Source: Psychrobacillus sp. FSL K6-4046
GTDB taxonomy: Bacteria > Bacillota > Bacilli > Bacillales_A > Planococcaceae
DNA length: 64,000 bases
Direction: 5' to 3'
Assembly: GCF_038624605.1 (NCBI RefSeq)
Contig: NZ_CP152020.1
Coordinates: 868,001-932,000 of the forward strand
The position numbers and the translations under genes are program-made. Within the stretch, counting starts at the first letter, position 1. The number at the start of each line of letters is the position of its first letter. This document shows, piece by piece, positions 1-64,000 of this stretch. Under the pieces are notes generated by a model. That model saw nothing but the letters and a program-made list of their open reading frames with translations, had not been told where the DNA came from and did not search any database.

Positions 1-227
1 CCATGGATCAGCTAAAACAGCATTTAGATGACTCTACGGAAAAAGGAGAAATCCCTGGATGGATCCTTGCTGGATGGTGTGGAGACGATGCTTGTGAGGA
101 GCACGTAAAAGAAGAAACAAAATTCACAACACGTAATATTCCATTCAATCCACCAGCTGAAAAATCAACTTGTATTAATTGTGGAAAAGAATCGAAATAC
201 ACGGTGTGGTTTGCAAGATCATACTAA
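1..227 (+). CDS. proS: Prolyl-tRNA synthetase, C-terminal fragment (cut by window start)
   Basis: The reading frame is open to the left edge, so only the last ~74 residues are visible. They match the C-terminal zinc-binding domain of the archaeal/eukaryotic-type prolyl-tRNA synthetase. Visible are CGDDACEEHVK, then a CINCGKESKYTVWF stretch, giving four cysteines for zinc, and the typical end ARSY with a terminal Tyr. The enzyme charges tRNA-Pro in the cytosol. The ATG at position 3 is internal, not the start. An intrinsic terminator follows directly. Identification rests on this domain only. Confidence 0.8.
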   Translation, partial: MDQLKQHLDDSTEKGEIPGWILAGWCGDDACEEHVKEETKFTTRNIPFNPPAEKSTCINCGKESKYTVWFARSY

Positions 228-244
228 TTAAATATGGAACACAT

Positions 245-280
245 AAATCAGTCATTGTTTCTACAATGGCTGATTTTTTT
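245..280 (+). terminator. Intrinsic terminator after proS
   Basis: AATCAGTCATTG pairs with CAATGGCTGATT across a short loop and is followed by a run of T. Confidence 0.85.
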
Positions 281-294
281 ATTTTCCAAAGTCT

Positions 295-320
295 TGTAAG
301 ATTAAGGAAAGTAAAACGTC
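295..320 (+). promoter_or_regulatory. Candidate ECF-sigma promoter (autoregulatory)
   Basis: TGTAAG (295-300), exactly 16 bases, then CGTC (317-320). This resembles the Bacillus ECF consensus (TGAAAC, N16, CGT) and lies 33 bases ahead of an ECF sigma gene. Autoregulation is inferred from position and motif only. Confidence 0.45.
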
Positions 321-352
321 TAATGAAGTAGTAGGGAGATAGGGGGGATCAC

Positions 353-868
353 TTGGAAAGGCAGCTAATCGAGGAGTGGTTTGAGTTATATGAGCGGGAT
401 GTGACCAGCTTCCTCATTTACTATACGGGCTCTATGGATGTTCAGGACCTGGTGCAGGAAACTTTTCTTCGTGGATTGAAGAAGGTTGCCTACTTTAACG
501 AAGGGGCACATCCAAAAACATGGTTAATAACCATCGCAAAGAATATAGTGGTTGACCGGGCTAGAAAGAATAATATTTGGAATCGAATAAAATACGTTTT
601 GCGAGATGAAAAACAGATAGAGGGATTAGATCATACTGTTTTACTTGGTGAGATGAATCAAGAATTATACCTAGCTATAAATAAATTGCCAGCGAAAAAC
701 AAAGAGGTAATTATTTTAAAGTCGATACTTGAATTGACCTCTAAACAAGTAGCAGAAATCCTAGAATCCAATGAAAACCATGTGAATGTTCTTTATCACC
801 GTTCGCTAAAGAAACTGAAGAGCATTTTGGAAAAGGAGGGATTTGAGTATGAAGCGAGAACACGATGA
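353..868 (+). CDS. ECF-type RNA polymerase sigma factor
   Basis: A 171-residue sigma-70 family protein of ECF size. Region 2 is visible early (DVQDLVQETFLRGLKK, about residues 29-44, then PKTWLITIAKNIVVDRAR), and region 4 near the end (ELTSKQVAEILES..VNVLYHRSLKKLK, a helix-turn-helix). The start is a TTG chosen because AGGGGGG lies 5 bases upstream; no ATG is better placed. The next gene overlaps its 3' end and encodes a one-pass membrane protein, the usual arrangement of an ECF sigma with its anti-sigma. Its own promoter may be read by this sigma factor (TGTAAG-N16-CGTC). The inducing stress cannot be read from the sequence. Confidence 0.88.
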   Translation: MERQLIEEWFELYERDVTSFLIYYTGSMDVQDLVQETFLRGLKKVAYFNEGAHPKTWLITIAKNIVVDRARKNNIWNRIKYVLRDEKQIEGLDHTVLLGEMNQELYLAINKLPAKNKEVIILKSILELTSKQVAEILESNENHVNVLYHRSLKKLKSILEKEGFEYEARTR

Positions 869-2171
869 TCTGGAGGAACAGTTGCGAAATCTTCCGAAGC
901 ATTCTCTTGCTAAAGAAGAAAAGAGAAAAGTGATTTACAGCATTCGAAATGCTTCAAAATCAAACCGATTAAGGTTTCTAAAACCTCTATCTGTAGTTAT
1001 AGCAACGGCCTGCCTTTTAATGGTTGCTTATTTAGCAAGCCCCATGTACAACCCAGATTTAACGAAAGAAACAGAAGTAGGCATGGGCTCGTTGACGGAG
1101 CAGGAATATATAAAAAGTCTTGATCTGCAAATAGAAGACATTAAAAACACGGAGATTACAATGAATGCATCAGGGGATAAGCTCCATGCAGTTAGGACGG
1201 AGTTATCTTTAACGTCTAAAGAGCTTATACCAATAGATGTTTGGCATTCTATGGAGTTTCGAGCGGAAAATAAATATCTTTTCTTAAAGGATAGTTACGG
1301 TATTGGAAATAGGGCAAGCTATAATTCAAATCCGAATAAGGATAGATATGATTACACAATTACATTTGAATCTTTATATGCAAATTATTCCGAAGCGGAA
1401 CTACAAAAATTATTAGAGGCAAGCAAAGATATCAATTTTTCGGTGGCTTATAAGGGAAAAACATATGATTTAAATAATGAGTCACCAAAAGCCGTTACAT
1501 TAGACGCACCTTTCGCTACTTCATTTCCTTTACAAGATTCGCCACAAAATGTAATAGGGATAGAAGGGAAAATTGGAATACTAGGGCCTGACAATTTCGT
1601 TGCAGAGGATACTCGTCGAGGAGCAAAACTTATGCTCTACTATTGGAGTGATCCTGAATCTTTAGTTGGGAAGGAATATAAGGTAGAGGCGATAAACAGT
1701 TATGGAGAGAAGCTTTTATTGTCAGAGGGGGTATTAGCCGCCGGTTTATATAGTGAGGATGCTCATATTTTAACAAGCTTCCCAGCCTTTACTACAGAGG
1801 GAGAGTGGCAAGTTTCCTTTTACGTGGAGGAAGAATTGTTTGAGGAATTTAGGATAGAGGTTCTTCCACCTTTTCCAAAGTCCGAACATTACGTGTTGCT
1901 AGATTCACCTAAGGAGATTCAAATTGGCGAAACTACTAATGTAATTATAGAAAGCTCTATTGGGGAAAAGGAAAGTATAGAGGTTCTTTTAGTAAATTCA
2001 AATGGAGATGAAATTGTACAGAAGAGTAGCTTTCAAAATGACCAAAACCCTGTGATTGACGCAGCTAACGGACAAAGATTATTCCATTACGAGGGAGAAA
2101 TCAAATTTCCTAAAGAAGGTTCCTGGTACCTTGAAATAGACGGAGAACAAACACAGGTCTTTGAAAATTAA
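849..2171 (+). CDS. Putative membrane-anchored anti-sigma factor
   Basis: About 440 residues: a charged N-terminal cytoplasmic segment of ~45 residues (sigma-binding in such proteins), one transmembrane helix around residues 44-65 (FLKPLSVVIATACLLMVAYL), then a large extracellular part rich in beta-type sequence. ATG at 849 is preferred over TTG at 843 because AAAAGGAGGG ends 8 bases before it. The gene overlaps the end of the sigma gene by 20 bases, implying translational coupling. I do not recognise the extracellular domain. The anti-sigma role is inferred from topology and operon position, not from a conserved zinc anti-sigma motif, which I do not see. Confidence 0.65.
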   Translation: MKREHDDLEEQLRNLPKHSLAKEEKRKVIYSIRNASKSNRLRFLKPLSVVIATACLLMVAYLASPMYNPDLTKETEVGMGSLTEQEYIKSLDLQIEDIKNTEITMNASGDKLHAVRTELSLTSKELIPIDVWHSMEFRAENKYLFLKDSYGIGNRASYNSNPNKDRYDYTITFESLYANYSEAELQKLLEASKDINFSVAYKGKTYDLNNESPKAVTLDAPFATSFPLQDSPQNVIGIEGKIGILGPDNFVAEDTRRGAKLMLYYWSDPESLVGKEYKVEAINSYGEKLLLSEGVLAAGLYSEDAHILTSFPAFTTEGEWQVSFYVEEELFEEFRIEVLPPFPKSEHYVLLDSPKEIQIGETTNVIIESSIGEKESIEVLLVNSNGDEIVQKSSFQNDQNPVIDAANGQRLFHYEGEIKFPKEGSWYLEIDGEQTQVFEN

Positions 2172-2177
2172 CTAAGC

Positions 2178-2214
2178 AAAAACGCTCCCTCCAAAAATGG
2201 AGAGGAGCGTTTTT
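2178..2214 (+). terminator. Intrinsic terminator of the sigma/anti-sigma operon
   Basis: AAAAACGCTCC pairs perfectly with GGAGCGTTTTT around a loop that itself contains CTCC..GGAG. A-run and T-run make it usable on both strands. Confidence 0.85.
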
Positions 2215-2349
2215 CATAGCAGGAGATCCGGTAATACTAAAGTTTGTCAATTGCCGTTGCAATGGTTAGTCATTAGTTATTAGTCACAAAGTAAATAGTA
2301 AATGGTCATTGGTTTGCCATCAGTTAAATTGTAATGACCTCCTGCTATG

Positions 2350-2378
2350 CCTTGGCAAGGAGTCTCACCTTACCAAGG
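2350..2378 (-). other. Hairpin downstream of the 2386-3597 gene pair
   Basis: CCTTGGCAAGG and CCTTACCAAGG form an 11-bp stem with one wobble and a 7-base loop. It has no T-run, so it may be a weak terminator or an mRNA-stabilising end for the minus-strand genes. Confidence 0.4.
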
Positions 2379-2385
2379 ATATAAA

Positions 2386-2904
2386 TTAAGCATATTTTTC
2401 ATCATCAAAGGCAATAGTAACAGCGTAGTTTTTCGCATTAATCAGCCCAGATAATTTATTTGCATCCTTTTCAAAATCTAACGCTTTTTTTCGATATTCT
2501 TCTGGCTCATATAAGGCAACCTCTACATAAGTGGTTCCTTCGCCGTAGCCGCTGAATTGGATTCTTTGCTTTTCATGGCTTCCTAACTGTTTATATACTC
2601 TTGCCTGGGCACGTAGCTGAGTAGCCATTTCAATTGCCTCCACGATGGTGAGGTCAACTTCCTTATATGTAACTGTATTATTTAAGTTAGCCTCGTATAT
2701 AAGTCGATCAAGCTTTCGGATATCCGAGCGGATATCATTCATTTCTAAATCGATTGCGCTCACAGTTCTAATAGAAGGAGCAGGAGTAGTCCCCTTCTCA
2801 ATTACTGTAAAACCAACACGCATCATTTCTATTTCCAGTTCCTGAACTCTCTTCAATAAAATACTCTTTAGTTTTACTGCCTCTGCAAGAAGTATTGGTG
2901 CCAT
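2386..2904 (-). CDS. Helical hypothetical protein, possibly DIP1984-like
   Basis: 172 residues, mostly alpha-helical and charged. The N-terminus (LLAEAVKLKSILLKRVQELE) and a central NLNNTVTYKEVDLTIVEAI followed by LRAQARVY recall the layout of DIP1984-family proteins (LAEA.., ..N.TN.. ..L..A...R), but the match is from memory and loose. No signal peptide, membrane segment or catalytic motif is visible. ATG at 2904 has GGAGGA 8 bases upstream. It starts 3 bases after the stop of the B3/B4-domain gene, so the two form a minus-strand operon. Function unknown. Confidence 0.7.
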   Translation of the reverse strand: MAPILLAEAVKLKSILLKRVQELEIEMMRVGFTVIEKGTTPAPSIRTVSAIDLEMNDIRSDIRKLDRLIYEANLNNTVTYKEVDLTIVEAIEMATQLRAQARVYKQLGSHEKQRIQFSGYGEGTTYVEVALYEPEEYRKKALDFEKDANKLSGLINAKNYAVTIAFDDEKYA

Positions 2905-2907
2905 AAT

Positions 2908-3597
2908 TTATATCCTCCATTCTACTTGGTTATTGTCTAATACAACACTTGTGGCTTCTCCACCGTGCACTTGAGTGAACATTTGACCCATAGATTCTAA
3001 TAATTTTGCCGCTTCTTCCTGACTCATAGAAGGACGTAGATATACTGCTTGTATAGCATTCGTTGTACTTTCAGTAACTGCCGTCCGTTTAGAATCGACG
3101 AATGGACTTCCGAATGCACCTACTTCATCTTGAAGTGTTAAAATCCCGTGTAAATTATTTTCTCTACCATTCAATCCAAGATAATTTGTTTCTGCATTGC
3201 CTACGGTGATAAAGATATCCTCTTTAATCTCATCCAAATTATATATTCCAAGAGGAATCTCATAGCGCATAGAGAAGAAGTTATTTAAATCTACAGCAGA
3301 ATGCATAGGTGTGATATAATTTTGTTTTGCAATCCTTCTGTACATTGCTTCCATAGAAGGGCGATAACGGTTAGGGTCTGCTCCAAGCTTTTTCCAAAGA
3401 CCTCGCCATTCCTTTATCCCATCAAAATCATTAACTGCTTTTTCCTCTAATTCGAAAAAAAGCTGTTCTTGAAATAATTGGAGGCGTCCCTTAAGCATTT
3501 GAGGGGAAGATGATACAATAATTTTGTTATAATAAATAAGGCCAATTTTAAAAGTAGGCTCTATTTGTAATAGAGAAGTATCTAATTTTACAAACAT
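2908..3597 (-). CDS. B3/B4 domain protein (PheRS beta-like tRNA-binding domain)
   Basis: 229 residues resembling the free-standing B3/4 domain found in the phenylalanyl-tRNA synthetase beta chain and in COG3382-type proteins. Typical stretches are WRGLWKKLGADPNRYRPSMEAM, split here as WRGLWKKLGADP plus NRYRPS, NYITPMHSAVDLNNFFSM and a C-terminal DSKRTAVTESTTNAIQAVY. B3/4 domains are thought to inspect aminoacyl-tRNA or related ligands; the substrate of the free-standing form is not established. It is the first gene of a two-gene minus-strand unit and diverges from queG, so a bidirectional promoter probably lies in the short gap. Confidence 0.8.
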   Translation of the reverse strand: MFVKLDTSLLQIEPTFKIGLIYYNKIIVSSSPQMLKGRLQLFQEQLFFELEEKAVNDFDGIKEWRGLWKKLGADPNRYRPSMEAMYRRIAKQNYITPMHSAVDLNNFFSMRYEIPLGIYNLDEIKEDIFITVGNAETNYLGLNGRENNLHGILTLQDEVGAFGSPFVDSKRTAVTESTTNAIQAVYLRPSMSQEEAAKLLESMGQMFTQVHGGEATSVVLDNNQVEWRI

Positions 3598-3654
3598 TTT
3601 AAACCATCCTTGTATATATTTTCTTCATTGTACCATACAGAAAGGAGAACTCTA

Positions 3655-4794
3655 GTGAATATAAACCAGCATCAACAGAACCTCATAGAATACGCTGCAT
3701 CCATTGGAATTGATAAAATTGGTTTTACCACTGTTTCTCCATTTCATGAATTGAAGAATCGATTAATTCGTCAGCAGGAGTTAGGGTATGCTTCCGGATT
3801 TGAAGAGCCGGATCTTGATAAAAGAACAAATCCTCAGCTTTTACTGGAGGAGGCACAGAGCATTATCTCGATAGCTATTGCTTATCCCTCTAAGATGAAG
3901 GATGCACCCCAAAGTGTAAAGGGAGCTAGACGAGGAATATTTGCTAGAGCATCCTGGGGAATGGATTACCATACAGTTTTAAGAGAAAAGCTCGCTCAGC
4001 TAGAATTATATATTTTAACGCACATACCAGACGCTAGGCTGCGTTCAATGGTCGATACTGGTGAGCTTTCAGACCGTGCAGTTGCCGAACGTTCTGGGAT
4101 TGGCTGGAGTGCAAAAAATTGTTCAATCATCACCCCGGAATTTGGATCTTATGTTTACTTGGGAGAAATGATTACCTCTATTCCTTTTGCCCCAAGTGAA
4201 CAAATGGAGGATCAGTGTGGGGATTGTAGGCTTTGCTTAGACGTCTGCCCTACTGGTGCTTTAATAGAAGGTGGTCAGCTGAATGCACAACGATGTATCG
4301 CCTTTATCACCCAAACTAAAACGATGGTGCCTGATGAGTTCCGAGCGAAGATAGGGAATCGGATATATGGCTGTGATACATGCCAAACCGTCTGTCCAAA
4401 AAATAAAGGCAAGGCTAATCTTCATCAGGAATCATTCAAGCCTGACCCGGAGCTAGTGAAGCCGTTATTGTTACCGTTACTAGGCATGACTAATCGGACC
4501 TTTAAAGAAACGTATGGTCATATGTCTGGTTCATGGAGAGGAAAAAATCCAATTCAACGGAATGCAATCATTGCATTGGCACATTTTAAAGAAGAGGCAG
4601 CAGTTCCCACGCTGATCGAACTAATGCTACACGATGCAAGACCTGTAATAAGAGGAACAGCAGCATGGGCATTAGGCAAAATTAATACAGAGGAAGGCTT
4701 GCTTGCATTAAAGGAAGCAGAAAAAACAGAGCAAGAAGAACAGGTTTTAGAAGAGATTCGCAAGGGTCTTGCGTTTTATACAATTGAAAATTAG
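3655..4794 (+). CDS. queG: Epoxyqueuosine reductase QueG
   Basis: Catalyses the last step of queuosine synthesis in tRNA, reducing epoxyqueuosine to queuosine with a cobalamin and two 4Fe-4S clusters. Visible are two ferredoxin-type clusters, CGDCRLCLDVCP (about residues 188-199) and CDTCQTVCP (about 240-248), the N-terminal DUF1730 region, and C-terminal HEAT-like repeats (AVPTLIELMLHDARPVIRGT). GTG at 3655 is chosen because AAAGGAG lies 7 bases upstream; this gives 379 residues, normal for the family, while an upstream in-frame TTG has no ribosome-binding site. trmL follows 12 bases later, so two tRNA wobble-base modification genes are co-transcribed. Confidence 0.95.
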   Translation: MNINQHQQNLIEYAASIGIDKIGFTTVSPFHELKNRLIRQQELGYASGFEEPDLDKRTNPQLLLEEAQSIISIAIAYPSKMKDAPQSVKGARRGIFARASWGMDYHTVLREKLAQLELYILTHIPDARLRSMVDTGELSDRAVAERSGIGWSAKNCSIITPEFGSYVYLGEMITSIPFAPSEQMEDQCGDCRLCLDVCPTGALIEGGQLNAQRCIAFITQTKTMVPDEFRAKIGNRIYGCDTCQTVCPKNKGKANLHQESFKPDPELVKPLLLPLLGMTNRTFKETYGHMSGSWRGKNPIQRNAIIALAHFKEEAAVPTLIELMLHDARPVIRGTAAWALGKINTEEGLLALKEAEKTEQEEQVLEEIRKGLAFYTIEN

Positions 4795-4806
4795 GAAGTG
4801 GAATCA

Positions 4807-5280
4807 TTGAGTATTAATGTCGTGTTATATCAACCAGAAATTCCTGCAAACACAGGAAATATTGCTAGAACGTGTGCAGGTACAGGCGCTAAGCTTCATC
4901 TTATCCGACCATTAGGCTTTTCTACAGACGATAAAATGCTAAAGCGTGCAGGATTAGATTATTGGGAGCATGTGGACATCACCTATTATGATGGGTTAGA
5001 TGAATTTTTCGCAGCTCACCCTGGAGCTGAATATTACCTGATCACTAAATTTGGTGCGAAGCCACATACTACATTTGATTTTAGTGATTCAGAGAAGAAT
5101 CATTTCTTTATATTTGGACGTGAGACGAAGGGACTTCCTCGTGAATTTATCGACGCACATCCAGACCGCGCACTTAGAATACCGATGAATGACAATATTC
5201 GTTCATTGAATCTCTCGAACACTGCAGCAATTCTTATTTATGAGGCTTTGCGTCAACAGGATTATCCAAACTTACATTAA
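4807..5280 (+). CDS. trmL: tRNA (cytidine(34)-2'-O)-methyltransferase TrmL
   Basis: SPOUT-class methyltransferase that 2'-O-methylates the wobble nucleotide of tRNA-Leu isoacceptors. Family signatures are the N-terminal VVLYQPEIPANTGNIARTC, the central LIRPLGFSTDDKMLKRAGLDY, IFGRETKGLP, and the knot residues LRIPMNDNIRSLNLSNTAAI. About 157 residues, full length. TTG at 4807 is preferred to the GTG at 4798 because AGGAAG is 8 bases upstream of the TTG and because homologues start right before the (N)VVLYQPE motif. It is co-transcribed with queG, and a strong terminator follows. Confidence 0.95.
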   Translation: MSINVVLYQPEIPANTGNIARTCAGTGAKLHLIRPLGFSTDDKMLKRAGLDYWEHVDITYYDGLDEFFAAHPGAEYYLITKFGAKPHTTFDFSDSEKNHFFIFGRETKGLPREFIDAHPDRALRIPMNDNIRSLNLSNTAAILIYEALRQQDYPNLH

Positions 5281-5283
5281 AAA

Positions 5284-5320
5284 AAAACGGACGAAGTCTT
5301 ATTCAGACTCGTCCGTTTTT
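5284..5320. terminator. Bidirectional intrinsic terminator
   Basis: AAAACGGACGA and TCGTCCGTTTTT form a long stem, extended by GTCT/AGAC. It separates trmL from the small minus-strand gene that ends just beyond it. Confidence 0.9.
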
Positions 5321-5334
5321 ATGTTGAATAATTA

Positions 5335-5430
5335 TTATTTCTCAGATGCACCTGGTTTGTCGTCGTATCCTGCAGTGAAAATTGCAGTAAGAAACGCAAC
5401 ACAAACGCCAAGAATAAGGATTAGTTTCAT
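5335..5430 (-). CDS. 31-residue single-pass membrane peptide
   Basis: Too short for most gene callers. ATG at 5430 has a perfect AGGAGG 9 bases upstream, and the frame encodes a short lysine start, a hydrophobic helix (LILILGVCVAFLTAIFTAG) and a polar tail GYDDKPGASEK. It ends against a shared bidirectional terminator, which supports it being a transcribed gene. I do not recognise a named family. Positive evidence is the ribosome site, the clean topology and the terminator. A role as a small subunit or regulator of a membrane complex is only a guess. Confidence 0.7.
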   Translation of the reverse strand: MKLILILGVCVAFLTAIFTAGYDDKPGASEK

Positions 5431-5590
5431 ACTTAAGCGCCTCCTCTATATATTCTAAATCTTAGTATAACCTAATTTGTAAAAAAATGAAACGATACAA
5501 TAAAACGAAATTATGTCTGAAATAGAAAGTGTCAAAGTTGCATGTAACGTGTGATTCTACTAGGATAGATAAAAAGGAGTGATTTTTTAA

Positions 5591-5773
5591 ATGGATAATT
5601 TGAAAAATGGTCCAGAGAACGGCTCAATGGCAACAAATATGGACGAGGTAAAAACATTAGGCAAGCAAATGGAACGCATGAGAGATAACCAAGAGCTAGA
5701 AGAAGATAACCGTGTATCAGACCCTGCTCAATCAGATAGTGCTACAATTATGAAGAAGCGGAAAGACGACTGA
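5591..5773 (+). CDS. Small hydrophilic protein, unknown function
   Basis: 60 residues, highly charged, no cysteine, no hydrophobic segment, with repeated Met/Asn near the N-terminus and a basic tail MKKRKDD. AAGGAGTG lies 9 bases before the ATG. Its stop codon is inside the stem of an intrinsic terminator, so it is a monocistronic unit. Composition resembles small spore or general-stress proteins of Bacillales, but no specific family is recognised. Confidence 0.7.
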   Translation: MDNLKNGPENGSMATNMDEVKTLGKQMERMRDNQELEEDNRVSDPAQSDSATIMKKRKDD

Positions 5774-5792
5774 TTCTTCAGTCGTTTTTTTT
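5765..5792 (+). terminator. Intrinsic terminator overlapping the stop codon
   Basis: ACGACTGA and TTCAGTCGT form the stem, followed by eight T. Confidence 0.85.
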
Positions 5793-5795
5793 GAG

Positions 5796-5834
5796 TTTGC
5801 CTGTCGGGGCAGTGATAGGCGCCTGCGCATTTCT
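5796..5834. repeat. Half copy of a dispersed intergenic palindromic repeat
   Basis: The segment containing CCTGTCGGGGCAG..ATAGGCGC..GCGC matches, with a few differences, the right end of the longer repeat at 51798-51953 (CCTGTCGGGGCAGACATAGG). It sits between a terminator and the ribosome site of the next gene. Confidence 0.6.
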
Positions 5835-5856
5835 ATAAAAGGGAAGGATGAGTTTA

Positions 5857-6687
5857 ATGGAATTACTTGAGAATTCAACAAAGAGATTGGCTAATGGAGT
5901 TGAGATGCCACGTATTGGATTAGGGGTATATAAGATGACAGAGCCGGAGGTTGCTCGTAAGGCAATTACGCATGCTTTAGAATCAGGTTATCGTCATATT
6001 GATACGGCTTCCTTATATGCAAATGAAAAAGAAGTGGGGGAAGCTGTTCGTGCTTCTGGAATCTCACGCAAAGAGATTTTTGTAACTACTAAGGTTTGGA
6101 ATACTGATCAAGGCTATGATCAGACGTTAAGAGCCTTTGAAAAGTCTTTAGAGCTATTAGGTATGGATTATGTAGATCTATACTTAACTCATTGGCCAGT
6201 TGCTGAGAGTTATATAGATACATATCGTGCAATTGAACGTCTTTACGAGGAGAAGCTTATTCGAGCAACAGGCGTATCTAATCATAATCAGCACCATTTA
6301 GAGGCAATTGCTGCTAAAGCTAATATAAAGCCTATGGTCAATCAGATAGAGTGCCATCCTAGACTGACACAGTATGATCTTCGAGAGTACTGTGCGTCCG
6401 AGGACATTGCAGTTACGTCTTGGTCACCGCTAGCTAGAGGTAGATTATTAGAGGAGCCTACGTTGGCTCGCATCAGTGCTAAGTATGGGAAATCTACCGC
6501 GCAGGTGATTATCCGCTGGCATTTACAGCATGACTTAATTGTTATTCCAAAGTCTATTACTCCGGAAAGAATCCATGGAAATTTCGATGCGTTTGACTTT
6601 GAATTATCATTCGAAGATGTGAAAAATATTGATGCACTCAATTTAAATGAGCGAACTGGAGCAGATCCAGATAATTTTAGCTTTTAA
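5857..6687 (+). CDS. Aldo-keto reductase (2,5-diketo-gluconate/YvgN-YtbE type)
   Basis: NADPH-dependent cytosolic aldehyde/ketone reductase of about 276 residues with the (beta/alpha)8 fold. Signatures: GLGVYKM and HIDTASLYANEKEVG (catalytic Asp and Tyr), the Lys in TTKVWNTD, LYLTHWPV with the catalytic His, VNQIECHP, and the NADP-binding VIPKSITPERIHGN near the C-terminus. ATG at 5857 fits better than 5848, since GGGAAGG directly abuts 5848 but lies 9 bases before 5857. The gene stands alone before a strong terminator. The physiological substrate (methylglyoxal-type aldehydes in homologues) is not shown by the sequence. Confidence 0.9.
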   Translation: MELLENSTKRLANGVEMPRIGLGVYKMTEPEVARKAITHALESGYRHIDTASLYANEKEVGEAVRASGISRKEIFVTTKVWNTDQGYDQTLRAFEKSLELLGMDYVDLYLTHWPVAESYIDTYRAIERLYEEKLIRATGVSNHNQHHLEAIAAKANIKPMVNQIECHPRLTQYDLREYCASEDIAVTSWSPLARGRLLEEPTLARISAKYGKSTAQVIIRWHLQHDLIVIPKSITPERIHGNFDAFDFELSFEDVKNIDALNLNERTGADPDNFSF

Positions 6688-6694
6688 TAAATAG

Positions 6695-6740
6695 AAAAAA
6701 ATGGTCGTTACTGAGGGGATTTCAGTAACGACCATTTTTT
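6695..6740. terminator. Strong intrinsic terminator
   Basis: AAAAAATGGTCGTTACTGA pairs perfectly with its complement ending in TTTTTT around a 7-base loop. Confidence 0.92.
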
Positions 6741-7114
6741 ATTCGCTGTTATAACATGTATGAATTTTTCCCAGTGAAAGAATAGGAAGTAAAAGGGATA
6801 CAGCGTCAATAAAGGGGGTTTATTCTAATATTACCCATTAGACATTATTTTATTCAAAAAATTCATGGAAACTGCTTGTTAAAGTTTATAAATTAAAGGA
6901 AAGTTTCATATAGGATAACTCAAAAGGTATAACGAATATATTTACTTTCTTCGAAGCAAACAGCCTTCCTTTAGCCCCACCACATTAAACAAACAAATAC
7001 TGACCACAAGGATACGATGAGGCCAATCATGGCAACACCTAAAATGTATACATCATTAAACTGTTTATCTATTTTTTTAACCTTAACTAACAAATTGGAT
7101 CTACGTCAATATCC
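6741..7114. other. Gene-poor stretch beside the IS3 element
   Basis: AT-rich sequence without a convincing full gene. The only coding-like signal is a minus-strand fragment at 6971-7093 ending in a hydrophobic helix. This looks like degraded sequence next to an insertion element. Confidence 0.5.
6971..7093 (-). pseudogene. Possible C-terminal remnant of a small membrane protein
   Basis: The frame reads LLVKVKKIDKQFNDVY and then a hydrophobic helix (ILGVAMIGLIVSLWSVFV) before a TAA. There is no ribosome site or good start, and all frames are closed between it and the IS3 end at 7115. It could be the tail of the membrane gene interrupted by the IS3 element (its head is at 8459-8701), or an unrelated decayed gene. 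Confidence 0.35.
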
Positions 7115-7166
7115 TGGACATAAAAAAGTTAAGTCTCTGTCAGAACGGCATCCAATCATGGAGCGT

Positions 7167-7228
7167 CCTGTACCCAGCGAAACCAGTCAAGTGAAAGACC
7201 GTACTTGACAGCTTTCGCTGGGTACAGG
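7167..7228. other. Large hairpin inside IS3 copy A, downstream of orfB
   Basis: CCTGTACCCAGCGAAA pairs perfectly with TTTCGCTGGGTACAGG (16 bp). After a small internal loop GTCAAGT pairs with ACTTGAC, leaving a 10-base loop. No T-run follows on either strand. Confidence 0.85.
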
Positions 7229-7303
7229 AAATACAAGCCATGGATGTCGTCCTGAAAAAATGTGTAGGTAGGGGTAAATCTGGAAAACTAGATGCCTTTG
7301 CTC

Positions 7304-8125
7304 TCAAACCGCTTCTTTTCGGCATAAGTCCTCTAATTGTTGAGGTGTTAGATAGTTAATAGCTCCATGAATTCGTTTTCGGTTGTACCACGACTCGATA
7401 TAATGGAATAGGGTCAATCGGGCTGTTTCAAAATTGATATAACTAGATTGATATACCTCTTCTTTTTTCAAAATCGCATGAAAAGACTCGATACATGCAT
7501 TGTCATATGGGCATCCTTTACGACTGAAAGATTGTTTGAATTTTGCTTCTTTCACTGCTTTTTCAAAGTCTTCACTAGTATACTGGCTGCCTAAATCGGT
7601 ATGTAAGATTAGTCCTTCTTCTGGTTGTTGAACATCGATTGCGTTCGCTAAAGCTTGTAAAACAAGTTCTGTTGTCATCGATTTGGAAAAGGAATAGCCA
7701 ACAATTTTTTTCGTGTGTAAATCTAGGACGGAAGCTAAATAACACCAGCCGTCTCTTAATGTATGAATATACGTAATATCTGCAACCCATTTTTCATTAA
7801 TGGTCGTCGTTTCAAAATTTTGTTCTAACAGGTTTTCACGTTCCACCACTTGTCCAGTGGAGGAAGTTGGTCGGTACTTCTTCACGATCGTTGATCGAAT
7901 TCCAGCCTTTTTCATGATTCGCTGCACTCGATTTAAGCTGAAATCGACCTTTTCTTGGGTTAACAGATAATGAATTTTTGGTGCACCATAGCGACCTTTA
8001 CTCTCCGCATGTATAGTTTGTATGCGTGCTAAAACCGCTTCGTTTTCCATGGCATACGAAGATTTTACTTTATGGAACGACTGGTAATACGTACTTCTTG
8101 GCACTTTTAGCACATCACACATCAA
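7304..8125 (-). CDS. IS3-family transposase OrfB (DDE integrase domain)
   Basis: 273 residues visible from an internal Met, with an rve integrase core. The HTH_21 region (HAESKGRYGAPKIHYLL) is followed by the catalytic acidic residues in WVADITYI, LHTDLGSQYTS and the ..[14 protein letters not shown] segment (DDE). It is normally made as an OrfAB fusion by -1 frameshifting: the frame is open upstream through DHIRKKVTDQEIIDHIEKE to the slippery run in orfA. It performs copy-out/paste-in transposition. No internal stop, so it is probably intact. Confidence 0.95.
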   Translation of the reverse strand: MMCDVLKVPRSTYYQSFHKVKSSYAMENEAVLARIQTIHAESKGRYGAPKIHYLLTQEKVDFSLNRVQRIMKKAGIRSTIVKKYRPTSSTGQVVERENLLEQNFETTTINEKWVADITYIHTLRDGWCYLASVLDLHTKKIVGYSFSKSMTTELVLQALANAIDVQQPEEGLILHTDLGSQYTSEDFEKAVKEAKFKQSFSRKGCPYDNACIESFHAILKKEEVYQSSYINFETARLTLFHYIESWYNRKRIHGAINYLTPQQLEDLCRKEAV

Positions 8126-8181
8126 TTGGATAGGAAAGTGTTCTTTCTCCTTTTCGATATGGTCAATAATCTCTTGGTCTG

Positions 8182-8442
8182 TTACTTTCTTGCGAATATG
8201 GTCATAGCCTTTTTTAGGATGTCTACCTCCTGTTGAAGCCGAAGGTTTTCCTTTTGGATTTCTGCGATTTGTGACGGTGTTAAACCCCCACTGTTTTCGA
8301 TTGGGGAATGTGTTTTAATCCATTTATAAATAGTTACTTCAGAAATACCATATTCGCTACTGAGATTACTCACAGGTGTACCAGATCTGTGGAGTTCGAC
8401 AATTGTTTGTTTAAATTCTTGGTTATACCGTTTTTGTTTCAT
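8182..8442 (-). CDS. IS3-family OrfA (helix-turn-helix)
   Basis: 86 residues with an HTH_Tnp_1 motif (EFKQTIVELHRSGTPVSNLS..YGISEVTIYKWI) and a C-terminal leucine-zipper helix (ENLRLQQEVDILKKAM). ATG at 8442 is chosen because GAGAGGA lies 9 bases upstream; a GTG at 8451 is too close to it. A slippery A AAA AAG (8209-8215 on the complement) near the end, in LKKAM, is the standard -1 frameshift site giving the OrfAB transposase. Confidence 0.92.
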   Translation of the reverse strand: MKQKRYNQEFKQTIVELHRSGTPVSNLSSEYGISEVTIYKWIKTHSPIENSGGLTPSQIAEIQKENLRLQQEVDILKKAMTIFARK

Positions 8443-8458
8443 TCCGGACACGTCCTCT

Positions 8459-8701
8459 CTATTTATAGGATAGAGACTTAACTAACTTGTGTCCATACAT
8501 CCATACTAGCATCAAATATACTAATAAAGGTGTAGCTAAGTATAGGATGATACTAATCACCGTTATGATGGTCAAGTAATATACCGGTGGGACGTTATTA
8601 GCCATATTTTCATCTACATAATAGGCTAAAGCTTGTCCGAATAAGCCTAATAGGGTTGCAATTATTATTAATACCCACAAAAGAAAGTGCCATTTTTTCA
8701 A
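8459..8701 (-). pseudogene. Small two-helix membrane protein truncated by IS3 copy A
   Basis: TTG at 8701 has AAGGAGG 9 bases upstream. The product has two hydrophobic helices (HFLLWVLIIIATLLGLFG and a segment with IITVISIILYLATPLLVYL). The last ~12 codons, HKLVKSLSYK and stop, come from the IS3 end, so about 68 native residues remain. The native C-terminus is lost or lies beyond the insertion. A 30-bp perfect palindrome sits upstream, probably its operator. Family not recognised. Confidence 0.65.
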
Positions 8702-8734
8702 AACTCATGCCTCCTTAGTTAATTTAGAGAATAA

Positions 8735-8764
8735 TATATTTAGTGTAATATTACACTAAATATA
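8735..8764. promoter_or_regulatory. 30-bp perfect palindrome, probable operator
   Basis: The arm TATATTTAGTGTAAT (8735-8749) is followed directly by its exact complement ATTACACTAAATATA. The GTGTA/TACAC halves resemble operators of GntR-family (YtrA-type) repressors. It lies between divergent genes, 34 bases upstream of the 8701 start. Confidence 0.7.
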
Positions 8765-8877
8765 ACTAATTTTCTAAAACTTTTAATCTTAATTTTGAAG
8801 GGAATCTTAATTATTTATAGAAGGTATGTATGGTGCTTTTAATGGAAATGATTCTGCGACCGAAGGAGGGATTTTTT

Positions 8878-9576
8878 ATGACAAAAGAGAGAATTTTACC
8901 GAAGCCAGATAGATATGCTGTTTGTTCCCCTGATGGTATACCTATTAAGGAATTTTATAAGGGAATATTTGAAGAAGTTTTTCTCTTTTTTCATCCTTTT
9001 ATTAAACCAAAAACAATTAAATATGAACTCTTTGAGCCAGATACATATCCAAGTATAACCGACATTATGAAACATTGTGAGATCCTTACTTGGAGCCAGT
9101 TTTTAAAGCTTTCTAGTATTGATAACTATCAACAATTAGATATTGGATTAAGAACTTCTATTTCAGGGCTAAACCAAACCTATAAAAATGAAAAAATAGC
9201 TAAGGCTATTCTAGATGTATGTGAGCAAGAAGAAATTATTGCTCCAGCAGAGGGATGTTTCCCAGAAACGTTAATATCAGGTGTATTGGAGAGTATAAAA
9301 AAACAGGGACATGATTGGATTTGGTATGGAGATGAATTTGGTACAGAACGAAAATTAGAGTATGTTGACGATTTAGTTACCAATTGCGACACTTTTCCTA
9401 TCCATCCTATAAACCTCTTTACTCATGATCATAGTATATTGTTAACCACCCATTGGGATAGTCATTTTTCAATGCTATGTTCAGATAAAAATACAATAAA
9501 TGAAATAGTTACATCCTGTAATCTAGAAGGTTTTTATTGCGATGAAAGTACCAGAATCTATTGGAGTATAAATTGA
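8878..9576 (+). CDS. Hypothetical protein, probable DUF2711 family
   Basis: 232 residues, soluble, rich in aromatic residues. The opening ILPKPDRYAVCSPDG, with IKEFYKGIFEEVFLFFHPFI and the end HWDSHFSMLC..GFYCDESTRIYW, is what I remember of the Bacillus DUF2711 proteins. The assignment is from memory. Start at 8878 is set by AAGGAGGG 7 bases upstream, not the earlier in-frame ATG. Codon use is more AT-rich than its neighbours and the region carries accessory genes. The protein after it may be its partner (31-base gap). Late HWDSHFS contains His/Asp/His, but no catalytic assignment is justified. Confidence 0.65.
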   Translation: MTKERILPKPDRYAVCSPDGIPIKEFYKGIFEEVFLFFHPFIKPKTIKYELFEPDTYPSITDIMKHCEILTWSQFLKLSSIDNYQQLDIGLRTSISGLNQTYKNEKIAKAILDVCEQEEIIAPAEGCFPETLISGVLESIKKQGHDWIWYGDEFGTERKLEYVDDLVTNCDTFPIHPINLFTHDHSILLTTHWDSHFSMLCSDKNTINEIVTSCNLEGFYCDESTRIYWSIN

Positions 9577-9607
9577 TTTTATAATGTTTTTAAAGGGGAG
9601 ATGTGTT

Positions 9608-10027
9608 ATGTCTTTTGAGGAGTTAACAAAAGAAAAAGGATACCATATTTCATTTGAAAGTATTTCAGAACCTCGAATAGATGGAATTCAGCTTAGAATA
9701 ATAGTAAATAAAAGTGCCAATCCAACTGATTTACTTATTTATCCCCACCCAGATAGTAATGTTACAAGGTTACAGATTGATTTTAAAAACTATATATCCT
9801 ATTACGTTATTTATGATGATTATACTAAATGGAATGATGAAGAAGAGTACGAGGGGGAATCCTTTGGAATTTATAAAAAATCTAATTTCTTTCGTTTCTT
9901 ACAAGAGGACACATCTTTAGGTTCGTATTTTCCAAATGGAACAATTACTCATTATTCGTTATCTTGTATCGAACATAGAGTAGACATCGTTTCAAAATAT
10001 GAGCCAGTAATTACTGCACTAAAATGA
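9608..10027 (+). CDS. Hypothetical protein, unknown family
   Basis: 139 residues, acidic, beta-rich, no signal or membrane segment. ATG at 9608 has AAGGGGAG 7 bases upstream; upstream ATGs at 9584 and 9601 lack proper spacing. It follows the DUF2711-like gene and probably shares its transcript, ending at a terminator. I do not recognise it. Size, acidity and pairing with another unknown recall immunity-type accessory proteins, but nothing in the sequence proves this. Confidence 0.65.
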   Translation: MSFEELTKEKGYHISFESISEPRIDGIQLRIIVNKSANPTDLLIYPHPDSNVTRLQIDFKNYISYYVIYDDYTKWNDEEEYEGESFGIYKKSNFFRFLQEDTSLGSYFPNGTITHYSLSCIEHRVDIVSKYEPVITALK

Positions 10028-10079
10028 AGTTTTTACTCCGATTTATATGGCAACAGTTAATCTTACTTTTCTATGACAA

Positions 10080-10108
10080 AAAAAACATCGATTTAATCGA
10101 TGTTTTTA
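10080..10108. terminator. Bidirectional intrinsic terminator
   Basis: AAAAACATCGAT and ATCGATGTTTTT flank a TTA loop. The 3' end of the minus-strand HIT gene lies inside the stem. Confidence 0.85.
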
Positions 10109-10494
10109 GTTTGAGCTCTTTTATTTTCAGGACTCTTTAGCCAATGGCGGATACCTTTTCCAGCATATGGCTCATCTACATAACGAGGGATGATATGTAA
10201 ATGAGCGTGCATAATATGTTGACCACCAATTGAGTTGCAATTCCAACCAATGTTGTAGCCATCAGGATTGTATAGCTTGTCTATATAGTCTTTTGCTTCT
10301 TTAAGTAGATATTTCGTTGCAGTCCATTCCTGTTCGGTTAATTCAAAAACTGTTTCTCGATGTGCCCGTGGAATTATAAGTCCAGAGCCTATAAGGATTT
10401 CCTGTGGTACTTGAATAAACATACAATTTTCATTTTCAAGAACAACCTTTTGATTATCAATTAAGTCGAGGTGACAAAAAGGACAATCGTTCAT
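10093..10494 (-). CDS. HIT family nucleotide-binding protein
   Basis: 133 residues. Histidine triad motif HIMHAHLHIIPR around residues 93-104 (His-x-His-x-His), which acts as nucleotidyl hydrolase/transferase site in this superfamily. An N-terminal CPFCH may hold a zinc ion. Homologues hydrolyse purine nucleotide phosphoramidates or dinucleoside polyphosphates; the substrate here is unknown. Its ATG overlaps the stop of the upstream pseudouridine synthase gene (ATGA), so the two are translationally coupled. It is distinct from the hit gene at 52594. Confidence 0.9.
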   Translation of the reverse strand: MNDCPFCHLDLIDNQKVVLENENCMFIQVPQEILIGSGLIIPRAHRETVFELTEQEWTATKYLLKEAKDYIDKLYNPDGYNIGWNCNSIGGQHIMHAHLHIIPRYVDEPYAGKGIRHWLKSPENKRAQTKNID

Positions 10495-11339
10495 CGCTTA
10501 TCCTCAGCGATAATTACTTCTCCAGTAATCGGATGCTTGAATTGAACTTTAAAGGCATGTAATTCATATGTTTTAGTAGGTGATCTTTTTGCTCCATACA
10601 AATCATCTCCAACAATTGGGTGACCTAAATGTGCTAAATGTACTCGAATTTGATGCGTACGACCCGTTTCTAAAATAGCATGCACCTTTGTAAATTGGTC
10701 ATGTCGGCCGACTACCTCATAATGGGTAATTGCCAGCTGTCCAGAAGGAGATACACGTCTTCTAGTAGGATGGTGTCGGTCGCTTCCAATAGCTGCACGA
10801 ACGGTACCATGATTACTCTTCATTTGACCTTCTACAATCGCTTCATACGTACGGACAATTTCTTTTTGTTCAATCATTCGGTCTAGCATGCCTTTTACGA
10901 TTGGATTCTTCGCTACTACTACTAGCCCTTTTGTGCCTTCGTCGATGCGATGGATATGCTCGCCGTAGGAATGTCCCTTGCTCTGCAAGTAATGGGTAAC
11001 TGTATTCATCAATGTATGGTTTTGACCTTGCTCGTTAGGGTGAGTCGCTACTCCGCGTGGCTTAGAGGCGATGAGTAAATACTCGTCCTCATAGGCAATA
11101 TATAAAGGGATTCGGTCAGATGGTAAATAGCTGGAGGATTCTCCTTCCCATTTGAAAGTCAAAACGTTGCCCTTCTGCTGTGGTAATTTCCATTGTAATA
11201 GTTCCCCGTCTTGATCGGTCACAGCTTTTTGCATTCGGAGCTCATGTATAAGTTTCTTGCCGAGCTTCGATTTAGTTTGGAGCAGCTGGTCGATTGTCAG
11301 ATCATCCTCTTGAATCGTATAAGTAAGTATATGTTGCAT
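10491..11339 (-). CDS. RluA-family pseudouridine synthase
   Basis: 282 residues. Converts uridine to pseudouridine in rRNA or tRNA. The catalytic motif appears as HRIDEGTKGLVVVAKN (the RluA-family HRLD...G, with Leu replaced by Ile), with the C-terminal LETGRTHQIRVHLAHLGHPIVGDDLYG block. An N-terminal S4-like region may be present but is weak. ATG at 11339 has GGAGAGA upstream. It forms a two-gene unit with the HIT gene. Bacillus has several paralogues, so the target base cannot be named from this sequence. Confidence 0.92.
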   Translation of the reverse strand: MQHILTYTIQEDDLTIDQLLQTKSKLGKKLIHELRMQKAVTDQDGELLQWKLPQQKGNVLTFKWEGESSSYLPSDRIPLYIAYEDEYLLIASKPRGVATHPNEQGQNHTLMNTVTHYLQSKGHSYGEHIHRIDEGTKGLVVVAKNPIVKGMLDRMIEQKEIVRTYEAIVEGQMKSNHGTVRAAIGSDRHHPTRRRVSPSGQLAITHYEVVGRHDQFTKVHAILETGRTHQIRVHLAHLGHPIVGDDLYGAKRSPTKTYELHAFKVQFKHPITGEVIIAEDKR

Positions 11340-11353
11340 AATCTCTCTCCTTT

Positions 11354-11386
11354 AAAAAAAGTCATGTCAATGAGACATGACCTTTT
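11354..11386 (-). terminator. Intrinsic terminator of the bdbC operon
   Basis: GTCATGTC and GACATGAC form the stem with A and T runs on both sides. It lies between the thioredoxin-like gene and the pseudouridine synthase gene. Confidence 0.85.
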
Positions 11387-11389
11387 TCT

Positions 11390-11860
11390 TTATTTTAATA
11401 CAACTTGATCAAAAAATGCTTGAATATTTTCATTTGGCTGAGCATTAGGCATGCGAGCCACTTCTTTACCATTTTCAAAATGAATTAAGGTAGGTGTACC
11501 TTCGATTTGGAAATCATCCCATCCTTGTTCATACTCTAAAACATTATATTTTAAAATCTCTACATTGTTTTCCTCGGCAAGTGGCGTCAATCTTGGCGTC
11601 ATTTCCTTACAATGTGAGCATTCAGGACTGAAGAAATAAACTGTAAAGGTTTCCCCTTTTTTAATTTTATTATCTAGATCCTTTGGTAAAATAATATTTT
11701 GGTAATTTGGATCATCAAGTAAGTCAATAGTGGATTGCTTTAGATTATCGGTATCATAAGGATTATTCTCTAAAGCATTTTTATTTTTTTGACTGTTTAA
11801 TACAAAAATTAATACAAAAACTAATATTATTACTCCGCCGATTATGGCAACTTTCTTCAT
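11390..11860 (-). CDS. Membrane-anchored thioredoxin-like protein
   Basis: 156 residues. N-terminal anchor (VAIIGGVIILVFVLIFVL), then a thioredoxin fold outside the membrane with active site CSHC in FFSPECSHCKEMTP and the cis-proline in EGTPTLIHF. It directly follows the DsbB-like BdbC gene (1-base gap), so it is presumably the thiol-disulphide oxidant or carrier that BdbC re-oxidises. It is shorter than a DsbA/BdbD-type protein and lacks an obvious helical insertion, so it is more TrxA-like. AGGAGG lies 9 bases before the ATG. Confidence 0.85.
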   Translation of the reverse strand: MKKVAIIGGVIILVFVLIFVLNSQKNKNALENNPYDTDNLKQSTIDLLDDPNYQNIILPKDLDNKIKKGETFTVYFFSPECSHCKEMTPRLTPLAEENNVEILKYNVLEYEQGWDDFQIEGTPTLIHFENGKEVARMPNAQPNENIQAFFDQVVLK

Positions 11861-11861
11861 G

Positions 11862-12287
11862 TTACTTGTCCTCCTTGAGACTCTTCAAAATAACTAAGCT
11901 ACTAATTGCGATTAAAAGAAACGCTATTAAAGCTAAGAATGGGATAGTGATAAATCCGAATACATTTATATATTCACCAGTACAAGGAACTCTACCGCAA
12001 GCAGGGGCTACGTCCTGTAAAAAAGCCAGCTTTTGTAGACTATAATGATAAATAGAGAAGCATAGTCCTATTGTAGAAAATATAAGAGTAGTAACAGCTA
12101 TCTTTGCATTTTTTTGTGCTATAGCTATCCCAAGTATGATCACAAGAGGATACATGAGAATGCGCTGATACCAGCATAACTCGCATGGCTCGTATTGCCG
12201 TATCTCAGAGAAATACAAGGAACCCAGAGTCGCTACAAATGCAACGGACCACATGAATAACATAATATTTTCGATTTTCTTAGTCAT
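11862..12287 (-). CDS. bdbC: Disulfide oxidoreductase BdbC (DsbB family)
   Basis: 141 residues with four transmembrane helices. First cysteine pair CELC after helix 1 (YEPCELCWYQRILMYPL) and second pair CGRVPC in the second outside loop, both typical of BdbC. It passes electrons from the extracytoplasmic thiol oxidant to quinone. Starts with ATG after AAAGGAG and is followed at once by the thioredoxin-like gene. In Bacillus such pairs fold secreted proteins with disulphides and competence proteins. Confidence 0.93.
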   Translation of the reverse strand: MTKKIENIMLFMWSVAFVATLGSLYFSEIRQYEPCELCWYQRILMYPLVIILGIAIAQKNAKIAVTTLIFSTIGLCFSIYHYSLQKLAFLQDVAPACGRVPCTGEYINVFGFITIPFLALIAFLLIAISSLVILKSLKEDK

Positions 12288-12417
12288 AGTTATGCTCCTT
12301 TAAAATGCTTTGAACTCAAATAGAATTATAAGCGTTAAAAGAGGGCATGTAAAATATTTTATATGTGAACAAAAGAGTTATATAATGAAAGTTAGTACTA
12401 AAAAGAGGAGCGGTATA

Positions 12418-13959
12418 ATGTCAGAAGAATTTGATTTATCACAGTTTGAAAAAAGTATGATTATTAGAGAAATGACTTTCTCAGATATAGATTCGATTTT
12501 AGAAATTTCACGTTTATGTTTCCCAGGTATGGACCCTTGGAAGGTTGAACAATTAAAAAGTCACTTGACCATATTTCCAGAGGGACAATTGGTTGCCGAA
12601 TTAGACGGCAAGGTAATTGGCTCCTGTTCAAGTCTTATTATTAACTTTGATGAGTACGATGATCGCCATTCTTGGTCTGACGTGACTGATAAAGGGTATA
12701 TCACCAATCATAATCCAGATGGATATAATCTATATGGGATTGAAGTGATGGTACATCCTAAGTATCGCCGAATGAAAGTTGGACAAAGACTTTACGAAGG
12801 TAGAAAGGACATTGCACGCCAATTCAATTTAAAATCAATCATTATTGGTGGACGTGTACCTAATTATCACAAGCATGCCGATGAAATGTCACCACGTGAA
12901 TACGTAACTGCCGTATCTCGACATAAAATCTATGATCCAGTTCTAACATTCCAGCTTATGAATGGCTTTACGCTAATGCGTATTAATCCAAATTATTTAC
13001 CAGATGACGTTGCCTCTGCAAAATATGCAACATTAATGGAATGGAATAACGTCGATTATATTCCATTGTCTAAGCGACACTTTAAAACAAGCTACCCGGT
13101 ACGAATTTGTGCAGTTCAATATATGATGCGAAAGATTAATTCTTTTGAGGAATTCGCTAACCAATGTGAGTACTTTGTAGACGTTGCTTCAGACGCGCAA
13201 TCAGACTTTGTGGTATTCCCAGAAATTTTTACAACACAGCTTATGTCATTTTTAGATGAACAATCTCCAAGCCAGGCTGTACGTAAGCTAACAGAGTACA
13301 CTCCTCAATATATGGAGCTATTCTCTGATCTTGCTGTACGATATAACATTAACATTATTGCGGGTTCCCATTTCGTAGAGGAAGAAAATGAGGAAATATA
13401 TAATATTGCTTACTTGTTCCATCGTGATGGATCTATTGATAAGCAATATAAAATTCATATAACTCCTAACGAAAGAAAATGGTGGGGGATCAGTGCAGGA
13501 GACTCTGTTAAAGTTTTTGATACAGACTGTGGTAAGATTGCCATCCAAATATGCTATGACATCGAATTTCCAGAGCTTGCAAGAATTGCAACAGATATGG
13601 GAGCAAATATTATTTTCACTCCATTTTGTACAGAAGATCGCCAAGGCTATTTAAGAGTTCGATATTGTGCTCAGGCTCGTGCTGTCGAAAATCAAATCTA
13701 TACGGTAATCTCTGGGACTGTAGGGAATTTACCTCAAACTGAGAATATGGATATCCAATATGCTCAATCAGCAATCTTTGCCCCTTCTGATTTTGAATTT
13801 GCTCGTGACGGAATCGTTGGAGAAACAGAGCCTAACGTGGAAATGGTATTAATCGGAGATGTGGATTTAGAAATTTTAAGAAGACAGCGTCAAGATGGTA
13901 CAGTTAAACATTTAAAAGACCGTCGACATGATGTATACAGTATAGATTATAAAAAATGA
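12418..13959 (+). CDS. yhcX: YhcX-like GNAT acetyltransferase / carbon-nitrogen hydrolase fusion
   Basis: 513 residues, the same length as I recall for B. subtilis YhcX. N-terminal half: GNAT fold (IREMTFSDIDSILEISR, YGIEVMVHPKYRRMKVGQRLYEGR with acetyl-CoA loop). C-terminal half: nitrilase/omega-amidase fold with catalytic Glu in VVFPEIF, Lys in YKIHITP and Cys in IAIQICYDIEFPELAR. Start 12418 is chosen because GAGGAG lies 7 bases upstream. The pgcA gene follows, as in B. subtilis. The substrate is unknown; an amide made and cleaved by the two halves is a guess. Confidence 0.93.
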   Translation: MSEEFDLSQFEKSMIIREMTFSDIDSILEISRLCFPGMDPWKVEQLKSHLTIFPEGQLVAELDGKVIGSCSSLIINFDEYDDRHSWSDVTDKGYITNHNPDGYNLYGIEVMVHPKYRRMKVGQRLYEGRKDIARQFNLKSIIIGGRVPNYHKHADEMSPREYVTAVSRHKIYDPVLTFQLMNGFTLMRINPNYLPDDVASAKYATLMEWNNVDYIPLSKRHFKTSYPVRICAVQYMMRKINSFEEFANQCEYFVDVASDAQSDFVVFPEIFTTQLMSFLDEQSPSQAVRKLTEYTPQYMELFSDLAVRYNINIIAGSHFVEEENEEIYNIAYLFHRDGSIDKQYKIHITPNERKWWGISAGDSVKVFDTDCGKIAIQICYDIEFPELARIATDMGANIIFTPFCTEDRQGYLRVRYCAQARAVENQIYTVISGTVGNLPQTENMDIQYAQSAIFAPSDFEFARDGIVGETEPNVEMVLIGDVDLEILRRQRQDGTVKHLKDRRHDVYSIDYKK

Positions 13960-13977
13960 TGGATGGAGTAGAGATAT

Positions 13978-15696
13978 ATGTCCTATAAAAAACTCTTCGA
14001 ACAATGGAATAGCGTAAATGATATGGAAGCTGTATGGAAAGACGACCTTAAGCTTTTAGCCGCCGATGAAAAAAGACAAGAGGATGCCTTTTACAGAGAT
14101 TTGGAATTTGGAACTGGTGGTATGCGAGGAGAAATAGGAGCTGGCACGAACCGTATAAACAATTATACGGTTCGCAAAGCAACGACGGGTCTAGCAGAAT
14201 ATATCAAGGCTGCTGGTAAGGACGCGATGAATCGTGGTGTAGTTATTGCTTATGATAGTCGAAGATTTTCTCCAGAGTTTGCACAGGAGGCAGCGAACAC
14301 GCTAGCTGCTGCTGGTATTAAGGCTTATATTTATCGTGAGCCTAGAACAACTCCACAGCTTTCTTTTTCAGTGAGAAGGCTTAATGCATATATGGGGATT
14401 GTTATTACAGCTAGTCATAACCCACCTGAATACAATGGTTATAAAGTATACGGGCAAGACGGCGCCCAGTTAAATTTACAGGATGCAGATACTGTTATTG
14501 AATATGTTAAAAAAGCGGGAGACGCACTATCTATTAAAAATAATGAAATGGATGAGGATCTAATCGTTTATTTAGATGAGAGCATGGATTCCTCATACAT
14601 AGATGCGTTAAAAACAGTTCAAGAAAATCCCGAACTAGCATTAAAAACAGATCTAAAAGTAGTTTTTACCCCATTACACGGAGCTTCAGGTAAAACTACA
14701 AAGCGTATTTTGACCGAAGCAGGCTATCAGCATATCTTTTACGTGGACGAGCAAATGGAGCCAAATGGAGAGTTTCCAACGGTTGTGTCTCCTAATCCAG
14801 AAGAGGAAAGTGCCTTTGAATATGCTATCCGATATGGAGAGCAGCATGAAGCTGATATTTTAATAGCAGTAGATCCAGATGGTGACCGAGTAGGAGCGGC
14901 GGTTAAGACAAACAGTGGCTATAAACTCCTGACTGGCAATCAAACCGGGGCTATTTTAATAGAGTACTTATTAATGATGCGTAAGGAAAAAGGGACGATG
15001 CCAGCAAAAGGTCGAGTGTTTAAAACAATTGTCACGTCCGATTTAGGCAGAGTAATAGCAGAATACCACGGCGCAAGTACGGAGGACGTGCTAACAGGTT
15101 TTAAATTTATCGGTGAGAAAATTAAACACTACGAGGAAACAAATGAATATGAGTTTCTTTTTGGTTATGAGGAAAGCTATGGCTATTTAGTAAAGGACTT
15201 TGCAAGAGATAAGGATGCAATTCAAAGTGTCTTGGCATTAGTCGAAGCAGCTGCCTACTATAAACAGAAGGGGCTGACATTAGTAGATGTCTTGAACAGT
15301 CTATATGAAAGACATGGCTATTATCTAGAAGGCTTAGTGTCCGTTACGAAAAAAGGCGTTAGTGGAGCAAAGGCGATTGCTAACCTGCTGGAGCAAATCA
15401 GAGTGAATCCTATAACAGAAGTTGCAGGTATCGAAGTGCTTTCACAGGAAGATTATTTATCATCTGTACGAACATTTACGGATGGCAGAGAGCAAGAGAA
15501 GATATTGTTGCCTTCTTCCAATGTATTAAAATACTTCTTGGCAGATGGTTCTTGGGTATGTGTACGACCTAGTGGAACAGAGCCAAAAATCAAATATTAT
15601 TTTGGAGTAACAAGTGATTCAGCAGAAGAAAGCCAGAAAAAGCTGGAAGCGATCAAAGAATCCTTTACGGGCAATTTAAATCAATATTTAGAATAG
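13978..15696 (+). CDS. pgcA: Alpha-phosphoglucomutase PgcA
   Basis: 572 residues. Interconverts glucose-1-phosphate and glucose-6-phosphate; in B. subtilis it feeds UDP-glucose, needed for glycolipid and teichoic acid glucosylation. The four family motifs are present: phosphoserine loop TASHNPPEYNGYK, metal loop DPDGDRVG, sugar-binding GYEESYGYL and phosphate-binding RPSGTEPKIKYY. ATG at 13978 lies 18 bases after yhcX. Followed by a terminator. Synteny with yhcX supports the name. Confidence 0.95.
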   Translation: MSYKKLFEQWNSVNDMEAVWKDDLKLLAADEKRQEDAFYRDLEFGTGGMRGEIGAGTNRINNYTVRKATTGLAEYIKAAGKDAMNRGVVIAYDSRRFSPEFAQEAANTLAAAGIKAYIYREPRTTPQLSFSVRRLNAYMGIVITASHNPPEYNGYKVYGQDGAQLNLQDADTVIEYVKKAGDALSIKNNEMDEDLIVYLDESMDSSYIDALKTVQENPELALKTDLKVVFTPLHGASGKTTKRILTEAGYQHIFYVDEQMEPNGEFPTVVSPNPEEESAFEYAIRYGEQHEADILIAVDPDGDRVGAAVKTNSGYKLLTGNQTGAILIEYLLMMRKEKGTMPAKGRVFKTIVTSDLGRVIAEYHGASTEDVLTGFKFIGEKIKHYEETNEYEFLFGYEESYGYLVKDFARDKDAIQSVLALVEAAAYYKQKGLTLVDVLNSLYERHGYYLEGLVSVTKKGVSGAKAIANLLEQIRVNPITEVAGIEVLSQEDYLSSVRTFTDGREQEKILLPSSNVLKYFLADGSWVCVRPSGTEPKIKYYFGVTSDSAEESQKKLEAIKESFTGNLNQYLE

Positions 15697-15702
15697 AGAA
15701 GA

Positions 15703-15728
15703 GGCGCTGAAATTTTTTCAGCGTCTTT
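15703..15728 (+). terminator. Intrinsic terminator after pgcA
   Basis: CGCTGAAA pairs with TTTCAGCG; TCTTTC follows. Confidence 0.75.
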
Positions 15729-15924
15729 CATAATATAAAGAAGGATTTAAAAAGAGCATGGTCTATGGATTATTTTAGTTGTATTTAAGGTAATATTATA
15801 ATCAGTAATTTAAAGTAATAATTGTATATTATTGGTATAATATAAGTGCAAAGACGGTTTAGCTGAAATTTTGTTTTGGCTTATTATGTATAATGTCAAA
15901 TTTGGCTATAGGAGTGTTGTTTAA

Positions 15925-16212
15925 ATGTTAACTTCTTTGTTCGTTTTGGTGCTAGTTTTTGGGATACTAACTTTCATTCTTACTTTTAAACGATCTTGGA
16001 CATTTAACTTAATAATATGGGGCATTTATTTAGCTGTTATATTTGCACCAATATTCACTGTTGTGTATGCATTTATGTATGAGAACATATTCGAAAGCGG
16101 ATTGGCAGGAAGAGCATTCGTCCTGTTCGAAATAATTGCGCTTCTAATGGTCGTAGTTGGTTGTATTGGAATTATTAAAAAGAAAAAGATGAAATCTGAT
16201 GTTCAATTATAA
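15925..16212 (+). CDS. Small three-helix membrane protein, unknown
   Basis: 95 residues with three hydrophobic helices (from about residues 3-20, 28-48 and 66-84) and a basic tail KKKKMKSD. GGAGTG lies upstream of the ATG at 15925. No family recognised; stands alone. Low complexity of membrane segments limits any functional inference. Confidence 0.65.
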   Translation: MLTSLFVLVLVFGILTFILTFKRSWTFNLIIWGIYLAVIFAPIFTVVYAFMYENIFESGLAGRAFVLFEIIALLMVVVGCIGIIKKKKMKSDVQL

Positions 16213-16499
16213 ATCAGCTATTCACTAAAGGTGTAGAATAGGACTTACTATATGAATGTTAAATATGATAAAAGTTTAATCGTATTCAAGGATACTCTTG
16301 AGTACTTTTTTTATTAAGGCTATGTTAAAGATCAAGGTTGATTTTAGATACACATAAAAAAATGAGCTAGAATATTTTCTCCCGGCCCATGTTAATTTAA
16401 TATTATTTTTTACTAAAGTACCCGTCAGTTTAAGTACAATGCGTCACAAAGTACTGAATTATTGGTATGGATTTTCACCAGTTAAGCATATTCAGTGAC

Positions 16500-16886
16500 T
16501 TAAAAACTCTTTTCTACATGAAAAAAGGACTTTCTAACATAAAGTGTATAAATTAAGACGATTACTGACCAAATAAAATTACCAATAAACGGTTGTTGAT
16601 TATTTGAGAATAATAGAATATAGCTTATTAGACCAAATCCAAATGAATATAAAATCATTAACCAAAATCCCCATCTTTTTAAACGCATATAACCATTTAT
16701 GATGACAAGGGAAACAACTGCCAATATAATCCTAAATGGCTGTTCTGGAAAGTTTGGTAAACCAAACCTATCTGCTATGCCAAATTCCTCTGCATCTGGA
16801 TTAATAAATACGGCTGTGAAAATCAATACAACTGCACCGAAAATGTAAAAATAACTAATAAAAAATACTCCTAAAGGTCTTTTCAT
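16500..16886 (-). CDS. Four-helix membrane protein, unknown
   Basis: 128 residues with about four transmembrane helices (PLGVFFISYFYIFGAVVLIF; PFRIILAVVSLVIINGYM; GFWLMILYSFGFGLISYIL; FIWSVIVLIYTLYV). ATG at 16886 has GAGGGTG upstream. The pattern RLKRWGFWLMI resembles small DoxX-like or DUF2127-like integral proteins, without firm match. The following 100 bases hold no feature. Confidence 0.65.
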   Translation of the reverse strand: MKRPLGVFFISYFYIFGAVVLIFTAVFINPDAEEFGIADRFGLPNFPEQPFRIILAVVSLVIINGYMRLKRWGFWLMILYSFGFGLISYILLFSNNQQPFIGNFIWSVIVLIYTLYVRKSFFHVEKSF

Positions 16887-17025
16887 TTTTCACCCTCTTT
16901 ACACTGTTTAAATTTAATCCTTATCCCTTATCTTATTCACCCGACCTGCCCGTTAGTAAAAAGGCTCTACTCCTAATTGAAGTAAAGCACCCGTTAGTTG
17001 AATAAGAACATTATATTTCTACAAT

Positions 17026-17391
17026 TTATTCATTCCTAAAGTCATAAGTATCATCAATATCAATTTCTATACCATTAACAACAATCGTTCCATAATTTAT
17101 CCATCGAACTTCTTTAACATTTGGAGCCACTAAAAAAATGTTCTTTTTCAAATCCGATTTACTATCTTCAAGCACACCGACATATGTTACATCGTTATGG
17201 AATATTAGCCCTCCGTTAAAATAAACCGTTATTCTTTTCTCTCCATCTGGTGAAACATAAATACCTTCTTCATTATCCTCATCCACTTGTATACTACCTA
17301 ACTTTGGGTTTAATCCCTGATACATAAATACTATGCCAGACAAAATAGTTACTACAAAAAACATAATTAAAAGTTTTATTATCTTACTCAT
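17026..17391 (-). CDS. Membrane-anchored DUF5412-like protein
   Basis: 121 residues: N-terminal anchor (IIKLLIMFFVVTILSGIVFMY), then an extracellular beta-rich domain with SPDGEKRITVYFNGG, KKNIFLVAP..KEVRWINYGTIVVNGIEID and a final DTYDFRNE. This pattern is what I remember for the Bacillus DUF5412 family. GAGAGG precedes the ATG. Function unknown. Confidence 0.65.
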   Translation of the reverse strand: MSKIIKLLIMFFVVTILSGIVFMYQGLNPKLGSIQVDEDNEEGIYVSPDGEKRITVYFNGGLIFHNDVTYVGVLEDSKSDLKKNIFLVAPNVKEVRWINYGTIVVNGIEIDIDDTYDFRNE

Positions 17392-17724
17392 TTTTTAAAC
17401 CCTCTCCATAAAACAATTCATATTTGAAATCTATACAAATTTTCCATTTTATCCTAAGACGTTGTCATCAATCGAGAAGTTTCGATTTTGCTTCAATACT
17501 AATAGGTTTATAAAATTTCTTCTTCACCTAATCTGCGACTTTAGTTTAAGTGTAACATTTCACAATGCAAAACCAACCCTACTCTTTAACATAGCGCTTT
17601 ATTTATTACAAGTAGGGTTCGAATTTTATACTGTCAGTCAAAAGTATGATGCTTCTGTTATTTATATGTAGACCTTATACATGATAAGATGAATATAACA
17701 GGTAGGTTAGATGGAGGAGTTATA
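17392..17724. other. Intergenic region with a 9-bp inverted repeat
   Basis: No convincing gene. AACCCTACT (17575-17583) and AGTAGGGTT (17611-17619) are perfect inverted repeats 27 bases apart, about 110 bases before the histidine kinase start; they may be an operator or a large hairpin. Promoter elements were not identified with confidence. Confidence 0.4.
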
Positions 17725-18837
17725 ATGCAATCGAAGGAACTTTCCAATATAGAGCTATTGAAAGAAATAGCAGAGCTAATCAACGAAGAAACAGATATGG
17801 AACAAATGCTACAGGGAGCACTTCGTAAGCTTTTAGAGGGAACTATTTTTGAGACTGGATGGATTTTTTTCATTAATGAAAAAGGGAAGCAGGAGCTAAT
17901 TGTGCATGAAAACCTTCCCAAGTCACTTGAAAAAAATGATTGCCGACACTTGCAAAAGGGTGGCTGTTGGTGCGTGTCTCGATATAGAAATGGAGAATTA
18001 CAAAAGGCTTCTAACATAATAGAATGTCAGCGAATAGAAAATGCTCATAAAAAAGATGTAAATGAAGAGGGAATCACACATCATGCTACAGTACCTTTAC
18101 AATCTGGGCAGGAACGCTTTGGTTTGTTAAATGTAGCTACAGCGAATACTGTCCGTTTTGATGAAGGTGAGTTAGCCTTATTAGAATCTGTTGCATTTCA
18201 AATTGGATCAGCGATTAAAAGAATATTATTGACTAAGCAAGAGCAGCAGGTGGCGCTTGTTCAAGAGAGGAATAGACTTGCTCGCGATTTGCATGACTCT
18301 GTAAATCAGTTGCTTTTTTCAGTTACCTTGACTGCTCGAGGCGGCGTTGAAATGACAGACCAAGTCGAAGTAAAGGATACCTTTAAAGAGATTCAATATT
18401 TAACTCAGGAAGCACTAACCGAGATGAGAGCACTTATTTGGCAACTGCGCCCTAAGGGTCTAGAAACTGGAATTATAGAAGGGTTAAAGGGATACGGAGA
18501 TATTCTTGGATTATCCCTAAGCATAAAGGTAAAAGGAGTAATCCAACTTCCGGCAAAGGTAGAAGAGACTTTGTTCCGCATAACGCAAGAGGCACTAAAC
18601 AATATACGCAAACATTCTGGAGTGCTTAAGGCAGAAATTTATATGACAGTCACAACAACCGATGTGCTTTTAGTTGTAAAAGATGAGGGCTGTGGTTTTC
18701 ACATGAAGGATTTAAAATCACTTCCTTCAATAGGTCTGCAAAGCATGAAGGATCGAGCAAACTCGATTGGTGGTACAGTGGACTGGGTGACAGAAGTCAA
18801 CAAAGGGACAGAGATATTAGTAAGATTACCTTACTAG
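17725..18837 (+). CDS. NarL-type sensor histidine kinase with GAF domain
   Basis: About 370 residues, no transmembrane segment. N-terminal GAF domain (residues ~10-165) with several Cys/His (NDCRHLQKGGCWCVSRY), which might bind a cofactor. Then a HisKA_3 helix with the phospho-acceptor His in ERNRLARDLHDSVNQ, and an HATPase with N box ALNNIRKHSG, G box DEGCGF and GLQSMKDRANSIGG. ATG at 17725 follows GGAGG. The response-regulator gene begins 11 bases downstream. Cytosolic sensing of a small molecule, gas or redox state is plausible given the cysteines, but not proven. Confidence 0.9.
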   Translation: MQSKELSNIELLKEIAELINEETDMEQMLQGALRKLLEGTIFETGWIFFINEKGKQELIVHENLPKSLEKNDCRHLQKGGCWCVSRYRNGELQKASNIIECQRIENAHKKDVNEEGITHHATVPLQSGQERFGLLNVATANTVRFDEGELALLESVAFQIGSAIKRILLTKQEQQVALVQERNRLARDLHDSVNQLLFSVTLTARGGVEMTDQVEVKDTFKEIQYLTQEALTEMRALIWQLRPKGLETGIIEGLKGYGDILGLSLSIKVKGVIQLPAKVEETLFRITQEALNNIRKHSGVLKAEIYMTVTTTDVLLVVKDEGCGFHMKDLKSLPSIGLQSMKDRANSIGGTVDWVTEVNKGTEILVRLPY

Positions 18838-18848
18838 GGGGGATTGAA

Positions 18849-19496
18849 ATGATAAGAGTATTAATAGCTGATGATCACCATGTTGTTCGCAGAGGTTTAA
18901 TGTTTTTTTTGAAAACACAGAAGGATATGGATATCGTCGGAGAAGCAACTAATGGAAAAGAAGCTGTAGAACTGACCGAGGCTTTAAAGCCAGACATTAT
19001 TTTAATGGATTTAGTTATGCCAGAGATGGATGGAATACAAGCAACCAAAAGGATAAAAGCAGAATATCCTGATATTCAAATTCTGATGCTAACAAGCTTC
19101 TCGGATCGAGATCATGTCATCCCAGCTTTAAAGGCGGGAGCAGCAGGGTATCAGCTAAAGGATATTGAGCCGGACGACTTAGCTGACTGTATAAGAAAAA
19201 TTATGCGTGGAGAAAACACTATTCATCCTGAGGCAACTAGTCAGATGGAAAGAGAAAACGAGCCGAAAGAAGTGCTTCCACATGAGGAATATCCATTAAC
19301 CCCTAGGGAGCAGGATGTACTGTCAGAGCTTACAAAAGGCAAAAGTAACAGAGAGATAGCCTCGTCTTTATTTGTCACAGAAAAGACCGTAAAAACTCAT
19401 ATTTCGAATATATTTGGTAAGCTACACGTCCAGGATCGAACTCAGGCAGCACTATACGCAGTAAAGCATGGCCTAACAGAGTCGAGTGGGCAATAG
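18849..19496 (+). CDS. LuxR/NarL-family response regulator
   Basis: 215 residues. Receiver domain with acidic pocket (IADDHHVVRRG), phospho-Asp in DIILMDLVMPEMDG, Thr/Ser in LMLTSFSD and Lys in GYQLKDI. C-terminal LuxR helix-turn-helix (PLTPREQDVLSELTKGKSNR, then EIASSLFVTEKTVKTHISNI). Partner of the adjacent kinase. Target genes are not evident here. Confidence 0.94.
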   Translation: MIRVLIADDHHVVRRGLMFFLKTQKDMDIVGEATNGKEAVELTEALKPDIILMDLVMPEMDGIQATKRIKAEYPDIQILMLTSFSDRDHVIPALKAGAAGYQLKDIEPDDLADCIRKIMRGENTIHPEATSQMERENEPKEVLPHEEYPLTPREQDVLSELTKGKSNREIASSLFVTEKTVKTHISNIFGKLHVQDRTQAALYAVKHGLTESSGQ

Positions 19497-19521
19497 ATAT
19501 CCAATAACATTATAAAAATAG

Positions 19522-19552
19522 AAAGGAGTACTGTCATTTTAGTACTCCTTTT
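19522..19552. terminator. Bidirectional intrinsic terminator
   Basis: AAAGGAGTACT pairs with AGTACTCCTTT around an 8-base loop. Confidence 0.85.
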
Positions 19553-19632
19553 AAAGTAGCAATAAATTGAATTTTAAAAACGATAACCTAATACATTTAT
19601 TTCAAGGCTGAAAAATGTCTACTTTTATTGTT

Positions 19633-20181
19633 TTATAGTGGCTTTTCCTGAGAGTCTATTTGACCAATAGTTAATATTTTTTTTCTTTTCTCAATAGCCT
19701 CAATTACTCCATCTGAAATTTCCTTGTGTGTTAACCACCTTGAATGGTTACCTTCTATGAAAAATCCCAATTGAACTTGATGATAGGAACAATTTTTAGG
19801 CAGTATAGCTTCTCGTTTAACTTTTTTTAAATCCGAGCTACTCCCTAAAATATGAATTAAATCCCACCTACTTTTACTAATGGAAACCTCCGCTGCAATT
19901 ATTTTAAGTGCCTCTGGAGCAGTCGAGTGTATCCAAGCTACCACAATATCAATCCCACCGTTTTCACTAATTGTTGTATGCACCTTCTTTTGTAATTCAG
20001 CATTATTGTTATAGTTAAGAAGAAGTGGAGTTATATGATTATTTAAGTCTGTTTGTTCTATTAAATCTTTCATGCGTTTGGGATTCCTAGCGATAATCGA
20101 AACATGATACCCCTGATCTAATAACCAGAGGGAGACTCTGGATAGCATCCCAGTTCCACCGACTACTAAAGCATGTTTCAT
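19633..20181 (-). CDS. Short NAD(P)-binding Rossmann-fold protein
   Basis: 182 residues. N-terminal nucleotide-binding GGTGMLSRVSLWLLDQGY motif (VVGGTGMLS) and a second strand ending IARNP give a Rossmann fold like short-chain dehydrogenases, but the catalytic Tyr-x-x-x-Lys is not evident. Length is shorter than typical SDR enzymes (~250), so it may act as a reductase-like binding protein. AAGGAGGAG precedes the ATG. Substrate unknown. Confidence 0.75.
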   Translation of the reverse strand: MKHALVVGGTGMLSRVSLWLLDQGYHVSIIARNPKRMKDLIEQTDLNNHITPLLLNYNNNAELQKKVHTTISENGGIDIVVAWIHSTAPEALKIIAAEVSISKSRWDLIHILGSSSDLKKVKREAILPKNCSYHQVQLGFFIEGNHSRWLTHKEISDGVIEAIEKRKKILTIGQIDSQEKPL

Positions 20182-20262
20182 GATATTTTCTCCTCCTTAC
20201 TATACAATTGTTCGATAGAAAAACGTTTCTGCCCGATGCAAAAACGTCTCATTTCAGTTGCA

Positions 20263-21087
20263 CTATGAATTAAATAAGGTTCCATGTAGTGCTTCCATAT
20301 AACGGGTGGCAGATCTTAGTACATTTTGCTTGGCCTCTTCTTTAATGACACGATGAAAGGCATCATATAAACGCGCAAACTTCAATTCTTTTATCCTAGT
20401 GGAAATCCTTTCTACAGTCGTTTCTGGAAGGGGGATAAAGTTTGGATAACTGTACATAAAGCTTACCCATGAAAGGTCAGCTACGACACGAATGATATCC
20501 CCAGTCATTAAAATCCCGCTTTGGTTATCTCCATTTTTCCATTCTAAAACTGTTCCACCTTTAAAATGGCCACCAATTCTATGAAGGATGATTCCTTCTT
20601 TTAATTCAAGTGACTCACCAGACCAAAAAACTATTCGCTCACTTGGTCTCATAACCCATTCTTGGTCATCTTCATGAATGTAAATTGGAGCGTTAAAGGC
20701 TTCAGCCCATTCTACTTGGCTAGAGTAGTAATGTGGATGAGATAAAGCTATTGCATCAATTCCACCTAAGTCTTCTATTTTGCTAATCGTTTTTTCATCA
20801 ATATAAGAAATACAATCCCACAATAAATTAAAATTCTTGTCTTGTATCAAATAGGCTGTTTGACCAATTCCAAAACTGGGACAAGTGTTTATGCTGTATA
20901 GTCCTTCTTCTTCGATATTAATAGTATTTTTGTATTGGCCTTCTTTAATCATAGATTCTAATGTGGTCCAATTTTGTCCATTAGAACTAATAAATTGTCT
21001 TTCTTCACTGCAAATTATACATTCATTTGGTTTCTCTAAAGAATTTTCATACTGAACTCCGCATGTCTTACAAACATATTTATCCAA
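20263..21087 (-). CDS. MBL-fold hydrolase with N-terminal zinc ribbon
   Basis: 274 residues. N-terminal rubredoxin-like ribbon CKTCGVQYE..CIICSE (four Cys). Then a metallo-beta-lactamase fold: SHPHYYSSQVEW replaces the usual HxHxDH, keeping two His but lacking Asp and the third His; later metal ligands are plausible in RIGGHFKGG and MTGDII. The altered motif suggests a one-metal or non-canonical enzyme. TTG start at 21087 with GAGGG upstream. Function unknown. Confidence 0.8.
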   Translation of the reverse strand: MDKYVCKTCGVQYENSLEKPNECIICSEERQFISSNGQNWTTLESMIKEGQYKNTINIEEEGLYSINTCPSFGIGQTAYLIQDKNFNLLWDCISYIDEKTISKIEDLGGIDAIALSHPHYYSSQVEWAEAFNAPIYIHEDDQEWVMRPSERIVFWSGESLELKEGIILHRIGGHFKGGTVLEWKNGDNQSGILMTGDIIRVVADLSWVSFMYSYPNFIPLPETTVERISTRIKELKFARLYDAFHRVIKEEAKQNVLRSATRYMEALHGTLFNS

Positions 21088-21271
21088 AATAATCCCTCTT
21101 CTCTTAAAAAATATTATTTATTTTGCTTGTTCTGATATATCTTGTAATTGAATTGTATCACTATAAATAATGCGCTACTCTCATGCTTTTGATTGAAAAT
21201 TCAACCATTGTCGACAGATTTAAGAGAAGATTGGGAGTATATTGTTTCAGAGAAATTTAACTAATTGCAAA

Positions 21272-21284
21272 AAAACGACCCTCT
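21272..21284 (-). other. Distal arm of the terminator split by the IS1182 element
   Basis: AAAACGACCCTCT here is complementary (one mismatch) to AGAGAGTCGTTTT at 22997-23009. The two arms flank the IS and would rejoin as the hairpin terminator of the minus-strand CNNM gene. Confidence 0.65.
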
Positions 21285-21320
21285 AAAAAGGAGGGCACTG
21301 AAAAAGTCAATGAAATTACT

Positions 21321-21358
21321 AAAGCGATTGCGTGAACCTGTTCACGCAATCGCTTTTT
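21321..21358 (+). terminator. Hairpin terminator at the left end of the IS1182 element
   Basis: AAAGCGATTGCGTGAA pairs perfectly with TTCACGCAATCGCTTT, followed by TTT. It would block read-through transcription into the transposase gene. Confidence 0.88.
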
Positions 21359-21419
21359 CTTTATCTTACATCCTCTTATCATAGTATAATGAGTAAAACT
21401 AACTAGAGGTGACGCAACC

Positions 21420-22880
21420 ATGATTTCCAAACAAGAAACACTAAATTTGAGCCCTTATATAAGTTTGTATGATTTAGTTATCCCAAAAGATAATATGCTT
21501 CGCCAAATCAACGAGCTCGTCGATTTTTCATTTATCTTAGACGAATTAAAATCAAAATATTGTTTGGATAATGGTAGAAATGCGATTCCACCTATTCGTA
21601 TGTTCAAATATTTACTGTTGAAAGCCATACATGACCTATCAGATGCCGATCTCGTAGAGCGTTCAAAATTCGATATGTCGTTTAAATATTTTCTAGATAT
21701 GTCACCAGAAGAAGAAGTCATTGATTCCAGTTCTCTTACAAAATTTCGCCGCCTTCGTCTCCAAGACATGAATCTATTAGATTTACTCATTGGAAAGACG
21801 GTTGAAATTGCGTTGGAAAAAGGGCTTATCACCAGTAAAACCGTTATTGTCGATGCAACTCACACAAAAGCTCGTTATAATCAAAAATCACCAAAAGAGT
21901 TTTTACAAGAAAAATCAAAAAATGTGCGTAAAACGGTTTACCAACTCGAGGAAGAGATGGTCGGAAAGTTTCCTAAAAAGCCAACTTCAAATGAAGTGAC
22001 GGAGGAATTGGATTATTGCCGCCGAGTTGTGGAAGTCGTCGAAACACAATCAAAAGTAGCACAAATCCCCGCTGTGAAAGAAAAATTAAATGTCTTAAAA
22101 GAAGTCATCGATGATTACGATACACAGTTGGGTCATTCAAAAGATCCTGATGCGCGTGTCGGACATAAATCGGCAGACTCGGCTTTCTTTGGATTCAAAA
22201 CGCATATCGCGATGAGTGATGAACGAATTATCACAGCCGCGATTGTAACAACTGGTGAAAAAAGTGATGGTCAATATCTTCAAGAATTAGTAGAGAAAAG
22301 TAAAGGGACAGGGATGGACATCGAGACGATCATTGGAGACACGGCTTATTCAGGCAAAGATAATTTACAATACGCCAAATCGGAAGAACTTCAATTAATT
22401 TCAAAATTAAATCCCGTTATCACAAATGGTAACGGTCAAAGAAAAATTGCATTTGATTTTAATAAAGATGCCGGTATGTTTGTGTGCCCAGTCGGGCACA
22501 TGGCGATTCGAAAAGCACGGACTGGAAAGAAAAATGAAAATCAAAATCAAAAAATCACCTTTTATTTTGACATCGAAAAATGTAAAGTTTGTCCAATGCG
22601 TGAAGGCTGCTATATAGAAGGTGCGAAAAGTAAAACGTATAGCATCTCATTGAAATCAAATGAACATGAAGAACAAGCGGCCTTCCAAGAAACTGAGGCC
22701 TTCAAAGAACTAGCCAAAAAACGCTATAAAATTGAGGCGAAAAATAGTGAGATTAAAAATCCGCACGGCTATAAAACGGCAAAATCAGCGGGTTTATTTG
22801 GCATGGAAATACAAGGTGCCACAACGATATTCGCTGTCAACCTGAAACGAATCATGAAACTACTAAATGAAAAAGAGTAA
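21420..22880 (+). CDS. IS1182-family transposase
   Basis: 486 residues, full length. N-terminal DUF772 region (NAIPPIRMFKYLLLKAIHDLSD), central DDE domain (VIVDATHTKARY for the first Asp, IIGDTAYSGKDN for the second), a Cys-rich region (CKVCPMREGC) and C-terminal EAKNSEIKNPHGYKTAKSAG with the Glu. ATG at 21420 has AGAGGTG 8 bases upstream. No internal stop, so likely active. Confidence 0.95.
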   Translation: MISKQETLNLSPYISLYDLVIPKDNMLRQINELVDFSFILDELKSKYCLDNGRNAIPPIRMFKYLLLKAIHDLSDADLVERSKFDMSFKYFLDMSPEEEVIDSSSLTKFRRLRLQDMNLLDLLIGKTVEIALEKGLITSKTVIVDATHTKARYNQKSPKEFLQEKSKNVRKTVYQLEEEMVGKFPKKPTSNEVTEELDYCRRVVEVVETQSKVAQIPAVKEKLNVLKEVIDDYDTQLGHSKDPDARVGHKSADSAFFGFKTHIAMSDERIITAAIVTTGEKSDGQYLQELVEKSKGTGMDIETIIGDTAYSGKDNLQYAKSEELQLISKLNPVITNGNGQRKIAFDFNKDAGMFVCPVGHMAIRKARTGKKNENQNQKITFYFDIEKCKVCPMREGCYIEGAKSKTYSISLKSNEHEEQAAFQETEAFKELAKKRYKIEAKNSEIKNPHGYKTAKSAGLFGMEIQGATTIFAVNLKRIMKLLNEKE

Positions 22881-22893
22881 GAAATAGACAATG

Positions 22894-22940
22894 AAATAAG
22901 GCACTTTCCGTTCGAATTGAACAGAAAGTGCCTTATTTTT
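22894..22940 (+). terminator. Hairpin terminator at the right end of the IS1182 element
   Basis: AATAAGGCACTTTC and GAAAGTGCCTTATT form a long stem followed by TTT. Confidence 0.88.
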
Positions 22941-22996
22941 GGTTGAAAAACCAATTAGATTTTAAAACTCGTTAGTTTTTCAGTGCCCTCCTAAAA

Positions 22997-23009
22997 AGAG
23001 AGTCGTTTT
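22997..23009 (-). other. Proximal arm of the split terminator
   Basis: AGAGAGTCGTTTT, the partner of 21272-21284. It lies about 33 bases beyond the CNNM stop codon, the normal place for its terminator. Confidence 0.65.
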
Positions 23010-23042
23010 CTATATCGATTATATTTAAGTATGATGTATTAA

Positions 23043-24386
23043 TTATTCATCTATGGATTCTTTTAGTTCCTCATCCTCTTGATCTTCCGGAACTTTGACA
23101 ACTTCTAGATATTGAATGTGATGACCGTCGATTTCTTTGACAGTAAATTCGTAACCTTGTTCTAGGAGCTTTTCACCACTGACCACATCGTAGCTTTTTG
23201 TCATAAACCACCCACCAATAGTATCGATATCTTCTTCATCAATATTAATATTTAGTAAGTCATTTAAGCTTTCGATTAACATCTTAGCGTCAATAATATA
23301 ATGGTTTTCAGCAACCTTTTGAACCTCAGGCAGCTCATCTGTGTCAAACTCGTCGCGAATATCGCCTACGATTTCCTCGATGATATCTTCAATCGTGACA
23401 AGACCAGAAGTTCCTCCGTATTCATCCATTAAGATGGCCATGTGAATACGTTCACGTTGAATTTTAAGTAATAAATCAGCGATAGGCATGTTTTCAATTA
23501 CTCGAATAATTGGCTGCATGTAGTCAGCTACCGGAGTAGTGGCGTTAGCAGGATCTCGTATAAAGGCAGTTAAAAGATTTTTCATATTAACAAGTCCTAT
23601 AATATGGTCTTTATCTCCATCAGTTACAGGATATCTTGTAAACTGTTCGACACCTACGACTTCAAAAACCTCACTAAGGGTTAAATCCTTATCGATGGAA
23701 GTAATTTCAGTTCTAGGAACCATAATTTCTTTTGCGATACGATCATCAAATTCGAAAATTTTGTTTACATACTTATACTCTGCTTGATTGATTTCTCCAC
23801 CCTTAAAACTGTCCGAAAGAATCATTCGTAATTCTTCCTCGGAATGGGCTACTTCTGATTCTGAAACAGGCTCTAATCCAAACACCTTGGTCGCTAAGAA
23901 ACGTGCCGATCCATTCATACCATGGATTACCGGATACATAATTTTGTCAAATATGACTAGTGGCTTAGCAACTGCCAATGTAATCTGTTCAGATCGTTGA
24001 ATAGCAAATGTTTTAGGGGTTAATTCTCCAACTACTACATGTATATATGTTACTAATGAGAACGCAATGATAAATGAAAGTAAAGAAGAAACACTTTCTG
24101 GAAGCTCAAAATACTCAAATGCTGGATGTAAGATTCTTTCTATAGTTGGTTCTCCCAACCACCCTAATCCTAAAGCGGTGATTGTAATACCTAACTGACA
24201 GGCAGATAGATATTCGTCCAAATTGGAAACAACCTTCTTAGCATTAATAGCTTTTTTGTTTCCTTCAGCTAAAAGCTGATCGATTCTTGTTGTTCTTACT
24301 TTTACTATTGCAAATTCACTTGCAACAAAAAATGCAGTGAAAGCGATTAAGACAGCAAAAGCTGTCAACCGTATGGCTATGTCCAA
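23043..24386 (-). CDS. CNNM/CorC-type transporter with CBS domains (MpfA/YhdP-like)
   Basis: 447 residues. N-terminal CNNM domain with about four membrane helices (AVLIAFTAFFVASEFAIVKV; CQLGITITALGLGWLGEPT; HVVVGELTPKTFAI), then two CBS domains (IAKEIMVPRTEI.. onward) and a C-terminal CorC_HlyC domain. B. subtilis MpfA (YhdP) of this family protects against excess magnesium, probably as an efflux system. The TTG at 24386 starts a protein aligning with MpfA at residue 1, but it has no good ribosome site of its own; an 11-codon leader with a perfect AGGAGG ends 4 bases upstream. The downstream terminator is split by an IS. Confidence 0.9.
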   Translation of the reverse strand: MDIAIRLTAFAVLIAFTAFFVASEFAIVKVRTTRIDQLLAEGNKKAINAKKVVSNLDEYLSACQLGITITALGLGWLGEPTIERILHPAFEYFELPESVSSLLSFIIAFSLVTYIHVVVGELTPKTFAIQRSEQITLAVAKPLVIFDKIMYPVIHGMNGSARFLATKVFGLEPVSESEVAHSEEELRMILSDSFKGGEINQAEYKYVNKIFEFDDRIAKEIMVPRTEITSIDKDLTLSEVFEVVGVEQFTRYPVTDGDKDHIIGLVNMKNLLTAFIRDPANATTPVADYMQPIIRVIENMPIADLLLKIQRERIHMAILMDEYGGTSGLVTIEDIIEEIVGDIRDEFDTDELPEVQKVAENHYIIDAKMLIESLNDLLNINIDEEDIDTIGGWFMTKSYDVVSGEKLLEQGYEFTVKEIDGHHIQYLEVVKVPEDQEDEELKESIDE

Positions 24387-24390
24387 ATAA

Positions 24391-24426
24391 TTACTTTGTC
24401 CCTAACCCAAATGGGGGGTAGAACAA
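24391..24426 (-). CDS. Putative leader peptide with Pro-Pro, upstream of the CNNM gene
   Basis: AGGAGG at 24440-24435 (complement) is followed 8 bases later by TTG and a frame encoding MFYPPFGLGTK, with stop TAA 4 bases before the CNNM start. The same sequence folds into a hairpin with ACTTTGT/ACAAAGT arms. Ribosomes would load on the leader and reach the main gene by coupling. A regulatory role, for example stalling at Pro-Pro in response to magnesium or proline supply as for mgtL-type leaders, is inference. Confidence 0.5.
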   Translation of the reverse strand: MFYPPFGLGTK

Positions 24427-24603
24427 AGTGTACACCTCCTGTTTTCTAAAAAAATAGTTTCTAGGTTTAATAATAAAATATATAAAAAGAAATTACAAAT
24501 CTTTATTCTTTAGGTTGCGACTTCATATTTCCCCCTGTAATCTTGAGATATAGTTTTCCTATTTGTTAGATAATTTTAATGAACTAGGGGGTATGGAAAA
24601 ATA

Positions 24604-25758
24604 GTGAAAAAATATATTGAAATAGCAAGTGCTTCAACGAAATTAGGGTTAACTTCTTTTGGTGGACCCGCTGCTCATTTGGCTTATTTCCGAGAAGAGT
24701 ATGTGCAGAAAAGAAAATGGCTAGACGAAAAGTTATATGCTGACATTGTGGCAATTTGTCAATTCCTACCGGGACCAGCCTCATCTCAAGTGGGCATTGC
24801 CATCGGCATACTAAGAGGTGGAATAATTGGAGGGGTCATATCATTTTTAGGGTTTACTCTTCCTTCCATTATACTGCTTGTATTGTTTTCAGCGTTTTTG
24901 ATATCTACCAACTCATTTGACAGTGGGTGGCTACAGGGATTGAAAATCGTTGCAGTTGCCATTGTTGCTCATGCTCTGTTAGGGATGCAAAAGACACTAG
25001 CACAAGACCGTATTAGAATTACTATTGCAATAGCATGTGCTATATTAACGTTGCTTATTCCATCAATAGCTGGTCAATTTAGCATATTGATTGCAGCTGG
25101 ATTGTTTGGATTTATATATTTTCGTTCAGATGAAAATGAACCTGCTCCAAATATTAGGCTTCCTTTTGGAAAAACAACAAGTATTATTGCTTGGATCTTG
25201 TTTTTTGGACTTCTTATTTTTTTACCGTTATTGAAGCCATTTATAAATTCAACCTACTACTTAATTTTTGATATTTATTATCGTGTCGGTTCTTTAGTTT
25301 TTGGAGGAGGACATGTTGTACTGCCCATGCTTCAGCGAGAGGTAGCACTTTCCCCTGATGTATTTTTAGCTGGGTATGGTGCTGCTCAAGCGGTCCCAGG
25401 TCCATTGTTTACGTTAGCTAGCTTCTTAGGTCATGCAACAGCTGGTATTCCAGGAGCTTTAGTAGCTACCTTTGCCATATTTTTGCCCTCATTTCTAATG
25501 GTAATTGGAATACTACCATTTTGGTCAGCTATACGATCGAAAAAAGGGATTCAGAATGCCTTAAAGGGAGTTAATGCAGGTGTAGTAGGAATCCTTCTAG
25601 CCGCGTTATATGACCCAGTTTTTACAAGTTCAGTTAAAGAATCATCGGATTTCATCATCGTTTTAATTACTTTCACGGTATTATTTGTTTTCAAATGGGC
25701 TCCTTACAAGGTTGTACTGTTAAGTGCAGTTTTAGGTTATCTTTTTCATTTAATTTAA
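24604..25758 (+). CDS. chrA: Chromate transporter ChrA family
   Basis: 384 residues, ~10-12 membrane helices in two homologous halves. Family motifs: GLTSFGGPAAHLAYFREEYV and FLPGPASSQV in the first half, and VFGGGHVVLPMLQREV with GAAQAVPGPLF in the second. Two CHR domains make the long form, believed to be a proton-driven chromate/sulphate-type exporter. GTG at 24604 is taken as start; AGGGGG lies 12 bases upstream. Divergent from the CNNM gene. The true substrate may not be chromate. Confidence 0.9.
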   Translation: MKKYIEIASASTKLGLTSFGGPAAHLAYFREEYVQKRKWLDEKLYADIVAICQFLPGPASSQVGIAIGILRGGIIGGVISFLGFTLPSIILLVLFSAFLISTNSFDSGWLQGLKIVAVAIVAHALLGMQKTLAQDRIRITIAIACAILTLLIPSIAGQFSILIAAGLFGFIYFRSDENEPAPNIRLPFGKTTSIIAWILFFGLLIFLPLLKPFINSTYYLIFDIYYRVGSLVFGGGHVVLPMLQREVALSPDVFLAGYGAAQAVPGPLFTLASFLGHATAGIPGALVATFAIFLPSFLMVIGILPFWSAIRSKKGIQNALKGVNAGVVGILLAALYDPVFTSSVKESSDFIIVLITFTVLFVFKWAPYKVVLLSAVLGYLFHLI

Positions 25759-25975
25759 TTTTAAAATAGTAATGTACGTTTTAAACTCGAAAAGCTACAT
25801 GTTAACGTCATAACTGCGCACGTATACGGCGGGTGATGGCTTATCACTCCCCCCGTGAAAAAGCGTCCGACTAGAGTGAAGAGCATTTAAACTTCATTTC
25901 CATCTATTTGTTCGTTCTTAAATGTAAAAGCACGAATTTTTGGAATAATTTAATTGTCTATTTCTTCAAAATGTA

Positions 25976-26003
25976 TTGACAACTAAACTTTTATTGAGAT
26001 AAT
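25976..26003 (+). promoter_or_regulatory. Sigma-A-type promoter of the bmr-like operon
   Basis: TTGACA (25976-25981), 16 bases, GATAAT (25998-26003). It lies about 40 bases upstream of the leader-peptide start. Confidence 0.65.
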
Positions 26004-26044
26004 ATTAAGTGACACTAAATAATTTAGAAATGGAGGTATGAATA

Positions 26045-26113
26045 ATGATTCGTTTTAAAGTTATCGCAAATAATTTAATAGCTCGTTCATACCTACCATT
26101 AGACGCTAAATGA
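26045..26113 (+). CDS. BmrB-like regulatory leader peptide (22 residues)
   Basis: ATG at 26045 preceded by GGAGG (26032-26036). The peptide MIRFKVIANNLIARSYLPLD continues AK and stops. It sits between a promoter and a strong intrinsic terminator, ahead of a heterodimeric multidrug ABC exporter. In B. subtilis the bmrC-bmrD operon is preceded by bmrB, whose translation controls transcription attenuation in response to ribosome-targeting antibiotics. Sequence similarity to BmrB is not claimed; the analogy is positional. Confidence 0.6.
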   Translation: MIRFKVIANNLIARSYLPLDAK

Positions 26114-26150
26114 CTGTTTAATAGCATAAGAATTACTATGTCTATTTTAA

Positions 26151-26186
26151 AGTGCATTACCGTATCATGGGTAATGCGCTTTTTTG
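26151..26186 (+). terminator. Attenuator terminator in the bmr-like leader
   Basis: AGTGCATTACC pairs with GGTAATGCGCT (one G-U) around an 8-base loop, then six T. It lies after the leader peptide and before the transporter genes, so transcription must read through it to express them. Confidence 0.85.
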
Positions 26187-26237
26187 CGTTCTATTATTTC
26201 CAAATTTTGGTGAAAAAACAAAGGAGGAGAGTTGGGT

Positions 26238-26294
26238 ATGATTATTCAACGAGCTAAGCAAATTTTAATAAAGGAATCTCTTGAAGGCGGATAG
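26238..26294 (+). CDS. Second small frame in the bmr-like leader (18 residues)
   Basis: AAGGAGG lies 10 bases before the ATG; the frame reads MIIQRAKQILIKESLEGG and stops 37 bases before the transporter gene. It is downstream of the attenuator hairpin, so it would be translated only from read-through transcripts. It may be a second control peptide or deliver ribosomes to bmrC. Supported only by the ribosome site. Confidence 0.45.
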   Translation: MIIQRAKQILIKESLEGG

Positions 26295-26331
26295 TTGGTA
26301 AATGTAAAGGAAAGAAAAGAGGGACAATGGA

Positions 26332-28074
26332 ATGTTTTCAGTATTATTTAAGTTAAAGTGGTTTTTTAAGGATCATTGGAAAAGGTACACTGTTGCAGTT
26401 GGTGTACTAATTATTGCAAGTGCATTTGAGATTTTTCCTCCATGGCTAGTAGGAAGGGCAATCGATACAATTACGCTAGGAAATATGAATAGCGACCTAT
26501 TAATGGAGTATGTATTATATTTTGTAGGAATTATTATAGTGGGATATATTTTAAATTTTATTTGGCAATATCAATTATTTGGTGGGTCTATTTCTATTGA
26601 GCGCATTTTACGCACGAAGCTGAATCGAAAATTTTTAAGTATGACACCGACTTTTTACGAGAAAAATCGTACTGGTGACTTAATGGCTCGTGCAACAAAT
26701 GATTTGAATGCAGTTGCAACTACTGCTGGCTTTGGGATTATGACCTTAATAGATTCGACTATGTATATGTTAGCTTTGATTCTAGCAATGGGTTTTCTTA
26801 TTTCATGGAAGCTTACTTTTTTTGCACTGTTACCTATACCAGTTCTCGCAATTATAATGCAATATTTAGGTAAAATCATTCATGAAAAGTATATGGTAGC
26901 CCAAGATGCATTTGGGGATTTAAATGATCGTGTTTTAGAATCTATAGCTGGTGTAAGAGTAATTCGTGCGTACGTTCAGGAACGTGCTGATGAGAAGAAC
27001 TTTGCAGATATGAGTGAAGAGGTTTATCAAAAAAACATGGTTGTAGAACGAATTGACGCCTTGTTTGGTCCTATCACAAAAATAGGAACAGGTATTAGTT
27101 ATGTCGTGGCACTTGGTTATGGAGCTTTTTTAGTTTCTAAGGGTGAGATGACGGTAGGAAACCTAATTACATTTAACGTTTATCTAGGTATGGCTATTTG
27201 GCCAATGTTCGCTATTGGGGAACTGATCAACGTTATGCAACGCGGGAATGCTTCGCTTGACCGTGTACAGGAAACGCTTGAGTACGATGCAGATGTGAAG
27301 GACCCGACTGCTCCAGTGAATTTGAAGGATGTAATGTCCATCGGTTTTGATGATGTTGGATTTCAATATCCTTTATCACAAGTGAAAAATTTAGAAAATA
27401 TCCGAGTAAACCTACAAAAAGGGCAGACGCTTGGCATTGTAGGTAAAACTGGGTCTGGAAAAACGACCTTTATTAAGCAGCTGTTAAAGGAGTATCCAAT
27501 TGGAGCAGGTCAACTGACGATTGGAGATATCCCAATATCAGAGCAAACAAAGGATCAAGTATTAGAATGGATTGGGTATGTGCCTCAGGATCATGTGTTG
27601 TTTTCTAGAACCATACGCCAAAATATCCTTCTAGGAAAAGAAAATGCTACAGAAGAAGAATTAGAGGAAGCACTTCGTTTAGCACATTTTCAACAGGATT
27701 TAATGAATCTACCAATGGGATTAGAAACGTTAGTAGGGGAGAAAGGGGTTTCCCTATCTGGGGGTCAGAAGCAAAGGGTATCGATTGCTCGAGCGCTTAT
27801 CAAAAATCCAGAAATTCTTCTTTTAGATGACTCCCTTTCTGCGGTAGATGCTAAAACAGAGGCAAAAATTATCGAAAATATACAAAACGAACGCAGTGGG
27901 AAGACAACAATTATTACGACGCATCGCTTGTCAGGCATTCAGCATGCCGACCAAATCATCGTTTTAGATGAAGGAATCATTGTAGAACAAGGTACGCATG
28001 AGGAACTTCTAAAGCAAAATGGCTGGTACAAGGAACAATATGATCGTCAACAGCTTGAGGGGGTGTCGTCATGA
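26332..28074 (+). CDS. bmrC: Heterodimeric multidrug ABC exporter subunit, BmrC-like
   Basis: 580 residues: six-helix exporter domain, then a nucleotide-binding domain with Walker A GKTGSGKTTF, signature LSGGQKQR and Walker B ILLLDDSLSAVD. The residue after Walker B is Asp instead of the catalytic Glu, the degenerate form known for BmrC-type subunits. The stop overlaps the start of the partner gene by 4 bases (ATGA). Exports drugs from membrane or cytosol. Preceded by a leader-peptide/attenuator region. Closest known counterpart is B. subtilis BmrC (YheI). Confidence 0.9.
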   Translation: MFSVLFKLKWFFKDHWKRYTVAVGVLIIASAFEIFPPWLVGRAIDTITLGNMNSDLLMEYVLYFVGIIIVGYILNFIWQYQLFGGSISIERILRTKLNRKFLSMTPTFYEKNRTGDLMARATNDLNAVATTAGFGIMTLIDSTMYMLALILAMGFLISWKLTFFALLPIPVLAIIMQYLGKIIHEKYMVAQDAFGDLNDRVLESIAGVRVIRAYVQERADEKNFADMSEEVYQKNMVVERIDALFGPITKIGTGISYVVALGYGAFLVSKGEMTVGNLITFNVYLGMAIWPMFAIGELINVMQRGNASLDRVQETLEYDADVKDPTAPVNLKDVMSIGFDDVGFQYPLSQVKNLENIRVNLQKGQTLGIVGKTGSGKTTFIKQLLKEYPIGAGQLTIGDIPISEQTKDQVLEWIGYVPQDHVLFSRTIRQNILLGKENATEEELEEALRLAHFQQDLMNLPMGLETLVGEKGVSLSGGQKQRVSIARALIKNPEILLLDDSLSAVDAKTEAKIIENIQNERSGKTTIITTHRLSGIQHADQIIVLDEGIIVEQGTHEELLKQNGWYKEQYDRQQLEGVSS

Positions 28075-29810
28075 GTACTGGAAAACGACTCTACCATTAT
28101 GCGTTATTTTATAAAAAGCCAATTATTCTTGGTCTAATCTTTTTAACGATTGCTGTAATTGCCGATTTGACAGGACCATTTATCGCAAAACAAATTCTTG
28201 ATGAACACATTACAGATGGTGCCATTGATCTGGAGCCGATATTAATGCTCCTTGCAGTATTCTTTGGTCTAAGTATTGTAACAGCGGTTTTTAGATATTT
28301 TATGTTTATAAACCTACAGGTTGGAGCAAATCGTGTTGTTCAGAAGCTCCGAAATGATGTTTTTCAGCATATACAAACTTTGCCTATACAGTATTTTGAT
28401 AACCTGCCTGCCGGTAAGGTAGTTGCTCGTGTGACAAATGATACGGAAGCAATCCGTAATCTATATGTTCAAGTACTTTCACAGTTTGCAACCAGTATCA
28501 TTTCTATTACTGGGGTCTATATAGCAATGTTTATTTTAGACGTTAAAATGGCAGCAATCGCTTTATTCGTCATTCCGATCGTATATATATGGATGCTAGC
28601 TTATCGAAAATATGCATCTCAATATAATCATATTGTGCGAACAAAGATTGCAGATATGAACGCCATGTTAAATGAATCAATTCAAGGAATGTCAATCATT
28701 CAAGCGTTTAAACGGGAAAAACAAATGGACCAAGAATTTGAGGAGATGAATGAAGAGCATTACAGTTATCAGCGTAAGCTTTTAAAATTAGATTCTGCTA
28801 CCTCCTTTAACTTAGTACAGGTGCTAAGATCCATCATGTTTGCTCTATTTATTTTAGTGTTTGGTAGTCAGTCCATGGAGCCGGGAGCAATCATCTCTGC
28901 TGGATTGCTTTATGCCTTTGTGGATTATACGACGAGATTGTTCAATCCAATTACGGGGATAGTTAATCAGTTCTCTCAGCTAGAACGCTCATTGGTAGCT
29001 GGAAGTAGAGTATTTGAATTGTTGAATGAAAAAGGGGAACAGGTAGAAGACAAACGAATGGAAAGATACGAAGGAAACGTGGAGTTTAAAGACGTGTCGT
29101 TTGCCTACAAAGGTGATGACTTTGTCTTGAAGAGCTTAAACTTTGTTGCAAATAAAGGAGAAACGGTTGCCCTAGTGGGGCATACAGGCTCTGGGAAAAG
29201 TTCCATTATGAACTTGTTATTCCGATTCTATGACCCAACGGAGGGGAAGATTTTAATAGATGGAATAGATATCACGTCCCTTCCAAGGCAAACCATTCGT
29301 AATCATATGGGAATTGTATTGCAGGATCCATATCTTTTCTCTGGAACCATTGAAACAAATGTTAGTTTAAATGATCCTAGAATTTCACGAGAAAAAGTAG
29401 AGGCCGCATTAGAAGCAGTAGGTGGAGAACGTGTACTAAAAAACCTCGAAAAAGGATTAGATGAACCAGTAATTGAAAAGGGAAGCACGCTCTCTTCTGG
29501 TCAAAGACAGCTAGTATCCTTTGCAAGAGCGCTTGCCTTCGACCCGGCCATTCTTATATTGGATGAAGCGACATCTAACATAGATACCGAGACAGAAGAA
29601 ATTATCCAGCATGCGATGGATGTATTAAAGAAAGGTAGAACAACCTTCATCATTGCACATAGACTTTCTACTATTAAAAATGCAGACCGTATTCTAGTTC
29701 TAGACCGGGGTGAGATTGTAGAGAGTGGCACACATGACGAGTTGCTGCAGCTACAAGGTCGCTACGAACAAATGTATAAGCTACAAGCCGGAGTTTCCCC
29801 TAATGCATAA
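28071..29810 (+). CDS. bmrD: Heterodimeric multidrug ABC exporter subunit, BmrD-like
   Basis: 579 residues, exporter domain plus nucleotide-binding domain. Walker A GHTGSGKSSI, Walker B ILILDEATSNID with the catalytic Glu present, but signature LSSGQRQL, altered from LSGGQ. Together with the Asp in the partner this gives one canonical and one degenerate ATP site, as in BmrCD. It is about 90 residues shorter than B. subtilis BmrD as I remember it (673), so the extracellular insertion of that protein seems absent. Ends at a terminator. Confidence 0.9.
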   Translation: MSTGKRLYHYALFYKKPIILGLIFLTIAVIADLTGPFIAKQILDEHITDGAIDLEPILMLLAVFFGLSIVTAVFRYFMFINLQVGANRVVQKLRNDVFQHIQTLPIQYFDNLPAGKVVARVTNDTEAIRNLYVQVLSQFATSIISITGVYIAMFILDVKMAAIALFVIPIVYIWMLAYRKYASQYNHIVRTKIADMNAMLNESIQGMSIIQAFKREKQMDQEFEEMNEEHYSYQRKLLKLDSATSFNLVQVLRSIMFALFILVFGSQSMEPGAIISAGLLYAFVDYTTRLFNPITGIVNQFSQLERSLVAGSRVFELLNEKGEQVEDKRMERYEGNVEFKDVSFAYKGDDFVLKSLNFVANKGETVALVGHTGSGKSSIMNLLFRFYDPTEGKILIDGIDITSLPRQTIRNHMGIVLQDPYLFSGTIETNVSLNDPRISREKVEAALEAVGGERVLKNLEKGLDEPVIEKGSTLSSGQRQLVSFARALAFDPAILILDEATSNIDTETEEIIQHAMDVLKKGRTTFIIAHRLSTIKNADRILVLDRGEIVESGTHDELLQLQGRYEQMYKLQAGVSPNA

Positions 29811-29832
29811 GCATAAGGGGATTTTCCCTTTT
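29797..29832 (+). terminator. Intrinsic terminator overlapping the bmrD stop
   Basis: CCCCTAATGC and GCATAAGGGG form the stem (one mismatch), followed by ATTTTCCCTTTT. Confidence 0.75.
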
Positions 29833-29980
29833 CTAGAGATAAAAGATAGATAATTTTCTTGAAAAACGAGTTGGTGTGTGCATTTTTCTCCACACATCTG
29901 TTAAAAGACTCAACTAATTTACAAAATAAAGGAAGGATATTTTTGAAATAGATAGAATGTAGAGAAAAGGAGATGAGATA

Positions 29981-31438
29981 GTGAAAACTAAAGCATTCAT
30001 TGCTATTTGTACGGCTGCAGTCATTTTAGGGGTTGGAAGTTACTTTATATTAGAGAAAGAATCTAAAATAGATATAGTAGAACCAGAAGTGAAAGCAGAA
30101 GAAAAACCAACTGCTAAAAAAGTAAAAGAGGAATCTATTTCAGTACTCCAAGGTTCTAGGGGAAATTACAAAATAGATATCCACCAGGCGGAGGACTTAC
30201 GTTTTCACATATCTGCGGAGATTGAAGTTACGAATGAATCCAAAAGTGTATGGGAGGATATCGGTTTTTATTTTATCCCGAATGTTACGACGCTAGAGAA
30301 TAAATACTTTATGCTTTCATCTATAGGAGAAGCAGAGATTTCTTCTATTAGAAATAAAGATGGCGAAGAATTATCATATAAATTGAACGATACCATGCTT
30401 TATGTAACTCCAAAATCTGATGTACAACCAGGTGAAAAAACGATATTAACAGTAGAATATTTCTTAAAGCCGCCAGTTAAAGGGCAACGACTGTCGAGAA
30501 TACACAACAATATCTATTTAGCATTATGGTATCCAATGCTAGGTAGGTATACGAACAAATGGGATTTACATCCTTATTACCATGTGGGTGAATTCTATGA
30601 TACAGGGTATGGAGACTATGAGATTACTTATGAGTTAGCTAGAGAATACTTAGTTGCTAGCTCAGGAGAAGATGGTGAACCTAAGCCTACCATTAGTGGT
30701 AAGACACAAGGAGCAAATATTAAAGATTTTTATATAGCATTTTTAGATCCGGAAGAATGGATTAGTGAGACACTTAAAGCAAATGATACAACGATCAGAT
30801 ACTTTTATCCCTATGATGTTCCAGATACTTTACACCTAATGATTATGGATGCTCAAAGAGCGTTTTTATTTATGGAAAAAAATATTGGGGATAACCCGAC
30901 TAAAGAGTTAGATGTTGTTGCAAACGATTCAGGAATGGAATACCCAAATATTGTAGAAGTATGGGCTGATCCAGGGAGACATGAAAGAGTATTAATTCAT
31001 GAAATTGCGCATCAATGGTTTTATTTCATGGTTTCCAGTGATCCTTATGAAGAATCCTGGTTAGATGAGAGTTTAACGGCACTATTGGAGGGGACATACC
31101 GTACATTAAGATATGATTCCAGTGAATTGGGCGAACAATTAGGATTTAATGAAATAAATATTTTTGCTGAAAGAAATACTCAGCAGGAAATTGCTAATAT
31201 TCCAGTTACGGAGTTTGGTACGGATCTTGGTCCAGTGCTATATGGGAAAATTCCTGCAATTTTACGAGATTTCTTTAAAGAGAGAGGCGGACACGAAGAA
31301 ACAATTAAATTTTTATCCGCTTATTTTAATGAATTTAAATATCAATATGTGGATACTGAGACCTTTGTAGAATTCTTCAATGAGTACCATCAAGAAGATC
31401 ATACTGAGTTTTTCAAAGAGTGGCTTCTATTAGAATAA
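29981..31438 (+). CDS. M1-family zinc metallopeptidase, membrane-anchored
   Basis: 485 residues. N-terminal anchor (AFIAICTAAVILGVGSYFIL), a beta-sandwich domain, then the M1 catalytic domain with HEIAHQW (zinc ligands and general base) and the third ligand Glu in WLDESLTALLEG. It lacks the long C-terminal helical domain of classical aminopeptidase N, so it is the short bacterial form. GTG at 29981 is preceded by AAAGGAGATG. It probably trims peptides on the outer face of the membrane. Single-gene unit. Confidence 0.88.
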   Translation: MKTKAFIAICTAAVILGVGSYFILEKESKIDIVEPEVKAEEKPTAKKVKEESISVLQGSRGNYKIDIHQAEDLRFHISAEIEVTNESKSVWEDIGFYFIPNVTTLENKYFMLSSIGEAEISSIRNKDGEELSYKLNDTMLYVTPKSDVQPGEKTILTVEYFLKPPVKGQRLSRIHNNIYLALWYPMLGRYTNKWDLHPYYHVGEFYDTGYGDYEITYELAREYLVASSGEDGEPKPTISGKTQGANIKDFYIAFLDPEEWISETLKANDTTIRYFYPYDVPDTLHLMIMDAQRAFLFMEKNIGDNPTKELDVVANDSGMEYPNIVEVWADPGRHERVLIHEIAHQWFYFMVSSDPYEESWLDESLTALLEGTYRTLRYDSSELGEQLGFNEINIFAERNTQQEIANIPVTEFGTDLGPVLYGKIPAILRDFFKERGGHEETIKFLSAYFNEFKYQYVDTETFVEFFNEYHQEDHTEFFKEWLLLE

Positions 31439-31796
31439 GACTAACGGATGGGCTCTATGGCACCATAGTTGATCGACCTTCCTCTCCCAACCGTAGTATG
31501 CTATACCCGTTCTATAAACATTTTCATCCTCTGTGGTGTAGCGCTGATTTTGAATACATGGATGGCTAACAAGAGCTTTAATAAAAAGGAAATCAAATTT
31601 AAATGAGCCTGGAGAAAAATCCTAGCTCATTTTTTTGTCTTAAAACAACCTTGAGCTTTGAACATAGCTAATAGAAAGAGTTCATTTGTAAATTCTTTCT
31701 TCTATAAAAAATTTCGAAAAATTTAATTTAAGCGATTGTAATTTTCTGTCGGAACTCGTATATTTAGTGTAACGAAGTAATAGGAAGAGGTTGTAT
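31439..31796. other. Intergenic region, terminator only
   Basis: 358 bases with no supported gene. The only clear element is the terminator at 31601-31637, well beyond the peptidase stop, suggesting a 160-base untranslated tail or a lost small gene. Confidence 0.5.
31601..31637 (+). terminator. Intrinsic terminator
   Basis: AAATGAGC and GCTCATTT with an inner GGA/TCC, followed by seven T. Confidence 0.85.
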
Positions 31797-33053
31797 ATGA
31801 TTCCTTGGTTTGTAGAGTGGAAAAAGAAAGTAGTTTCCTTTAATCGTAATATTCGTATGTTTATGCTGGCTAATGTTCTTATTCAAATAGGCATGGGTGT
31901 TTTTTCTGTAATGTACAATTTATACATTAAGGAGCTTGGATTTCCGGAAACGTTAAACGGTAAAATAATCGCGATGACCTCCTTGGCTTCTGCAATCATG
32001 TTAGTGCCTGCCGGGTTTCTTAGTGACCGTTTTGGAAGAAAGAAAATTATTATGATAGGGGCAGCTGTCGCAGCAGGTACATTATTTTATAGAAGTTTGA
32101 TGGTTAGCGAGCAGTCTTTAGTGTATGCTGCTTTTTTTACGGGCCTCTTTATGGCGCTTGTTCAAGTATCAGGAATACCTTTTTTAGCTGAGAATTCAAC
32201 CGCCAGTGAACGGATGCATCTATTTAGTATTCATTTTTCACTTATGACTCTAGCCGGGGTAGTAGGGAGTCTAGGGGGCGGGGTCTTAGCTGATTTACTG
32301 CATGCATTAGGTGGTCTATCTGTAGAGGACGCCATCAAATATGTGTTAATTCTTGGAGCTACGATATTTACACTTGGTCTCCTGCCACTTGCTAAATTAA
32401 ATCAGGTAGGAACTAGAGCTACATCATTGGATAATCAAGATGATAAAAGAACACCTGAGCCAAGCAGCTTCCGAAAAAATGTGAAGATCATCATTCTATT
32501 TGGCTTTGCAAATTTATTAATAGGTACTGGCTCTGGTCTAGTAATTCCTTATTTAAACTTATATTTTTCTAATCGTTTTGATGCTTCGAATTCATATGTA
32601 GGACTTATTTTATCCCTTGGATCGGCTATGACAGCGGTGGCGATGTTATTAGGCCCTGCTTTAGTTAAGCGAGTAGGAAAGGTGAAGGCGCTCGTTATTT
32701 TTCAGCTGTTATCTATCCCGTTCCTTTTTATAACTGGCTATACGAACTCTCTTGTAATTGCATCCATTGCCTTCCTAATGCGACAGGCGCTGATGAATGC
32801 GGGTAATCCAATTCAGAGTGCCATAGCCATGGAGTTAGTTCAGGATAAATATAAAGGGCTTGCGAATTCGGTCAATCAGATGGTGTTTAATGTGGGATGG
32901 GCAAGTACAGGGGCTATATCTACCGGTCTTGTAATGACCTTTGGGTTCTATTGGGGCTATGCTTATACATTTACAATTACAGGAGTATTGTACTTGATTG
33001 CCTCTACGTATTTCTTTTTGGTCTTTGGTAGGAAAAAGCTAGACAGTGTATAG
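31797..33053 (+). CDS. MFS transporter
   Basis: 418 residues, 12 predicted helices. Loop 2-3 motif GFLSDRFGRKK is the MFS signature A, and a second-half equivalent is GPALVKRVGKVK. ATG at 31797 has AGGAAGAGG 6 bases upstream; a TTG at 31791 is too near it. A drug or metabolite exporter of DHA1-like type is likely, but the substrate is not evident. Stands alone between terminators. Confidence 0.9.
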   Translation: MIPWFVEWKKKVVSFNRNIRMFMLANVLIQIGMGVFSVMYNLYIKELGFPETLNGKIIAMTSLASAIMLVPAGFLSDRFGRKKIIMIGAAVAAGTLFYRSLMVSEQSLVYAAFFTGLFMALVQVSGIPFLAENSTASERMHLFSIHFSLMTLAGVVGSLGGGVLADLLHALGGLSVEDAIKYVLILGATIFTLGLLPLAKLNQVGTRATSLDNQDDKRTPEPSSFRKNVKIIILFGFANLLIGTGSGLVIPYLNLYFSNRFDASNSYVGLILSLGSAMTAVAMLLGPALVKRVGKVKALVIFQLLSIPFLFITGYTNSLVIASIAFLMRQALMNAGNPIQSAIAMELVQDKYKGLANSVNQMVFNVGWASTGAISTGLVMTFGFYWGYAYTFTITGVLYLIASTYFFLVFGRKKLDSV

Positions 33054-33430
33054 AATTAAAGTGGCTGAGACAAAAATCCTCAATACGCTAGCGTTAAAAA
33101 AGCAAAGAGGTGAAATCAAGTTGCTGATTTCACCTCTTTTAATTTTTTGACTAGTTATACTCCACCTCTAATATCATTTCTTTTTAACTTTTATTCGATA
33201 AGATAAGCAGTTTTCTAAGCTAGCAATTGTTTCGCTAAAAAAATATATAAATATAATATTTTTTCAATTCTGTATTGAATGTTAATTTCGTTTATAGTAA
33301 AGTTTGTTAAAAGTATTAGACTATATATTCTTAATTGTCTATAACTTTAGAAAGTACTCATATAGAGAGAGGATGAAAAAAGAAGTTTATTGAGGGGACT
33401 AATTTATGTAAAGTAAAGGAGAAAGCTAGA
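33054..33430. other. Intergenic region upstream of the yfcC-like gene
   Basis: 377 bases. Contains a phrase GTGGCTGAGACAAAAATCC directly after the MFS gene, similar to GGCTGGGACAAAA-type sequences common in Firmicutes intergenic DNA, and a strong terminator. The remaining ~280 bases are AT-rich with no gene seen. Confidence 0.45.
33104..33148. terminator. Strong intrinsic terminator
   Basis: AAAGAGGTGAAATCA pairs perfectly with TGATTTCACCTCTTT around a short loop, then AATTTTTT. Confidence 0.92.
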
Positions 33431-34849
33431 ATGACAACAGTATTGAAGGAAGCATCAGCAAAAAAGAAAAAGTTAAGAGAAGCGCCACATCCATTCGTAA
33501 TTTTATTTACGGTTGTCATCATTATGGCTGTGTTAACTTATATTATTCCAGCCGGACAATATGATCGTATAGAGAATGAAGACGGTCGTACGATTGTAGT
33601 CGACGGCTCCTATCAAACCATCGACTCTAGTCCTGCAGGCTTCTTAGATATTTTTAATGCTATACATAAAGGAATGGTCGAAGCTGCCCCAATTATATTC
33701 TTTATTTTTATGGTAGCCGGTTCATTCAATCTATTTAGAGAGTCAAAGGCGATAGAAGGTGCATTTGGTTCCTTATCCACTAAGATGAAAGGAAAAGAAA
33801 TGCTCATTATTCCAGTAGTAATGATGTTTTTTGGAGTGGCTGGAGCAGCAGTAGGAATGTTTGAAGAAGCACTACCTTTCATCATGATTTTAGTGCCGAT
33901 TGCCATAGTTATGGGATTTGATTCAATCGTAGGGGCTGCCATGGTTATTGTTGGGGTTTCAGCTGGATTTACAGCAGCCTTTATGAATCCATTTACGATT
34001 GGAGTCGCTCAAGGAATCGCGGAGGTTCCGATTTTTTCAGGCATGGGTCCACGCATTGGCTTTTGGATTGCTTTCATGACAATATCTATTGCATATGTAA
34101 TGATATATGCCAATAAAATAAGGAAAGACCCAACCAAAAGTATTATGTATGAGGAAGATAAAAATAGAAATATTGATATCGAAGCGATGAAACAGGACAC
34201 TATCACAAAAACTCAAGGAGTTATTATTGCGATTCTAGTAGTCACAATGGTTGGAATGGCATTTGGGGTATTGAAATTTGGATGGTTTATAACAGAGATT
34301 TCAGCATTATTTTTAATCATGGCAATCGTTATTGGATTGGTTAATCGACTGAAATTTAATGAGATTACAAAATCCTTTGTTCGAGGCTGTGAAGAAATAG
34401 TTGTAGGGGCATTAGTAGTTGGCTTTGCCTATGGGGCATTAGTTATTTTAAACGATAGTAATACAATAGACACCATACTGTATGGAATTACTAATTTAGT
34501 TGAGAAGTTTCCTTCTAGCTTAACGGCGATCGGTATGTATGTTATGCAAACATTGCTTAATCTTATTGTTACATCAGGCAGTGGTCAGGCAGCTTTAACT
34601 ATGCCTATTATGGCTCCTTTATCTGATTTGTTAGGAGTAAGCAGACAAACGGCAGTATTGGCTTATCAAATGGGAGACGGAATCACAAATATTATCGCAC
34701 CTACAAGTGGGCTAATATTAGCAGCTCTTGCCATGGCTAAGATCTCTTATGGAAAATGGGTTCGTTGGTTGTGGCCATTAATTTTGATACAATTTATAAT
34801 GGGAGCAGTTTTTGTGACGATTGCTCATCTATTCTTTTGGCCAGCATGA
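33431..34849 (+). CDS. YfcC-family (DcuC/ArcD-like) transporter
   Basis: 472 residues, about 12 helices, PF03606-type. Typical segments: PHPFVILFTVVIIMAVLTYI followed by PAGQYDR, MVEAAPIIFFIFMVAGSF, GMFEEALPFIMILVPI and NPFTIGVAQGIAEVP. These proteins carry dicarboxylates, basic amino acids or peptides. The next gene encodes an M20 amidohydrolase, so uptake of an N-acyl amino acid or short peptide followed by hydrolysis is likely. AAAGGAGA precedes the ATG. Confidence 0.88.
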   Translation: MTTVLKEASAKKKKLREAPHPFVILFTVVIIMAVLTYIIPAGQYDRIENEDGRTIVVDGSYQTIDSSPAGFLDIFNAIHKGMVEAAPIIFFIFMVAGSFNLFRESKAIEGAFGSLSTKMKGKEMLIIPVVMMFFGVAGAAVGMFEEALPFIMILVPIAIVMGFDSIVGAAMVIVGVSAGFTAAFMNPFTIGVAQGIAEVPIFSGMGPRIGFWIAFMTISIAYVMIYANKIRKDPTKSIMYEEDKNRNIDIEAMKQDTITKTQGVIIAILVVTMVGMAFGVLKFGWFITEISALFLIMAIVIGLVNRLKFNEITKSFVRGCEEIVVGALVVGFAYGALVILNDSNTIDTILYGITNLVEKFPSSLTAIGMYVMQTLLNLIVTSGSGQAALTMPIMAPLSDLLGVSRQTAVLAYQMGDGITNIIAPTSGLILAALAMAKISYGKWVRWLWPLILIQFIMGAVFVTIAHLFFWPA

Positions 34850-34877
34850 TACAGTTGTGTTATTTAGGAGGATTACA

Positions 34878-36050
34878 ATGGAAAAGTTATTTAATAGATT
34901 AGAAGAGATTTACCCCGAGTTAGTCGATTTCCGAAGAGATTTGCATATGTATCCCGAGCTTTCTCATCACGAGGTGGAGACGCCTAAAAAAATTGCTGCT
35001 TACTTAAGGAACTTAGGATTAGAGGTTCGAACGGAAGTTGGAGGGAGAGGTGTTTTAGGTTACCTAAAGGGTGGGAAACCAGGGAAAACCATCGCACTTC
35101 GAGCAGACTTTGATGCACTTCCTATTCAGGATGAGAAGGAAGTAGCATACAAATCAAAAGTTCCAGGAGTTATGCATGCATGTGGGCACGATTTACATAC
35201 GTCTGCACTTTTAGGGGTGGCAAAGGTATTAAGTGAGCACAAGGACGAGGTACCAGGAACTGTAGTGTTCATCCATCAATTCGCCGAGGAGACCACTCCA
35301 GGTGGTGCTGAATATATGATTAAGGACGGTTGCTTAGATGGTGTGGACGTTATCTATGGTTCACATGTGATGTCTCTTCAGCCCTATGGGACATTTAGTG
35401 TGATAGAAGGCTATGCTTCCTCTGCACAGGATGATTTTTATATAACAATCCATGGTAAAGGGGGGCACGGGGCATCTCCTCATGAAACGATTGATGCTTT
35501 AGTGACGGGAAGCCAGGTTGTATTAAATCTACAGCAAATTGTTAGCAGAAGAGTAGATCCACTAAAGGCTGCGGTAATTACGGTTGGTTCTTTTCAAAGT
35601 GGAAGCACTACTAATGTGATACCTGACACTGCCTATATAAAAGGGACAGTGAGAACCTATGACGAGGATGTGCGCACACTAATCGAGCAGAAGCTAGAAC
35701 AAGTAGTTAAAAGCACTTGCGAAGCTGCTGACGCTACGTTTGAGTTAAAATATGTGAAGGACTGTCCATCTATCTTTAACGACCCTATTGAAACAAAGCG
35801 TGTAGAGAAGGTGGCTAGTCAGGTTCTAGGGGCTGATAACATTATCCCAGGGAAACCGATGAACGGAAGCGAGGACTATGCGTATTATCAACGCGAGATC
35901 CCGGGAGCTTATTTTATCATTGGTGGAGGGAACGAGGAACTAAAAGCTACCTACCCACATCATCATCCTAAATTCGACATCGACGAACGCGCAATAAAGG
36001 ATATTGGTAAAATGTTTATTGGGACTGTTTTTGAACAGCTAGAAAATTGA
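34878..36050 (+). CDS. M20-family amidohydrolase (HipO/IAA-amino acid hydrolase type)
   Basis: 390 residues. Metal-binding and catalytic motifs: LRADFDALPI, MHACGHDLHTSALLG, QFAEETTPGGAEYMI, and the dimerisation domain with GKGGHGASPHETID. Near the end GSEDYAYYQREIPG completes the site. Hydrolyses N-acylated amino acids (hippurate-like) or aminobenzoyl-glutamate-like amides. ATG at 34878 has AGGAGG 6 bases upstream. Transcribed with the YfcC-type carrier and ends at a terminator. Confidence 0.92.
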   Translation: MEKLFNRLEEIYPELVDFRRDLHMYPELSHHEVETPKKIAAYLRNLGLEVRTEVGGRGVLGYLKGGKPGKTIALRADFDALPIQDEKEVAYKSKVPGVMHACGHDLHTSALLGVAKVLSEHKDEVPGTVVFIHQFAEETTPGGAEYMIKDGCLDGVDVIYGSHVMSLQPYGTFSVIEGYASSAQDDFYITIHGKGGHGASPHETIDALVTGSQVVLNLQQIVSRRVDPLKAAVITVGSFQSGSTTNVIPDTAYIKGTVRTYDEDVRTLIEQKLEQVVKSTCEAADATFELKYVKDCPSIFNDPIETKRVEKVASQVLGADNIIPGKPMNGSEDYAYYQREIPGAYFIIGGGNEELKATYPHHHPKFDIDERAIKDIGKMFIGTVFEQLEN

Positions 36051-36065
36051 TGGCAAGGTATTGGG

Positions 36066-36096
36066 AAAAGAGCTTGGAGAACCAAGCTCTTTTTCT
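36066..36096. terminator. Intrinsic terminator
   Basis: AAAGAGCTTGG and CCAAGCTCTTT around AGAA, with T-run. Confidence 0.88.
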
Positions 36097-36214
36097 ATCT
36101 AGATTAAACATTCCATGTATGTACTCTTTGTCTTTAATATCTCTGCTCAATATATTCATTTAATTGACCTTGGGTTTAGTTATCCTTGCTTTCTAATCAA
36201 TTAACATTCTTGAA

Positions 36215-36769
36215 TTATTTCATATAACGATCAACTAACTCATAGCATCTTTCTTCAGTAAGATTAGCTAGAAAAGCTACATATTCTAAATGCTCCTGCG
36301 TACCGCCTTTAAATTTTAGAGAAGCTTCTAATGATTGGTCATCTCTATCTTTTAACCATTGTCGTTGATTATCTCTCAATAGCTCCATTTCTTCTGGAGA
36401 CAATTGCTCCTTTAATTCACCATATATTTCATTCAACAGTTTATCCCATAGTTCCCATCTATCATCTTCCACTTTTTTTAGCGCATAAGTCGAAGAATCA
36501 GTTGCCTTCAATTTTTCTGCCTCTAATTTAGTGTTGTTTAATTTTATGGAGTACTCTTCTTTTAAGGTAGAATCCTTAGGCACTAAATTTTCTTGAGTGT
36601 CATTTGATGTACTTTTGTTTTCATCCAAGACTGATTTTTTGTCTTGAGATACTTCACTATTTTGGGACTGGTTGTCCAGCTCAGTACTAGTTTCTGGTGA
36701 TTCTTCACAAGCAGTTAATAAAGCTGCTAGCACTAATGTGACTATTGATATTATATATTTTTTATTCAT
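36215..36769 (-). CDS. Lipoprotein with LprI/DUF1311-like domain
   Basis: 184 residues. Lipoprotein signal with lipobox LTAC at residues ~18-21, then a Ser/Asn/Gln-rich linker, then a helical DUF1311 (lysozyme-inhibitor LprI N-terminal) domain: DDRWELWDKLLNEIYGELK, LSPEEMELLRDNQRQWLKDRD and a late Cys (EERCYELVD). Anchored outside the membrane. The ligand is unknown; LprI itself inhibits lysozyme in Mycobacterium, but many members have other roles. Confidence 0.82.
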   Translation of the reverse strand: MNKKYIISIVTLVLAALLTACEESPETSTELDNQSQNSEVSQDKKSVLDENKSTSNDTQENLVPKDSTLKEEYSIKLNNTKLEAEKLKATDSSTYALKKVEDDRWELWDKLLNEIYGELKEQLSPEEMELLRDNQRQWLKDRDDQSLEASLKFKGGTQEHLEYVAFLANLTEERCYELVDRYMK

Positions 36770-36793
36770 AAACTAAGCGTTCACCTTTCTTGT

Positions 36794-37015
36794 TTAGTCG
36801 TACACATGGAAGAGCATAAGCTCATGAATCATTTTTTTGACTGCTTCCTCGTCTGGAGGAGTTTCGCCAAGCCACTTAATCGTGCCATCCGGCTCGTATT
36901 CCGCAGCAAATCTTTGTTGCTTGTAAAAGAAAGAAACCGACCAGCCGGGCAGCTGTTTGTTGTCATAGAGTGACTTAAAGCTGAAATGTTGTAGCAATAT
37001 AATCATACCTTTCAT
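36794..37015 (-). CDS. yheE: YheE-family protein (DUF5342)
   Basis: Up to 73 residues, with HFSFKSLYDNKQLPGWSVSF then FYKQQRFAAEYEPDGTIKW, as in B. subtilis YheE. Function unknown. The start is uncertain: ATG at 37015, ATG at 37006, or TTG at 36997, which has AAAGG at proper spacing and matches homologue length best. Synteny with yheB and yheA just downstream supports the name. It diverges from the ferritin-like gene. Confidence 0.8.
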   Translation of the reverse strand: MKGMIILLQHFSFKSLYDNKQLPGWSVSFFYKQQRFAAEYEPDGTIKWLGETPPDEEAVKKMIHELMLFHVYD

Positions 37016-37070
37016 GTGAGTGAATTTGCTCGCATATACTAGTATAAATGACTAGCGAAGGAGCATCTAA

Positions 37071-37460
37071 TTGTTTATTGAAAAGCTGGAACAAGCAATT
37101 AAAAATGAGTACGCCGATTACCATCATTATATGGATATGTATAAGCTGACGGACGACCCATACTGGCAAGAATTCATCGAGCACGTGTACGAGGACGAAA
37201 AAAGCCATTATGAAATGTTTCAACAACTCTATTATATGCTTACAGGAAGTTTTGTTCAAAACTTACAAAAAGTTCCCCCGTGTGAAGATTTAAAATCCTG
37301 TGTCAAGCAGTCAGTCAAGGATGAATTGGAGACAGCAGAAGTATATAAGGAAATGCTGCTCCAAATACCGATTCAACAAGCATATGCACCTCTTTTTTGC
37401 GCGATGCATGATGAAACAGAGCATGCCATTCGATTTTCGATGATGTACAATGCACTCTAA
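37071..37460 (+). CDS. Ferritin-like/rubrerythrin-like protein
   Basis: About 129 residues forming a four-helix bundle. Metal-type repeats: NEYADYHHY, EDEKSHYEMF, KDELETAEVYKEML and HDETEHAIRF, giving Glu and ExxH pairs as in rubrerythrin-type di-iron sites. A CEDLKSC pair lies in the middle. TTG at 37071 is preceded by AAGGAG at 7 bases. It may be an oxidative-stress or iron-handling protein; di-iron binding is predicted from motifs only. Confidence 0.78.
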   Translation: MFIEKLEQAIKNEYADYHHYMDMYKLTDDPYWQEFIEHVYEDEKSHYEMFQQLYYMLTGSFVQNLQKVPPCEDLKSCVKQSVKDELETAEVYKEMLLQIPIQQAYAPLFCAMHDETEHAIRFSMMYNAL

Positions 37461-37525
37461 TTGTTTTTGTGTTTCTCTCTCCTCTGCTATAATAATCTAG
37501 AAGCTAGAGGAAAAAGGTGAGAACG

Positions 37526-38668
37526 ATGGGTTTTTTATGGACAATCATATTCATGGCAGTCGTCGGAGCAGCAATTGGAGCGGTTACAAATCACCTCGCC
37601 ATTAAAATGCTATTTAGACCTCATGAAGCAAAGTATATAGGATCATGGAGAGTGCCGTTTACTCCAGGTTTAATACCTAAGCGTCGGGATGAGCTTGCCA
37701 AACAATTAGGAATAACTGTTATCAAGCATTTATTGACCCCGGATATTTTTAAAAAGAAATACTTTAATGATGCGATGAAGAGTAAGGCTAATGACTTTGT
37801 TGTAAAGCAGCTAAATAAAAATATATTACAATCAGATAAAACTGTACATGGTTGGTTGAAGCTTGCAGGAATTGAATCTGTGCCATCTCTTGTGAATGCA
37901 AAAATAGATGAACAGGTTGATATACAGTTCAATCGTATATTAGCAAAGTTAGAGAATGAAACAATTCGTCAAATTGCTCCACTAGATTGGCAAGAAAAGG
38001 CCAATAGCAAGGTTGGAGATATTGTTTCTTATATTCTTCATAAGGGTGAGGAATTTTTCCAATCAGAAGAAGGTAAAAGTACAATTAAGAAGCTGATTGA
38101 TGATTTCCTTTCTACTAAAGGAACACTTGGTAATATGATACAAATGTTTATGGGAGATTCCAACTCACTTGTGGGCAAGGTACAGCCTGAAATTTTAAAG
38201 TTTCTACGGGCACCTGGAACAAAAGTGATGCTCGAAAACATTGTCCAAAACGAGTGGGAGAAGCTTAAGGATCGACCATTGGCTGAGATGATGGAAGGCT
38301 TTGATTTTGATCCACTAGTAGTCAACGTCAAGGCATATTTAAGAGAGCAGCTTGCAATTGAAGATAGATTAAATTATAGTTTAAACCATTACTTCCCTGG
38401 TGCCTCTGAATGGGTCGAGACCCAAATGGTACCAAAAATAACTAATTTTGCTTTTGTTGAAGCGGAGTCTAAATTAGAGGAAGTATTGCGTAAAATGAAG
38501 CTAGAAGAAATGGTTAAAGAGCAGGTTGACTCATTCCCAGTAGCACGATTAGAGGATATCGTACTTGGAATCTCTAAAAGAGAATTCAAAATGATTACTG
38601 TTCTCGGTGGTGTATTAGGGGGACTTATAGGAATTATACAAGGTCTAATCGTATTCCTAACTAGCTAA
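37526..38668 (+). CDS. yheB: YheB (DUF445 family membrane protein)
   Basis: 380 residues. N-terminal membrane helix with the conserved GAAIGAVTNHLAIKMLFRPH, the PFTPGLIPKRRDELAKQLG block, a long helical middle and a C-terminal membrane helix GVLGGLIGIIQGLIVF. ATG at 37526 is chosen over the GTG at 37517, which abuts AAAGG. DUF445 proteins have no established activity; in B. subtilis yheB is adjacent to yheA as here. Confidence 0.92.
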   Translation: MGFLWTIIFMAVVGAAIGAVTNHLAIKMLFRPHEAKYIGSWRVPFTPGLIPKRRDELAKQLGITVIKHLLTPDIFKKKYFNDAMKSKANDFVVKQLNKNILQSDKTVHGWLKLAGIESVPSLVNAKIDEQVDIQFNRILAKLENETIRQIAPLDWQEKANSKVGDIVSYILHKGEEFFQSEEGKSTIKKLIDDFLSTKGTLGNMIQMFMGDSNSLVGKVQPEILKFLRAPGTKVMLENIVQNEWEKLKDRPLAEMMEGFDFDPLVVNVKAYLREQLAIEDRLNYSLNHYFPGASEWVETQMVPKITNFAFVEAESKLEEVLRKMKLEEMVKEQVDSFPVARLEDIVLGISKREFKMITVLGGVLGGLIGIIQGLIVFLTS

Positions 38669-38710
38669 TAAAAGGCGAGTTCGATGCCTAAAAAAAGGAG
38701 CATACAAAAC

Positions 38711-39055
38711 ATGATTAACATTTATGACGACATTAACAAACTAGAGACATCACTACGCCAAACAGATGAATTCGCAAACGTGAAAGCAGCAGTAGAATCA
38801 GTAAAGGCAGACCCAGAGGCACTTGCTCTATTCCAAAGCTTCCGTAAAATTCAGCTTTCCCTACAAGAAAAGCAAATGAAGGGCGAAGAAATCTCTGGGG
38901 AAGAGATTGAATATGCACAAAAAACGGCACAACTTGCGCAAACAAACGAGAAAATCTTTCACATGCTACAATCTGAAATGGCACTTAGCCAAATGATTGA
39001 AGAGATCAATCGTGTGTTACTAAAACCAGTTCAAGATTTGTATGAAGGAATTTAA
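38711..39055 (+). CDS. yheA: YheA (YlbF/YmcA family)
   Basis: 114 residues, entirely helical, with ALALFQSFRKIQLSLQEKQM then KGEEISGEEIEYAQ, the YlbF/YmcA/YheA core. Related YlbF-YmcA-YaaT proteins stimulate RNase Y and influence competence, sporulation and biofilm; the role of YheA is unclear. AAAGGAG lies 10 bases before ATG at 38711. Follows yheB by 42 bases and ends at a terminator. Confidence 0.92.
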   Translation: MINIYDDINKLETSLRQTDEFANVKAAVESVKADPEALALFQSFRKIQLSLQEKQMKGEEISGEEIEYAQKTAQLAQTNEKIFHMLQSEMALSQMIEEINRVLLKPVQDLYEGI

Positions 39056-39064
39056 GATGGATTT

Positions 39065-39098
39065 AAAGCTCTAGGCTTCTTGCTTAGAGCTTTTTTTA
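39065..39098 (+). terminator. Intrinsic terminator after yheA
   Basis: AAGCTCTA and TTAGAGCTT stems, with GGC..GC inside, followed by seven T. Confidence 0.85.
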
Positions 39099-39174
39099 TT
39101 TGCTAAAAAGAAGGATTAAAGTAATTAATGACGAATTATTAAAATGAATGACTATTCACAAAGGGGATTTTATT

Positions 39175-39954
39175 ATGTACAAAACTTTACTATTTGAACA
39201 AGAGGGGCGTATTGCCACACTAACTTTAAACAGACCAAATTCAATGAACGCTATGGATGAAACGATGATGGAGGAATTAGCGGATATTCTTGATGAGCTA
39301 AGAGAAAATAAATCTGTCCAGGTTTTAATCATTAAAGGAGAAGGCCGCGCATTTTCAGCTGGCGGGGATATTAAAGCAATGCTCAGCGATGAAAAGCCAC
39401 TCGATATTGAAGCTGCCATGGACTATTTAACTCGTATCGCAACCAACTTGTATACATTGCCTCAAATTACGATTGCCTCCGTACATGGAGCGGCAGCTGG
39501 CCTTGGCTTTAGTATGGTATTAGGCTGCGATATTATTATCGCCGAAGAAAATAGTAAGCTAGCAATGAACTTCATCGGAATTGGCTTGATACCTGATGGA
39601 GGGGGTCACTTCTTCTTAAAGGAAAGAGTCGGGATACCTAAGGCAAAGCAGCTTATGTGGAGCGGGCAATTATTTAACGGCAAGGAAGCACAGAAATTAG
39701 GACTAGTAGACGAGGTAGCTCCAGATGGAGCAGGCCATGCAACAGCAGCAGCCTATGCCCAAAAGCTGTTAGCATCACCTGTAGCAGCCATGATTACTTC
39801 TAAAGAAATCTTGCATCTGTCTAAAATAAATGAACTCCAAGCCATTTTAAGAGGCGAAGCAAAAGGTCAAACAGCAATGCGTAAAACCACAGACCACCAA
39901 GAAGGCATACAAGCATTCGTGCAAAAGCGTAAACCTGCCTTTAAAGGGGAGTAA
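39175..39954 (+). CDS. yhaR: Enoyl-CoA hydratase/isomerase family protein (YhaR-like)
   Basis: 259 residues of the crotonase fold. CoA-binding and oxyanion-hole segments FSAGGDIKAM and HGAAAGLGFSMVLGCD; the second catalytic Glu position is occupied by PDGGGHFFLKERVG, so isomerase or hydratase specificity cannot be fixed. ATG at 39175 has AAAGGGG 8 bases upstream. B. subtilis yhaR lies in the same general region. Ends with a terminator, then repeat array A. Confidence 0.85.
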   Translation: MYKTLLFEQEGRIATLTLNRPNSMNAMDETMMEELADILDELRENKSVQVLIIKGEGRAFSAGGDIKAMLSDEKPLDIEAAMDYLTRIATNLYTLPQITIASVHGAAAGLGFSMVLGCDIIIAEENSKLAMNFIGIGLIPDGGGHFFLKERVGIPKAKQLMWSGQLFNGKEAQKLGLVDEVAPDGAGHATAAAYAQKLLASPVAAMITSKEILHLSKINELQAILRGEAKGQTAMRKTTDHQEGIQAFVQKRKPAFKGE

Positions 39955-39962
39955 TGATAGTG

Positions 39963-40000
39963 AGAGCCGAGGTAGTTGTACGCCTCGGCTCTGTTTTGTT
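39963..40000 (+). terminator. Intrinsic terminator after the enoyl-CoA hydratase gene
   Basis: GAGCCGAGG pairs with CCTCGGCTC, then TGTTTTGTTTT. Confidence 0.85.
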
Positions 40001-40020
40001 TTGGAACATTATAAAAAAAG

Positions 40021-40430
40021 GGGGAAGTGTATTTAAGAATGTGGAAAGTGCACTTAAATCCATAGAAATCGCAACTAAGTCAGCAAACCACTCCTAAAAT
40101 CTCAAAAATCTCACCTAAAGGCTTGGGAAGTGTCACATAAAAAGTGGAAAAGTGCCCATAACCTCATGCAAAATGTCCCATAACCAATCGGGAAGCGCCC
40201 GCAAATCAATAGAACGCGCCCATAAACCTCGAAAGAGCCCATAACTTCATCTAAAGTGTCCCATAAAGGGAAGGAGAGTGTCCCGTAAGCACCAGAAAAT
40301 AGCCCATAAATTAATCAAAATAGCCCGTAAACTTGCCAGGCGCCCATAACCTCATGCAAAGTGTCCCATAACCAACAGAAAAACGCCCGTAAATCAATAA
40401 AAAGCGCCCATAAACCAACAAGCCACCCCC
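40021..40430. repeat. Array A of degenerate ~21-bp tandem repeats
   Basis: About 19 tandem units of 19-22 bp, each a purine-rich GRAAAG followed by the core TGYCCCATAA or CGCCCRTAA and a variable 5-7 base tail. The first five units (40021-40125) are most decayed; later ones include TGTCCCATAACC, GCGCCCATAAAC and TAGCCCGTAAAC. No coding role is likely. The same unit type forms array B at 55195-58578. Confidence 0.85.
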
Positions 40431-40490
40431 CACAAAGGTGGCTCTCCCCATTACTCCTCCTATATATTTTCCCAAAAATTTAATTTAAAC

Positions 40491-40516
40491 TGTAACAATA
40501 TAGAGATCCAAACGTT
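40491..40516 (+). promoter_or_regulatory. Candidate ECF-sigma promoter (autoregulatory)
   Basis: TGTAAC (40491-40496), exactly 16 bases, CGTT (40513-40516), 24 bases upstream of the ECF sigma gene. Fits the Bacillus ECF pattern TGAAAC-N16-CGT with one change in the -35 element. Confidence 0.6.
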
Positions 40517-40539
40517 TTAGGTTAGAAGGGAGGCAGGGT

Positions 40540-41094
40540 ATGAAGAAGCAAAGGCAAGATGATTTAGAAACAGTCTATTTGGCGTATGCGAAGCCTCTCT
40601 ACTTTTATTTACTTAAACTAACCGGTTCAGATACTATTGCAGAAGAGCTTGTACAGGAGACCTTTTATAGAGCGACACTCTCCCTTGATTTATATGAGGG
40701 GGGACAGGTGAAAAGCTGGCTATATAAGGTAGCTAGAAATACATATATGGATGAATGGCGAAAGCGAAAGAGGTGGAGGTGGGTTCCCCTCTATGACTAT
40801 CTCTCCAATTCAGAGGAATATGTAAGTCCTTATGGGATACCGGAAGAGGATTTATTAACTCAGGAAAGCTCCCATGAGATCAAGGATGTATCCCTCCTGC
40901 TCCCAGAAAATTACCGAACCATTTTGTATTTAAGAGAATTTGAGGAATTTTCCTATGAGGAGATTGCAGATACGCTAGAGATTACGCTAGACCAAGTTAA
41001 AGTAACGATACATAGGGCACGACAACGATTTAAACAATTGGCAGAGCGACTTGGCAAGGATTTTGATAGGAGTGGAAAAGATGGAATGGAATGA
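40540..41094 (+). CDS. ECF-type sigma factor (SigM/SigX-like)
   Basis: 184 residues. Region 2: LTGSDTIAEELVQETFYRA and VKSWLYKVARNTYMDEWRKR; region 4: LLPENYRTILYLREFEEFSY then EEIADTLEITLDQVKVTIHR. The partner gene overlaps its 3' end by 14 bases and encodes an anti-sigma protein with the Sigma_reg layout, so it belongs to the cell-envelope-stress group. A matching ECF promoter lies upstream, implying positive autoregulation. Confidence 0.92.
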   Translation: MKKQRQDDLETVYLAYAKPLYFYLLKLTGSDTIAEELVQETFYRATLSLDLYEGGQVKSWLYKVARNTYMDEWRKRKRWRWVPLYDYLSNSEEYVSPYGIPEEDLLTQESSHEIKDVSLLLPENYRTILYLREFEEFSYEEIADTLEITLDQVKVTIHRARQRFKQLAERLGKDFDRSGKDGME

Positions 41095-42097
41095 TGATAA
41101 AGCAAAAGCAATTGTACAAAAACATAAAAAACGTTTTTCATGGAAATTATCCTTCAATGTCATTCGTGTGTTATTAGGGATTTTTCTTATATATGCTGTT
41201 TATATGATAAGCGTTTCAATTATTTATGATACTACCAATGTAGGTAAGCGTAATGAATTTTATCAGAAACTAGCGGTTGATTGGACCTATCCGGGTTATA
41301 CCTCCAGTATTTTTTTCGATGGTACGAATGAAATTAACCCATTTTTAACACAAAAAATTGAATTTCCTTTAATAAAAATAATAGGTAAAGAGGAGTTTGC
41401 GATAACAAAGATTAGCTTAAAAAAACCTCTTATAGACGCTTATACTACTACTACTGTTAATGAGTATTTTCCCTATAGTAGTCATAAAGAATTTCCTTTT
41501 TCTTTACCCTATAATCCTGTAACAAATGTGAAACTAGACGAAACGGAGATGCCGGATGTTTGGAACCAGTTAGAGCACATTGATCAAGGAAATGTTGCGC
41601 AACTAGCCTTTTCAACGAACAGGTATTACTCTCCAGAGGAGTTACTAGAATTGGTTTCCAATTATCAAGTAGATGTACTTTGGATGCCGGTTTATATGGG
41701 GGAGTTAAAGAACTTCACTGAAGGTGGCTGGAGTGGCAGTGAAAACGATATAACATTAGCAAAACCTTGGGGGTTAGCTGGATTTAAACATGTAGATGAA
41801 GACTTTAACATCACATATTCGACCACTAATTTAAACACCGAAACAGTCAAAGAAAGCCAAGAAATCATGCTTAAAAATATGGGAAAAATGATCGAAGAAG
41901 ATAGAAACCTTGCGGAAACATTACTAGGAACAGCTTACCTTCAAGAGAGATATGACTATCTTCAAAAAGAAGGATTTCAAGTATATGGAGCAGTTGTAAC
42001 AGGACCAGTGAAGGAACTGCTGAAACTGAAGGAAATAGAAGGAATCCATAACGCAAAGCTTGGAGAGATCAAACCATGGAATTGGATTGAACAATAA
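41081..42097 (+). CDS. Anti-sigma factor (Sigma_reg_N/Sigma_reg_C type, YhdL-like)
   Basis: 338 residues. N-terminal cytoplasmic segment of ~25 residues (sigma-binding), a membrane helix (VIRVLLGIFLIYAVYMISVS), then a large outer domain with the C-terminal Sigma_reg_C region (PVYMGELKNFTEGGWSG; YLQKEGFQVYGAVVTGPVKE). ATG at 41081 has AGGAGTGG upstream. It holds the sigma factor at the membrane until an envelope signal. Recognition of the domain is from memory. Confidence 0.8.
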   Translation: MEWNDDKAKAIVQKHKKRFSWKLSFNVIRVLLGIFLIYAVYMISVSIIYDTTNVGKRNEFYQKLAVDWTYPGYTSSIFFDGTNEINPFLTQKIEFPLIKIIGKEEFAITKISLKKPLIDAYTTTTVNEYFPYSSHKEFPFSLPYNPVTNVKLDETEMPDVWNQLEHIDQGNVAQLAFSTNRYYSPEELLELVSNYQVDVLWMPVYMGELKNFTEGGWSGSENDITLAKPWGLAGFKHVDEDFNITYSTTNLNTETVKESQEIMLKNMGKMIEEDRNLAETLLGTAYLQERYDYLQKEGFQVYGAVVTGPVKELLKLKEIEGIHNAKLGEIKPWNWIEQ

Positions 42098-42143
42098 AAA
42101 AGGACTTAGCCCGTTAATTATAGCGGTGCTAAGTCCCTTTTTA
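42098..42143. terminator. Bidirectional intrinsic terminator
   Basis: AAAAAGGACTTAGC and GCTAAGTCCCTTTTT form a long stem between converging genes. Confidence 0.88.
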
Positions 42144-42145
42144 TA

Positions 42146-42331
42146 TTACACATGAAACAATATTAGCTTGCCGGAGCTATTTACAAGGCGATGTGTTTTA
42201 TTGCCATAGCCTTTTTCGTTAATTGCTTCCTCGCCTTGTTTTTTTGCCTCGTCGTCGTTTTCGTAATTCCATGTTTCCTCAATGATCAGTTCCCCAGTTG
42301 GTTCAAATGCTGTGAATTTATATGCTTTCAT
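42146..42331 (-). CDS. YhzD-like small protein
   Basis: 61 residues; YKFTAFEPTGELIIEETW, ENDDEAKKQGEEAI and KTHRLVNSSGKLILFH correspond to the YhzD family as I remember it. Cytosolic, function unknown. AAGGGG precedes the ATG. Convergent with the anti-sigma gene and sharing its terminator. Confidence 0.72.
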   Translation of the reverse strand: MKAYKFTAFEPTGELIIEETWNYENDDEAKKQGEEAINEKGYGNKTHRLVNSSGKLILFHV

Positions 42332-42392
42332 ATATCATACACCCCTTATGTATTCTTAAAATTCATTATACAACAAAAATTAAAAAATAAAA

Positions 42393-42453
42393 GTAAAGTC
42401 AGCTTGACATTGCTTTGGAAAGTAAAGTATACTTTACGTAAAGTTAGCTTTAC
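42393..42453 (+). promoter_or_regulatory. Promoter with three tandem 16-bp operators
   Basis: Sites: GTAAAGTCAGCTTGAC (42393-42408), the perfect palindrome GTAAAGTATACTTTAC (42422-42437), and GTAAAGTTAGCTTTAC (42438-42453), the last two directly abutting. A promoter TTGACA (42404-42409), 18 bases, TATACT (42428-42433) is covered by them. The XRE regulator downstream is the obvious binder. Confidence 0.8.
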
Positions 42454-42469
42454 AAAAGGGAGGGTACTG

Positions 42470-42670
42470 GTGAAAAATTATGTTCGAGATAAGCGAATGG
42501 AACTAGGATTGACGCAGGATGAATTATCAGAAAAACTGGAGGTGTCTCGGCAAACTATCATTTCTTTAGAAAAAGGAAAGTATAATCCATCTATTCAATT
42601 GGCGTTTAAGCTTTCCAGGTTATTCAAATGTTATATAGAAGACATTTTCATTTACGAGGGGGACGATTAA
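42470..42670 (+). CDS. XRE-family helix-turn-helix regulator
   Basis: 66 residues, essentially one Cro/CI helix-turn-helix (RMELGLTQDELSEKLEVSRQ then TIISLEKGKYNPSIQLAFKL). GTG at 42470 is preceded by AAGGGAGGG; the frame runs open further left but that part is shadow sequence. Probably represses its own operon through the three operators upstream; the two membrane proteins after it are co-transcribed (0 and 15 base gaps). Similar three-gene units are common in Bacillales, but the ligand or signal is unknown. Confidence 0.88.
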   Translation: MKNYVRDKRMELGLTQDELSEKLEVSRQTIISLEKGKYNPSIQLAFKLSRLFKCYIEDIFIYEGDD

Positions 42671-42982
42671 ATGAATGGAGAATTTGATTGGTTCACGTTT
42701 TTAATTGGGTTACCAACGGCGATAGCAATTATGGGGATTACTTTTTTTGTTTTTCGTAGAATCGGAAAGAAAAAAAGACTGTTTGATGAAAGGTACAATC
42801 AAGTACATTCAACAGCAAGATCTTATTCCTGGAAAGTCACAACTGCTGCAATATTAGTAGCATGGATGATTATTATCATTGTGGAGGGACCAGGACTTGC
42901 ATTCTTCATAATGACCGGTCTTTGGGTTGTACACATAGTCTCTTATGGGGTAGGGGCTGCAGTAGCAGATAAAAATAACTAA
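42671..42982 (+). CDS. Membrane protein co-transcribed with the XRE regulator
   Basis: 103 residues. Three helices: WFTFLIGLPTAIAIMGITFF, SWKVTTAAILVAWMIIIIVE and LAFFIMTGLWVVHIVSYGVG, with a basic loop RRIGKKKRLFDERYNQVH between the first two. GAGGGGG lies upstream, and the ATG follows the regulator's stop at once. Family not recognised with certainty. May be the sensor or target that the regulator controls. Confidence 0.7.
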   Translation: MNGEFDWFTFLIGLPTAIAIMGITFFVFRRIGKKKRLFDERYNQVHSTARSYSWKVTTAAILVAWMIIIIVEGPGLAFFIMTGLWVVHIVSYGVGAAVADKNN

Positions 42983-42997
42983 AAGGAGGAATAAATC

Positions 42998-43186
42998 ATG
43001 ACCAAGGCTAAATGGGCACTAGTGGCATCCTTATTTGCTTTAATCGGAATGCCATTAATTTTTTTAGGAATTTCGATATATACAGGACAGTGGTATTACT
43101 TTCTCTTTAGCCTGCCGGCGGGGTTAACGGCAGGGATAACTGGTTTAGTGTCATCTCTTGTACAAATACAATTGGAAAAGAAATAA
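42998..43186 (+). CDS. Small two-helix membrane protein of the XRE operon
   Basis: 62 residues with two helices (WALVASLFALIGMPLIFLGI; FLFSLPAGLTAGITGLVSSL). AAGGAGG lies upstream. Last gene of the three-gene unit before a terminator. Unknown function. Confidence 0.7.
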   Translation: MTKAKWALVASLFALIGMPLIFLGISIYTGQWYYFLFSLPAGLTAGITGLVSSLVQIQLEKK

Positions 43187-43189
43187 AAA

Positions 43190-43226
43190 CAAGGCTATCA
43201 CACATTTATTTGTGTATAGCCTTTTC
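43190..43226 (+). terminator. Intrinsic terminator of the XRE operon
   Basis: AAGGCTAT and ATAGCCTT with inner CACA/TGTG, followed by TT. Confidence 0.8.
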
Positions 43227-43276
43227 TATATGATAAAATAAGAACAAATATTCTATTTTTAGTGAGGTGTAGTACG

Positions 43277-44482
43277 ATGGCAGCTATTCGTTTTTTACAT
43301 GTGGCAGATTTACATTTGGACAGTCCCTTTAAAGGTCTTTCATCTATCCCTAAAAATAGATGGCAGGAAATCAGAGAAAGCACATTTCATGCCTTTGAAA
43401 ATATGATTCAGTATGCAGTTACGACTAAGCCAGACTTTGTCCTTATAGCCGGAGATATATACGATGGTGAAAATCGGAGCTTGCGAGCCCAGCATTTATT
43501 TCAAAGGGGAATGGAAGCTCTTCGAGAAGTCGGGGTACCGGTTTTCATTTGTCATGGGAATCATGATCATTTGAGTGGCAACTGGGTGCGTTTCCAGTTA
43601 CCTGACAATGTACAGGTCTTCGGTCAGGATGTAGAGACTAAAACGATTGCTGTCCAAGGAAATCAAGTCCATATTTCTGGCTTTAGCTATAAGGAGCGTC
43701 ATATCCGAGATGCGATGCATTCCTATTATCCGAATGCCAGTGGTCAGGGCTATCATATCGGAATGCTACATGGGAGCTTAGAGGGAGACAAAGAGCATGA
43801 TGTGTATGCTCCGTTTCGTCAAAGTGATTTAATCGGGAAGGGGTATGACTACTGGGCGCTTGGACATATACATAAGCGACAGGTGTTACATATGGATCCT
43901 GCTATTGTTTATCCAGGTAATATTCAAAGCCGCCATCGAAATGAAAGAGGCAAGAAAGGGTTCTATGATGTAACTCTAACCAAAGATAAAACAGAGCTAC
44001 AATTTGTTCCATGTAGCATGTTTATATACGATCAGTTAGAGGTTTCCTGCAAGCATATCATCCATGCCAATGAATTGATAAGCCTTGTGGAGCAGGAGCT
44101 AAAGGATTATGTGGAACAAAACGGAAACGCCATAGTAGAACTTACGCTTTCCGATATTTCAGAGGAAACTTTTGAAATGCTTGATGCCTCATCGAGGGAG
44201 GAGTGGCTAGCTATTTTTCAGGAATCTCTAGACAAGCATAATCCATTTATTCTCCTCAAGGATTTAACTATTAACCTACCAGCTAGTCAGTTAAACGAAG
44301 CACTTATACTTTCAGAAATATGGGAAGGGTGGGATTCCGCCGCATGGAAGCTTGCTGTAAAAGAATTGTATCAGCATCCAAAAGGTAGTCGATATCTACC
44401 AAGCATTGACGAGCATTTCATTGAAGAGGTCAAAGAAGAATCAAAACAATTACTGAACAAGGCTGTATCGAGGGGAGTGTAG
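43277..44482 (+). CDS. yhaO: YhaO, SbcD-like metallophosphoesterase
   Basis: 401 residues. Calcineurin-like nuclease motifs: HVADLHLDSP, LIAGDIYDGENRS, CHGNHDHLSG, MLHGSLEG and ALGHIHKRQ, the five metal-binding blocks of Mre11/SbcD proteins. ATG at 43277 follows GAGGTG. The next gene encodes the SMC-like ATPase YhaN, and the two likely form an SbcCD-like complex acting on DNA ends or structures; this role is known for homologues, not shown here. Confidence 0.93.
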   Translation: MAAIRFLHVADLHLDSPFKGLSSIPKNRWQEIRESTFHAFENMIQYAVTTKPDFVLIAGDIYDGENRSLRAQHLFQRGMEALREVGVPVFICHGNHDHLSGNWVRFQLPDNVQVFGQDVETKTIAVQGNQVHISGFSYKERHIRDAMHSYYPNASGQGYHIGMLHGSLEGDKEHDVYAPFRQSDLIGKGYDYWALGHIHKRQVLHMDPAIVYPGNIQSRHRNERGKKGFYDVTLTKDKTELQFVPCSMFIYDQLEVSCKHIIHANELISLVEQELKDYVEQNGNAIVELTLSDISEETFEMLDASSREEWLAIFQESLDKHNPFILLKDLTINLPASQLNEALILSEIWEGWDSAAWKLAVKELYQHPKGSRYLPSIDEHFIEEVKEESKQLLNKAVSRGV

Positions 44483-44487
44483 AGGGT

Positions 44488-47205
44488 ATGAAAATAGAAA
44501 AGCTCCACATATATGGCTTTGGAAAACATGAAAATCTAGAGGTTAATGTACATGATGGGATTAACGTATTCTATGGAGAAAATGAAGCCGGGAAGTCCAC
44601 GATTCAGCAATTTATACTTCACATCCTTTTTGGCTTCCCGCAACGAAATTCACAGCTGCTAAGATATGAGCCTAGAAGTAATGCCACCTATGGAGGTAAA
44701 ATACAAATTCTAATGGACGATGGCAGTAGAGTTTTCATCGAGAGAGTAAAAGGGAAGGCAAGTGGAGATGTAACCTTATATTTTGAGGATGGTACTCGAG
44801 GAGGAGAAAAGGAGCTTGCGGCAATATTGAATGCTTATAGTCGAGCAGATTATGAGGCAATCTTTTCATTTTCTCTACTTCAGCTGCAAGGATTTGAAAA
44901 AATGACGGAGGAAGAGCTGACACGTACTTTACTTTCTTCTGGAACTACAGGAATGGACACGTTATCTAGTGTTGAAATGCAGTTTGCAAAAGAAATGGGA
45001 GAGCTATATAAGCCTACTGGGCGAAAGCCCCTCATCAATCAAAAAATGGAGGAGATAAGACAGCTTGAAACAGCTTGGAAGGCAGAAATGGACCAAGTGG
45101 AAAAGTACGAGTCCTCCATCCAGCGTTTAAATGAGATTGAAAGCATCTTAAAAGAATCGGTAGAACGTGAGAAAGAGCTAGCGGACCGACTTCAGGATTA
45201 TTCCCATTGGAAGCAATTAAAACCGTTAAAAATAGCGGAAAATGAGCTTTTAGAGAAATTGGATAAGCTACCAAGTCATTCATTTCCTCCGGAAGGTCTT
45301 CGACGATATGAGGCTATTAAGGACAAGCAGACCAATACTCAAATAGCTGTAGAACAATTAAAGCAGGAGCTGCAGTCAATGGTTCATAGTAGTGAAGCAA
45401 TAGCTCCAGAAACTCTAGAGGAAATCCAAGATTTTTTAAGCCAGGAATCTCAATGGCATCAATTACGTGCAAAACGAGTCCAGTTAGAAGAGGAGCATAG
45501 TAAAATTCTCCAGCAGCAAATGCAAGAGCTTAGCCTAGTTGGAATTGATTGGGAAAGCAGCTTAAATGATATTGTGGCGGCTGATGTATCGATCCAGCAG
45601 GAGGACCGGCTGGTGACGATGCTTAACCAACAAGAGCAGCTTAATCAACAATTTCAACAAGAAGAACGTTTGCTAAACCTGAAAATGCAGGATGTCGAGC
45701 AGCTAGAAAAACAGCTTCGTGAATCTAAACGTTCACGTAATTCATCTAAGGGTCAGAGTAACACAAAAGGTATTCTATTTTCACTAGTAGGATTTGTACT
45801 GATGATTGGGTTAATCTTTAGTGTTCTTGCATCCAATTGGCTAATTGCGCTCCTTACTGTAATTATAAGTGCTGGGATATACGGCGGGTTTACCTTGCTT
45901 ATCAAAGGTCTTCAAAAAGAGAATGAGGCTCATCAATATACAGATTTATTAGAGGAAGAATTAAGGAGTCTTAAGGATCAAATTGTGCATCTAGAAGGTG
46001 TAGTTTCAGAAGTTGAACATCAAAAGAAGGAATGCAAGCATAAAATTTATGCCTTTTTAAGAAATTATCAAATTGATGAAGAATTATCCCCAAGCTTACT
46101 GCCTGAGCTATTTAACCGGTTAAGACTTATTCAAAATCAACAAATCCAACTTGACCAGATGGAAGGTAAGCTCGAGGAAGTCAGTAGAAATTTAAGGGAC
46201 TTGGAACGCAGAGCACAGTCCTTAGTGAAATCCCAGTTAGTAGAAGATATTTTATTTCATCAGCTCCGAGAAATTTATTTGAAAGAAAAGAAACGGCTTG
46301 AAGAAGAGCAGACTACTCTTAGTAAAATAACAAAGCTTCAAGAAAAGTTAAATGAGCTAGAATTGTTATTAAGTGCTCAGGAACAGCAGATTACTACGCT
46401 GTTTATGGAGGCGGGAGTTTCAACAGAAAGTGATTTTTACCAAGCACATGTAGTTTCGCAAGCTAGAGCAGCGCTAGAAAAAGAATTAGAGCATGTAAGA
46501 ATGCAATTAGGCGATCGAAAAGTAAACATAAATGATTTTGAAGAAGGCTTTGAAGTAACAGCAAGAGAAACTTTAGAGGCGATGAAAGAAAAAAGTCAAA
46601 TTCTTTTAGAAGAAAAAGCAACCTTACTTTATGAAACGAGTCGCTTACTCGAGAATGAGGAACAAAGTCAAAAGCTACAGCAATTAGAAGAGAAAAAATC
46701 AGAGCTGTATGAGTTAGTAAAAAAATGGGCTGCTTATAAAACGGTAACAGAAGCAATCAAGCAGACAGTATTGCAGTTAAAAGAAGAACGGCTGCCAGAC
46801 GTACTTGATAAAGCCAAAAGCTATTTTAGGATCTTAACGAACGAATCCTACGAGCTGCTAGAGTTTACACCCGAAGGATTATTCGAGGCCGTTAAACCTA
46901 GTGGAGAACGATTTCGAATAGCAGAGCTAAGTCAGGCAACGAAGGAGCAGGCATATATTGCATTAAGGATTGCATTAGCCGTTTCCTTAAAGAATAGGGT
47001 AGCTTTTCCTATTATTCTAGATGATCCATTTGTACATTTCGATCGAAACCGCTTAAAACAAGTGGTACAATTAATGAAAGAGCTACAAAATGAACATCAA
47101 TTACTATATTTTACGTGTCATGAGCATATGCGTCTTAGTTGGAATGAGGCTCATATAATAGATGTAGCGACATTACAAGTTGGAAGTGGAGGGGTTTTGA
47201 GATGA
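44488..47205 (+). CDS. yhaN: YhaN, SbcC/Rad50-like ATPase
   Basis: 905 residues. N-terminal Walker [15 protein letters not shown] in an AAA_27-type domain, long coiled coils (residues ~190-780) with a central hydrophobic stretch [20 protein letters not shown] at about 425-470, which looks membrane-spanning as in other YhaN proteins, and a C-terminal Walker B with [20 protein letters not shown]. Partner of YhaO. The yhaM start overlaps its stop by 4 bases. Three-gene order yhaO-yhaN-yhaM as in B. subtilis. Confidence 0.93.
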
Positions 47206-48140
47206 AGGGAATTACACAACTACGAGTAGGAGATCCTGTCGATCATTTCTTACTGATTAAACAATCAACTAAAGGTATCACTACCGTTGGAAAACCGTTT
47301 ATGTCACTAATATTGCAGGATAAAAGTGGAGATATTGAAGCGAAGCTATGGGATACGAATGAGGAGCATGAAAAGCAATACGCAGCTAGTCAAATAGTGC
47401 GTGTCGGTGGAGAAATCCAAGACTATCGCGGGAAATTCCAGCTACGAGTAAAAAGTATCCGACCTGTGAAATCAGACGAGACGATATCTATTAATGACTT
47501 AGTCCCATCAGCAGAAAAGTCAAAAGAAGAATTGATGGAGGAGTTACTTCAATTTTTCTTCGAGATGAAAAACCCTGTGATACAACGAGTAACACGTCAT
47601 TTAATGAAAAAGCATCAAACTGCATTTATGACATATCCAGCTGCTACTAAAAATCATCATGATTATGCTTCTGGTTTAATCGATCATGTTGTTTCCATGC
47701 TTAAGCTAGGGAAATCGCTTTGCGAGCTGTATCCGACTTTAAACAAGGATCTTTTGTATGCCGGGATCATCTTACATGATATTGGGAAGGTTTTAGAGCT
47801 TTCTGGTCCTGTCGCTACTACGTATACAATTGAAGGTAACCTTCTAGGGCATATTACGATAATGGTAAATGAAATATCAAAGGCAGCGGAAGAGCTTCAA
47901 ATTGAAGGCGAAGAAATAATGCTCCTTCAGCATATGGTGCTTTCACATCATGGTAAAGAAGAGTGGGGCAGTCCTAAGCGTCCAATGGTGCGTGAAGCGG
48001 AGATCTTGCACTATATTGATAATATCGATGCCAAGATGAATATGCTTAATCGTGCTTTAGCAAAAACAAATCCAGGTGAATTCACTGAGCGTCTATTCCC
48101 ATTAGAAAATCGTTCCTTCTATAAACCTACTTTTGAATAG
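47202..48140 (+). CDS. yhaM: YhaM, 3'-5' exoribonuclease
   Basis: 312 residues. N-terminal OB-fold ([20 protein letters not shown] then LWDTN) and an HD domain with metal motifs [22 protein letters not shown] and [13 protein letters not shown]. subtilis YhaM degrades single-stranded RNA and DNA from the 3' end. Translationally coupled to yhaN. Ends at a very strong terminator. Confidence 0.95.
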
Positions 48141-48144
48141 CTAG

Positions 48145-48184
48145 AAAAAACGTAAAGGTCTATTTGACCTTTACGTTTTTTTTG
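48145..48184 (+). terminator. Intrinsic terminator after yhaM
   Basis: AAAAAACGTAAAGGTC pairs perfectly with GACCTTTACGTTTTTT around TATTT. Confidence 0.93.
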
Positions 48185-48207
48185 AAAAGAATTATATGGG
48201 ATAGAGA

Positions 48208-48236
48208 CAAAAAAAGACCGCGACGTGAGTCACGGT
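48208..48236 (-). terminator. Intrinsic terminator after prsA
   Basis: On the minus strand GACCGTGAC and GTCGCGGTC form the stem, then seven T. Confidence 0.88.
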
Positions 48237-48261
48237 CCCCTATATTATAGGATATATCTAA

Positions 48262-49182
48262 TTATTTTTCAGTTTCTTCAGTTGCTGGTTGCTCTGTAGA
48301 ACCTGCAGCGTCTCCTGCAGCTAAAAATTCATCCAACGCTTTTTCTAAATCTTTATCTTTGATGTCAACTTTAGCATCTTTTAACAATTTAGAAATTTTA
48401 GGTAGTAATGCAGCTTGATCTGCTTTTTCAAGTTTCAAGTTTTTCTCTAACTCTGCTTTTTTGTCATCATATGACTCTTTAACTTCACGCTTGTCCGTAA
48501 CTTCGATAACGTGGAATCCAAAGCTAGATTGAACTGGCTCACTGATTACGTTAGGCTCTAAGGCAAATGCAGCTTCTTCAAATTCTGCAGCCATTGCACC
48601 TTTACCAAACCAACCTAATTCTCCACCACTTTGTTGTGCAGCTGGTTCTGTAGAATAAGCTTTTGCCACTTCCGCAAAATCTTTTCCGGATTCTAATTCA
48701 GCTTTAACTTTCTTAGCCGTTTCTTCATCCTCTACAAGCACGTGGCGTGCATTAATTTCATTTTTCGTATTTTCATATTCAGCCTTAATTTCATCTTCTG
48801 AAACTTCTACATCTTCAATAAGAGCAGCTTCTTGTAGAAGGTTAAGACGTAAATACTTTTTGTAGGATTCTTCTGTGTATCCTTGTTGTGCAAGCAATGT
48901 TTCAAAGTTTTCCCCAAGTTGTTCTTTATCTGCTTTTAGCTGAGCATCTACTTGTTTGTCGGTAACATCGTACTTAGAGTCTAATACTTTTTCAATCATA
49001 AGAAGTTGAAAAGCTTGATCTCCAATAGAAGCCTTCATTTCTTCATATAAATCATTTTGTGTAATGTCGCCTACTTTAGAGGATGCAATTACTTTACTGC
49101 TATCTGCAGATTCATTGTCATTACAAGCCCCTAATGCAAGAACAGATGCTGCTAATGTTAATGATAAAACTGTTTTTTTCAT
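48262..49182 (-). CDS. prsA: Foldase lipoprotein PrsA
   Basis: 306 residues. Signal peptide with lipobox LGAC (residues ~17-20), an N-terminal SurA-like helical region, a parvulin peptidyl-prolyl isomerase domain (NARHVLVEDEETAKKVKAEL; GGELGWFGKGAMAAEFEEAA; SSFGFHVIEVTD) and a Glu/Ala/Gly-rich tail. Anchored on the outer membrane face, where it folds exported proteins. ATG at 49182 has AGGAGAG upstream; the frame runs open 21 codons further but without a ribosome site. Confidence 0.95.
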   Translation of the reverse strand: MKKTVLSLTLAASVLALGACNDNESADSSKVIASSKVGDITQNDLYEEMKASIGDQAFQLLMIEKVLDSKYDVTDKQVDAQLKADKEQLGENFETLLAQQGYTEESYKKYLRLNLLQEAALIEDVEVSEDEIKAEYENTKNEINARHVLVEDEETAKKVKAELESGKDFAEVAKAYSTEPAAQQSGGELGWFGKGAMAAEFEEAAFALEPNVISEPVQSSFGFHVIEVTDKREVKESYDDKKAELEKNLKLEKADQAALLPKISKLLKDAKVDIKDKDLEKALDEFLAAGDAAGSTEQPATEETEK

Positions 49183-49268
49183 AAAAATCTCTCCTAACTT
49201 CATCTTGCTGCAACTGTAACTATACCATAAACGAAATAAAAACAAAAATGGTTCCCGTGCATTTGCCC

Positions 49269-49297
49269 ACCATATTTGGAAACCACCGCATAAGATA
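49269..49297 (+). promoter_or_regulatory. Candidate sigma-K-type sporulation promoter
   Basis: ACC (49269-49271), 17 bases, then CATAAGATA (49289-49297), which fits the sigma-K -10 pattern CATANNNTA with an AC-type -35. It lies 25 bases before the spore-peptide start. Confidence 0.5.
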
Positions 49298-49321
49298 AAT
49301 TAGAAAGAGGAGGTGTTCTAA

Positions 49322-49438
49322 ATGGGTGGACAATACAACTACGGCGGTGGCTCTGGTGCTGGTGCTGGTTCAGGTTTTGCTTTATTGGTAGTTCTGTTTA
49401 TTCTTTTGATTATCGTTGGCGCTGCTTTCATCTACTAA
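49322..49438 (+). CDS. SscA/YjcZ-family small spore peptide
   Basis: 38 residues, missed by length cut-offs. N-terminal Gly/Tyr/Ser/Ala-rich part MGGQYNYGGGSGAGAGSG, then one hydrophobic helix (FALLVVLFILLIIVGAAFIY). This is the layout of the YjcZ family and of B. subtilis SscA, a small spore-coat assembly protein encoded in the same region. AGGAGGTG lies 5 bases upstream. A sigma-K-like promoter precedes it, consistent with mother-cell expression. Confidence 0.85.
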   Translation: MGGQYNYGGGSGAGAGSGFALLVVLFILLIIVGAAFIY

Positions 49439-49495
49439 CGTAATCAATGACTAAGGACACTTAGGTGTTCTTAGTCACTGTATGGCTAATAAAAG

Positions 49496-49534
49496 AAATG
49501 ACCCAATCATATAAATGATTTGGGTCAATTTTTC
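49496..49534. terminator. Bidirectional intrinsic terminator
   Basis: AATGACCCAATCAT and ATGATTTGGGTCAATT form the stem; T-run follows. A second hairpin at 49446-49478 (TGACTAAG/CTTAGTCA with inner CAC/GTG) has no T-run. Confidence 0.82.
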
Positions 49535-49536
49535 TA

Positions 49537-49722
49537 TTAAACTGCGTAAACTAACTCAACATAGAAAGATACAAGAAGAATCGTAATTAATATATTAATG
49601 GTTCTAAAAATCTTAGGATGTTTTTCTTCTGGGATTTCTTTTGACATCACAAGTGCATATGTCATTCGATTAATTTGTAGCAAGTAAAATGCTGAGAATA
49701 GAACTAAAGTAAATATGATCAT
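49537..49722 (-). CDS. Small two-helix membrane protein, unknown
   Basis: 61 residues, two helices (IIFTLVLFSAFYLLQI; TINILITILLVSFYVELVYA) with a short charged loop SKEIPEEKHPKIF. ATG at 49722 has GGGAG 8 bases upstream. Lies in the prsA-scoC interval, where B. subtilis also has small membrane genes; family not recognised. Confidence 0.65.
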   Translation of the reverse strand: MIIFTLVLFSAFYLLQINRMTYALVMSKEIPEEKHPKIFRTINILITILLVSFYVELVYAV

Positions 49723-49790
49723 GTCTAAACTCCCTTCATGTACACTAAGCATATCAAATTAGGGGTATTAGTTACAAGTGTAACATATTA

Positions 49791-50336
49791 CTAATGATGG
49801 GAAGCGACGATTAAAATTTGATAACCAGCGTCTGTTTCTTCGACAAAAGCACTTCTAGGTGATTTACTTAAATTCTTTACATAGATCAAATCTATCAGGC
49901 ACATACCGCAATGATAGGCTAATAGCATAATGAAATAATGAGCAAAATGTGGCGCCACAAGAGCACCTATTAGAATAGCAGCGTTTATAAAAATAAAAGG
50001 TGAAAGCAACGAAAATATAAACTGATATTTATTTATTGGTTCACAGACTTTTATGGAAACTATCGGAAGAAAACCATAACGTCTGTTAAGAGTTACTTTT
50101 ATATGATCACGAATAGTAAATAACGGAAGAAAATGAAACAACTTGTGAAGTGGATATACCATTATCATACCAATCGCAAATAGCCAAAAGAAGTCATCAG
50201 ATTTATGTGAGTCATTAATAGTTTCTTGTAAAGCATAGACAATTGAAAAAACGGACATAACTAGTATGGAAGATAGGAAAAATAGCCGTTCCATACCATA
50301 TTGTTTTTTGACATTAATAGTTTTCCAACAATGCAA
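49791..50336 (-). CDS. DUF3267-like membrane protein
   Basis: 181 residues, about four helices. HKLFHFLPLF after helix 2 resembles the HExxH-like position of DUF3267 proteins (zinc-metalloprotease-like membrane family), but the Glu is missing here (HKLFH), so protease activity is doubtful. TTG at 50336 with GGAG upstream. Position next to scoC matches B. subtilis yhaJ-type genes. Function unknown. Confidence 0.65.
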   Translation of the reverse strand: MHCWKTINVKKQYGMERLFFLSSILVMSVFSIVYALQETINDSHKSDDFFWLFAIGMIMVYPLHKLFHFLPLFTIRDHIKVTLNRRYGFLPIVSIKVCEPINKYQFIFSLLSPFIFINAAILIGALVAPHFAHYFIMLLAYHCGMCLIDLIYVKNLSKSPRSAFVEETDAGYQILIVASHH

Positions 50337-50457
50337 GATTGATGCATCTCCTATATAGTAAAATATATTTCAGATACATACAATACGATGTTTCTATATA
50401 AAATACAAGCTTATTAATTGTAAAGATTTATAGAACGCTTACATTGCTGATATGACG

Positions 50458-50991
50458 CTATTCTGCCTTTGTGAAAGACTCATCAATATTTTGAATAGAA
50501 CGCTCGAATATTTCCATGAAGTCGTCACCATAAATATTGCGAATAACTGCCATAACATCCATGAAGTCTGGAAACCTGCCGTACAAATCTTTCATTGGAC
50601 GAGACCCTTCAATAACAGAATGAGGAGTTTGGTGGTAATTCTCATACATTTCCTCTAAAAGTAGTTGACCTTTTTCCGTAACGTCTACATAAGTGTTGCG
50701 CTTGTCTGTGTCTCGTTTAGAGAAAGAAAGCAATCCACGCTCCTCGAGTTTCTTAGAGAAATTAAAGGCTGTAGAAACATGCATAACTCCAAATTTAGCT
50801 ACATCTGAAATGGTCGCACCTTTTAAATGATAGGATATCCATAAAATATGGTGTTCATTAATATTAAGGTCATAGGGCTTAATCCATGTTTGCCAATCTT
50901 TTTCCACTGCCTTCCAAAGAGCCTTGGAAAGTTGAGCGATTCGCTGACTATATAGCATTGCTTCCTTCATCGTATAAAATTGATCAGTCAT
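50458..50991 (-). CDS. scoC: MarR-family transition-state regulator ScoC (Hpr)
   Basis: 177 residues. The MarR winged-helix core matches B. subtilis ScoC/Hpr closely: [40 protein letters not shown] and the C-terminal [16 protein letters not shown]. It represses protease, sporulation and peptide-transport genes during growth. ATG at 50991 is preferred to the upstream in-frame TTG because AAGAAGG lies before it and homologues begin there. The tail is shorter than in B. subtilis. Confidence 0.95.
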
Positions 50992-51227
50992 CTCGTATGC
51001 CTTCTTTCTGGTATATAATCTTAACACATTATAGCAATAAAGTAAGAAAATTGAAATAAAATATTTGAAAATATTATTAATTTTATAATAATTTATTTTA
51101 TTTCAACATTAGTCCAGTTAGACAAAATTTCCTATATCGATAAGTATAGACACCTATAGTTAGTCTAGCAAGCTATTCATATAGATATATTTTAGAATAA
51201 TTGAAACATTCAAAAATCTATAGGTTT

Positions 51228-51268
51228 AAAAAAAGTATGCCTTTAATCTAAAAGACTAAACGCATACT
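51228..51268 (-). terminator. Intrinsic terminator after yhaH
   Basis: On the minus strand AGTATGC and GCATACT arms, with inner TTTA/TAAA pairing, precede seven T. Confidence 0.82.
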
Positions 51269-51273
51269 GGTGG

Positions 51274-51651
51274 TTAGTTAGTAACTATAACTTCTTTTTT
51301 CTTAGGAAGTGCTTGTTCAAGCTCATCAATAGCTGTTTGAATGGATGAAATCTCATTTTGTAATTGTTGTTGGAGAGGGGCTGTGTCACTTTGCCACTTT
51401 TCAACGCTTTCTTTCACATCTTTGACTGTTCGTGGAATCATAACCTGTGATTCTGCCTTTAAGCTTTGTATCGATACCTTCACTTTTCGTAGCTGATCGT
51501 TAATATCGGAAAGCTTGTCTTTGTAGTCAGCAGATACCGCTTTAATATTTTCCCTAACTTCTGGACCACTTTTAGGGGTGGATAAAAGTACAGTAGTCGC
51601 ACCTGTTAATGCTCCAAGAGCTACACCAATTAATAATTGTGATACTTTCAT
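51274..51651 (-). CDS. yhaH: YhaH (YtxH-domain protein)
   Basis: 125 residues. N-terminal glycine-rich membrane segment of YtxH type (LLIGVALGALTGATTVLLST then PKSGPEVREN), followed by a long coiled-coil helix and a KKKE tail. YtxH-domain proteins are general-stress-related and membrane-associated. ATG at 51651 has AAGGAGTG upstream. Synteny (scoC-yhaH-trpP) as in B. subtilis. Confidence 0.88.
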   Translation of the reverse strand: MKVSQLLIGVALGALTGATTVLLSTPKSGPEVRENIKAVSADYKDKLSDINDQLRKVKVSIQSLKAESQVMIPRTVKDVKESVEKWQSDTAPLQQQLQNEISSIQTAIDELEQALPKKKEVIVTN

Positions 51652-51717
51652 GCAAATCACTCCTTATATGTATATATTATTCCTTTCCTTTCCATTATTA
51701 AAACATAATATTCAATA

Positions 51718-51753
51718 CAAAAAAAGCTTTCCTCATAAAAGGAAAGCTTTTTC
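51718..51753. terminator. Bidirectional intrinsic terminator
   Basis: AAAAAAGCTTTCCT pairs with AGGAAAGCTTTTT. Confidence 0.85.
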
Positions 51754-51797
51754 AGTGTTTAGGAATTATATAAATATAGACATGTGGATAAATTAAT

Positions 51798-51953
51798 GTC
51801 TAGCTCCACCGCCTTGCCCCTCGGGGTCAAATGGGAAAATACTGCTCCTGCGCAAGCTCGTCGCAAACAAGAGCGTTTGCGGTGGCTGAGGAACTGCCTC
51901 CTCGCATTTCCCCATTTGCCTGTCGGGGCAGACATAGGCGCTTGCGCTTTTCT
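51798..51953. repeat. Dispersed palindromic intergenic repeat (~156 bp)
   Basis: GC-rich relative to its surroundings. The left part (GTCTAGCTCC..CCTTGCCCCTCGGGG) and right part (CCTGTCGGGGCAG..TAGGCGCTTGCGC) are partly self-complementary, as are CAAATGGG and CCCATTTG, so the whole can fold into one long hairpin. Related GTCTAGCTCC...GGCGCTTGCGC elements are widespread in Bacillales intergenic DNA as I remember. A half copy is at 5796. Confidence 0.75.
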
Positions 51954-51957
51954 TGTG

Positions 51958-52482
51958 TTAAATGGTAAGTGCAGTATTAAAATTAGAGCGTCTTACAAGT
52001 TTTACGACAATCGGATAAATGATAAAAAATGCTATGCCATTTATAAGGATTGCTGGTAAAACGACTATTAGGAAGAGTTCTGTAAATACCGCGCCCGCAT
52101 TAAATATGAAAATAGCGGTGGATAGGAAAACAGTTCCTGATATTAAAGTGCCAACGCAAGTTAAAAAGACTGCTACGGCCAATTTGTTAGCTAATTTGTT
52201 TAATAAAATAACTAGACCAAAGAAAACAAATGCAGTGATTGTCTTATCAATTATATTTGGAACAAAGCCACCAGGGAAGGTAGAAAATAATCCTGAAATT
52301 ATTCCTGTGGAGAACCCTAGTAAAAATACACTTTTGACCTCGGGAAATAATAGTATTCCAATAAACATCATGGTCAACATGAAGTCTGGCTTCATACCCC
52401 CGTTAATACCGGGAATAATAATGTAAAGCACTGCTCCTACACCAACTAGTAAAGACATTAGTACAAGATTCTTCGTATTCAT
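51958..52482 (-). CDS. trpP: Tryptophan transporter TrpP
   Basis: 174 residues with about five helices. N-terminal LVLMSLLVGVGAVLYIIIPG then INGGMKPDFMLTMMFIGILL matches B. subtilis TrpP (YhaG). Takes up tryptophan. The sequence before the ATG is rich in GAG/TAG triplets, which in B. subtilis bind TRAP, but here they also make up the ribosome site. Neighbours are hit and yhaH, as expected. Confidence 0.9.
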   Translation of the reverse strand: MNTKNLVLMSLLVGVGAVLYIIIPGINGGMKPDFMLTMMFIGILLFPEVKSVFLLGFSTGIISGLFSTFPGGFVPNIIDKTITAFVFFGLVILLNKLANKLAVAVFLTCVGTLISGTVFLSTAIFIFNAGAVFTELFLIVVLPAILINGIAFFIIYPIVVKLVRRSNFNTALTI

Positions 52483-52593
52483 TTCTCATCTCTCCTCAAC
52501 TTTTCTCAGGCTGTTTAGTTCTCCTAACGTATCCTCGTGATCGTTAGCAAGAAACTTATTATAGATTGTAAATCTTTTTCCTTTTAAAAGCAA

Positions 52594-53022
52594 TTAGTTG
52601 GCAGATAATTTATTTGACAGTTCTTTTGCCAAGTCCTGAATCATTTCGGATGAATAGGTTTTTTCCTTCGTATTCCAAGTGAGCTTCAGCCCATCGGTTT
52701 GATCGTAGCGAGGGATAAAATGCAAATGAAAATGGAAAACGCTTTGTCCGGCAGGGGCACCGTTATTATTTAATAGGTTCATCCCAACAGGTCCAAACGT
52801 ATCCTTTAATGCAGACGCAATTTTTGGAACTACCTTAAATAAATTGCTAGCCTCTTCTTCGCTTAAGTCATATACATTTTCCTTGTGGGATTTAGGAATG
52901 ATTAACGTATGTCCCTTTGTCAGAGGCATAATATCCATAAAAGCATACACATGTTCATCCTCATAAATTTTAGCACTAGGGATAGAGCCATCAATTATTT
53001 TACAAAAAATACAGTTACTCAT
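52594..53022 (-). CDS. hit: HIT family protein Hit
   Basis: 142 residues. Histidine triad QSVFHFHLHFIPR around residues 93-105; N-terminal CIFCKIIDGSIPSAKIYEDE and the IIPKSHKENVYDL segment are standard for the PKCI/HINT-type group. Nucleotide phosphoramidate hydrolase by family. Divergent from ecsA, as in B. subtilis. Confidence 0.95.
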   Translation of the reverse strand: MSNCIFCKIIDGSIPSAKIYEDEHVYAFMDIMPLTKGHTLIIPKSHKENVYDLSEEEASNLFKVVPKIASALKDTFGPVGMNLLNNNGAPAGQSVFHFHLHFIPRYDQTDGLKLTWNTKEKTYSSEMIQDLAKELSNKLSAN

Positions 53023-53177
53023 GAAAAAACCTCCTATTCATTATTAGGATGAGTTTAACATATAATAGGACAAGTTTGTTTTTCTTTTTAACAATTTGAG
53101 AGATAGAAATAAAATGACAGAAGATTTTTAAGGCAGGCTTTGGTAAAATTATAATAAAGAAGAAGTGAGGTGTAGAA

Positions 53178-53918
53178 ATGACTGTACTAGAAGTAAAAAA
53201 TGTAACAGGTGGATATACAAGAAAGCCTGTATTGCATGATTTGGACTTTTCTATTGGTAAAGGAGAGCTTGTAGGTTTAATCGGGCTGAATGGTGCTGGG
53301 AAAAGTACAACGATCAAGCATATTATTGGAACAATGAATGCCGCAAACGGGGAAATTCTACTAAACGGAAAGACGTTAAAGGACGACCCAGCACTATATC
53401 GCTCTTCTTTTTCTTATATACCAGAAACGCCGGTATTATATGACGAGTTAACGTTAAATGAACATTTAGAGCTTACGGCTATGGCCTACAATTTGGACAA
53501 GGATGTATTTGAGGCAAGAAAAACTTCCCTATTAAAAGAGTTTCGTATGGAAAAACGATTAAACTGGTTTCCAACTCATTTTTCTAAGGGAATGCGTCAA
53601 AAAGTGATGATTATGTGTGCATTTTTAGTGAGTCCATCCCTATACATTATTGATGAACCGTTTGTAGGTCTGGACCCTTTAGGTATTCAATCACTACTGG
53701 ATCAGATGAAAGCAAGAAAGGATGAGGGGGCTTCTGTCCTCATGTCGACACATATTCTATCAACAGCTGAACGATATTGTGATCGCATACTTCTTTTGCA
53801 TAATGGGAAAATTCGTGCACAAGGAACGATGACGGACTTACGAGCAGCATTTAACATGCCATATGCTACATTAGATGATCTTTACATCGAAATGACAAAG
53901 GAACAACAAGATGAATAA
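53178..53918 (+). CDS. ecsA: ABC transporter ATP-binding protein EcsA
   Basis: 246 residues. Walker A GLNGAGKSTTIKH, signature region FSKGMRQKVMIM (SKGMRQK, an altered LSGGQ typical of EcsA), Walker B LYIIDEPFVGLDPLG and switch His STHILS. Works with the membrane protein EcsB. In Bacillus, Ecs affects secretion, membrane proteolysis and competence. GAGGTG precedes the ATG; ecsB overlaps by 8 bases. Confidence 0.95.
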   Translation: MTVLEVKNVTGGYTRKPVLHDLDFSIGKGELVGLIGLNGAGKSTTIKHIIGTMNAANGEILLNGKTLKDDPALYRSSFSYIPETPVLYDELTLNEHLELTAMAYNLDKDVFEARKTSLLKEFRMEKRLNWFPTHFSKGMRQKVMIMCAFLVSPSLYIIDEPFVGLDPLGIQSLLDQMKARKDEGASVLMSTHILSTAERYCDRILLLHNGKIRAQGTMTDLRAAFNMPYATLDDLYIEMTKEQQDE

Positions 53919-55107
53919 TTTGCGTGAAGTATGGAGTAAGCGATTTGTCTTCTATATAAATGAGCTTCAGAAATACATGAAATTTATTGTTTCTGGTCAT
54001 TTGGCTATTGTTATCGTATTTGCGATTGGCGCGCTAGGCTATACGTATAGTGGATGGCTAAACACAGCTCCTAAGGATTTTCCCGCATATTTGGTAGTTG
54101 CGTTTATCTTAAGTATCTTAGTTACATTAAGCACACCTGTTACTCTGTTAAAAAATGCAGACAGTGTGTATTTTTTGCCGTTAGAAACAAAGCTAGGGGA
54201 ATATCTACGACTGGCACTTCGTTGGACCTATTTCTCTTCAATCGTAGTCACCTTGGCTGCATATGTTGTGGCAATTCCTTTACTTACAAGAGTAGCTGGT
54301 AGTACAAGAGAAGAAATTATTGCTTTATTGATATTTTTATTAGTATTGAAGTATTGGAGCATCCATACAGAGTTCAACTTCCGATGGGCTGCTAATGGAA
54401 GAGGCGTATGGGGAGACCGTTTTCTACGCTTTCTACTTGTATTAGTAGCACTGTATTTCCTATTGAATGGAAGCTATTTATTTGTGATTTTAGTGGCTAT
54501 TGTACAATTTATTTATACAATGGCATGGGTGAAAAAGAAAAAAGAAGTTCCATTTCCATTTGAACACTTTATTGTAGTTGAGCAATCTCGTATGATGAGA
54601 TTTTACCGATTTGCTAATTACTTTACCGACGTTCCACATATTCGTGGAGCAACCAAAAGAAGAAAATGGTTGGATGTATTTTATAAGCTGGCGAGATATG
54701 GACAAAAAAATACCCAGCTTTACTTAGTTATGAGGACTTTCATCCGAACGAATGACTTTTTCTATTTGTGGCTGCGTTTAACTGGACTTGCGATCATCGG
54801 AGCTATATTCATTCCGTTCCCAATCGTATCCATCATATTTGCCGCTGCCCTTTCCTTTGCTACAGTTATTCAGATTAAGCATGCACTATTGTCAGGATAT
54901 GAATTTAGAATGGATCTTTTGTTTCCTATTGAAAAGGACGCAAGAAAGCAATCAGTTGCGCGTTTGATTCGGATCCTTCAGTTCATTCAAGCAGTGGCTG
55001 TTTTGATAGGTGTTCTAATCCAAGGCGGAAATTCTCCTATCACATACTTAGTACCAGTAGCCGTGTTAGTAGTGTCAGAACTAACTTTGCGAATGAGTAA
55101 AATCTAA
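53911..55107 (+). CDS. ecsB: ABC transporter permease EcsB
   Basis: 398 residues with about eight to ten helices; N-terminal REVWSKRFVFYINELQKYMK and the central RFLRFLLVLVALYFLLNGSY match EcsB. Permease partner of EcsA; the exported molecule is unknown. In B. subtilis ecsC follows; here a terminator and the repeat array follow instead. Confidence 0.93.
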   Translation: MNNLREVWSKRFVFYINELQKYMKFIVSGHLAIVIVFAIGALGYTYSGWLNTAPKDFPAYLVVAFILSILVTLSTPVTLLKNADSVYFLPLETKLGEYLRLALRWTYFSSIVVTLAAYVVAIPLLTRVAGSTREEIIALLIFLLVLKYWSIHTEFNFRWAANGRGVWGDRFLRFLLVLVALYFLLNGSYLFVILVAIVQFIYTMAWVKKKKEVPFPFEHFIVVEQSRMMRFYRFANYFTDVPHIRGATKRRKWLDVFYKLARYGQKNTQLYLVMRTFIRTNDFFYLWLRLTGLAIIGAIFIPFPIVSIIFAAALSFATVIQIKHALLSGYEFRMDLLFPIEKDARKQSVARLIRILQFIQAVAVLIGVLIQGGNSPITYLVPVAVLVVSELTLRMSKI

Positions 55108-55118
55108 TTGTTGAAATA

Positions 55119-55166
55119 AAAACTGTAAATACACTCAAGTAAATTGAGTGGTTTGCAGTTTTTTTA
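55119..55166 (+). terminator. Intrinsic terminator after ecsB
   Basis: AAACTG and CAGTTT outer arms with ACTCAA/TTGAGT inner arms; seven T follow. Confidence 0.88.
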
Positions 55167-55194
55167 TTTGAGAAACAAAGTATGGAGTTGTGTC

Positions 55195-55501
55195 TATAAG
55201 TAGGGGGGCCCATAAAGAGTATGGAAAGCGCCTATAAATAGGATGGAAGTGACCCATAAATCAAAGAAAAGCGCCCGTAAACGTGGGAATCGCCCATAGG
55301 TTGATGGAAAGTGTCCCATAAAGTGTAGGAAAGCGCCCATAAACAGGTTAGGAGTGTCCCATAAATCAAAGCAAAGCGCCCGTAAAGGTGTGAATCGCCC
55401 GTAGGCAGGCGGAAAGTGTCCCATAAAGAGTATGGAAAGCGCCCATAAACAGGATGGAAGTGACCCATAAATCAAAGAAAAGCGCCCGTAAACGTGGGAA
55501 T
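55195..55501. repeat. Array B, part 1: ~21-bp repeats with 105-bp higher-order period
   Basis: About 15 units. Five variants recur in order: GCGCCCATAAACAGG, GTGACCCATAAATC, GCGCCCGTAAACG, ATCGCCCATAGGTTG and GTGTCCCATAAAG, each led by GGAAA-like bases. Successive copies of the five-unit block are 105-106 bp apart. Two overlapping minus-strand frames stay open through it, which is an effect of the repeat period. Confidence 0.88.
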
Positions 55502-55575
55502 TGGTCTTCTGTAAAGAAAGTAGACAAATTAATTCACAACTTTTTTTCTTCCACTACCGCGCTGTCGCTTGCTGG

Positions 55576-55626
55576 GATGGTGAAAACAGGATAGGTCACA
55601 ACCATACCTATCCTATTTCCACCATC
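55576..55626. other. Hairpin inside IS3 copy B, downstream of orfB
   Basis: GATGGTG pairs with CACCATC, then after a symmetric internal loop AGGATAGGT pairs with ACCTATCCT around a 9-base loop. It lies 11 bases beyond the orfB stop. Confidence 0.82.
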
Positions 55627-55636
55627 TCTGATTTTC

Positions 55637-56524
55637 TCACCCTGCAGCCAAAAGACAACTTTTATTGAACGCTTGTTCAAAGTCTACAGGACTCACATAA
55701 CCCAACGTGGAATGCCTTCTTCTCGTATTATAGAATTGGTCAATATAATGCCCAACCGCTTTGATTGCTTGCTCACGCGTCTCCCATTTATGGCGGTAGA
55801 TCAACTCTTTCTTGATCGTCGCATGGAACGACTCGATACAGGCATTGTCATAAGGATCTCCCTTGCGACTCATGCTGCCCTTCATTTCTCTTTCGGTCAA
55901 TAACCCGGTATAATCCTGCGAACAATATTGCGATCCACGGTCCGAGTGATGGATTAGTCCTTCCCCTGGGTCCCTTATCATAATTGCCTGTTGGAGGGCT
56001 TCGAAGGGTAATTCTTTTTTCATATTGTCTCTAATACTCCAGCCAATAATTTTTCGTGAAAAAAGGTCCATCACGCTCGCCAAATATAACCACCCCTGTA
56101 TAGTCCAGATATACGTTATATCTGTTACCCATACGGTATTAGGTGCTTCCGCCAAGAATTTGCGTTCAAGCAGATTTGGATAGATAGGATGTTGGTGATT
56201 GGAATCCGTCGTCACCACGTAAGGGGTCGCTGATGTCGCACGGAGTCCCATCTCGTTCATTCGTTTCCCTATTGTCCGCTCACACACGTGAACACCTTGC
56301 GCCTCCAAATCTTTTGCGATTCGCGGGCTGCCATAAGTTCCATGACTTTCAATGAAGCTGGTTCGGATCAGTTGGTTGATTTCTTCTTTTTCCTCTTGAA
56401 TTCTGTTCCGTTTCTCTTTTTCTCTCAACCATTTGTAATAACCACTAGTTGAAACCTTTAAAACTTCAGACATCTTCACCACGCGAAACTCATTTTGATG
56501 TTCCTCTATGAACGTAAATATCAC
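55637..56524 (-). CDS. IS3-family transposase OrfB
   Basis: 295 residues visible. HTH_21 region ([19 protein letters not shown]), rve integrase core with WVTDITYI (Asp), [11 protein letters not shown] (Asp) and [14 protein letters not shown] (Glu), and a C-terminal [16 protein letters not shown]. It belongs to a different group from copy A. Its GTG overlaps the orfA stop; the fusion protein would arise by -1 slippage at A AAA AAG in orfA. No internal stop. Confidence 0.95.
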
Positions 56525-56808
56525 GTGTGGCCTTTGGCGAAGACATGCATGGCCTTTTTTAAGATTTCATTTTCCTCCTTCAGTTCTTTTTCGTTCTTCT
56601 CTAGCTCTGCTATGCGTCTTTTCAGTTCTGTAGAAGAGATGAGCTGTTCATTATTTGAAAGCTCCTGCTTCTTGTTGTAGGCCCTTACCCAGGCACGAAT
56701 TCTTTGCGGCTTGATCCCATGTTCATATCCTAATTCGGTTGCCTTTCTTCCATCTTCGATTACCAATTTCACCAGATAATCACGCATTTCTCTACTTGTC
56801 CTTGTCAT
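56521..56808 (-). CDS. IS3-family OrfA
   Basis: About 95 residues: helix-turn-helix ([20 protein letters not shown] and [11 protein letters not shown]) and a leucine-zipper coiled coil ([20 protein letters not shown]), ending [17 protein letters not shown] at 56808 lies 11 bases from GGGAG; a GTG at 56817 is too close. LKKAM carries the slippery A AAA AAG. Confidence 0.92.
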
Positions 56809-56883
56809 AATAAACACGCTCCCTTTATTTTCTATAAGTATGAGGGTCGTGTTTTAACGTGTCCACTTTTTATACTATCTCTA

Positions 56884-56983
56884 GAATCGCCCATAGGTTG
56901 ATGGAAAGTGTCCCATAAAGTGTAGGAAAGCGCCCATAAACAGGTTAGGAGTGTCCCATAAATCAAAGAAAAGCGCCCGTAAA
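56884..56983. repeat. Array B, part 2, between two insertion sequences
   Basis: Five units (ATCGCCCATAGGTTG, GTGTCCCATAAAG, GCGCCCATAAACAGG, GTGTCCCATAAATC, GCGCCCGTAAA), continuing the fixed order from part 1. Confidence 0.88.
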
Positions 56984-58480
56984 GAGAACGTATAAAATTT
57001 TGTGTAAATGACCATAACTTTCCTATAGGAGATGATCATTATGCAAAATTACGAAAATATGAGAATCAAGGATTTAGCTAGAGAGTGTCAATCTGTTGAT
57101 GACATCATCGAGATGATGAAAAATCTTTTTAAAGAAACATTACAGCTTGTATTTGAGGCCGAAATCGAAGACCACCTTGGCTACTCCAAACATAGCCCGA
57201 CAGGAAATAATACCGGAAACAGTAGAAATGGCTATCGTTCAAAGGTGATTCGAACAAAGTTTGGAAATACAGAATTAAATATACCTAGAGACCGCAATGG
57301 TGAATATGAACCGCAAATCGTGAAGAATTACGAGTCGTCCATCAATGGCTTAGAAGAACAGATTTTAGCTTTGTATTCCAAAGGAATGTCCACAAGAGAT
57401 ATCGAGTCACATATGAAAGATATATATGGTGTCGAAGTATCTCCTAGCTTGGTTAGTAAGGTAACAGATAAAATTTTACCTCAGATTTTCGAATGGCACT
57501 CCCGCCCTTTAGACCGTGTGTATCCAATTGTTTATTTGGATGCGGTCCACTTCAAGGTGAAGCACGAGAACCGTATTATTAATAAAGCTGCTTATACTGT
57601 TCTCGGCATTAATTCCGATGGAATTAAGGATATCCTTGGTATATGGGTAGGTGAAAATGAAAGCGCGAGCTTTTGGCTAGGTGTCTGTACAGACCTTAAA
57701 AGTCGTGGTGTAGAAGATATCTTTATTGCGTGTAAGGACGGACTTTCTGGCTTTACAGAAGCGATCCAGAGCACCTTTCCAAAGACGCATATTCAGTTGT
57801 GTGTGATCCATCAATTACGAAATACCATGAAGTATGTGCCTTCAAGGGAACGAAACCCGTTTATGACCGATTTAAAGAAGGTATACAAGGCTTCTACTTT
57901 GGAGCAAGCTGAACTTGAGTTTGGAAAAGTAAAGGCATCATGGAAAGATAAATATCCGAAGGTTATTGGTTCTTGGGAGGAACATTGGTTGGAGCTTACA
58001 GCTTACTTTTCCTACCCGACGGAGATACGGAAAATCATTTATACGACCAATACAGTGGAAGGATTCCATCGCCAACTGAGAAAGGTAACAAAGACAAAAA
58101 CAGCCTATCCTACGGACAATTCACTAAAGAAGATTCTTTATTTGGCCACGATGGATGCCATAAAAAAATGGAATAAGCCTATTCCAGGATGGCTAGAGTG
58201 TGAGGGACAATTCAAAATTATTTTTGAGGGGCGGATTTAGTAGGATTATCCCTTGTTCATGTACAGTCGTGTTGGGCTCCGCTACGCTACACCCAAAAGT
58301 TTTACGCTTTATTTAGACCAAAAAGATAAGAAAAAGAGAGAGAAAAACCCTCTCCTTTTTGGCCATCGGTTAAGTGCTCAGGTTGCTCTTCAGCAGAGCC
58401 TTATCCCCTTAACGGATAAAGTAAGTATGTGTTTAGAATAAAGATAGTAATACATTTACACAAAATATTTTACATTCCCC
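56984..58480 (+). mobile_element. IS256-family insertion sequence
   Basis: 1497 bp inserted in array B. Terminal inverted repeats: GAGAACGTATAAAATTTTGT at the left, GGGAATGTAAAATATTTTGT inward from the right, both continuing GTAAATG. Target duplication CCCGTAAA at 56976-56983 and 58481-58488 (8 bp, normal for the family). About 240 bases between the transposase stop and the right end hold no supported gene. Confidence 0.92.
57041..58240 (+). CDS. IS256-family (Mutator-type) transposase
   Basis: 399 residues. N-terminal DHLGYSKHSPTGNNTGNSRN then GYRSK, central DDE domain (PIVYLDAVHFKVK for the first Asp, FIACKDGLSGFTEAI for the second, TNTVEGFHRQLRKVTKTK with the Glu) and HIQLCVIHQLRNTMKYV, the family's C/D-x-x-H region. 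ATG at 57041 has AGGAGA at 9 bases. Appears intact. Confidence 0.96.
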   Translation: MQNYENMRIKDLARECQSVDDIIEMMKNLFKETLQLVFEAEIEDHLGYSKHSPTGNNTGNSRNGYRSKVIRTKFGNTELNIPRDRNGEYEPQIVKNYESSINGLEEQILALYSKGMSTRDIESHMKDIYGVEVSPSLVSKVTDKILPQIFEWHSRPLDRVYPIVYLDAVHFKVKHENRIINKAAYTVLGINSDGIKDILGIWVGENESASFWLGVCTDLKSRGVEDIFIACKDGLSGFTEAIQSTFPKTHIQLCVIHQLRNTMKYVPSRERNPFMTDLKKVYKASTLEQAELEFGKVKASWKDKYPKVIGSWEEHWLELTAYFSYPTEIRKIIYTTNTVEGFHRQLRKVTKTKTAYPTDNSLKKILYLATMDAIKKWNKPIPGWLECEGQFKIIFEGRI

Positions 58481-58578
58481 CCGTAAAGGTGTGAATCGCC
58501 CATAACCAGGTGGAAAGTGTCCCATTAAGAGTAAGAAGGCGCCCATAAGCAGGTCCGAAGTGTCCCATTAATCCACCA
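58481..58578. repeat. Array B, part 3
   Basis: CCCGTAAAGG, then ATCGCCCATAACC, GTGTCCCATTAAG, GCGCCCATAAGC and GTGTCCCATTAATCC. The order of variants is kept, but sequence is more diverged (CATTAA replaces CATAAA), so this is an older edge of the array. Confidence 0.82.
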
Positions 58579-58666
58579 TAAAACTTGGATTAGCAAAACT
58601 TAATGACGCTCGTGTTTTACAAAAATAGGAATCATTATTTTAATTTTTGTACATATTAAAAATAAG

Positions 58667-58692
58667 AAAACGCTCAGATTATGAGCGTTTTA
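58667..58692 (-). terminator. Intrinsic terminator after hmoB
   Basis: AAAACGCTCA and TGAGCGTTTT flank a 5-base loop; on the minus strand CTTATTTTT follows. Confidence 0.8.
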
Positions 58693-58715
58693 GCGTTGTT
58701 TATTAATCTCTATTC

Positions 58716-59204
58716 TTATTCCTCTTTTGTTTTTGAACGATAGGTCGATATATAAGGGGCGCTTGTAAATAACTGTTGCTTATCTGCGACACTGGTGAAG
58801 TCTAGTGCAACAGACTTTTCCCAGATTTCATAGCTATTAGGTCCATTCCATTCTGATAAGATAATATAAGTATCTGATTTTAAAGGTTTTAAAACGCGTA
58901 AAGCTATGAAGCCTGGTTCAGATTCAACAGTTGGAGAAAGGTTTGTATATTGATGTTCAAATATTGGTTTACCTTCATCTGATACGGGGATGTGGTGAAG
59001 GACAAAGTATCCATTCTCATTAAAACTGCCGCGAGATTCTAAAATTTCATAAATACGAGGGACTTGAAAGACGGATTTACCAGTCGTTTCATGAATGAGA
59101 ACTGAATTTCCTGTTCCATGTAAAATGTATATATTTTCATTGGGGTGTTTATCTTTTATGGACTGCATAAACTCAGGTGTTCCGGACGTCATATATAATT
59201 TCAT
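58716..59204 (-). CDS. hmoB: Heme-degrading monooxygenase HmoB-like (ABM domain)
   Basis: 162 residues: N-terminal half of unknown fold and a C-terminal antibiotic-biosynthesis-monooxygenase domain (NLSPTVESEPGFIALRVLKP; YIILSEWNGPNSYEIWEKS). Length and layout match B. subtilis HmoB (YhgC), which opens heme and frees iron. GGAGGAAG precedes the ATG. It is divergent from hemE, so heme breakdown and synthesis genes sit back to back. Confidence 0.88.
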   Translation of the reverse strand: MKLYMTSGTPEFMQSIKDKHPNENIYILHGTGNSVLIHETTGKSVFQVPRIYEILESRGSFNENGYFVLHHIPVSDEGKPIFEHQYTNLSPTVESEPGFIALRVLKPLKSDTYIILSEWNGPNSYEIWEKSVALDFTSVADKQQLFTSAPYISTYRSKTKEE

Positions 59205-59496
59205 TAAACTTCCTCCAGTATAATTTATATTTTGTATTTATATTTTCCCCTAATTTGCAAATTTAAAAACAACCTTTTTTCAGGATGGTTTGAAATCAGG
59301 ACAAATTTATGACAATTCCCGTTTATAACTATACATTAATTCAAGAAACGTCTATAGTTGAAGCGTATATTGGAAACGGAATGTAATCGTTATCAAAGGC
59401 AATTCAAAAGATTTTCTTCAGGCAATGTAGTAAAGTATTATCATGTAATGTATTTAGGTATAAAATAACATGTTATCAAGAAGGGCAGGAAATGAA

Positions 59497-60549
59497 ATGA
59501 CTACTTTTAACGACACACTTTTACGTGCAGCGCGCGGTGAGAAAGTGGAACATACACCTGTATGGTATATGAGGCAAGCGGGAAGATCGCAACCAGAATA
59601 TAGAAAAATTAAAGAAAAATATTCTTTAGAACAAATTACCCACGAGCCAGAGCTTTGTGCGTATGTGACACGTCTACCAGTAGAAAACTACAATGTAGAT
59701 GCGGCTATTCTTTATAAAGACATTGTAACTCCACTTGTAGGAATCGGAGTAGACGTAAAAATAAAATCTGGTGTTGGACCAGTCATTTCAAATCCAATAC
59801 GTACCGTACAAGATGTGGAAAAACTAGGAGAATTCTCTCCAGAAGACCACGTACCATTTGTTTTAGATACTATAAAATTATTAACGACAGAACAATTAAA
59901 TGTTCCACTAATTGGTTTTGCAGGTGCTCCATTCACATTAGCAAGCTACATGATTGAGGGCGGACCATCTAGAAGCTATAACAAAACGAAATCATTTATG
60001 GTATCTGAGCCACAAGCATGGTTTGCTTTAATGGACAAGCTTGCTGATATGATTGTTATTTACATAAAAGCTCAAGTTAAAGCTGGAGCTAAGGCCATCC
60101 AAATTTTTGACTCTTGGGTTGGTGCATTAAATGTAGAAGATTATCGTATTTTCATCAAGCCTATTATGACACGCATTTTTTCTGAGTTGCGTGAAACCGG
60201 TGTTCCGTTAATCACTTTTGGTGTAGGAGCTAGCCACCTGGCAATGGAGTGGCATGATCTACCTGTAGATGTAGTAGGTATCGATTGGCGCCTATCCATT
60301 GAGGAAGCTCGTGCAAAAGGATTAACTAAACCACTAATGGGTAACTTGGATCCATCTTATTTAATTGGGGATTGGGCAGAAATTGAGAAACGTGCAAAAT
60401 TGATTATTGAACAAGGTGTAGCTCACCCTAGTCATATTTTCAATCTAGGTCACGGCGTGTTCCCAGAAGTTGATCCGGATGTTTTGAAACGCTTAACTTC
60501 GTTTATCCATGATTATAGTAGAGAACTTATTGCAGCGAAATCTAACTAA
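59497..60549 (+). CDS. hemE: Uroporphyrinogen decarboxylase HemE
   Basis: 350 residues. N-terminal signature [17 protein letters not shown], substrate-site segments [18 protein letters not shown] and [12 protein letters not shown], and [15 protein letters not shown]. Converts uroporphyrinogen III to coproporphyrinogen III. ATG at 59497 is chosen from homologue length; the ATG at 59470 would add nine residues. hemH follows 22 bases later. Confidence 0.95.
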
Positions 60550-60571
60550 AATAACTTTTGAGGTGACAAAA

Positions 60572-61501
60572 ATGAAGAAAACAATGGGATTATTAGTAAT
60601 GGCATATGGAACTCCATATGAGGAAGCGGATATTGAACGTTACTATACGCATATTCGTCATGGTCGTAAACCAAGCGAAGAACAATTAGAGGATTTAACT
60701 GGTCGCTATAAAGCAATTGGAGGAATTTCTCCGCTAGCTAAAATCACAGAAAACCAAGCAAAAGGTCTTTGCGAACGTTTAAATGAAGTACAAGATGATA
60801 TTGAATTTAAGTTATATATTGGCTTAAAGCATATCGAACCTTTCTTAGAGGATGCAGTGGCAGAAATGCATAAGGATGGAATCACGGAAGCCGTTTCCAT
60901 CGTATTGGCTCCACATTTCTCAACATTCTCGATTAAATCATATAATGGACGTATCAAAGAAGAGGCTGATAAACTAGGCAACCTTAAAATAACTTCTGTA
61001 GAAAGCTGGTATACAGAGCCTAAGTTCATCCAGTATTGGAGTAATAAAGTAAGTGAAGCATTTTCAGCAATGTCAGAAGAGCAACGTGAAAAAGCCTGCT
61101 TAATCGTTTCTGCTCACTCTTTACCTGAAAAAATTAAAACTTTGGGAGATCCATATGAGGATCAACTAAAAGAAACAGCAGATTTAATCGCTGAGGCTGC
61201 TGGTGTAAAAAATTATGCAGTAGGCTGGCAAAGTGCTGGTCAAACTCCTGAACCATGGATTGGACCAGATGTACAAGACTTGACTCATGATTTACACAAA
61301 GAAAAAGGCTACACAACATTCGTTTATACTCCAGTAGGATTTGTTTCAGAGCATTTAGAAGTTCTTTACGATAACGATTACGAATGTAAAGTGGTTTGTG
61401 ATGAAATCGGTGCTACTTATGTGCGTCCTGCTATGCCAAACGACCAGCCTCAATTTATTGATGCTATGGCGGACGTAGTGATGAAGCATTTAAAAGCTTA
61501 A
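60572..61501 (+). CDS. hemH: Coproporphyrin ferrochelatase HemH (CpfC)
   Basis: 309 residues. [51 protein letters not shown]-like segment ([13 protein letters not shown], with the catalytic His) and [17 protein letters not shown] are family motifs. Inserts iron into coproporphyrin III in the Gram-positive heme pathway. ATG at 60572 follows GAGGTG. In B. subtilis hemY comes next; here it does not. Confidence 0.95.
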
Positions 61502-61515
61502 CAAACTGATTAATA

Positions 61516-61552
61516 AAATGCTCTAAAAGTTATTGGCTTTTAGAGTATTTTT
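61516..61552 (+). terminator. Intrinsic terminator after hemH
   Basis: TGCTCTAAAAG pairs with CTTTTAGAGTA (one wobble), then TTTTT. Confidence 0.85.
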
Positions 61553-61599
61553 AGTAAGCATATGGAGTTTTACATTACCATTCTGGGAGGATTTTTCGA

Positions 61600-62070
61600 A
61601 TGAAAAAAGTCATTATCTCACTAGCACTACTTGTAGCTTTAACATTGGTAGGCTGTGGTGAAAAGGAAGAAACACATTCAAGTACTAGTCATCAAGGAAC
61701 ATTAGAAGAGGTTATGGTAGAGATTCAAACACCTAAAGAGTTACCTATTAACGAAGATATCAAGCTTTCCGCTAAAGTTACTCAAAATGGGGAAGCAGTA
61801 AATGATGCAAATTCTGTAGAGTTCGAGGTATGGGAATCAGGACTTCGTGACGAAGGACATATGGTAGAGGGTAAGCTTACAGAAGATGGTGTGTATGAAG
61901 CTGATTTTACTTTTGAACATGACGGAGTTTATTATATGTTTGCTCATACAACCGCAAGAGATATGCACGTAATGCCTAAACAAGAGCTTACAGTAGGTAC
62001 ACCAGATATGAGTAAAGTGTTACCTGATGATAGTGATAACTCGATGGATCATATGAGTGAAAAACATTAA
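61600..62070 (+). CDS. FixH-like (YtkA-type) lipoprotein
   Basis: 156 residues. Signal peptide with lipobox LVGC, a His/Ser-rich linker, an Ig-like YtkA domain (VMVEIQTPKELPINEDIKLS; FEVWESGLRDEGHMVEGKLT; YEADFTFEHDGVYYMFAHTT) and a Met/His-rich tail (SMDHMSEKH). Met and His clusters (MHVMPKQ, MDHM) suggest copper handling, as for related proteins of cytochrome-oxidase assembly; this is inference. GGGAGGA precedes the ATG. Confidence 0.85.
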   Translation: MKKVIISLALLVALTLVGCGEKEETHSSTSHQGTLEEVMVEIQTPKELPINEDIKLSAKVTQNGEAVNDANSVEFEVWESGLRDEGHMVEGKLTEDGVYEADFTFEHDGVYYMFAHTTARDMHVMPKQELTVGTPDMSKVLPDDSDNSMDHMSEKH

Positions 62071-62116
62071 ATTTTACTTGCGTAAATAAACAATAGAGAG
62101 TATTATAATGACTAGT

Positions 62117-62147
62117 TGACCGAAATGGTTTTCTGGTCATTTTTTTA
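62117..62147 (+). terminator. Intrinsic terminator ahead of yhgD
   Basis: TGACC..AAA and TTT..GGTCA form the stem, then eight T. The GACC/GGTC sequences may also serve as part of a TetR-type operator. Confidence 0.65.
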
Positions 62148-62164
62148 TGAGGAGGGATAACCAA

Positions 62165-62734
62165 ATGGACCGCAAACAGGAAATTTTAATGGCTGCCAAT
62201 AAATCCTTTTCTCTTTTCGGATATAAAGCAACAACTATGGAGCAAATAGCCAAGATTGCAAATGTAGGAAAAGGAACTATATATAATTTCTTTGAAAACA
62301 AAGAAGTCTTGTTCCAAGAAATTGTCCTTCATATGATTGAAGAAATGAAACTGGAAGCTGTTAATGTCATTATAGAAGATGCTCCATTTCAGCAAAATGC
62401 TCATGCAGCGCTTATGAAGATGCTAGAGTTCCGTGAAACACATCAATTGTATGCAAAAATAATTGATGAGGAAAAACAATGGAAAACTCCTGCAGTAAAG
62501 CATGTCATTGGCCAAGTCGAGCAAGCTATTGTTTCGTTCATATGTGAGAAAATCAATAAATATGTTAAAAAGGGAGAAATCCGACAGGTAAATGCAGAGC
62601 TTGTAGCATATTTATTATTAAAGGCTTATGTTGCATTCGTAAATGATTGGAACTTAACCCACGATGATTCATTATCTGAAGAAGATATTGCTAACTTCTT
62701 TCAGGATACAATTTTTCGCAGTCTCGCAATTTGA
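62165..62734 (+). CDS. yhgD: TetR-family regulator YhgD
   Basis: 189 residues. TetR helix-turn-helix at the N-terminus (ILMAANKSFSLFGYKATTME then QIAKIANVGKGTIYNFFENK). Adjacent to yhgE as in B. subtilis, so it probably represses that gene. ATG at 62165 has AGGAGGGA 7 bases upstream. The helical ligand domain shows no recognisable ligand. Confidence 0.92.
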   Translation: MDRKQEILMAANKSFSLFGYKATTMEQIAKIANVGKGTIYNFFENKEVLFQEIVLHMIEEMKLEAVNVIIEDAPFQQNAHAALMKMLEFRETHQLYAKIIDEEKQWKTPAVKHVIGQVEQAIVSFICEKINKYVKKGEIRQVNAELVAYLLLKAYVAFVNDWNLTHDDSLSEEDIANFFQDTIFRSLAI

Positions 62735-62744
62735 GACTCATTTT

Positions 62745-62779
62745 TTTAGTCAAAAGTGACTAAATGAACATATCGGTCA
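62745..62779 (+). promoter_or_regulatory. Inverted repeats between yhgD and yhgE, possible operator
   Basis: TTTAGTCA and TGACTAAA are perfect arms around AAAG (62745-62764). TGAC at 62757 and GTCA at 62776 form a second, wider dyad. Either could bind YhgD; the first could also be a weak terminator. Confidence 0.45.
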
Positions 62780-62801
62780 TATAGTATTAGGAGGAATCGA
62801 C

Positions 62802-64000
62802 ATGATAAAATCGGAATGGAAAGGTATTTTTAAAAACAAAAAATTATTGATTTCAATAATTGCAGTTTTATTTATTCCAGTGATGTATGCTGGGATGTTC
62901 TTATGGGCTTTCTGGGATCCGTATGCTAATTTAAGTGATCTACCTGTAGCAGTTGTTAACTCCGACGAAGGAGCAGAGTACAACGGAACGGAGCTCTCCC
63001 TAGGTAAGGAGTTAACAGATAAGCTACGAGAAAGTGGCCAATTTAAATTTGTATCTGTATCTGAAAAAGAGGCAGATGCCGGTTTATTAAACCAAGATTA
63101 TTATTTATTAATTGAGATTCCAGAAAACTTCTCTGAACATGCAACGACTTTATTAGATGAGAAGCCAGAAAAAATGGTCATCACTTATAAAGCAAATGAA
63201 GGATTTAATTTCTTATCATCGCAAATAGGTGAAACAGCAATGGATCGTATTCGTGCAGAAGTGAATGAGCAAGTATCAGCAACTTATGCAGAACAGCTTT
63301 TTGATTCGATTACGAAGCTAGGTGACGGATTTGCGGAAGCCTCTGATGGGGCAGGGCAGCTAAAAGACGGCGTAGCTGAAGTTAATAATGGTGCCTCTAA
63401 CCTAAAAGGCTACTTAGAACAATTAGCTAGTAGCACGATTGAGCTGAGTGATGGTACTAATAAGGTAGTTGATGGTATTAATACAGCTGCTACGGGATCT
63501 AAGGATTTAAATGAAGGTCTGGGAACACTTGCGGATGGTTCTTCTCAGCTTACAAATGGCGTTAGTCAAACGGCTGAAGGGGCCGCAGCTTTAAATAGTG
63601 GTATTAAAGAGTACACAGCTGGTGTAGATAAACTAAATGAAAGCTATCAATTACTTAGCGAAAAGGAAAAAGGCCTGCTAGATTCCTTGGCTAAGCTTCA
63701 AGCGAGTAGCTCCAAATTGAATGACAGCACAAACCAACTGGCTCAAGGCTCTGCTAATGTAACAGCTGGTATCCAAGCCTTATCTCAACAATTAGGTCAG
63801 TTAACAGCTGCTTTACCTCCAGAACAGTCGGCTGCTATTACAGAGACATTAAAGCAACTAGAAGCTGGTAGTACCTCAGTTTCCACAGGCTTAGAACAAT
63901 TAGCTGGTGGAACTCAGGATTTAACTACGGGTACTTCTCAAATAGTAAGTGGAGCAGAACAGCTGAGTGGAGGTTACTCACAAGCAAAGCAGGGTGTTTC
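62802..64000 (+). CDS. yhgE: YhgE/Pip-domain membrane protein, N-terminal part (cut by window end)
   Basis: 399 codons are visible with no stop before the window ends. N-terminal membrane helix (LLISIIAVLFIPVMYAGMFL) in the ABC-2-type YhgE/Pip N-terminal domain (DLPVAVVNSDEGAEYNG), then an outer region of repeating helices (LKDGVAEVNNGASNLKGYL; LNEGLGTLADGSSQLTNGVS), the X-heptad repeats of Pip-like proteins. Homologues include phage infection protein and ESX/type VII components such as YueB/EsaA. AGGAGG precedes the ATG. Confidence 0.92.
   Translation, partial: MIKSEWKGIFKNKKLLISIIAVLFIPVMYAGMFLWAFWDPYANLSDLPVAVVNSDEGAEYNGTELSLGKELTDKLRESGQFKFVSVSEKEADAGLLNQDYYLLIEIPENFSEHATTLLDEKPEKMVITYKANEGFNFLSSQIGETAMDRIRAEVNEQVSATYAEQLFDSITKLGDGFAEASDGAGQLKDGVAEVNNGASNLKGYLEQLASSTIELSDGTNKVVDGINTAATGSKDLNEGLGTLADGSSQLTNGVSQTAEGAAALNSGIKEYTAGVDKLNESYQLLSEKEKGLLDSLAKLQASSSKLNDSTNQLAQGSANVTAGIQALSQQLGQLTAALPPEQSAAITETLKQLEAGSTSVSTGLEQLAGGTQDLTTGTSQIVSGAEQLSGGYSQAKQGV

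Follow-up and report, generated by a model that had tools for sequence, protein, structure and literature searches.

Structure of the array

What is the row of short direct repeats behind ecsB in Psychrobacillus sp. FSL K6-4046: a set of binding sites, a satellite, part of a transcript, a stretch of bent DNA or the remnant of a gene? The window analyzed here is a stretch of 64,000 nucleotides (NZ_CP152020.1, positions 868,001 to 932,000, forward strand). The array begins directly behind the ecsB terminator, as the initial annotation had stated, and is interrupted by two insertion elements, and a second array lies in the same window:

40085-40417, + strand: second array with the same core (exact cores at 40155-40416, preceded by degenerate units)
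55209-55501, + strand: array segment A, about 14 units in five-unit blocks of 105 bp (TRF, core positions)
55502-56884, - strand: presumed IS3-type insertion element interrupting the array (ORFs, 3-bp AAT duplication)
56885-56983, + strand: array segment B, 5 cores (core positions)
56984-58479, + strand: presumed IS256-type insertion element interrupting the array (ORF, 8-bp duplication CCCGTAAA)
58480-58571, + strand: array segment C, final units, degenerate in part (TRF, core positions)

TRF reported a period of 105 at 55209-55501 (2.8 copies, 86% matches) and also a 22-bp array at 58499-58568. When both insertion elements were omitted, the array was continuous, with 23 CCCRTAA cores (at most one mismatch) spaced 22-22-21-19, 22-21-22-21-19, 22-22-22-21-19, 22-21-22-21-19 and 22-21-22 bp, a pattern of 22-21-22-21-19 that gives 105 bp per five units. 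The five variants therefore recur in fixed order as originally described, and of the proposed unit near 21 bp only the five-unit sum near 105 bp was retained, the units themselves being 19-22 bp long and not uniform. The core of this array is AAAGYG-CCCRTAAA, R being A or G freely. The + strand of the window holds 30 exact cores with 21 neighboring pairs 18-23 bp apart, while the - strand holds 9 cores with no neighboring pair at this distance, and no core pair at 18-23 bp was found in 30 first-order Markov copies of the window.

The first insertion element, which we take to be IS3-type from its ORF arrangement and the look of its sequence, has transposase ORFs at 55637-56524 and 56521-56817 and is flanked by an AAT duplication (55499-55501 and 56885-56887). 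The second, presumably of the IS256 type, has a 402-aa transposase ORF at 57032-58240 and is flanked by the 8-bp duplication CCCGTAAA at 56976-56983 and 58480-58487; this duplication is the array core itself. Five of the six copies of the IS256-like element were located inside such arrays, which belonged to three core types.

A 93-aa ORF with a TTG start spans segment A on the - strand, as might be expected if the array were the remnant of a coding sequence. However, the reading frame changes inside each block because its units measure 19, 21 and 22, and elsewhere in this genome entire blocks come to 104, 106 and 169 bp, none of which is a multiple of three. These block lengths contradict a coding remnant, which we regard as extremely improbable, and agree with the earlier statement that the array has no coding role.

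Arrays elsewhere in the genome and in relatives

Further copies, sought in the genome and in relatives, were plentiful in both. The array at about 40085-40417, which the initial annotation had missed, is more degenerate than that at 55195-58578 and sits after a terminator, and the ORF downstream of it is, by its look, presumably a sigma-factor gene. Ten or more further arrays of this kind, with differing spacers, are present in the genome (11 arrays at scattered loci; cores of 7-12 bp, spacers of 9-14 bp, neighbor ORFs viewed as translations). The arrays are intergenic, with several loci per genome and species-specific loci, and they consist of multi-unit blocks, the number of blocks differing between strains. 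They are placed after terminators and also between divergent genes: the upstream neighbor gene is co-oriented with the array in 28/44, but lies on the opposite strand in 16/44, and both neighbors do so in 8/44.

This placement bears on a possible role in RNA, in which a read-through transcript would carry the repeated word as a small-RNA sponge or as protein sites. The frequent position behind terminators of co-oriented genes is in its favor, and the A/G freedom at R would suit pairing with U. The opposite-strand neighbors argue against it, a spacing in helix turns would make no evident sense in RNA, folding of six stretches gave no structure signal (z -1.62 to +1.45), and no Rfam match reached the gathering threshold in the window region 39900-59400. 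We consider this role improbable.

Related arrays were found in other Psychrobacillus, Sporosarcina, Planococcus and several Bacillaceae, with the core words CCCRTAA, CAACCA, AATACCCGCGG and others. In Psychrobacillus sp. OK028 and Halobacillus sp. A5 one core stands amid unrelated spacers, and in the latter a single 6-unit element has been copied to several loci. At the ecsB locus the array is absent in 16 of 17 other Psychrobacillus species. Array orientation was strongly related to replication in four genomes, but not in G182 or G003. The idea that core types exclude each other was dropped, because both patterns are matched by genomes G001, G003 and G190 (the CAACCA runs listed for G001 have a pitch of 18 bp) and, with the patterns present in 20/261 and 36/261 genomes, chance alone would let about 2.8 genomes share both.

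Beyond chromosomes, BLAST of three arrays (this one and those of genera g8 and g17) found nothing among 72,556 plasmid records, in a search that a short core alone escapes, and one array (genus g8) had no match in phages. Among viral contigs there were no stretches with the genus g8 core, 8 with GCCCRTAA, which by eye resemble coding repeats, 5 with ACCGACCGAT and 32 with GCAACCAA; the last two groups have pitches of 11, 12 and 20-25, often exactly 21, which is also a multiple of three. Viral contigs may thus carry arrays. In open-access papers, none of the titles among the matches listed for six core strings concerns such repeats, and no title describing such arrays was found for tandem or intergenic repeats; judged by titles, the arrays were not found in print there.

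A constant pitch of about two helix turns

In seven sets of arrays, with distances of 12-34 allowed, neighboring cores were 18-22 bp apart except for one pair at 34. A core-blind scan of the window and 108 loci, some overlapping, with the fetching cores masked, detected 18 runs (10 words) whose pitch was 18-23 bp, whereas the control pitches of 6-17, 24-35 and 48-53 bp yielded no run. Blocks with one 19-bp unit occur in two genera with different cores (105 bp in this genome, 103 bp in genus g17). The constant feature across arrays is the pitch, not the word, and the suggested phasing with the helix stands as geometry.

Variation of core and spacer

Between block copies, differences were counted at 14/1241 fixed core positions, 15/207 R positions and 254/3100 spacer positions; variation at the free R, although it lies within the core, resembles that of the spacer, and the fixed core letters vary less. 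The counts exclude 1136k (only 2 blocks), G011_C23 and blocks below 80% identity to the consensus (1 of 574k, 3 of G011 C34), and the sets 3361k/G011 C18 and 1164k/G011 C4 are orthologous pairs, hence non-independent. Orthologues in two strains differed at 14/774 fixed core, 7/129 R and 73/1149 spacer positions. From these sequences, selection seems to keep the word but not the gaps. The comparison of block copies, together with the block order, also supports the proposed duplication of blocks from an older array.

Intrinsically curved or flexible DNA, in which phased GC- and A-rich stretches act by shape and not through a sequence reader, would be consistent with a pitch that alone is fixed while any core word seems to do, and 8 of 9 arrays exceeded their Markov copies in curvature (wedge model), a result to which we give little weight. 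Any phased repeat would appear curved against unphased copies, and within this family individual letters are conserved although R may freely be A or G, which indicates reading of the bases. We therefore find shape alone very unlikely.

Another alternative is selfish or near-neutral satellite DNA, which would grow through slippage and unequal exchange in preferred steps of two helix turns and be copied to new loci, where the core would be needed by the copying process or be a relic of common origin. The multi-unit blocks and their varying number, the 6-unit element of Halobacillus sp. A5, the absence of the ecsB-locus array in most relatives and the accumulation of IS256-like copies within arrays, as though these were harmless, all point this way. 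On the other side, singletons, which postdate duplication, are rarer in the fixed core (9/1007) than in the spacer (88/2425), with R between (4/168), and independent arrays with unrelated spacers retain one core. We regard such satellite DNA as a real possibility, though not a probable one.

In the three orthologous arrays with the cleanest alignment there was no difference between core (6/292) and spacer (9/587), an equality of change that fits a satellite and counts against binding sites.

A possible row of protein-binding sites

The explanation we propose, to which we give an even chance, is that the repeats are putative sites at which a sequence-specific DNA-binding protein would attach, all facing one way and following each other at about two helix turns. 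Its support comes from the pitch, the directionality, the spread in the genome and in related genera, and the core constraint. Each putative site would be a core of about 8-12 bp, and because the sites lie about two turns apart, the subunits would align on one DNA face and could bind head-to-tail. We infer that a protein reads the core and that it binds the array cooperatively. The protein binding considered possible at the outset fits the core constraint. Since arrays occur both behind terminators and between divergent genes, they would probably serve chromosome behavior or protein titration rather than one promoter, and no single array can be essential, because 16 of 17 species do without the one at the ecsB locus and insertion sequences are taken up freely. 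Should selection act on the pitch, many of the non-coding repeats in these genomes could be interpreted as rows of protein sites, and array DNA could be used to capture the proteins that bind them.

Comparison with known systems

Plasmid iterons likewise are direct repeats, each about two turns long and with a core specific to its replicon, but they sit at plasmid origins, where a Rep initiator binds them. CRISPR/TIGR arrays have a long conserved repeat or a C/D-box motif, with effector genes alongside.

RemA of Bacillus subtilis has a LytTR-related domain and recognizes repetitive, poorly conserved DNA, which it may wrap; its sites are AT-rich 7-bp protected stretches at 3-bp intervals in promoter regions (PMC8481266). 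This 10-bp periodicity was rejected as a model for arrays with a pitch of 18-22 bp. BldC multimerizes asymmetrically, head-to-tail, along direct repeats that vary in number and distorts the DNA, a likeness to the binding proposed here, but it takes up about one turn per subunit, has the motif AATTXXXX(C) and acts at promoters of developmental genes (PMC5859096).

The most concrete known mode with the array geometry is the LytTR operator. As described in the accessible part of the source, LytTR operators are direct repeats of 9 bp with 12 bp between them (11 or 13 in a minority), poorly conserved between systems and present as a single pair just upstream of the -35 element (PMC6193735). The arrays share the 20-22 bp pitch of direct repeats, but have many units, often behind terminators, and also 19-bp units, which do not appear in that description. 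A LytTR sequence like ACCRCTTAY did not fit in a column-permutation test (p 0.39 for the array at 55195-58578, 0.056 for the 3110k array), and the operator matrix gave no support to LytTR binding of the CCCRTAA family. The matrix fitted 2 of 24 families, ACCGATTAT and ACCGCTTAT (p 0.003, the floor of the test). As a broader conjecture, which we think unlikely, Bacillales chromosomes would carry a general class of elements in which many different short words each recur every two turns, each word having its own head-to-tail protein, of the LytTR type in at least two cases. Such phased arrays would act as landmarks or in titration, point along the direction of replication in several genomes, keep their geometry while the word evolves, and serve as landing sites for an IS256-like element.

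The nearest known kind are the STAR elements of Staphylococcus. STAR elements, in the available sections of their description, consist of the 14-bp repeat T[GAT]TGTTG[GT]GGCCC[CA] with spacers of 40-44 bp, at a pitch of 54-58 bp against 19-22 bp in the arrays, and a five-unit order is described for the arrays and not there (PMC3532100). By eye, the published core or its complement was not seen among array cores, and array pitches of 18-22 bp (one pair at 34) do not accommodate STAR spacers. Both kinds are short directional direct repeats, intergenic, with several units per locus, locus-distinct spacers, loci differing between species and an abundance that does not follow phylogeny (PMC3532100, same sections), and the STAR-type distribution over several species-specific intergenic loci per genome was found for the arrays. 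If it is the pitch that selection maintains, the purpose of STAR-like repeats becomes testable, as does the question of whether phased site arrays serve chromosome organization or regulator titration.

The array in the window

The initial annotation had placed an array of ~21-bp units in five-unit blocks of ~105 bp behind the ecsB terminator, and TRF confirmed this position (105-bp period, 86% matches, 55209-55501). The array is interrupted by two insertion sequences, with flanking duplications of AAT (3 bp) and of CCCGTAAA (8 bp), and a second, worn array lies elsewhere in the window.

Features of the window
55195-58578, + strand: CCCRTAA array
55502-56884: IS3-type insertion sequence
56984-58479: IS256-like element, its 8-bp target duplication being the array core CCCGTAAA
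~40085-40417: second array, worn

The fixed repeat order claimed for the array was borne out: with both insertion sequences removed, 23 cores form a single uninterrupted series spaced 22-21-22-21-19 per block, with small variants. Neighbouring core pairs at 18-23 bp numbered 21 on the + strand versus 0 on the - strand and 0 in 30 Markov copies; therefore, the array spacing is not a chance product. By eye, several arrays, at 574k, 908k, 923k (the present array) and 1164k (locus L076, the window, locus L079), start directly after a terminator with a G-run; a few finish in a C-run.

Arrays in the source genome and in relatives

Further copies, on which the earlier interpretation depended, are present both in the strain's own genome and in relatives. 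In the single 3.886-Mb contig of the source genome, of which the window covers 868001-932000, CCCRTAA pairs 16-25 bp apart occurred 67 times forward and 99 times reverse (reversed control pattern, 0), and arrays were located near 574, 624, 908, 923, 1136, 1164, 2005, 2474-2476, 3110 and 3361 kb, with a further one at 2874 kb reached via a copy of the IS256-like element (together ~0.1% of the genome, a rough sum). Their spacers are not alike, but most are built on a five-unit pattern in which one unit is short. Two unit types, AAA-GCGCCCRTAAA and AAAG-TGTCCCATAAA, alternate (by eye). A frame argument counts against a coding reading of the arrays, and no RNA-level structure signal was seen in the folded array stretches.

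Block length of the genome arrays
Usual: 105 bp
574k and 3361k: 104 bp
624k: 106 bp
1136k (exception to the five-unit pattern): eight-unit block of 169 bp
908k (exception to the five-unit pattern): irregular

Triple CCCRTAA cores were present in 7/19 genomes of the genus and 20/261 of the family. Drafts are common among the relatives' genomes, and in G011, a genome of the same species as the source strain, several contigs stop close to an array (C14, C22, C26, C28, C34, C39 and C49 end no more than a few hundred bases from one), which makes absence from a draft weak evidence. The arrays probably break short-read assemblies. When 84,980 species genomes were scanned, 93 stretches turned up; among the 80 matches listed, 54 were Bacillales (counted from titles: Psychrobacillus, Halobacillus, Sporosarcina, Planococcus, Lysinibacillus endophyticus, Bacillus, Peribacillus, Rossellomorea, Oceanobacillus), the remaining 26 being scattered and some clearly other repeats. 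Among these 26, Tannerellaceae MAGs (L167, L212; Bacteroidota) likewise carry tandem 21-bp repeats with CCCATAA, which may or may not be akin to the Bacillales arrays.

Psychrobacillus sp. OK028 and Halobacillus sp. A5 retain the core with apparently unrelated adjacent spacers. In Halobacillus sp. A5, a similar 5-6-unit array recurs at L168, L180, L181, L198, L199, L220 and L233, preceded by similar sequence at five loci and by a different one at L198 and L199. A 20-bp array with differing spacers occupies the same position in two Bacillus-type genomes (L196, L200; one carries the label B. subtilis DE0224), between an ORF resembling a sensor kinase and an ORF resembling an ABC transporter. In genus g8, probably Lysinibacillus or a close neighbour of it, the core is AATACCCGCGG (pitch 21, some 19). 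A second core, CAACCA, matched in 36/261 family genomes, a count that includes coding repeats, and forms 103-bp blocks of 21+21+21+19+21 in genus g17 (unit lengths by eye).

Pitch as the constant feature

Core-to-core distance was 18-22 bp in 7/7 sets with 12 to 34 allowed, the sole other value being one pair at 34; pitch is the constant feature of the arrays. The source genome also holds a family with core ACCGACCGATTAT (four loci, runs of five or six units, 20-21 bp) and a TAC[AGT]ACAAT family (one array at 750 kb). A core-blind search for regularly spaced runs of at least 4 identical 6-mers, in which the cores used to fetch the loci had been masked, covered 618,621 bases (the window and 108 loci, some overlapping) and found 18 runs of 10 different words at pitch 18-23, a density biased because the loci had been taken for other arrays of the same pitch. 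Five runs belong to the ACCGACCGATT family and five to the GCTCAA family. Across the same bases there were 0 runs at 6-11, 12-17, 24-29, 30-35 and 48-53, 1 at 36-41 and 6 at 42-47, and 5/7 of the latter two classes had pitch 41-43, that is, two units. The L280 run looks coding, as does one 42-47 run (L272); in-frame coding repeats would also yield 24, 27, 30 or 33, and none of those pitches appeared. One intergenic region (L076, genome 574326-575003) holds two core families, CCCRTAA on + and ACCGACCGATT on -, in both cases matching the strand of the nearer upstream gene.

Variation in core and spacer

Among block copies, cut without reference to the core, minority letters numbered 14/1241 in the fixed core, 15/207 at R and 254/3100 in the spacer, and singletons 9/1007, 4/168 and 88/2425, respectively. 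The two strains of the species differed at 14/774, 7/129 and 73/1149 positions, where arrays with block turnover can add paralogous differences to the spacer counts. R, sited mid-core, is a built-in control. In the three orthologous arrays that aligned most cleanly (two gap-free, the third with one gap, and two of the three with many degenerate units), core (6/292) and spacer (9/587) showed no difference, which, on small numbers, counts against core constraint.

Orientation with replication

The dnaA gene lies at the contig start in genomes G000, G003, G055 and G069, spans the junction in G182 and lies at 970 kb in G190. With the terminus taken as half-way and contig midpoints used, 38/44 arrays among those listed in five genomes were co-oriented with replication, versus 60/88 adjacent ORFs (P 0.03). 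G182 had 8/13, and the other four genomes 30/31 versus 41/62 adjacent ORFs (Fisher P 6e-4). The four arrays of G190 remain co-oriented once its dnaA is set at 970 kb, and 4/5 of its CAACCA arrays are additionally so; G003, with both cores counted, had 2/5. Some genomes thus show a strong bias, and others show none.

Turnover and the IS256-like element

The region downstream of ecsB holds the array in G011 and an array of the other core, GCAACCA, in G010; in the 16 Psychrobacillus genomes left, no 6-mer occurred there three times running at array pitch. The IS256-like element has six genome copies (L342-L347, at 249167, 749954, 924984, 2474912, 2874306 and 3411225), and 5/6 sit in 21-bp arrays, whose cores are of three types: CCCRTAA (three copies), TAC[AGT]ACAAT (one) and ACCGACCGATT (one). 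The sixth copy is outside any array. Either the element senses a feature common to the arrays, or the arrays are safe places.

Comparison with known systems

The arrays may be rows of sites for DNA-binding proteins, arranged head-to-tail on one DNA face; such rows would be expected to show a pitch constant at about two turns, a directional core with one free letter, and words varying by family and lineage, as the arrays do. Searches of open-access papers turned up no account of these arrays. Operators of LytTR systems are described as having a near-two-turn direct-repeat geometry like that of the arrays (PMC6193735). A LytTR matrix, built from 33 published repeats after the arrays had been seen and tested versus column-permuted arrays, fitted ACCGATTAT (9.0 bits) and ACCGCTTAT (10.6 bits), each at p 0.003, the test floor. 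The other 22/24 families, CCCRTAA included, failed to reach p 0.1, and the p combined over the 24 families was 0.03; two additional rows, from families within that count, came to 0.056 for the 3110k CCCRTAA array and 0.093 for GCAACCA of G010. LytTR is therefore a lead for the two fitting families; for the others it serves as an analogy. The ACCGCTTRT array (L268:12-290, G182) and the ACCGNTNAG array (L090:450-580, G011), both of pitch 20-21 bp, resemble published LytTR operator repeats and apparently lie away from a promoter (by eye).

The STAR element of Staphylococcus differs from the arrays in core and spacer length as far as described, so that the arrays do not belong to it, and its function is given as unknown (PMC3532100). 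STAR shares habits with the arrays and is the nearest described kind (PMC3532100).
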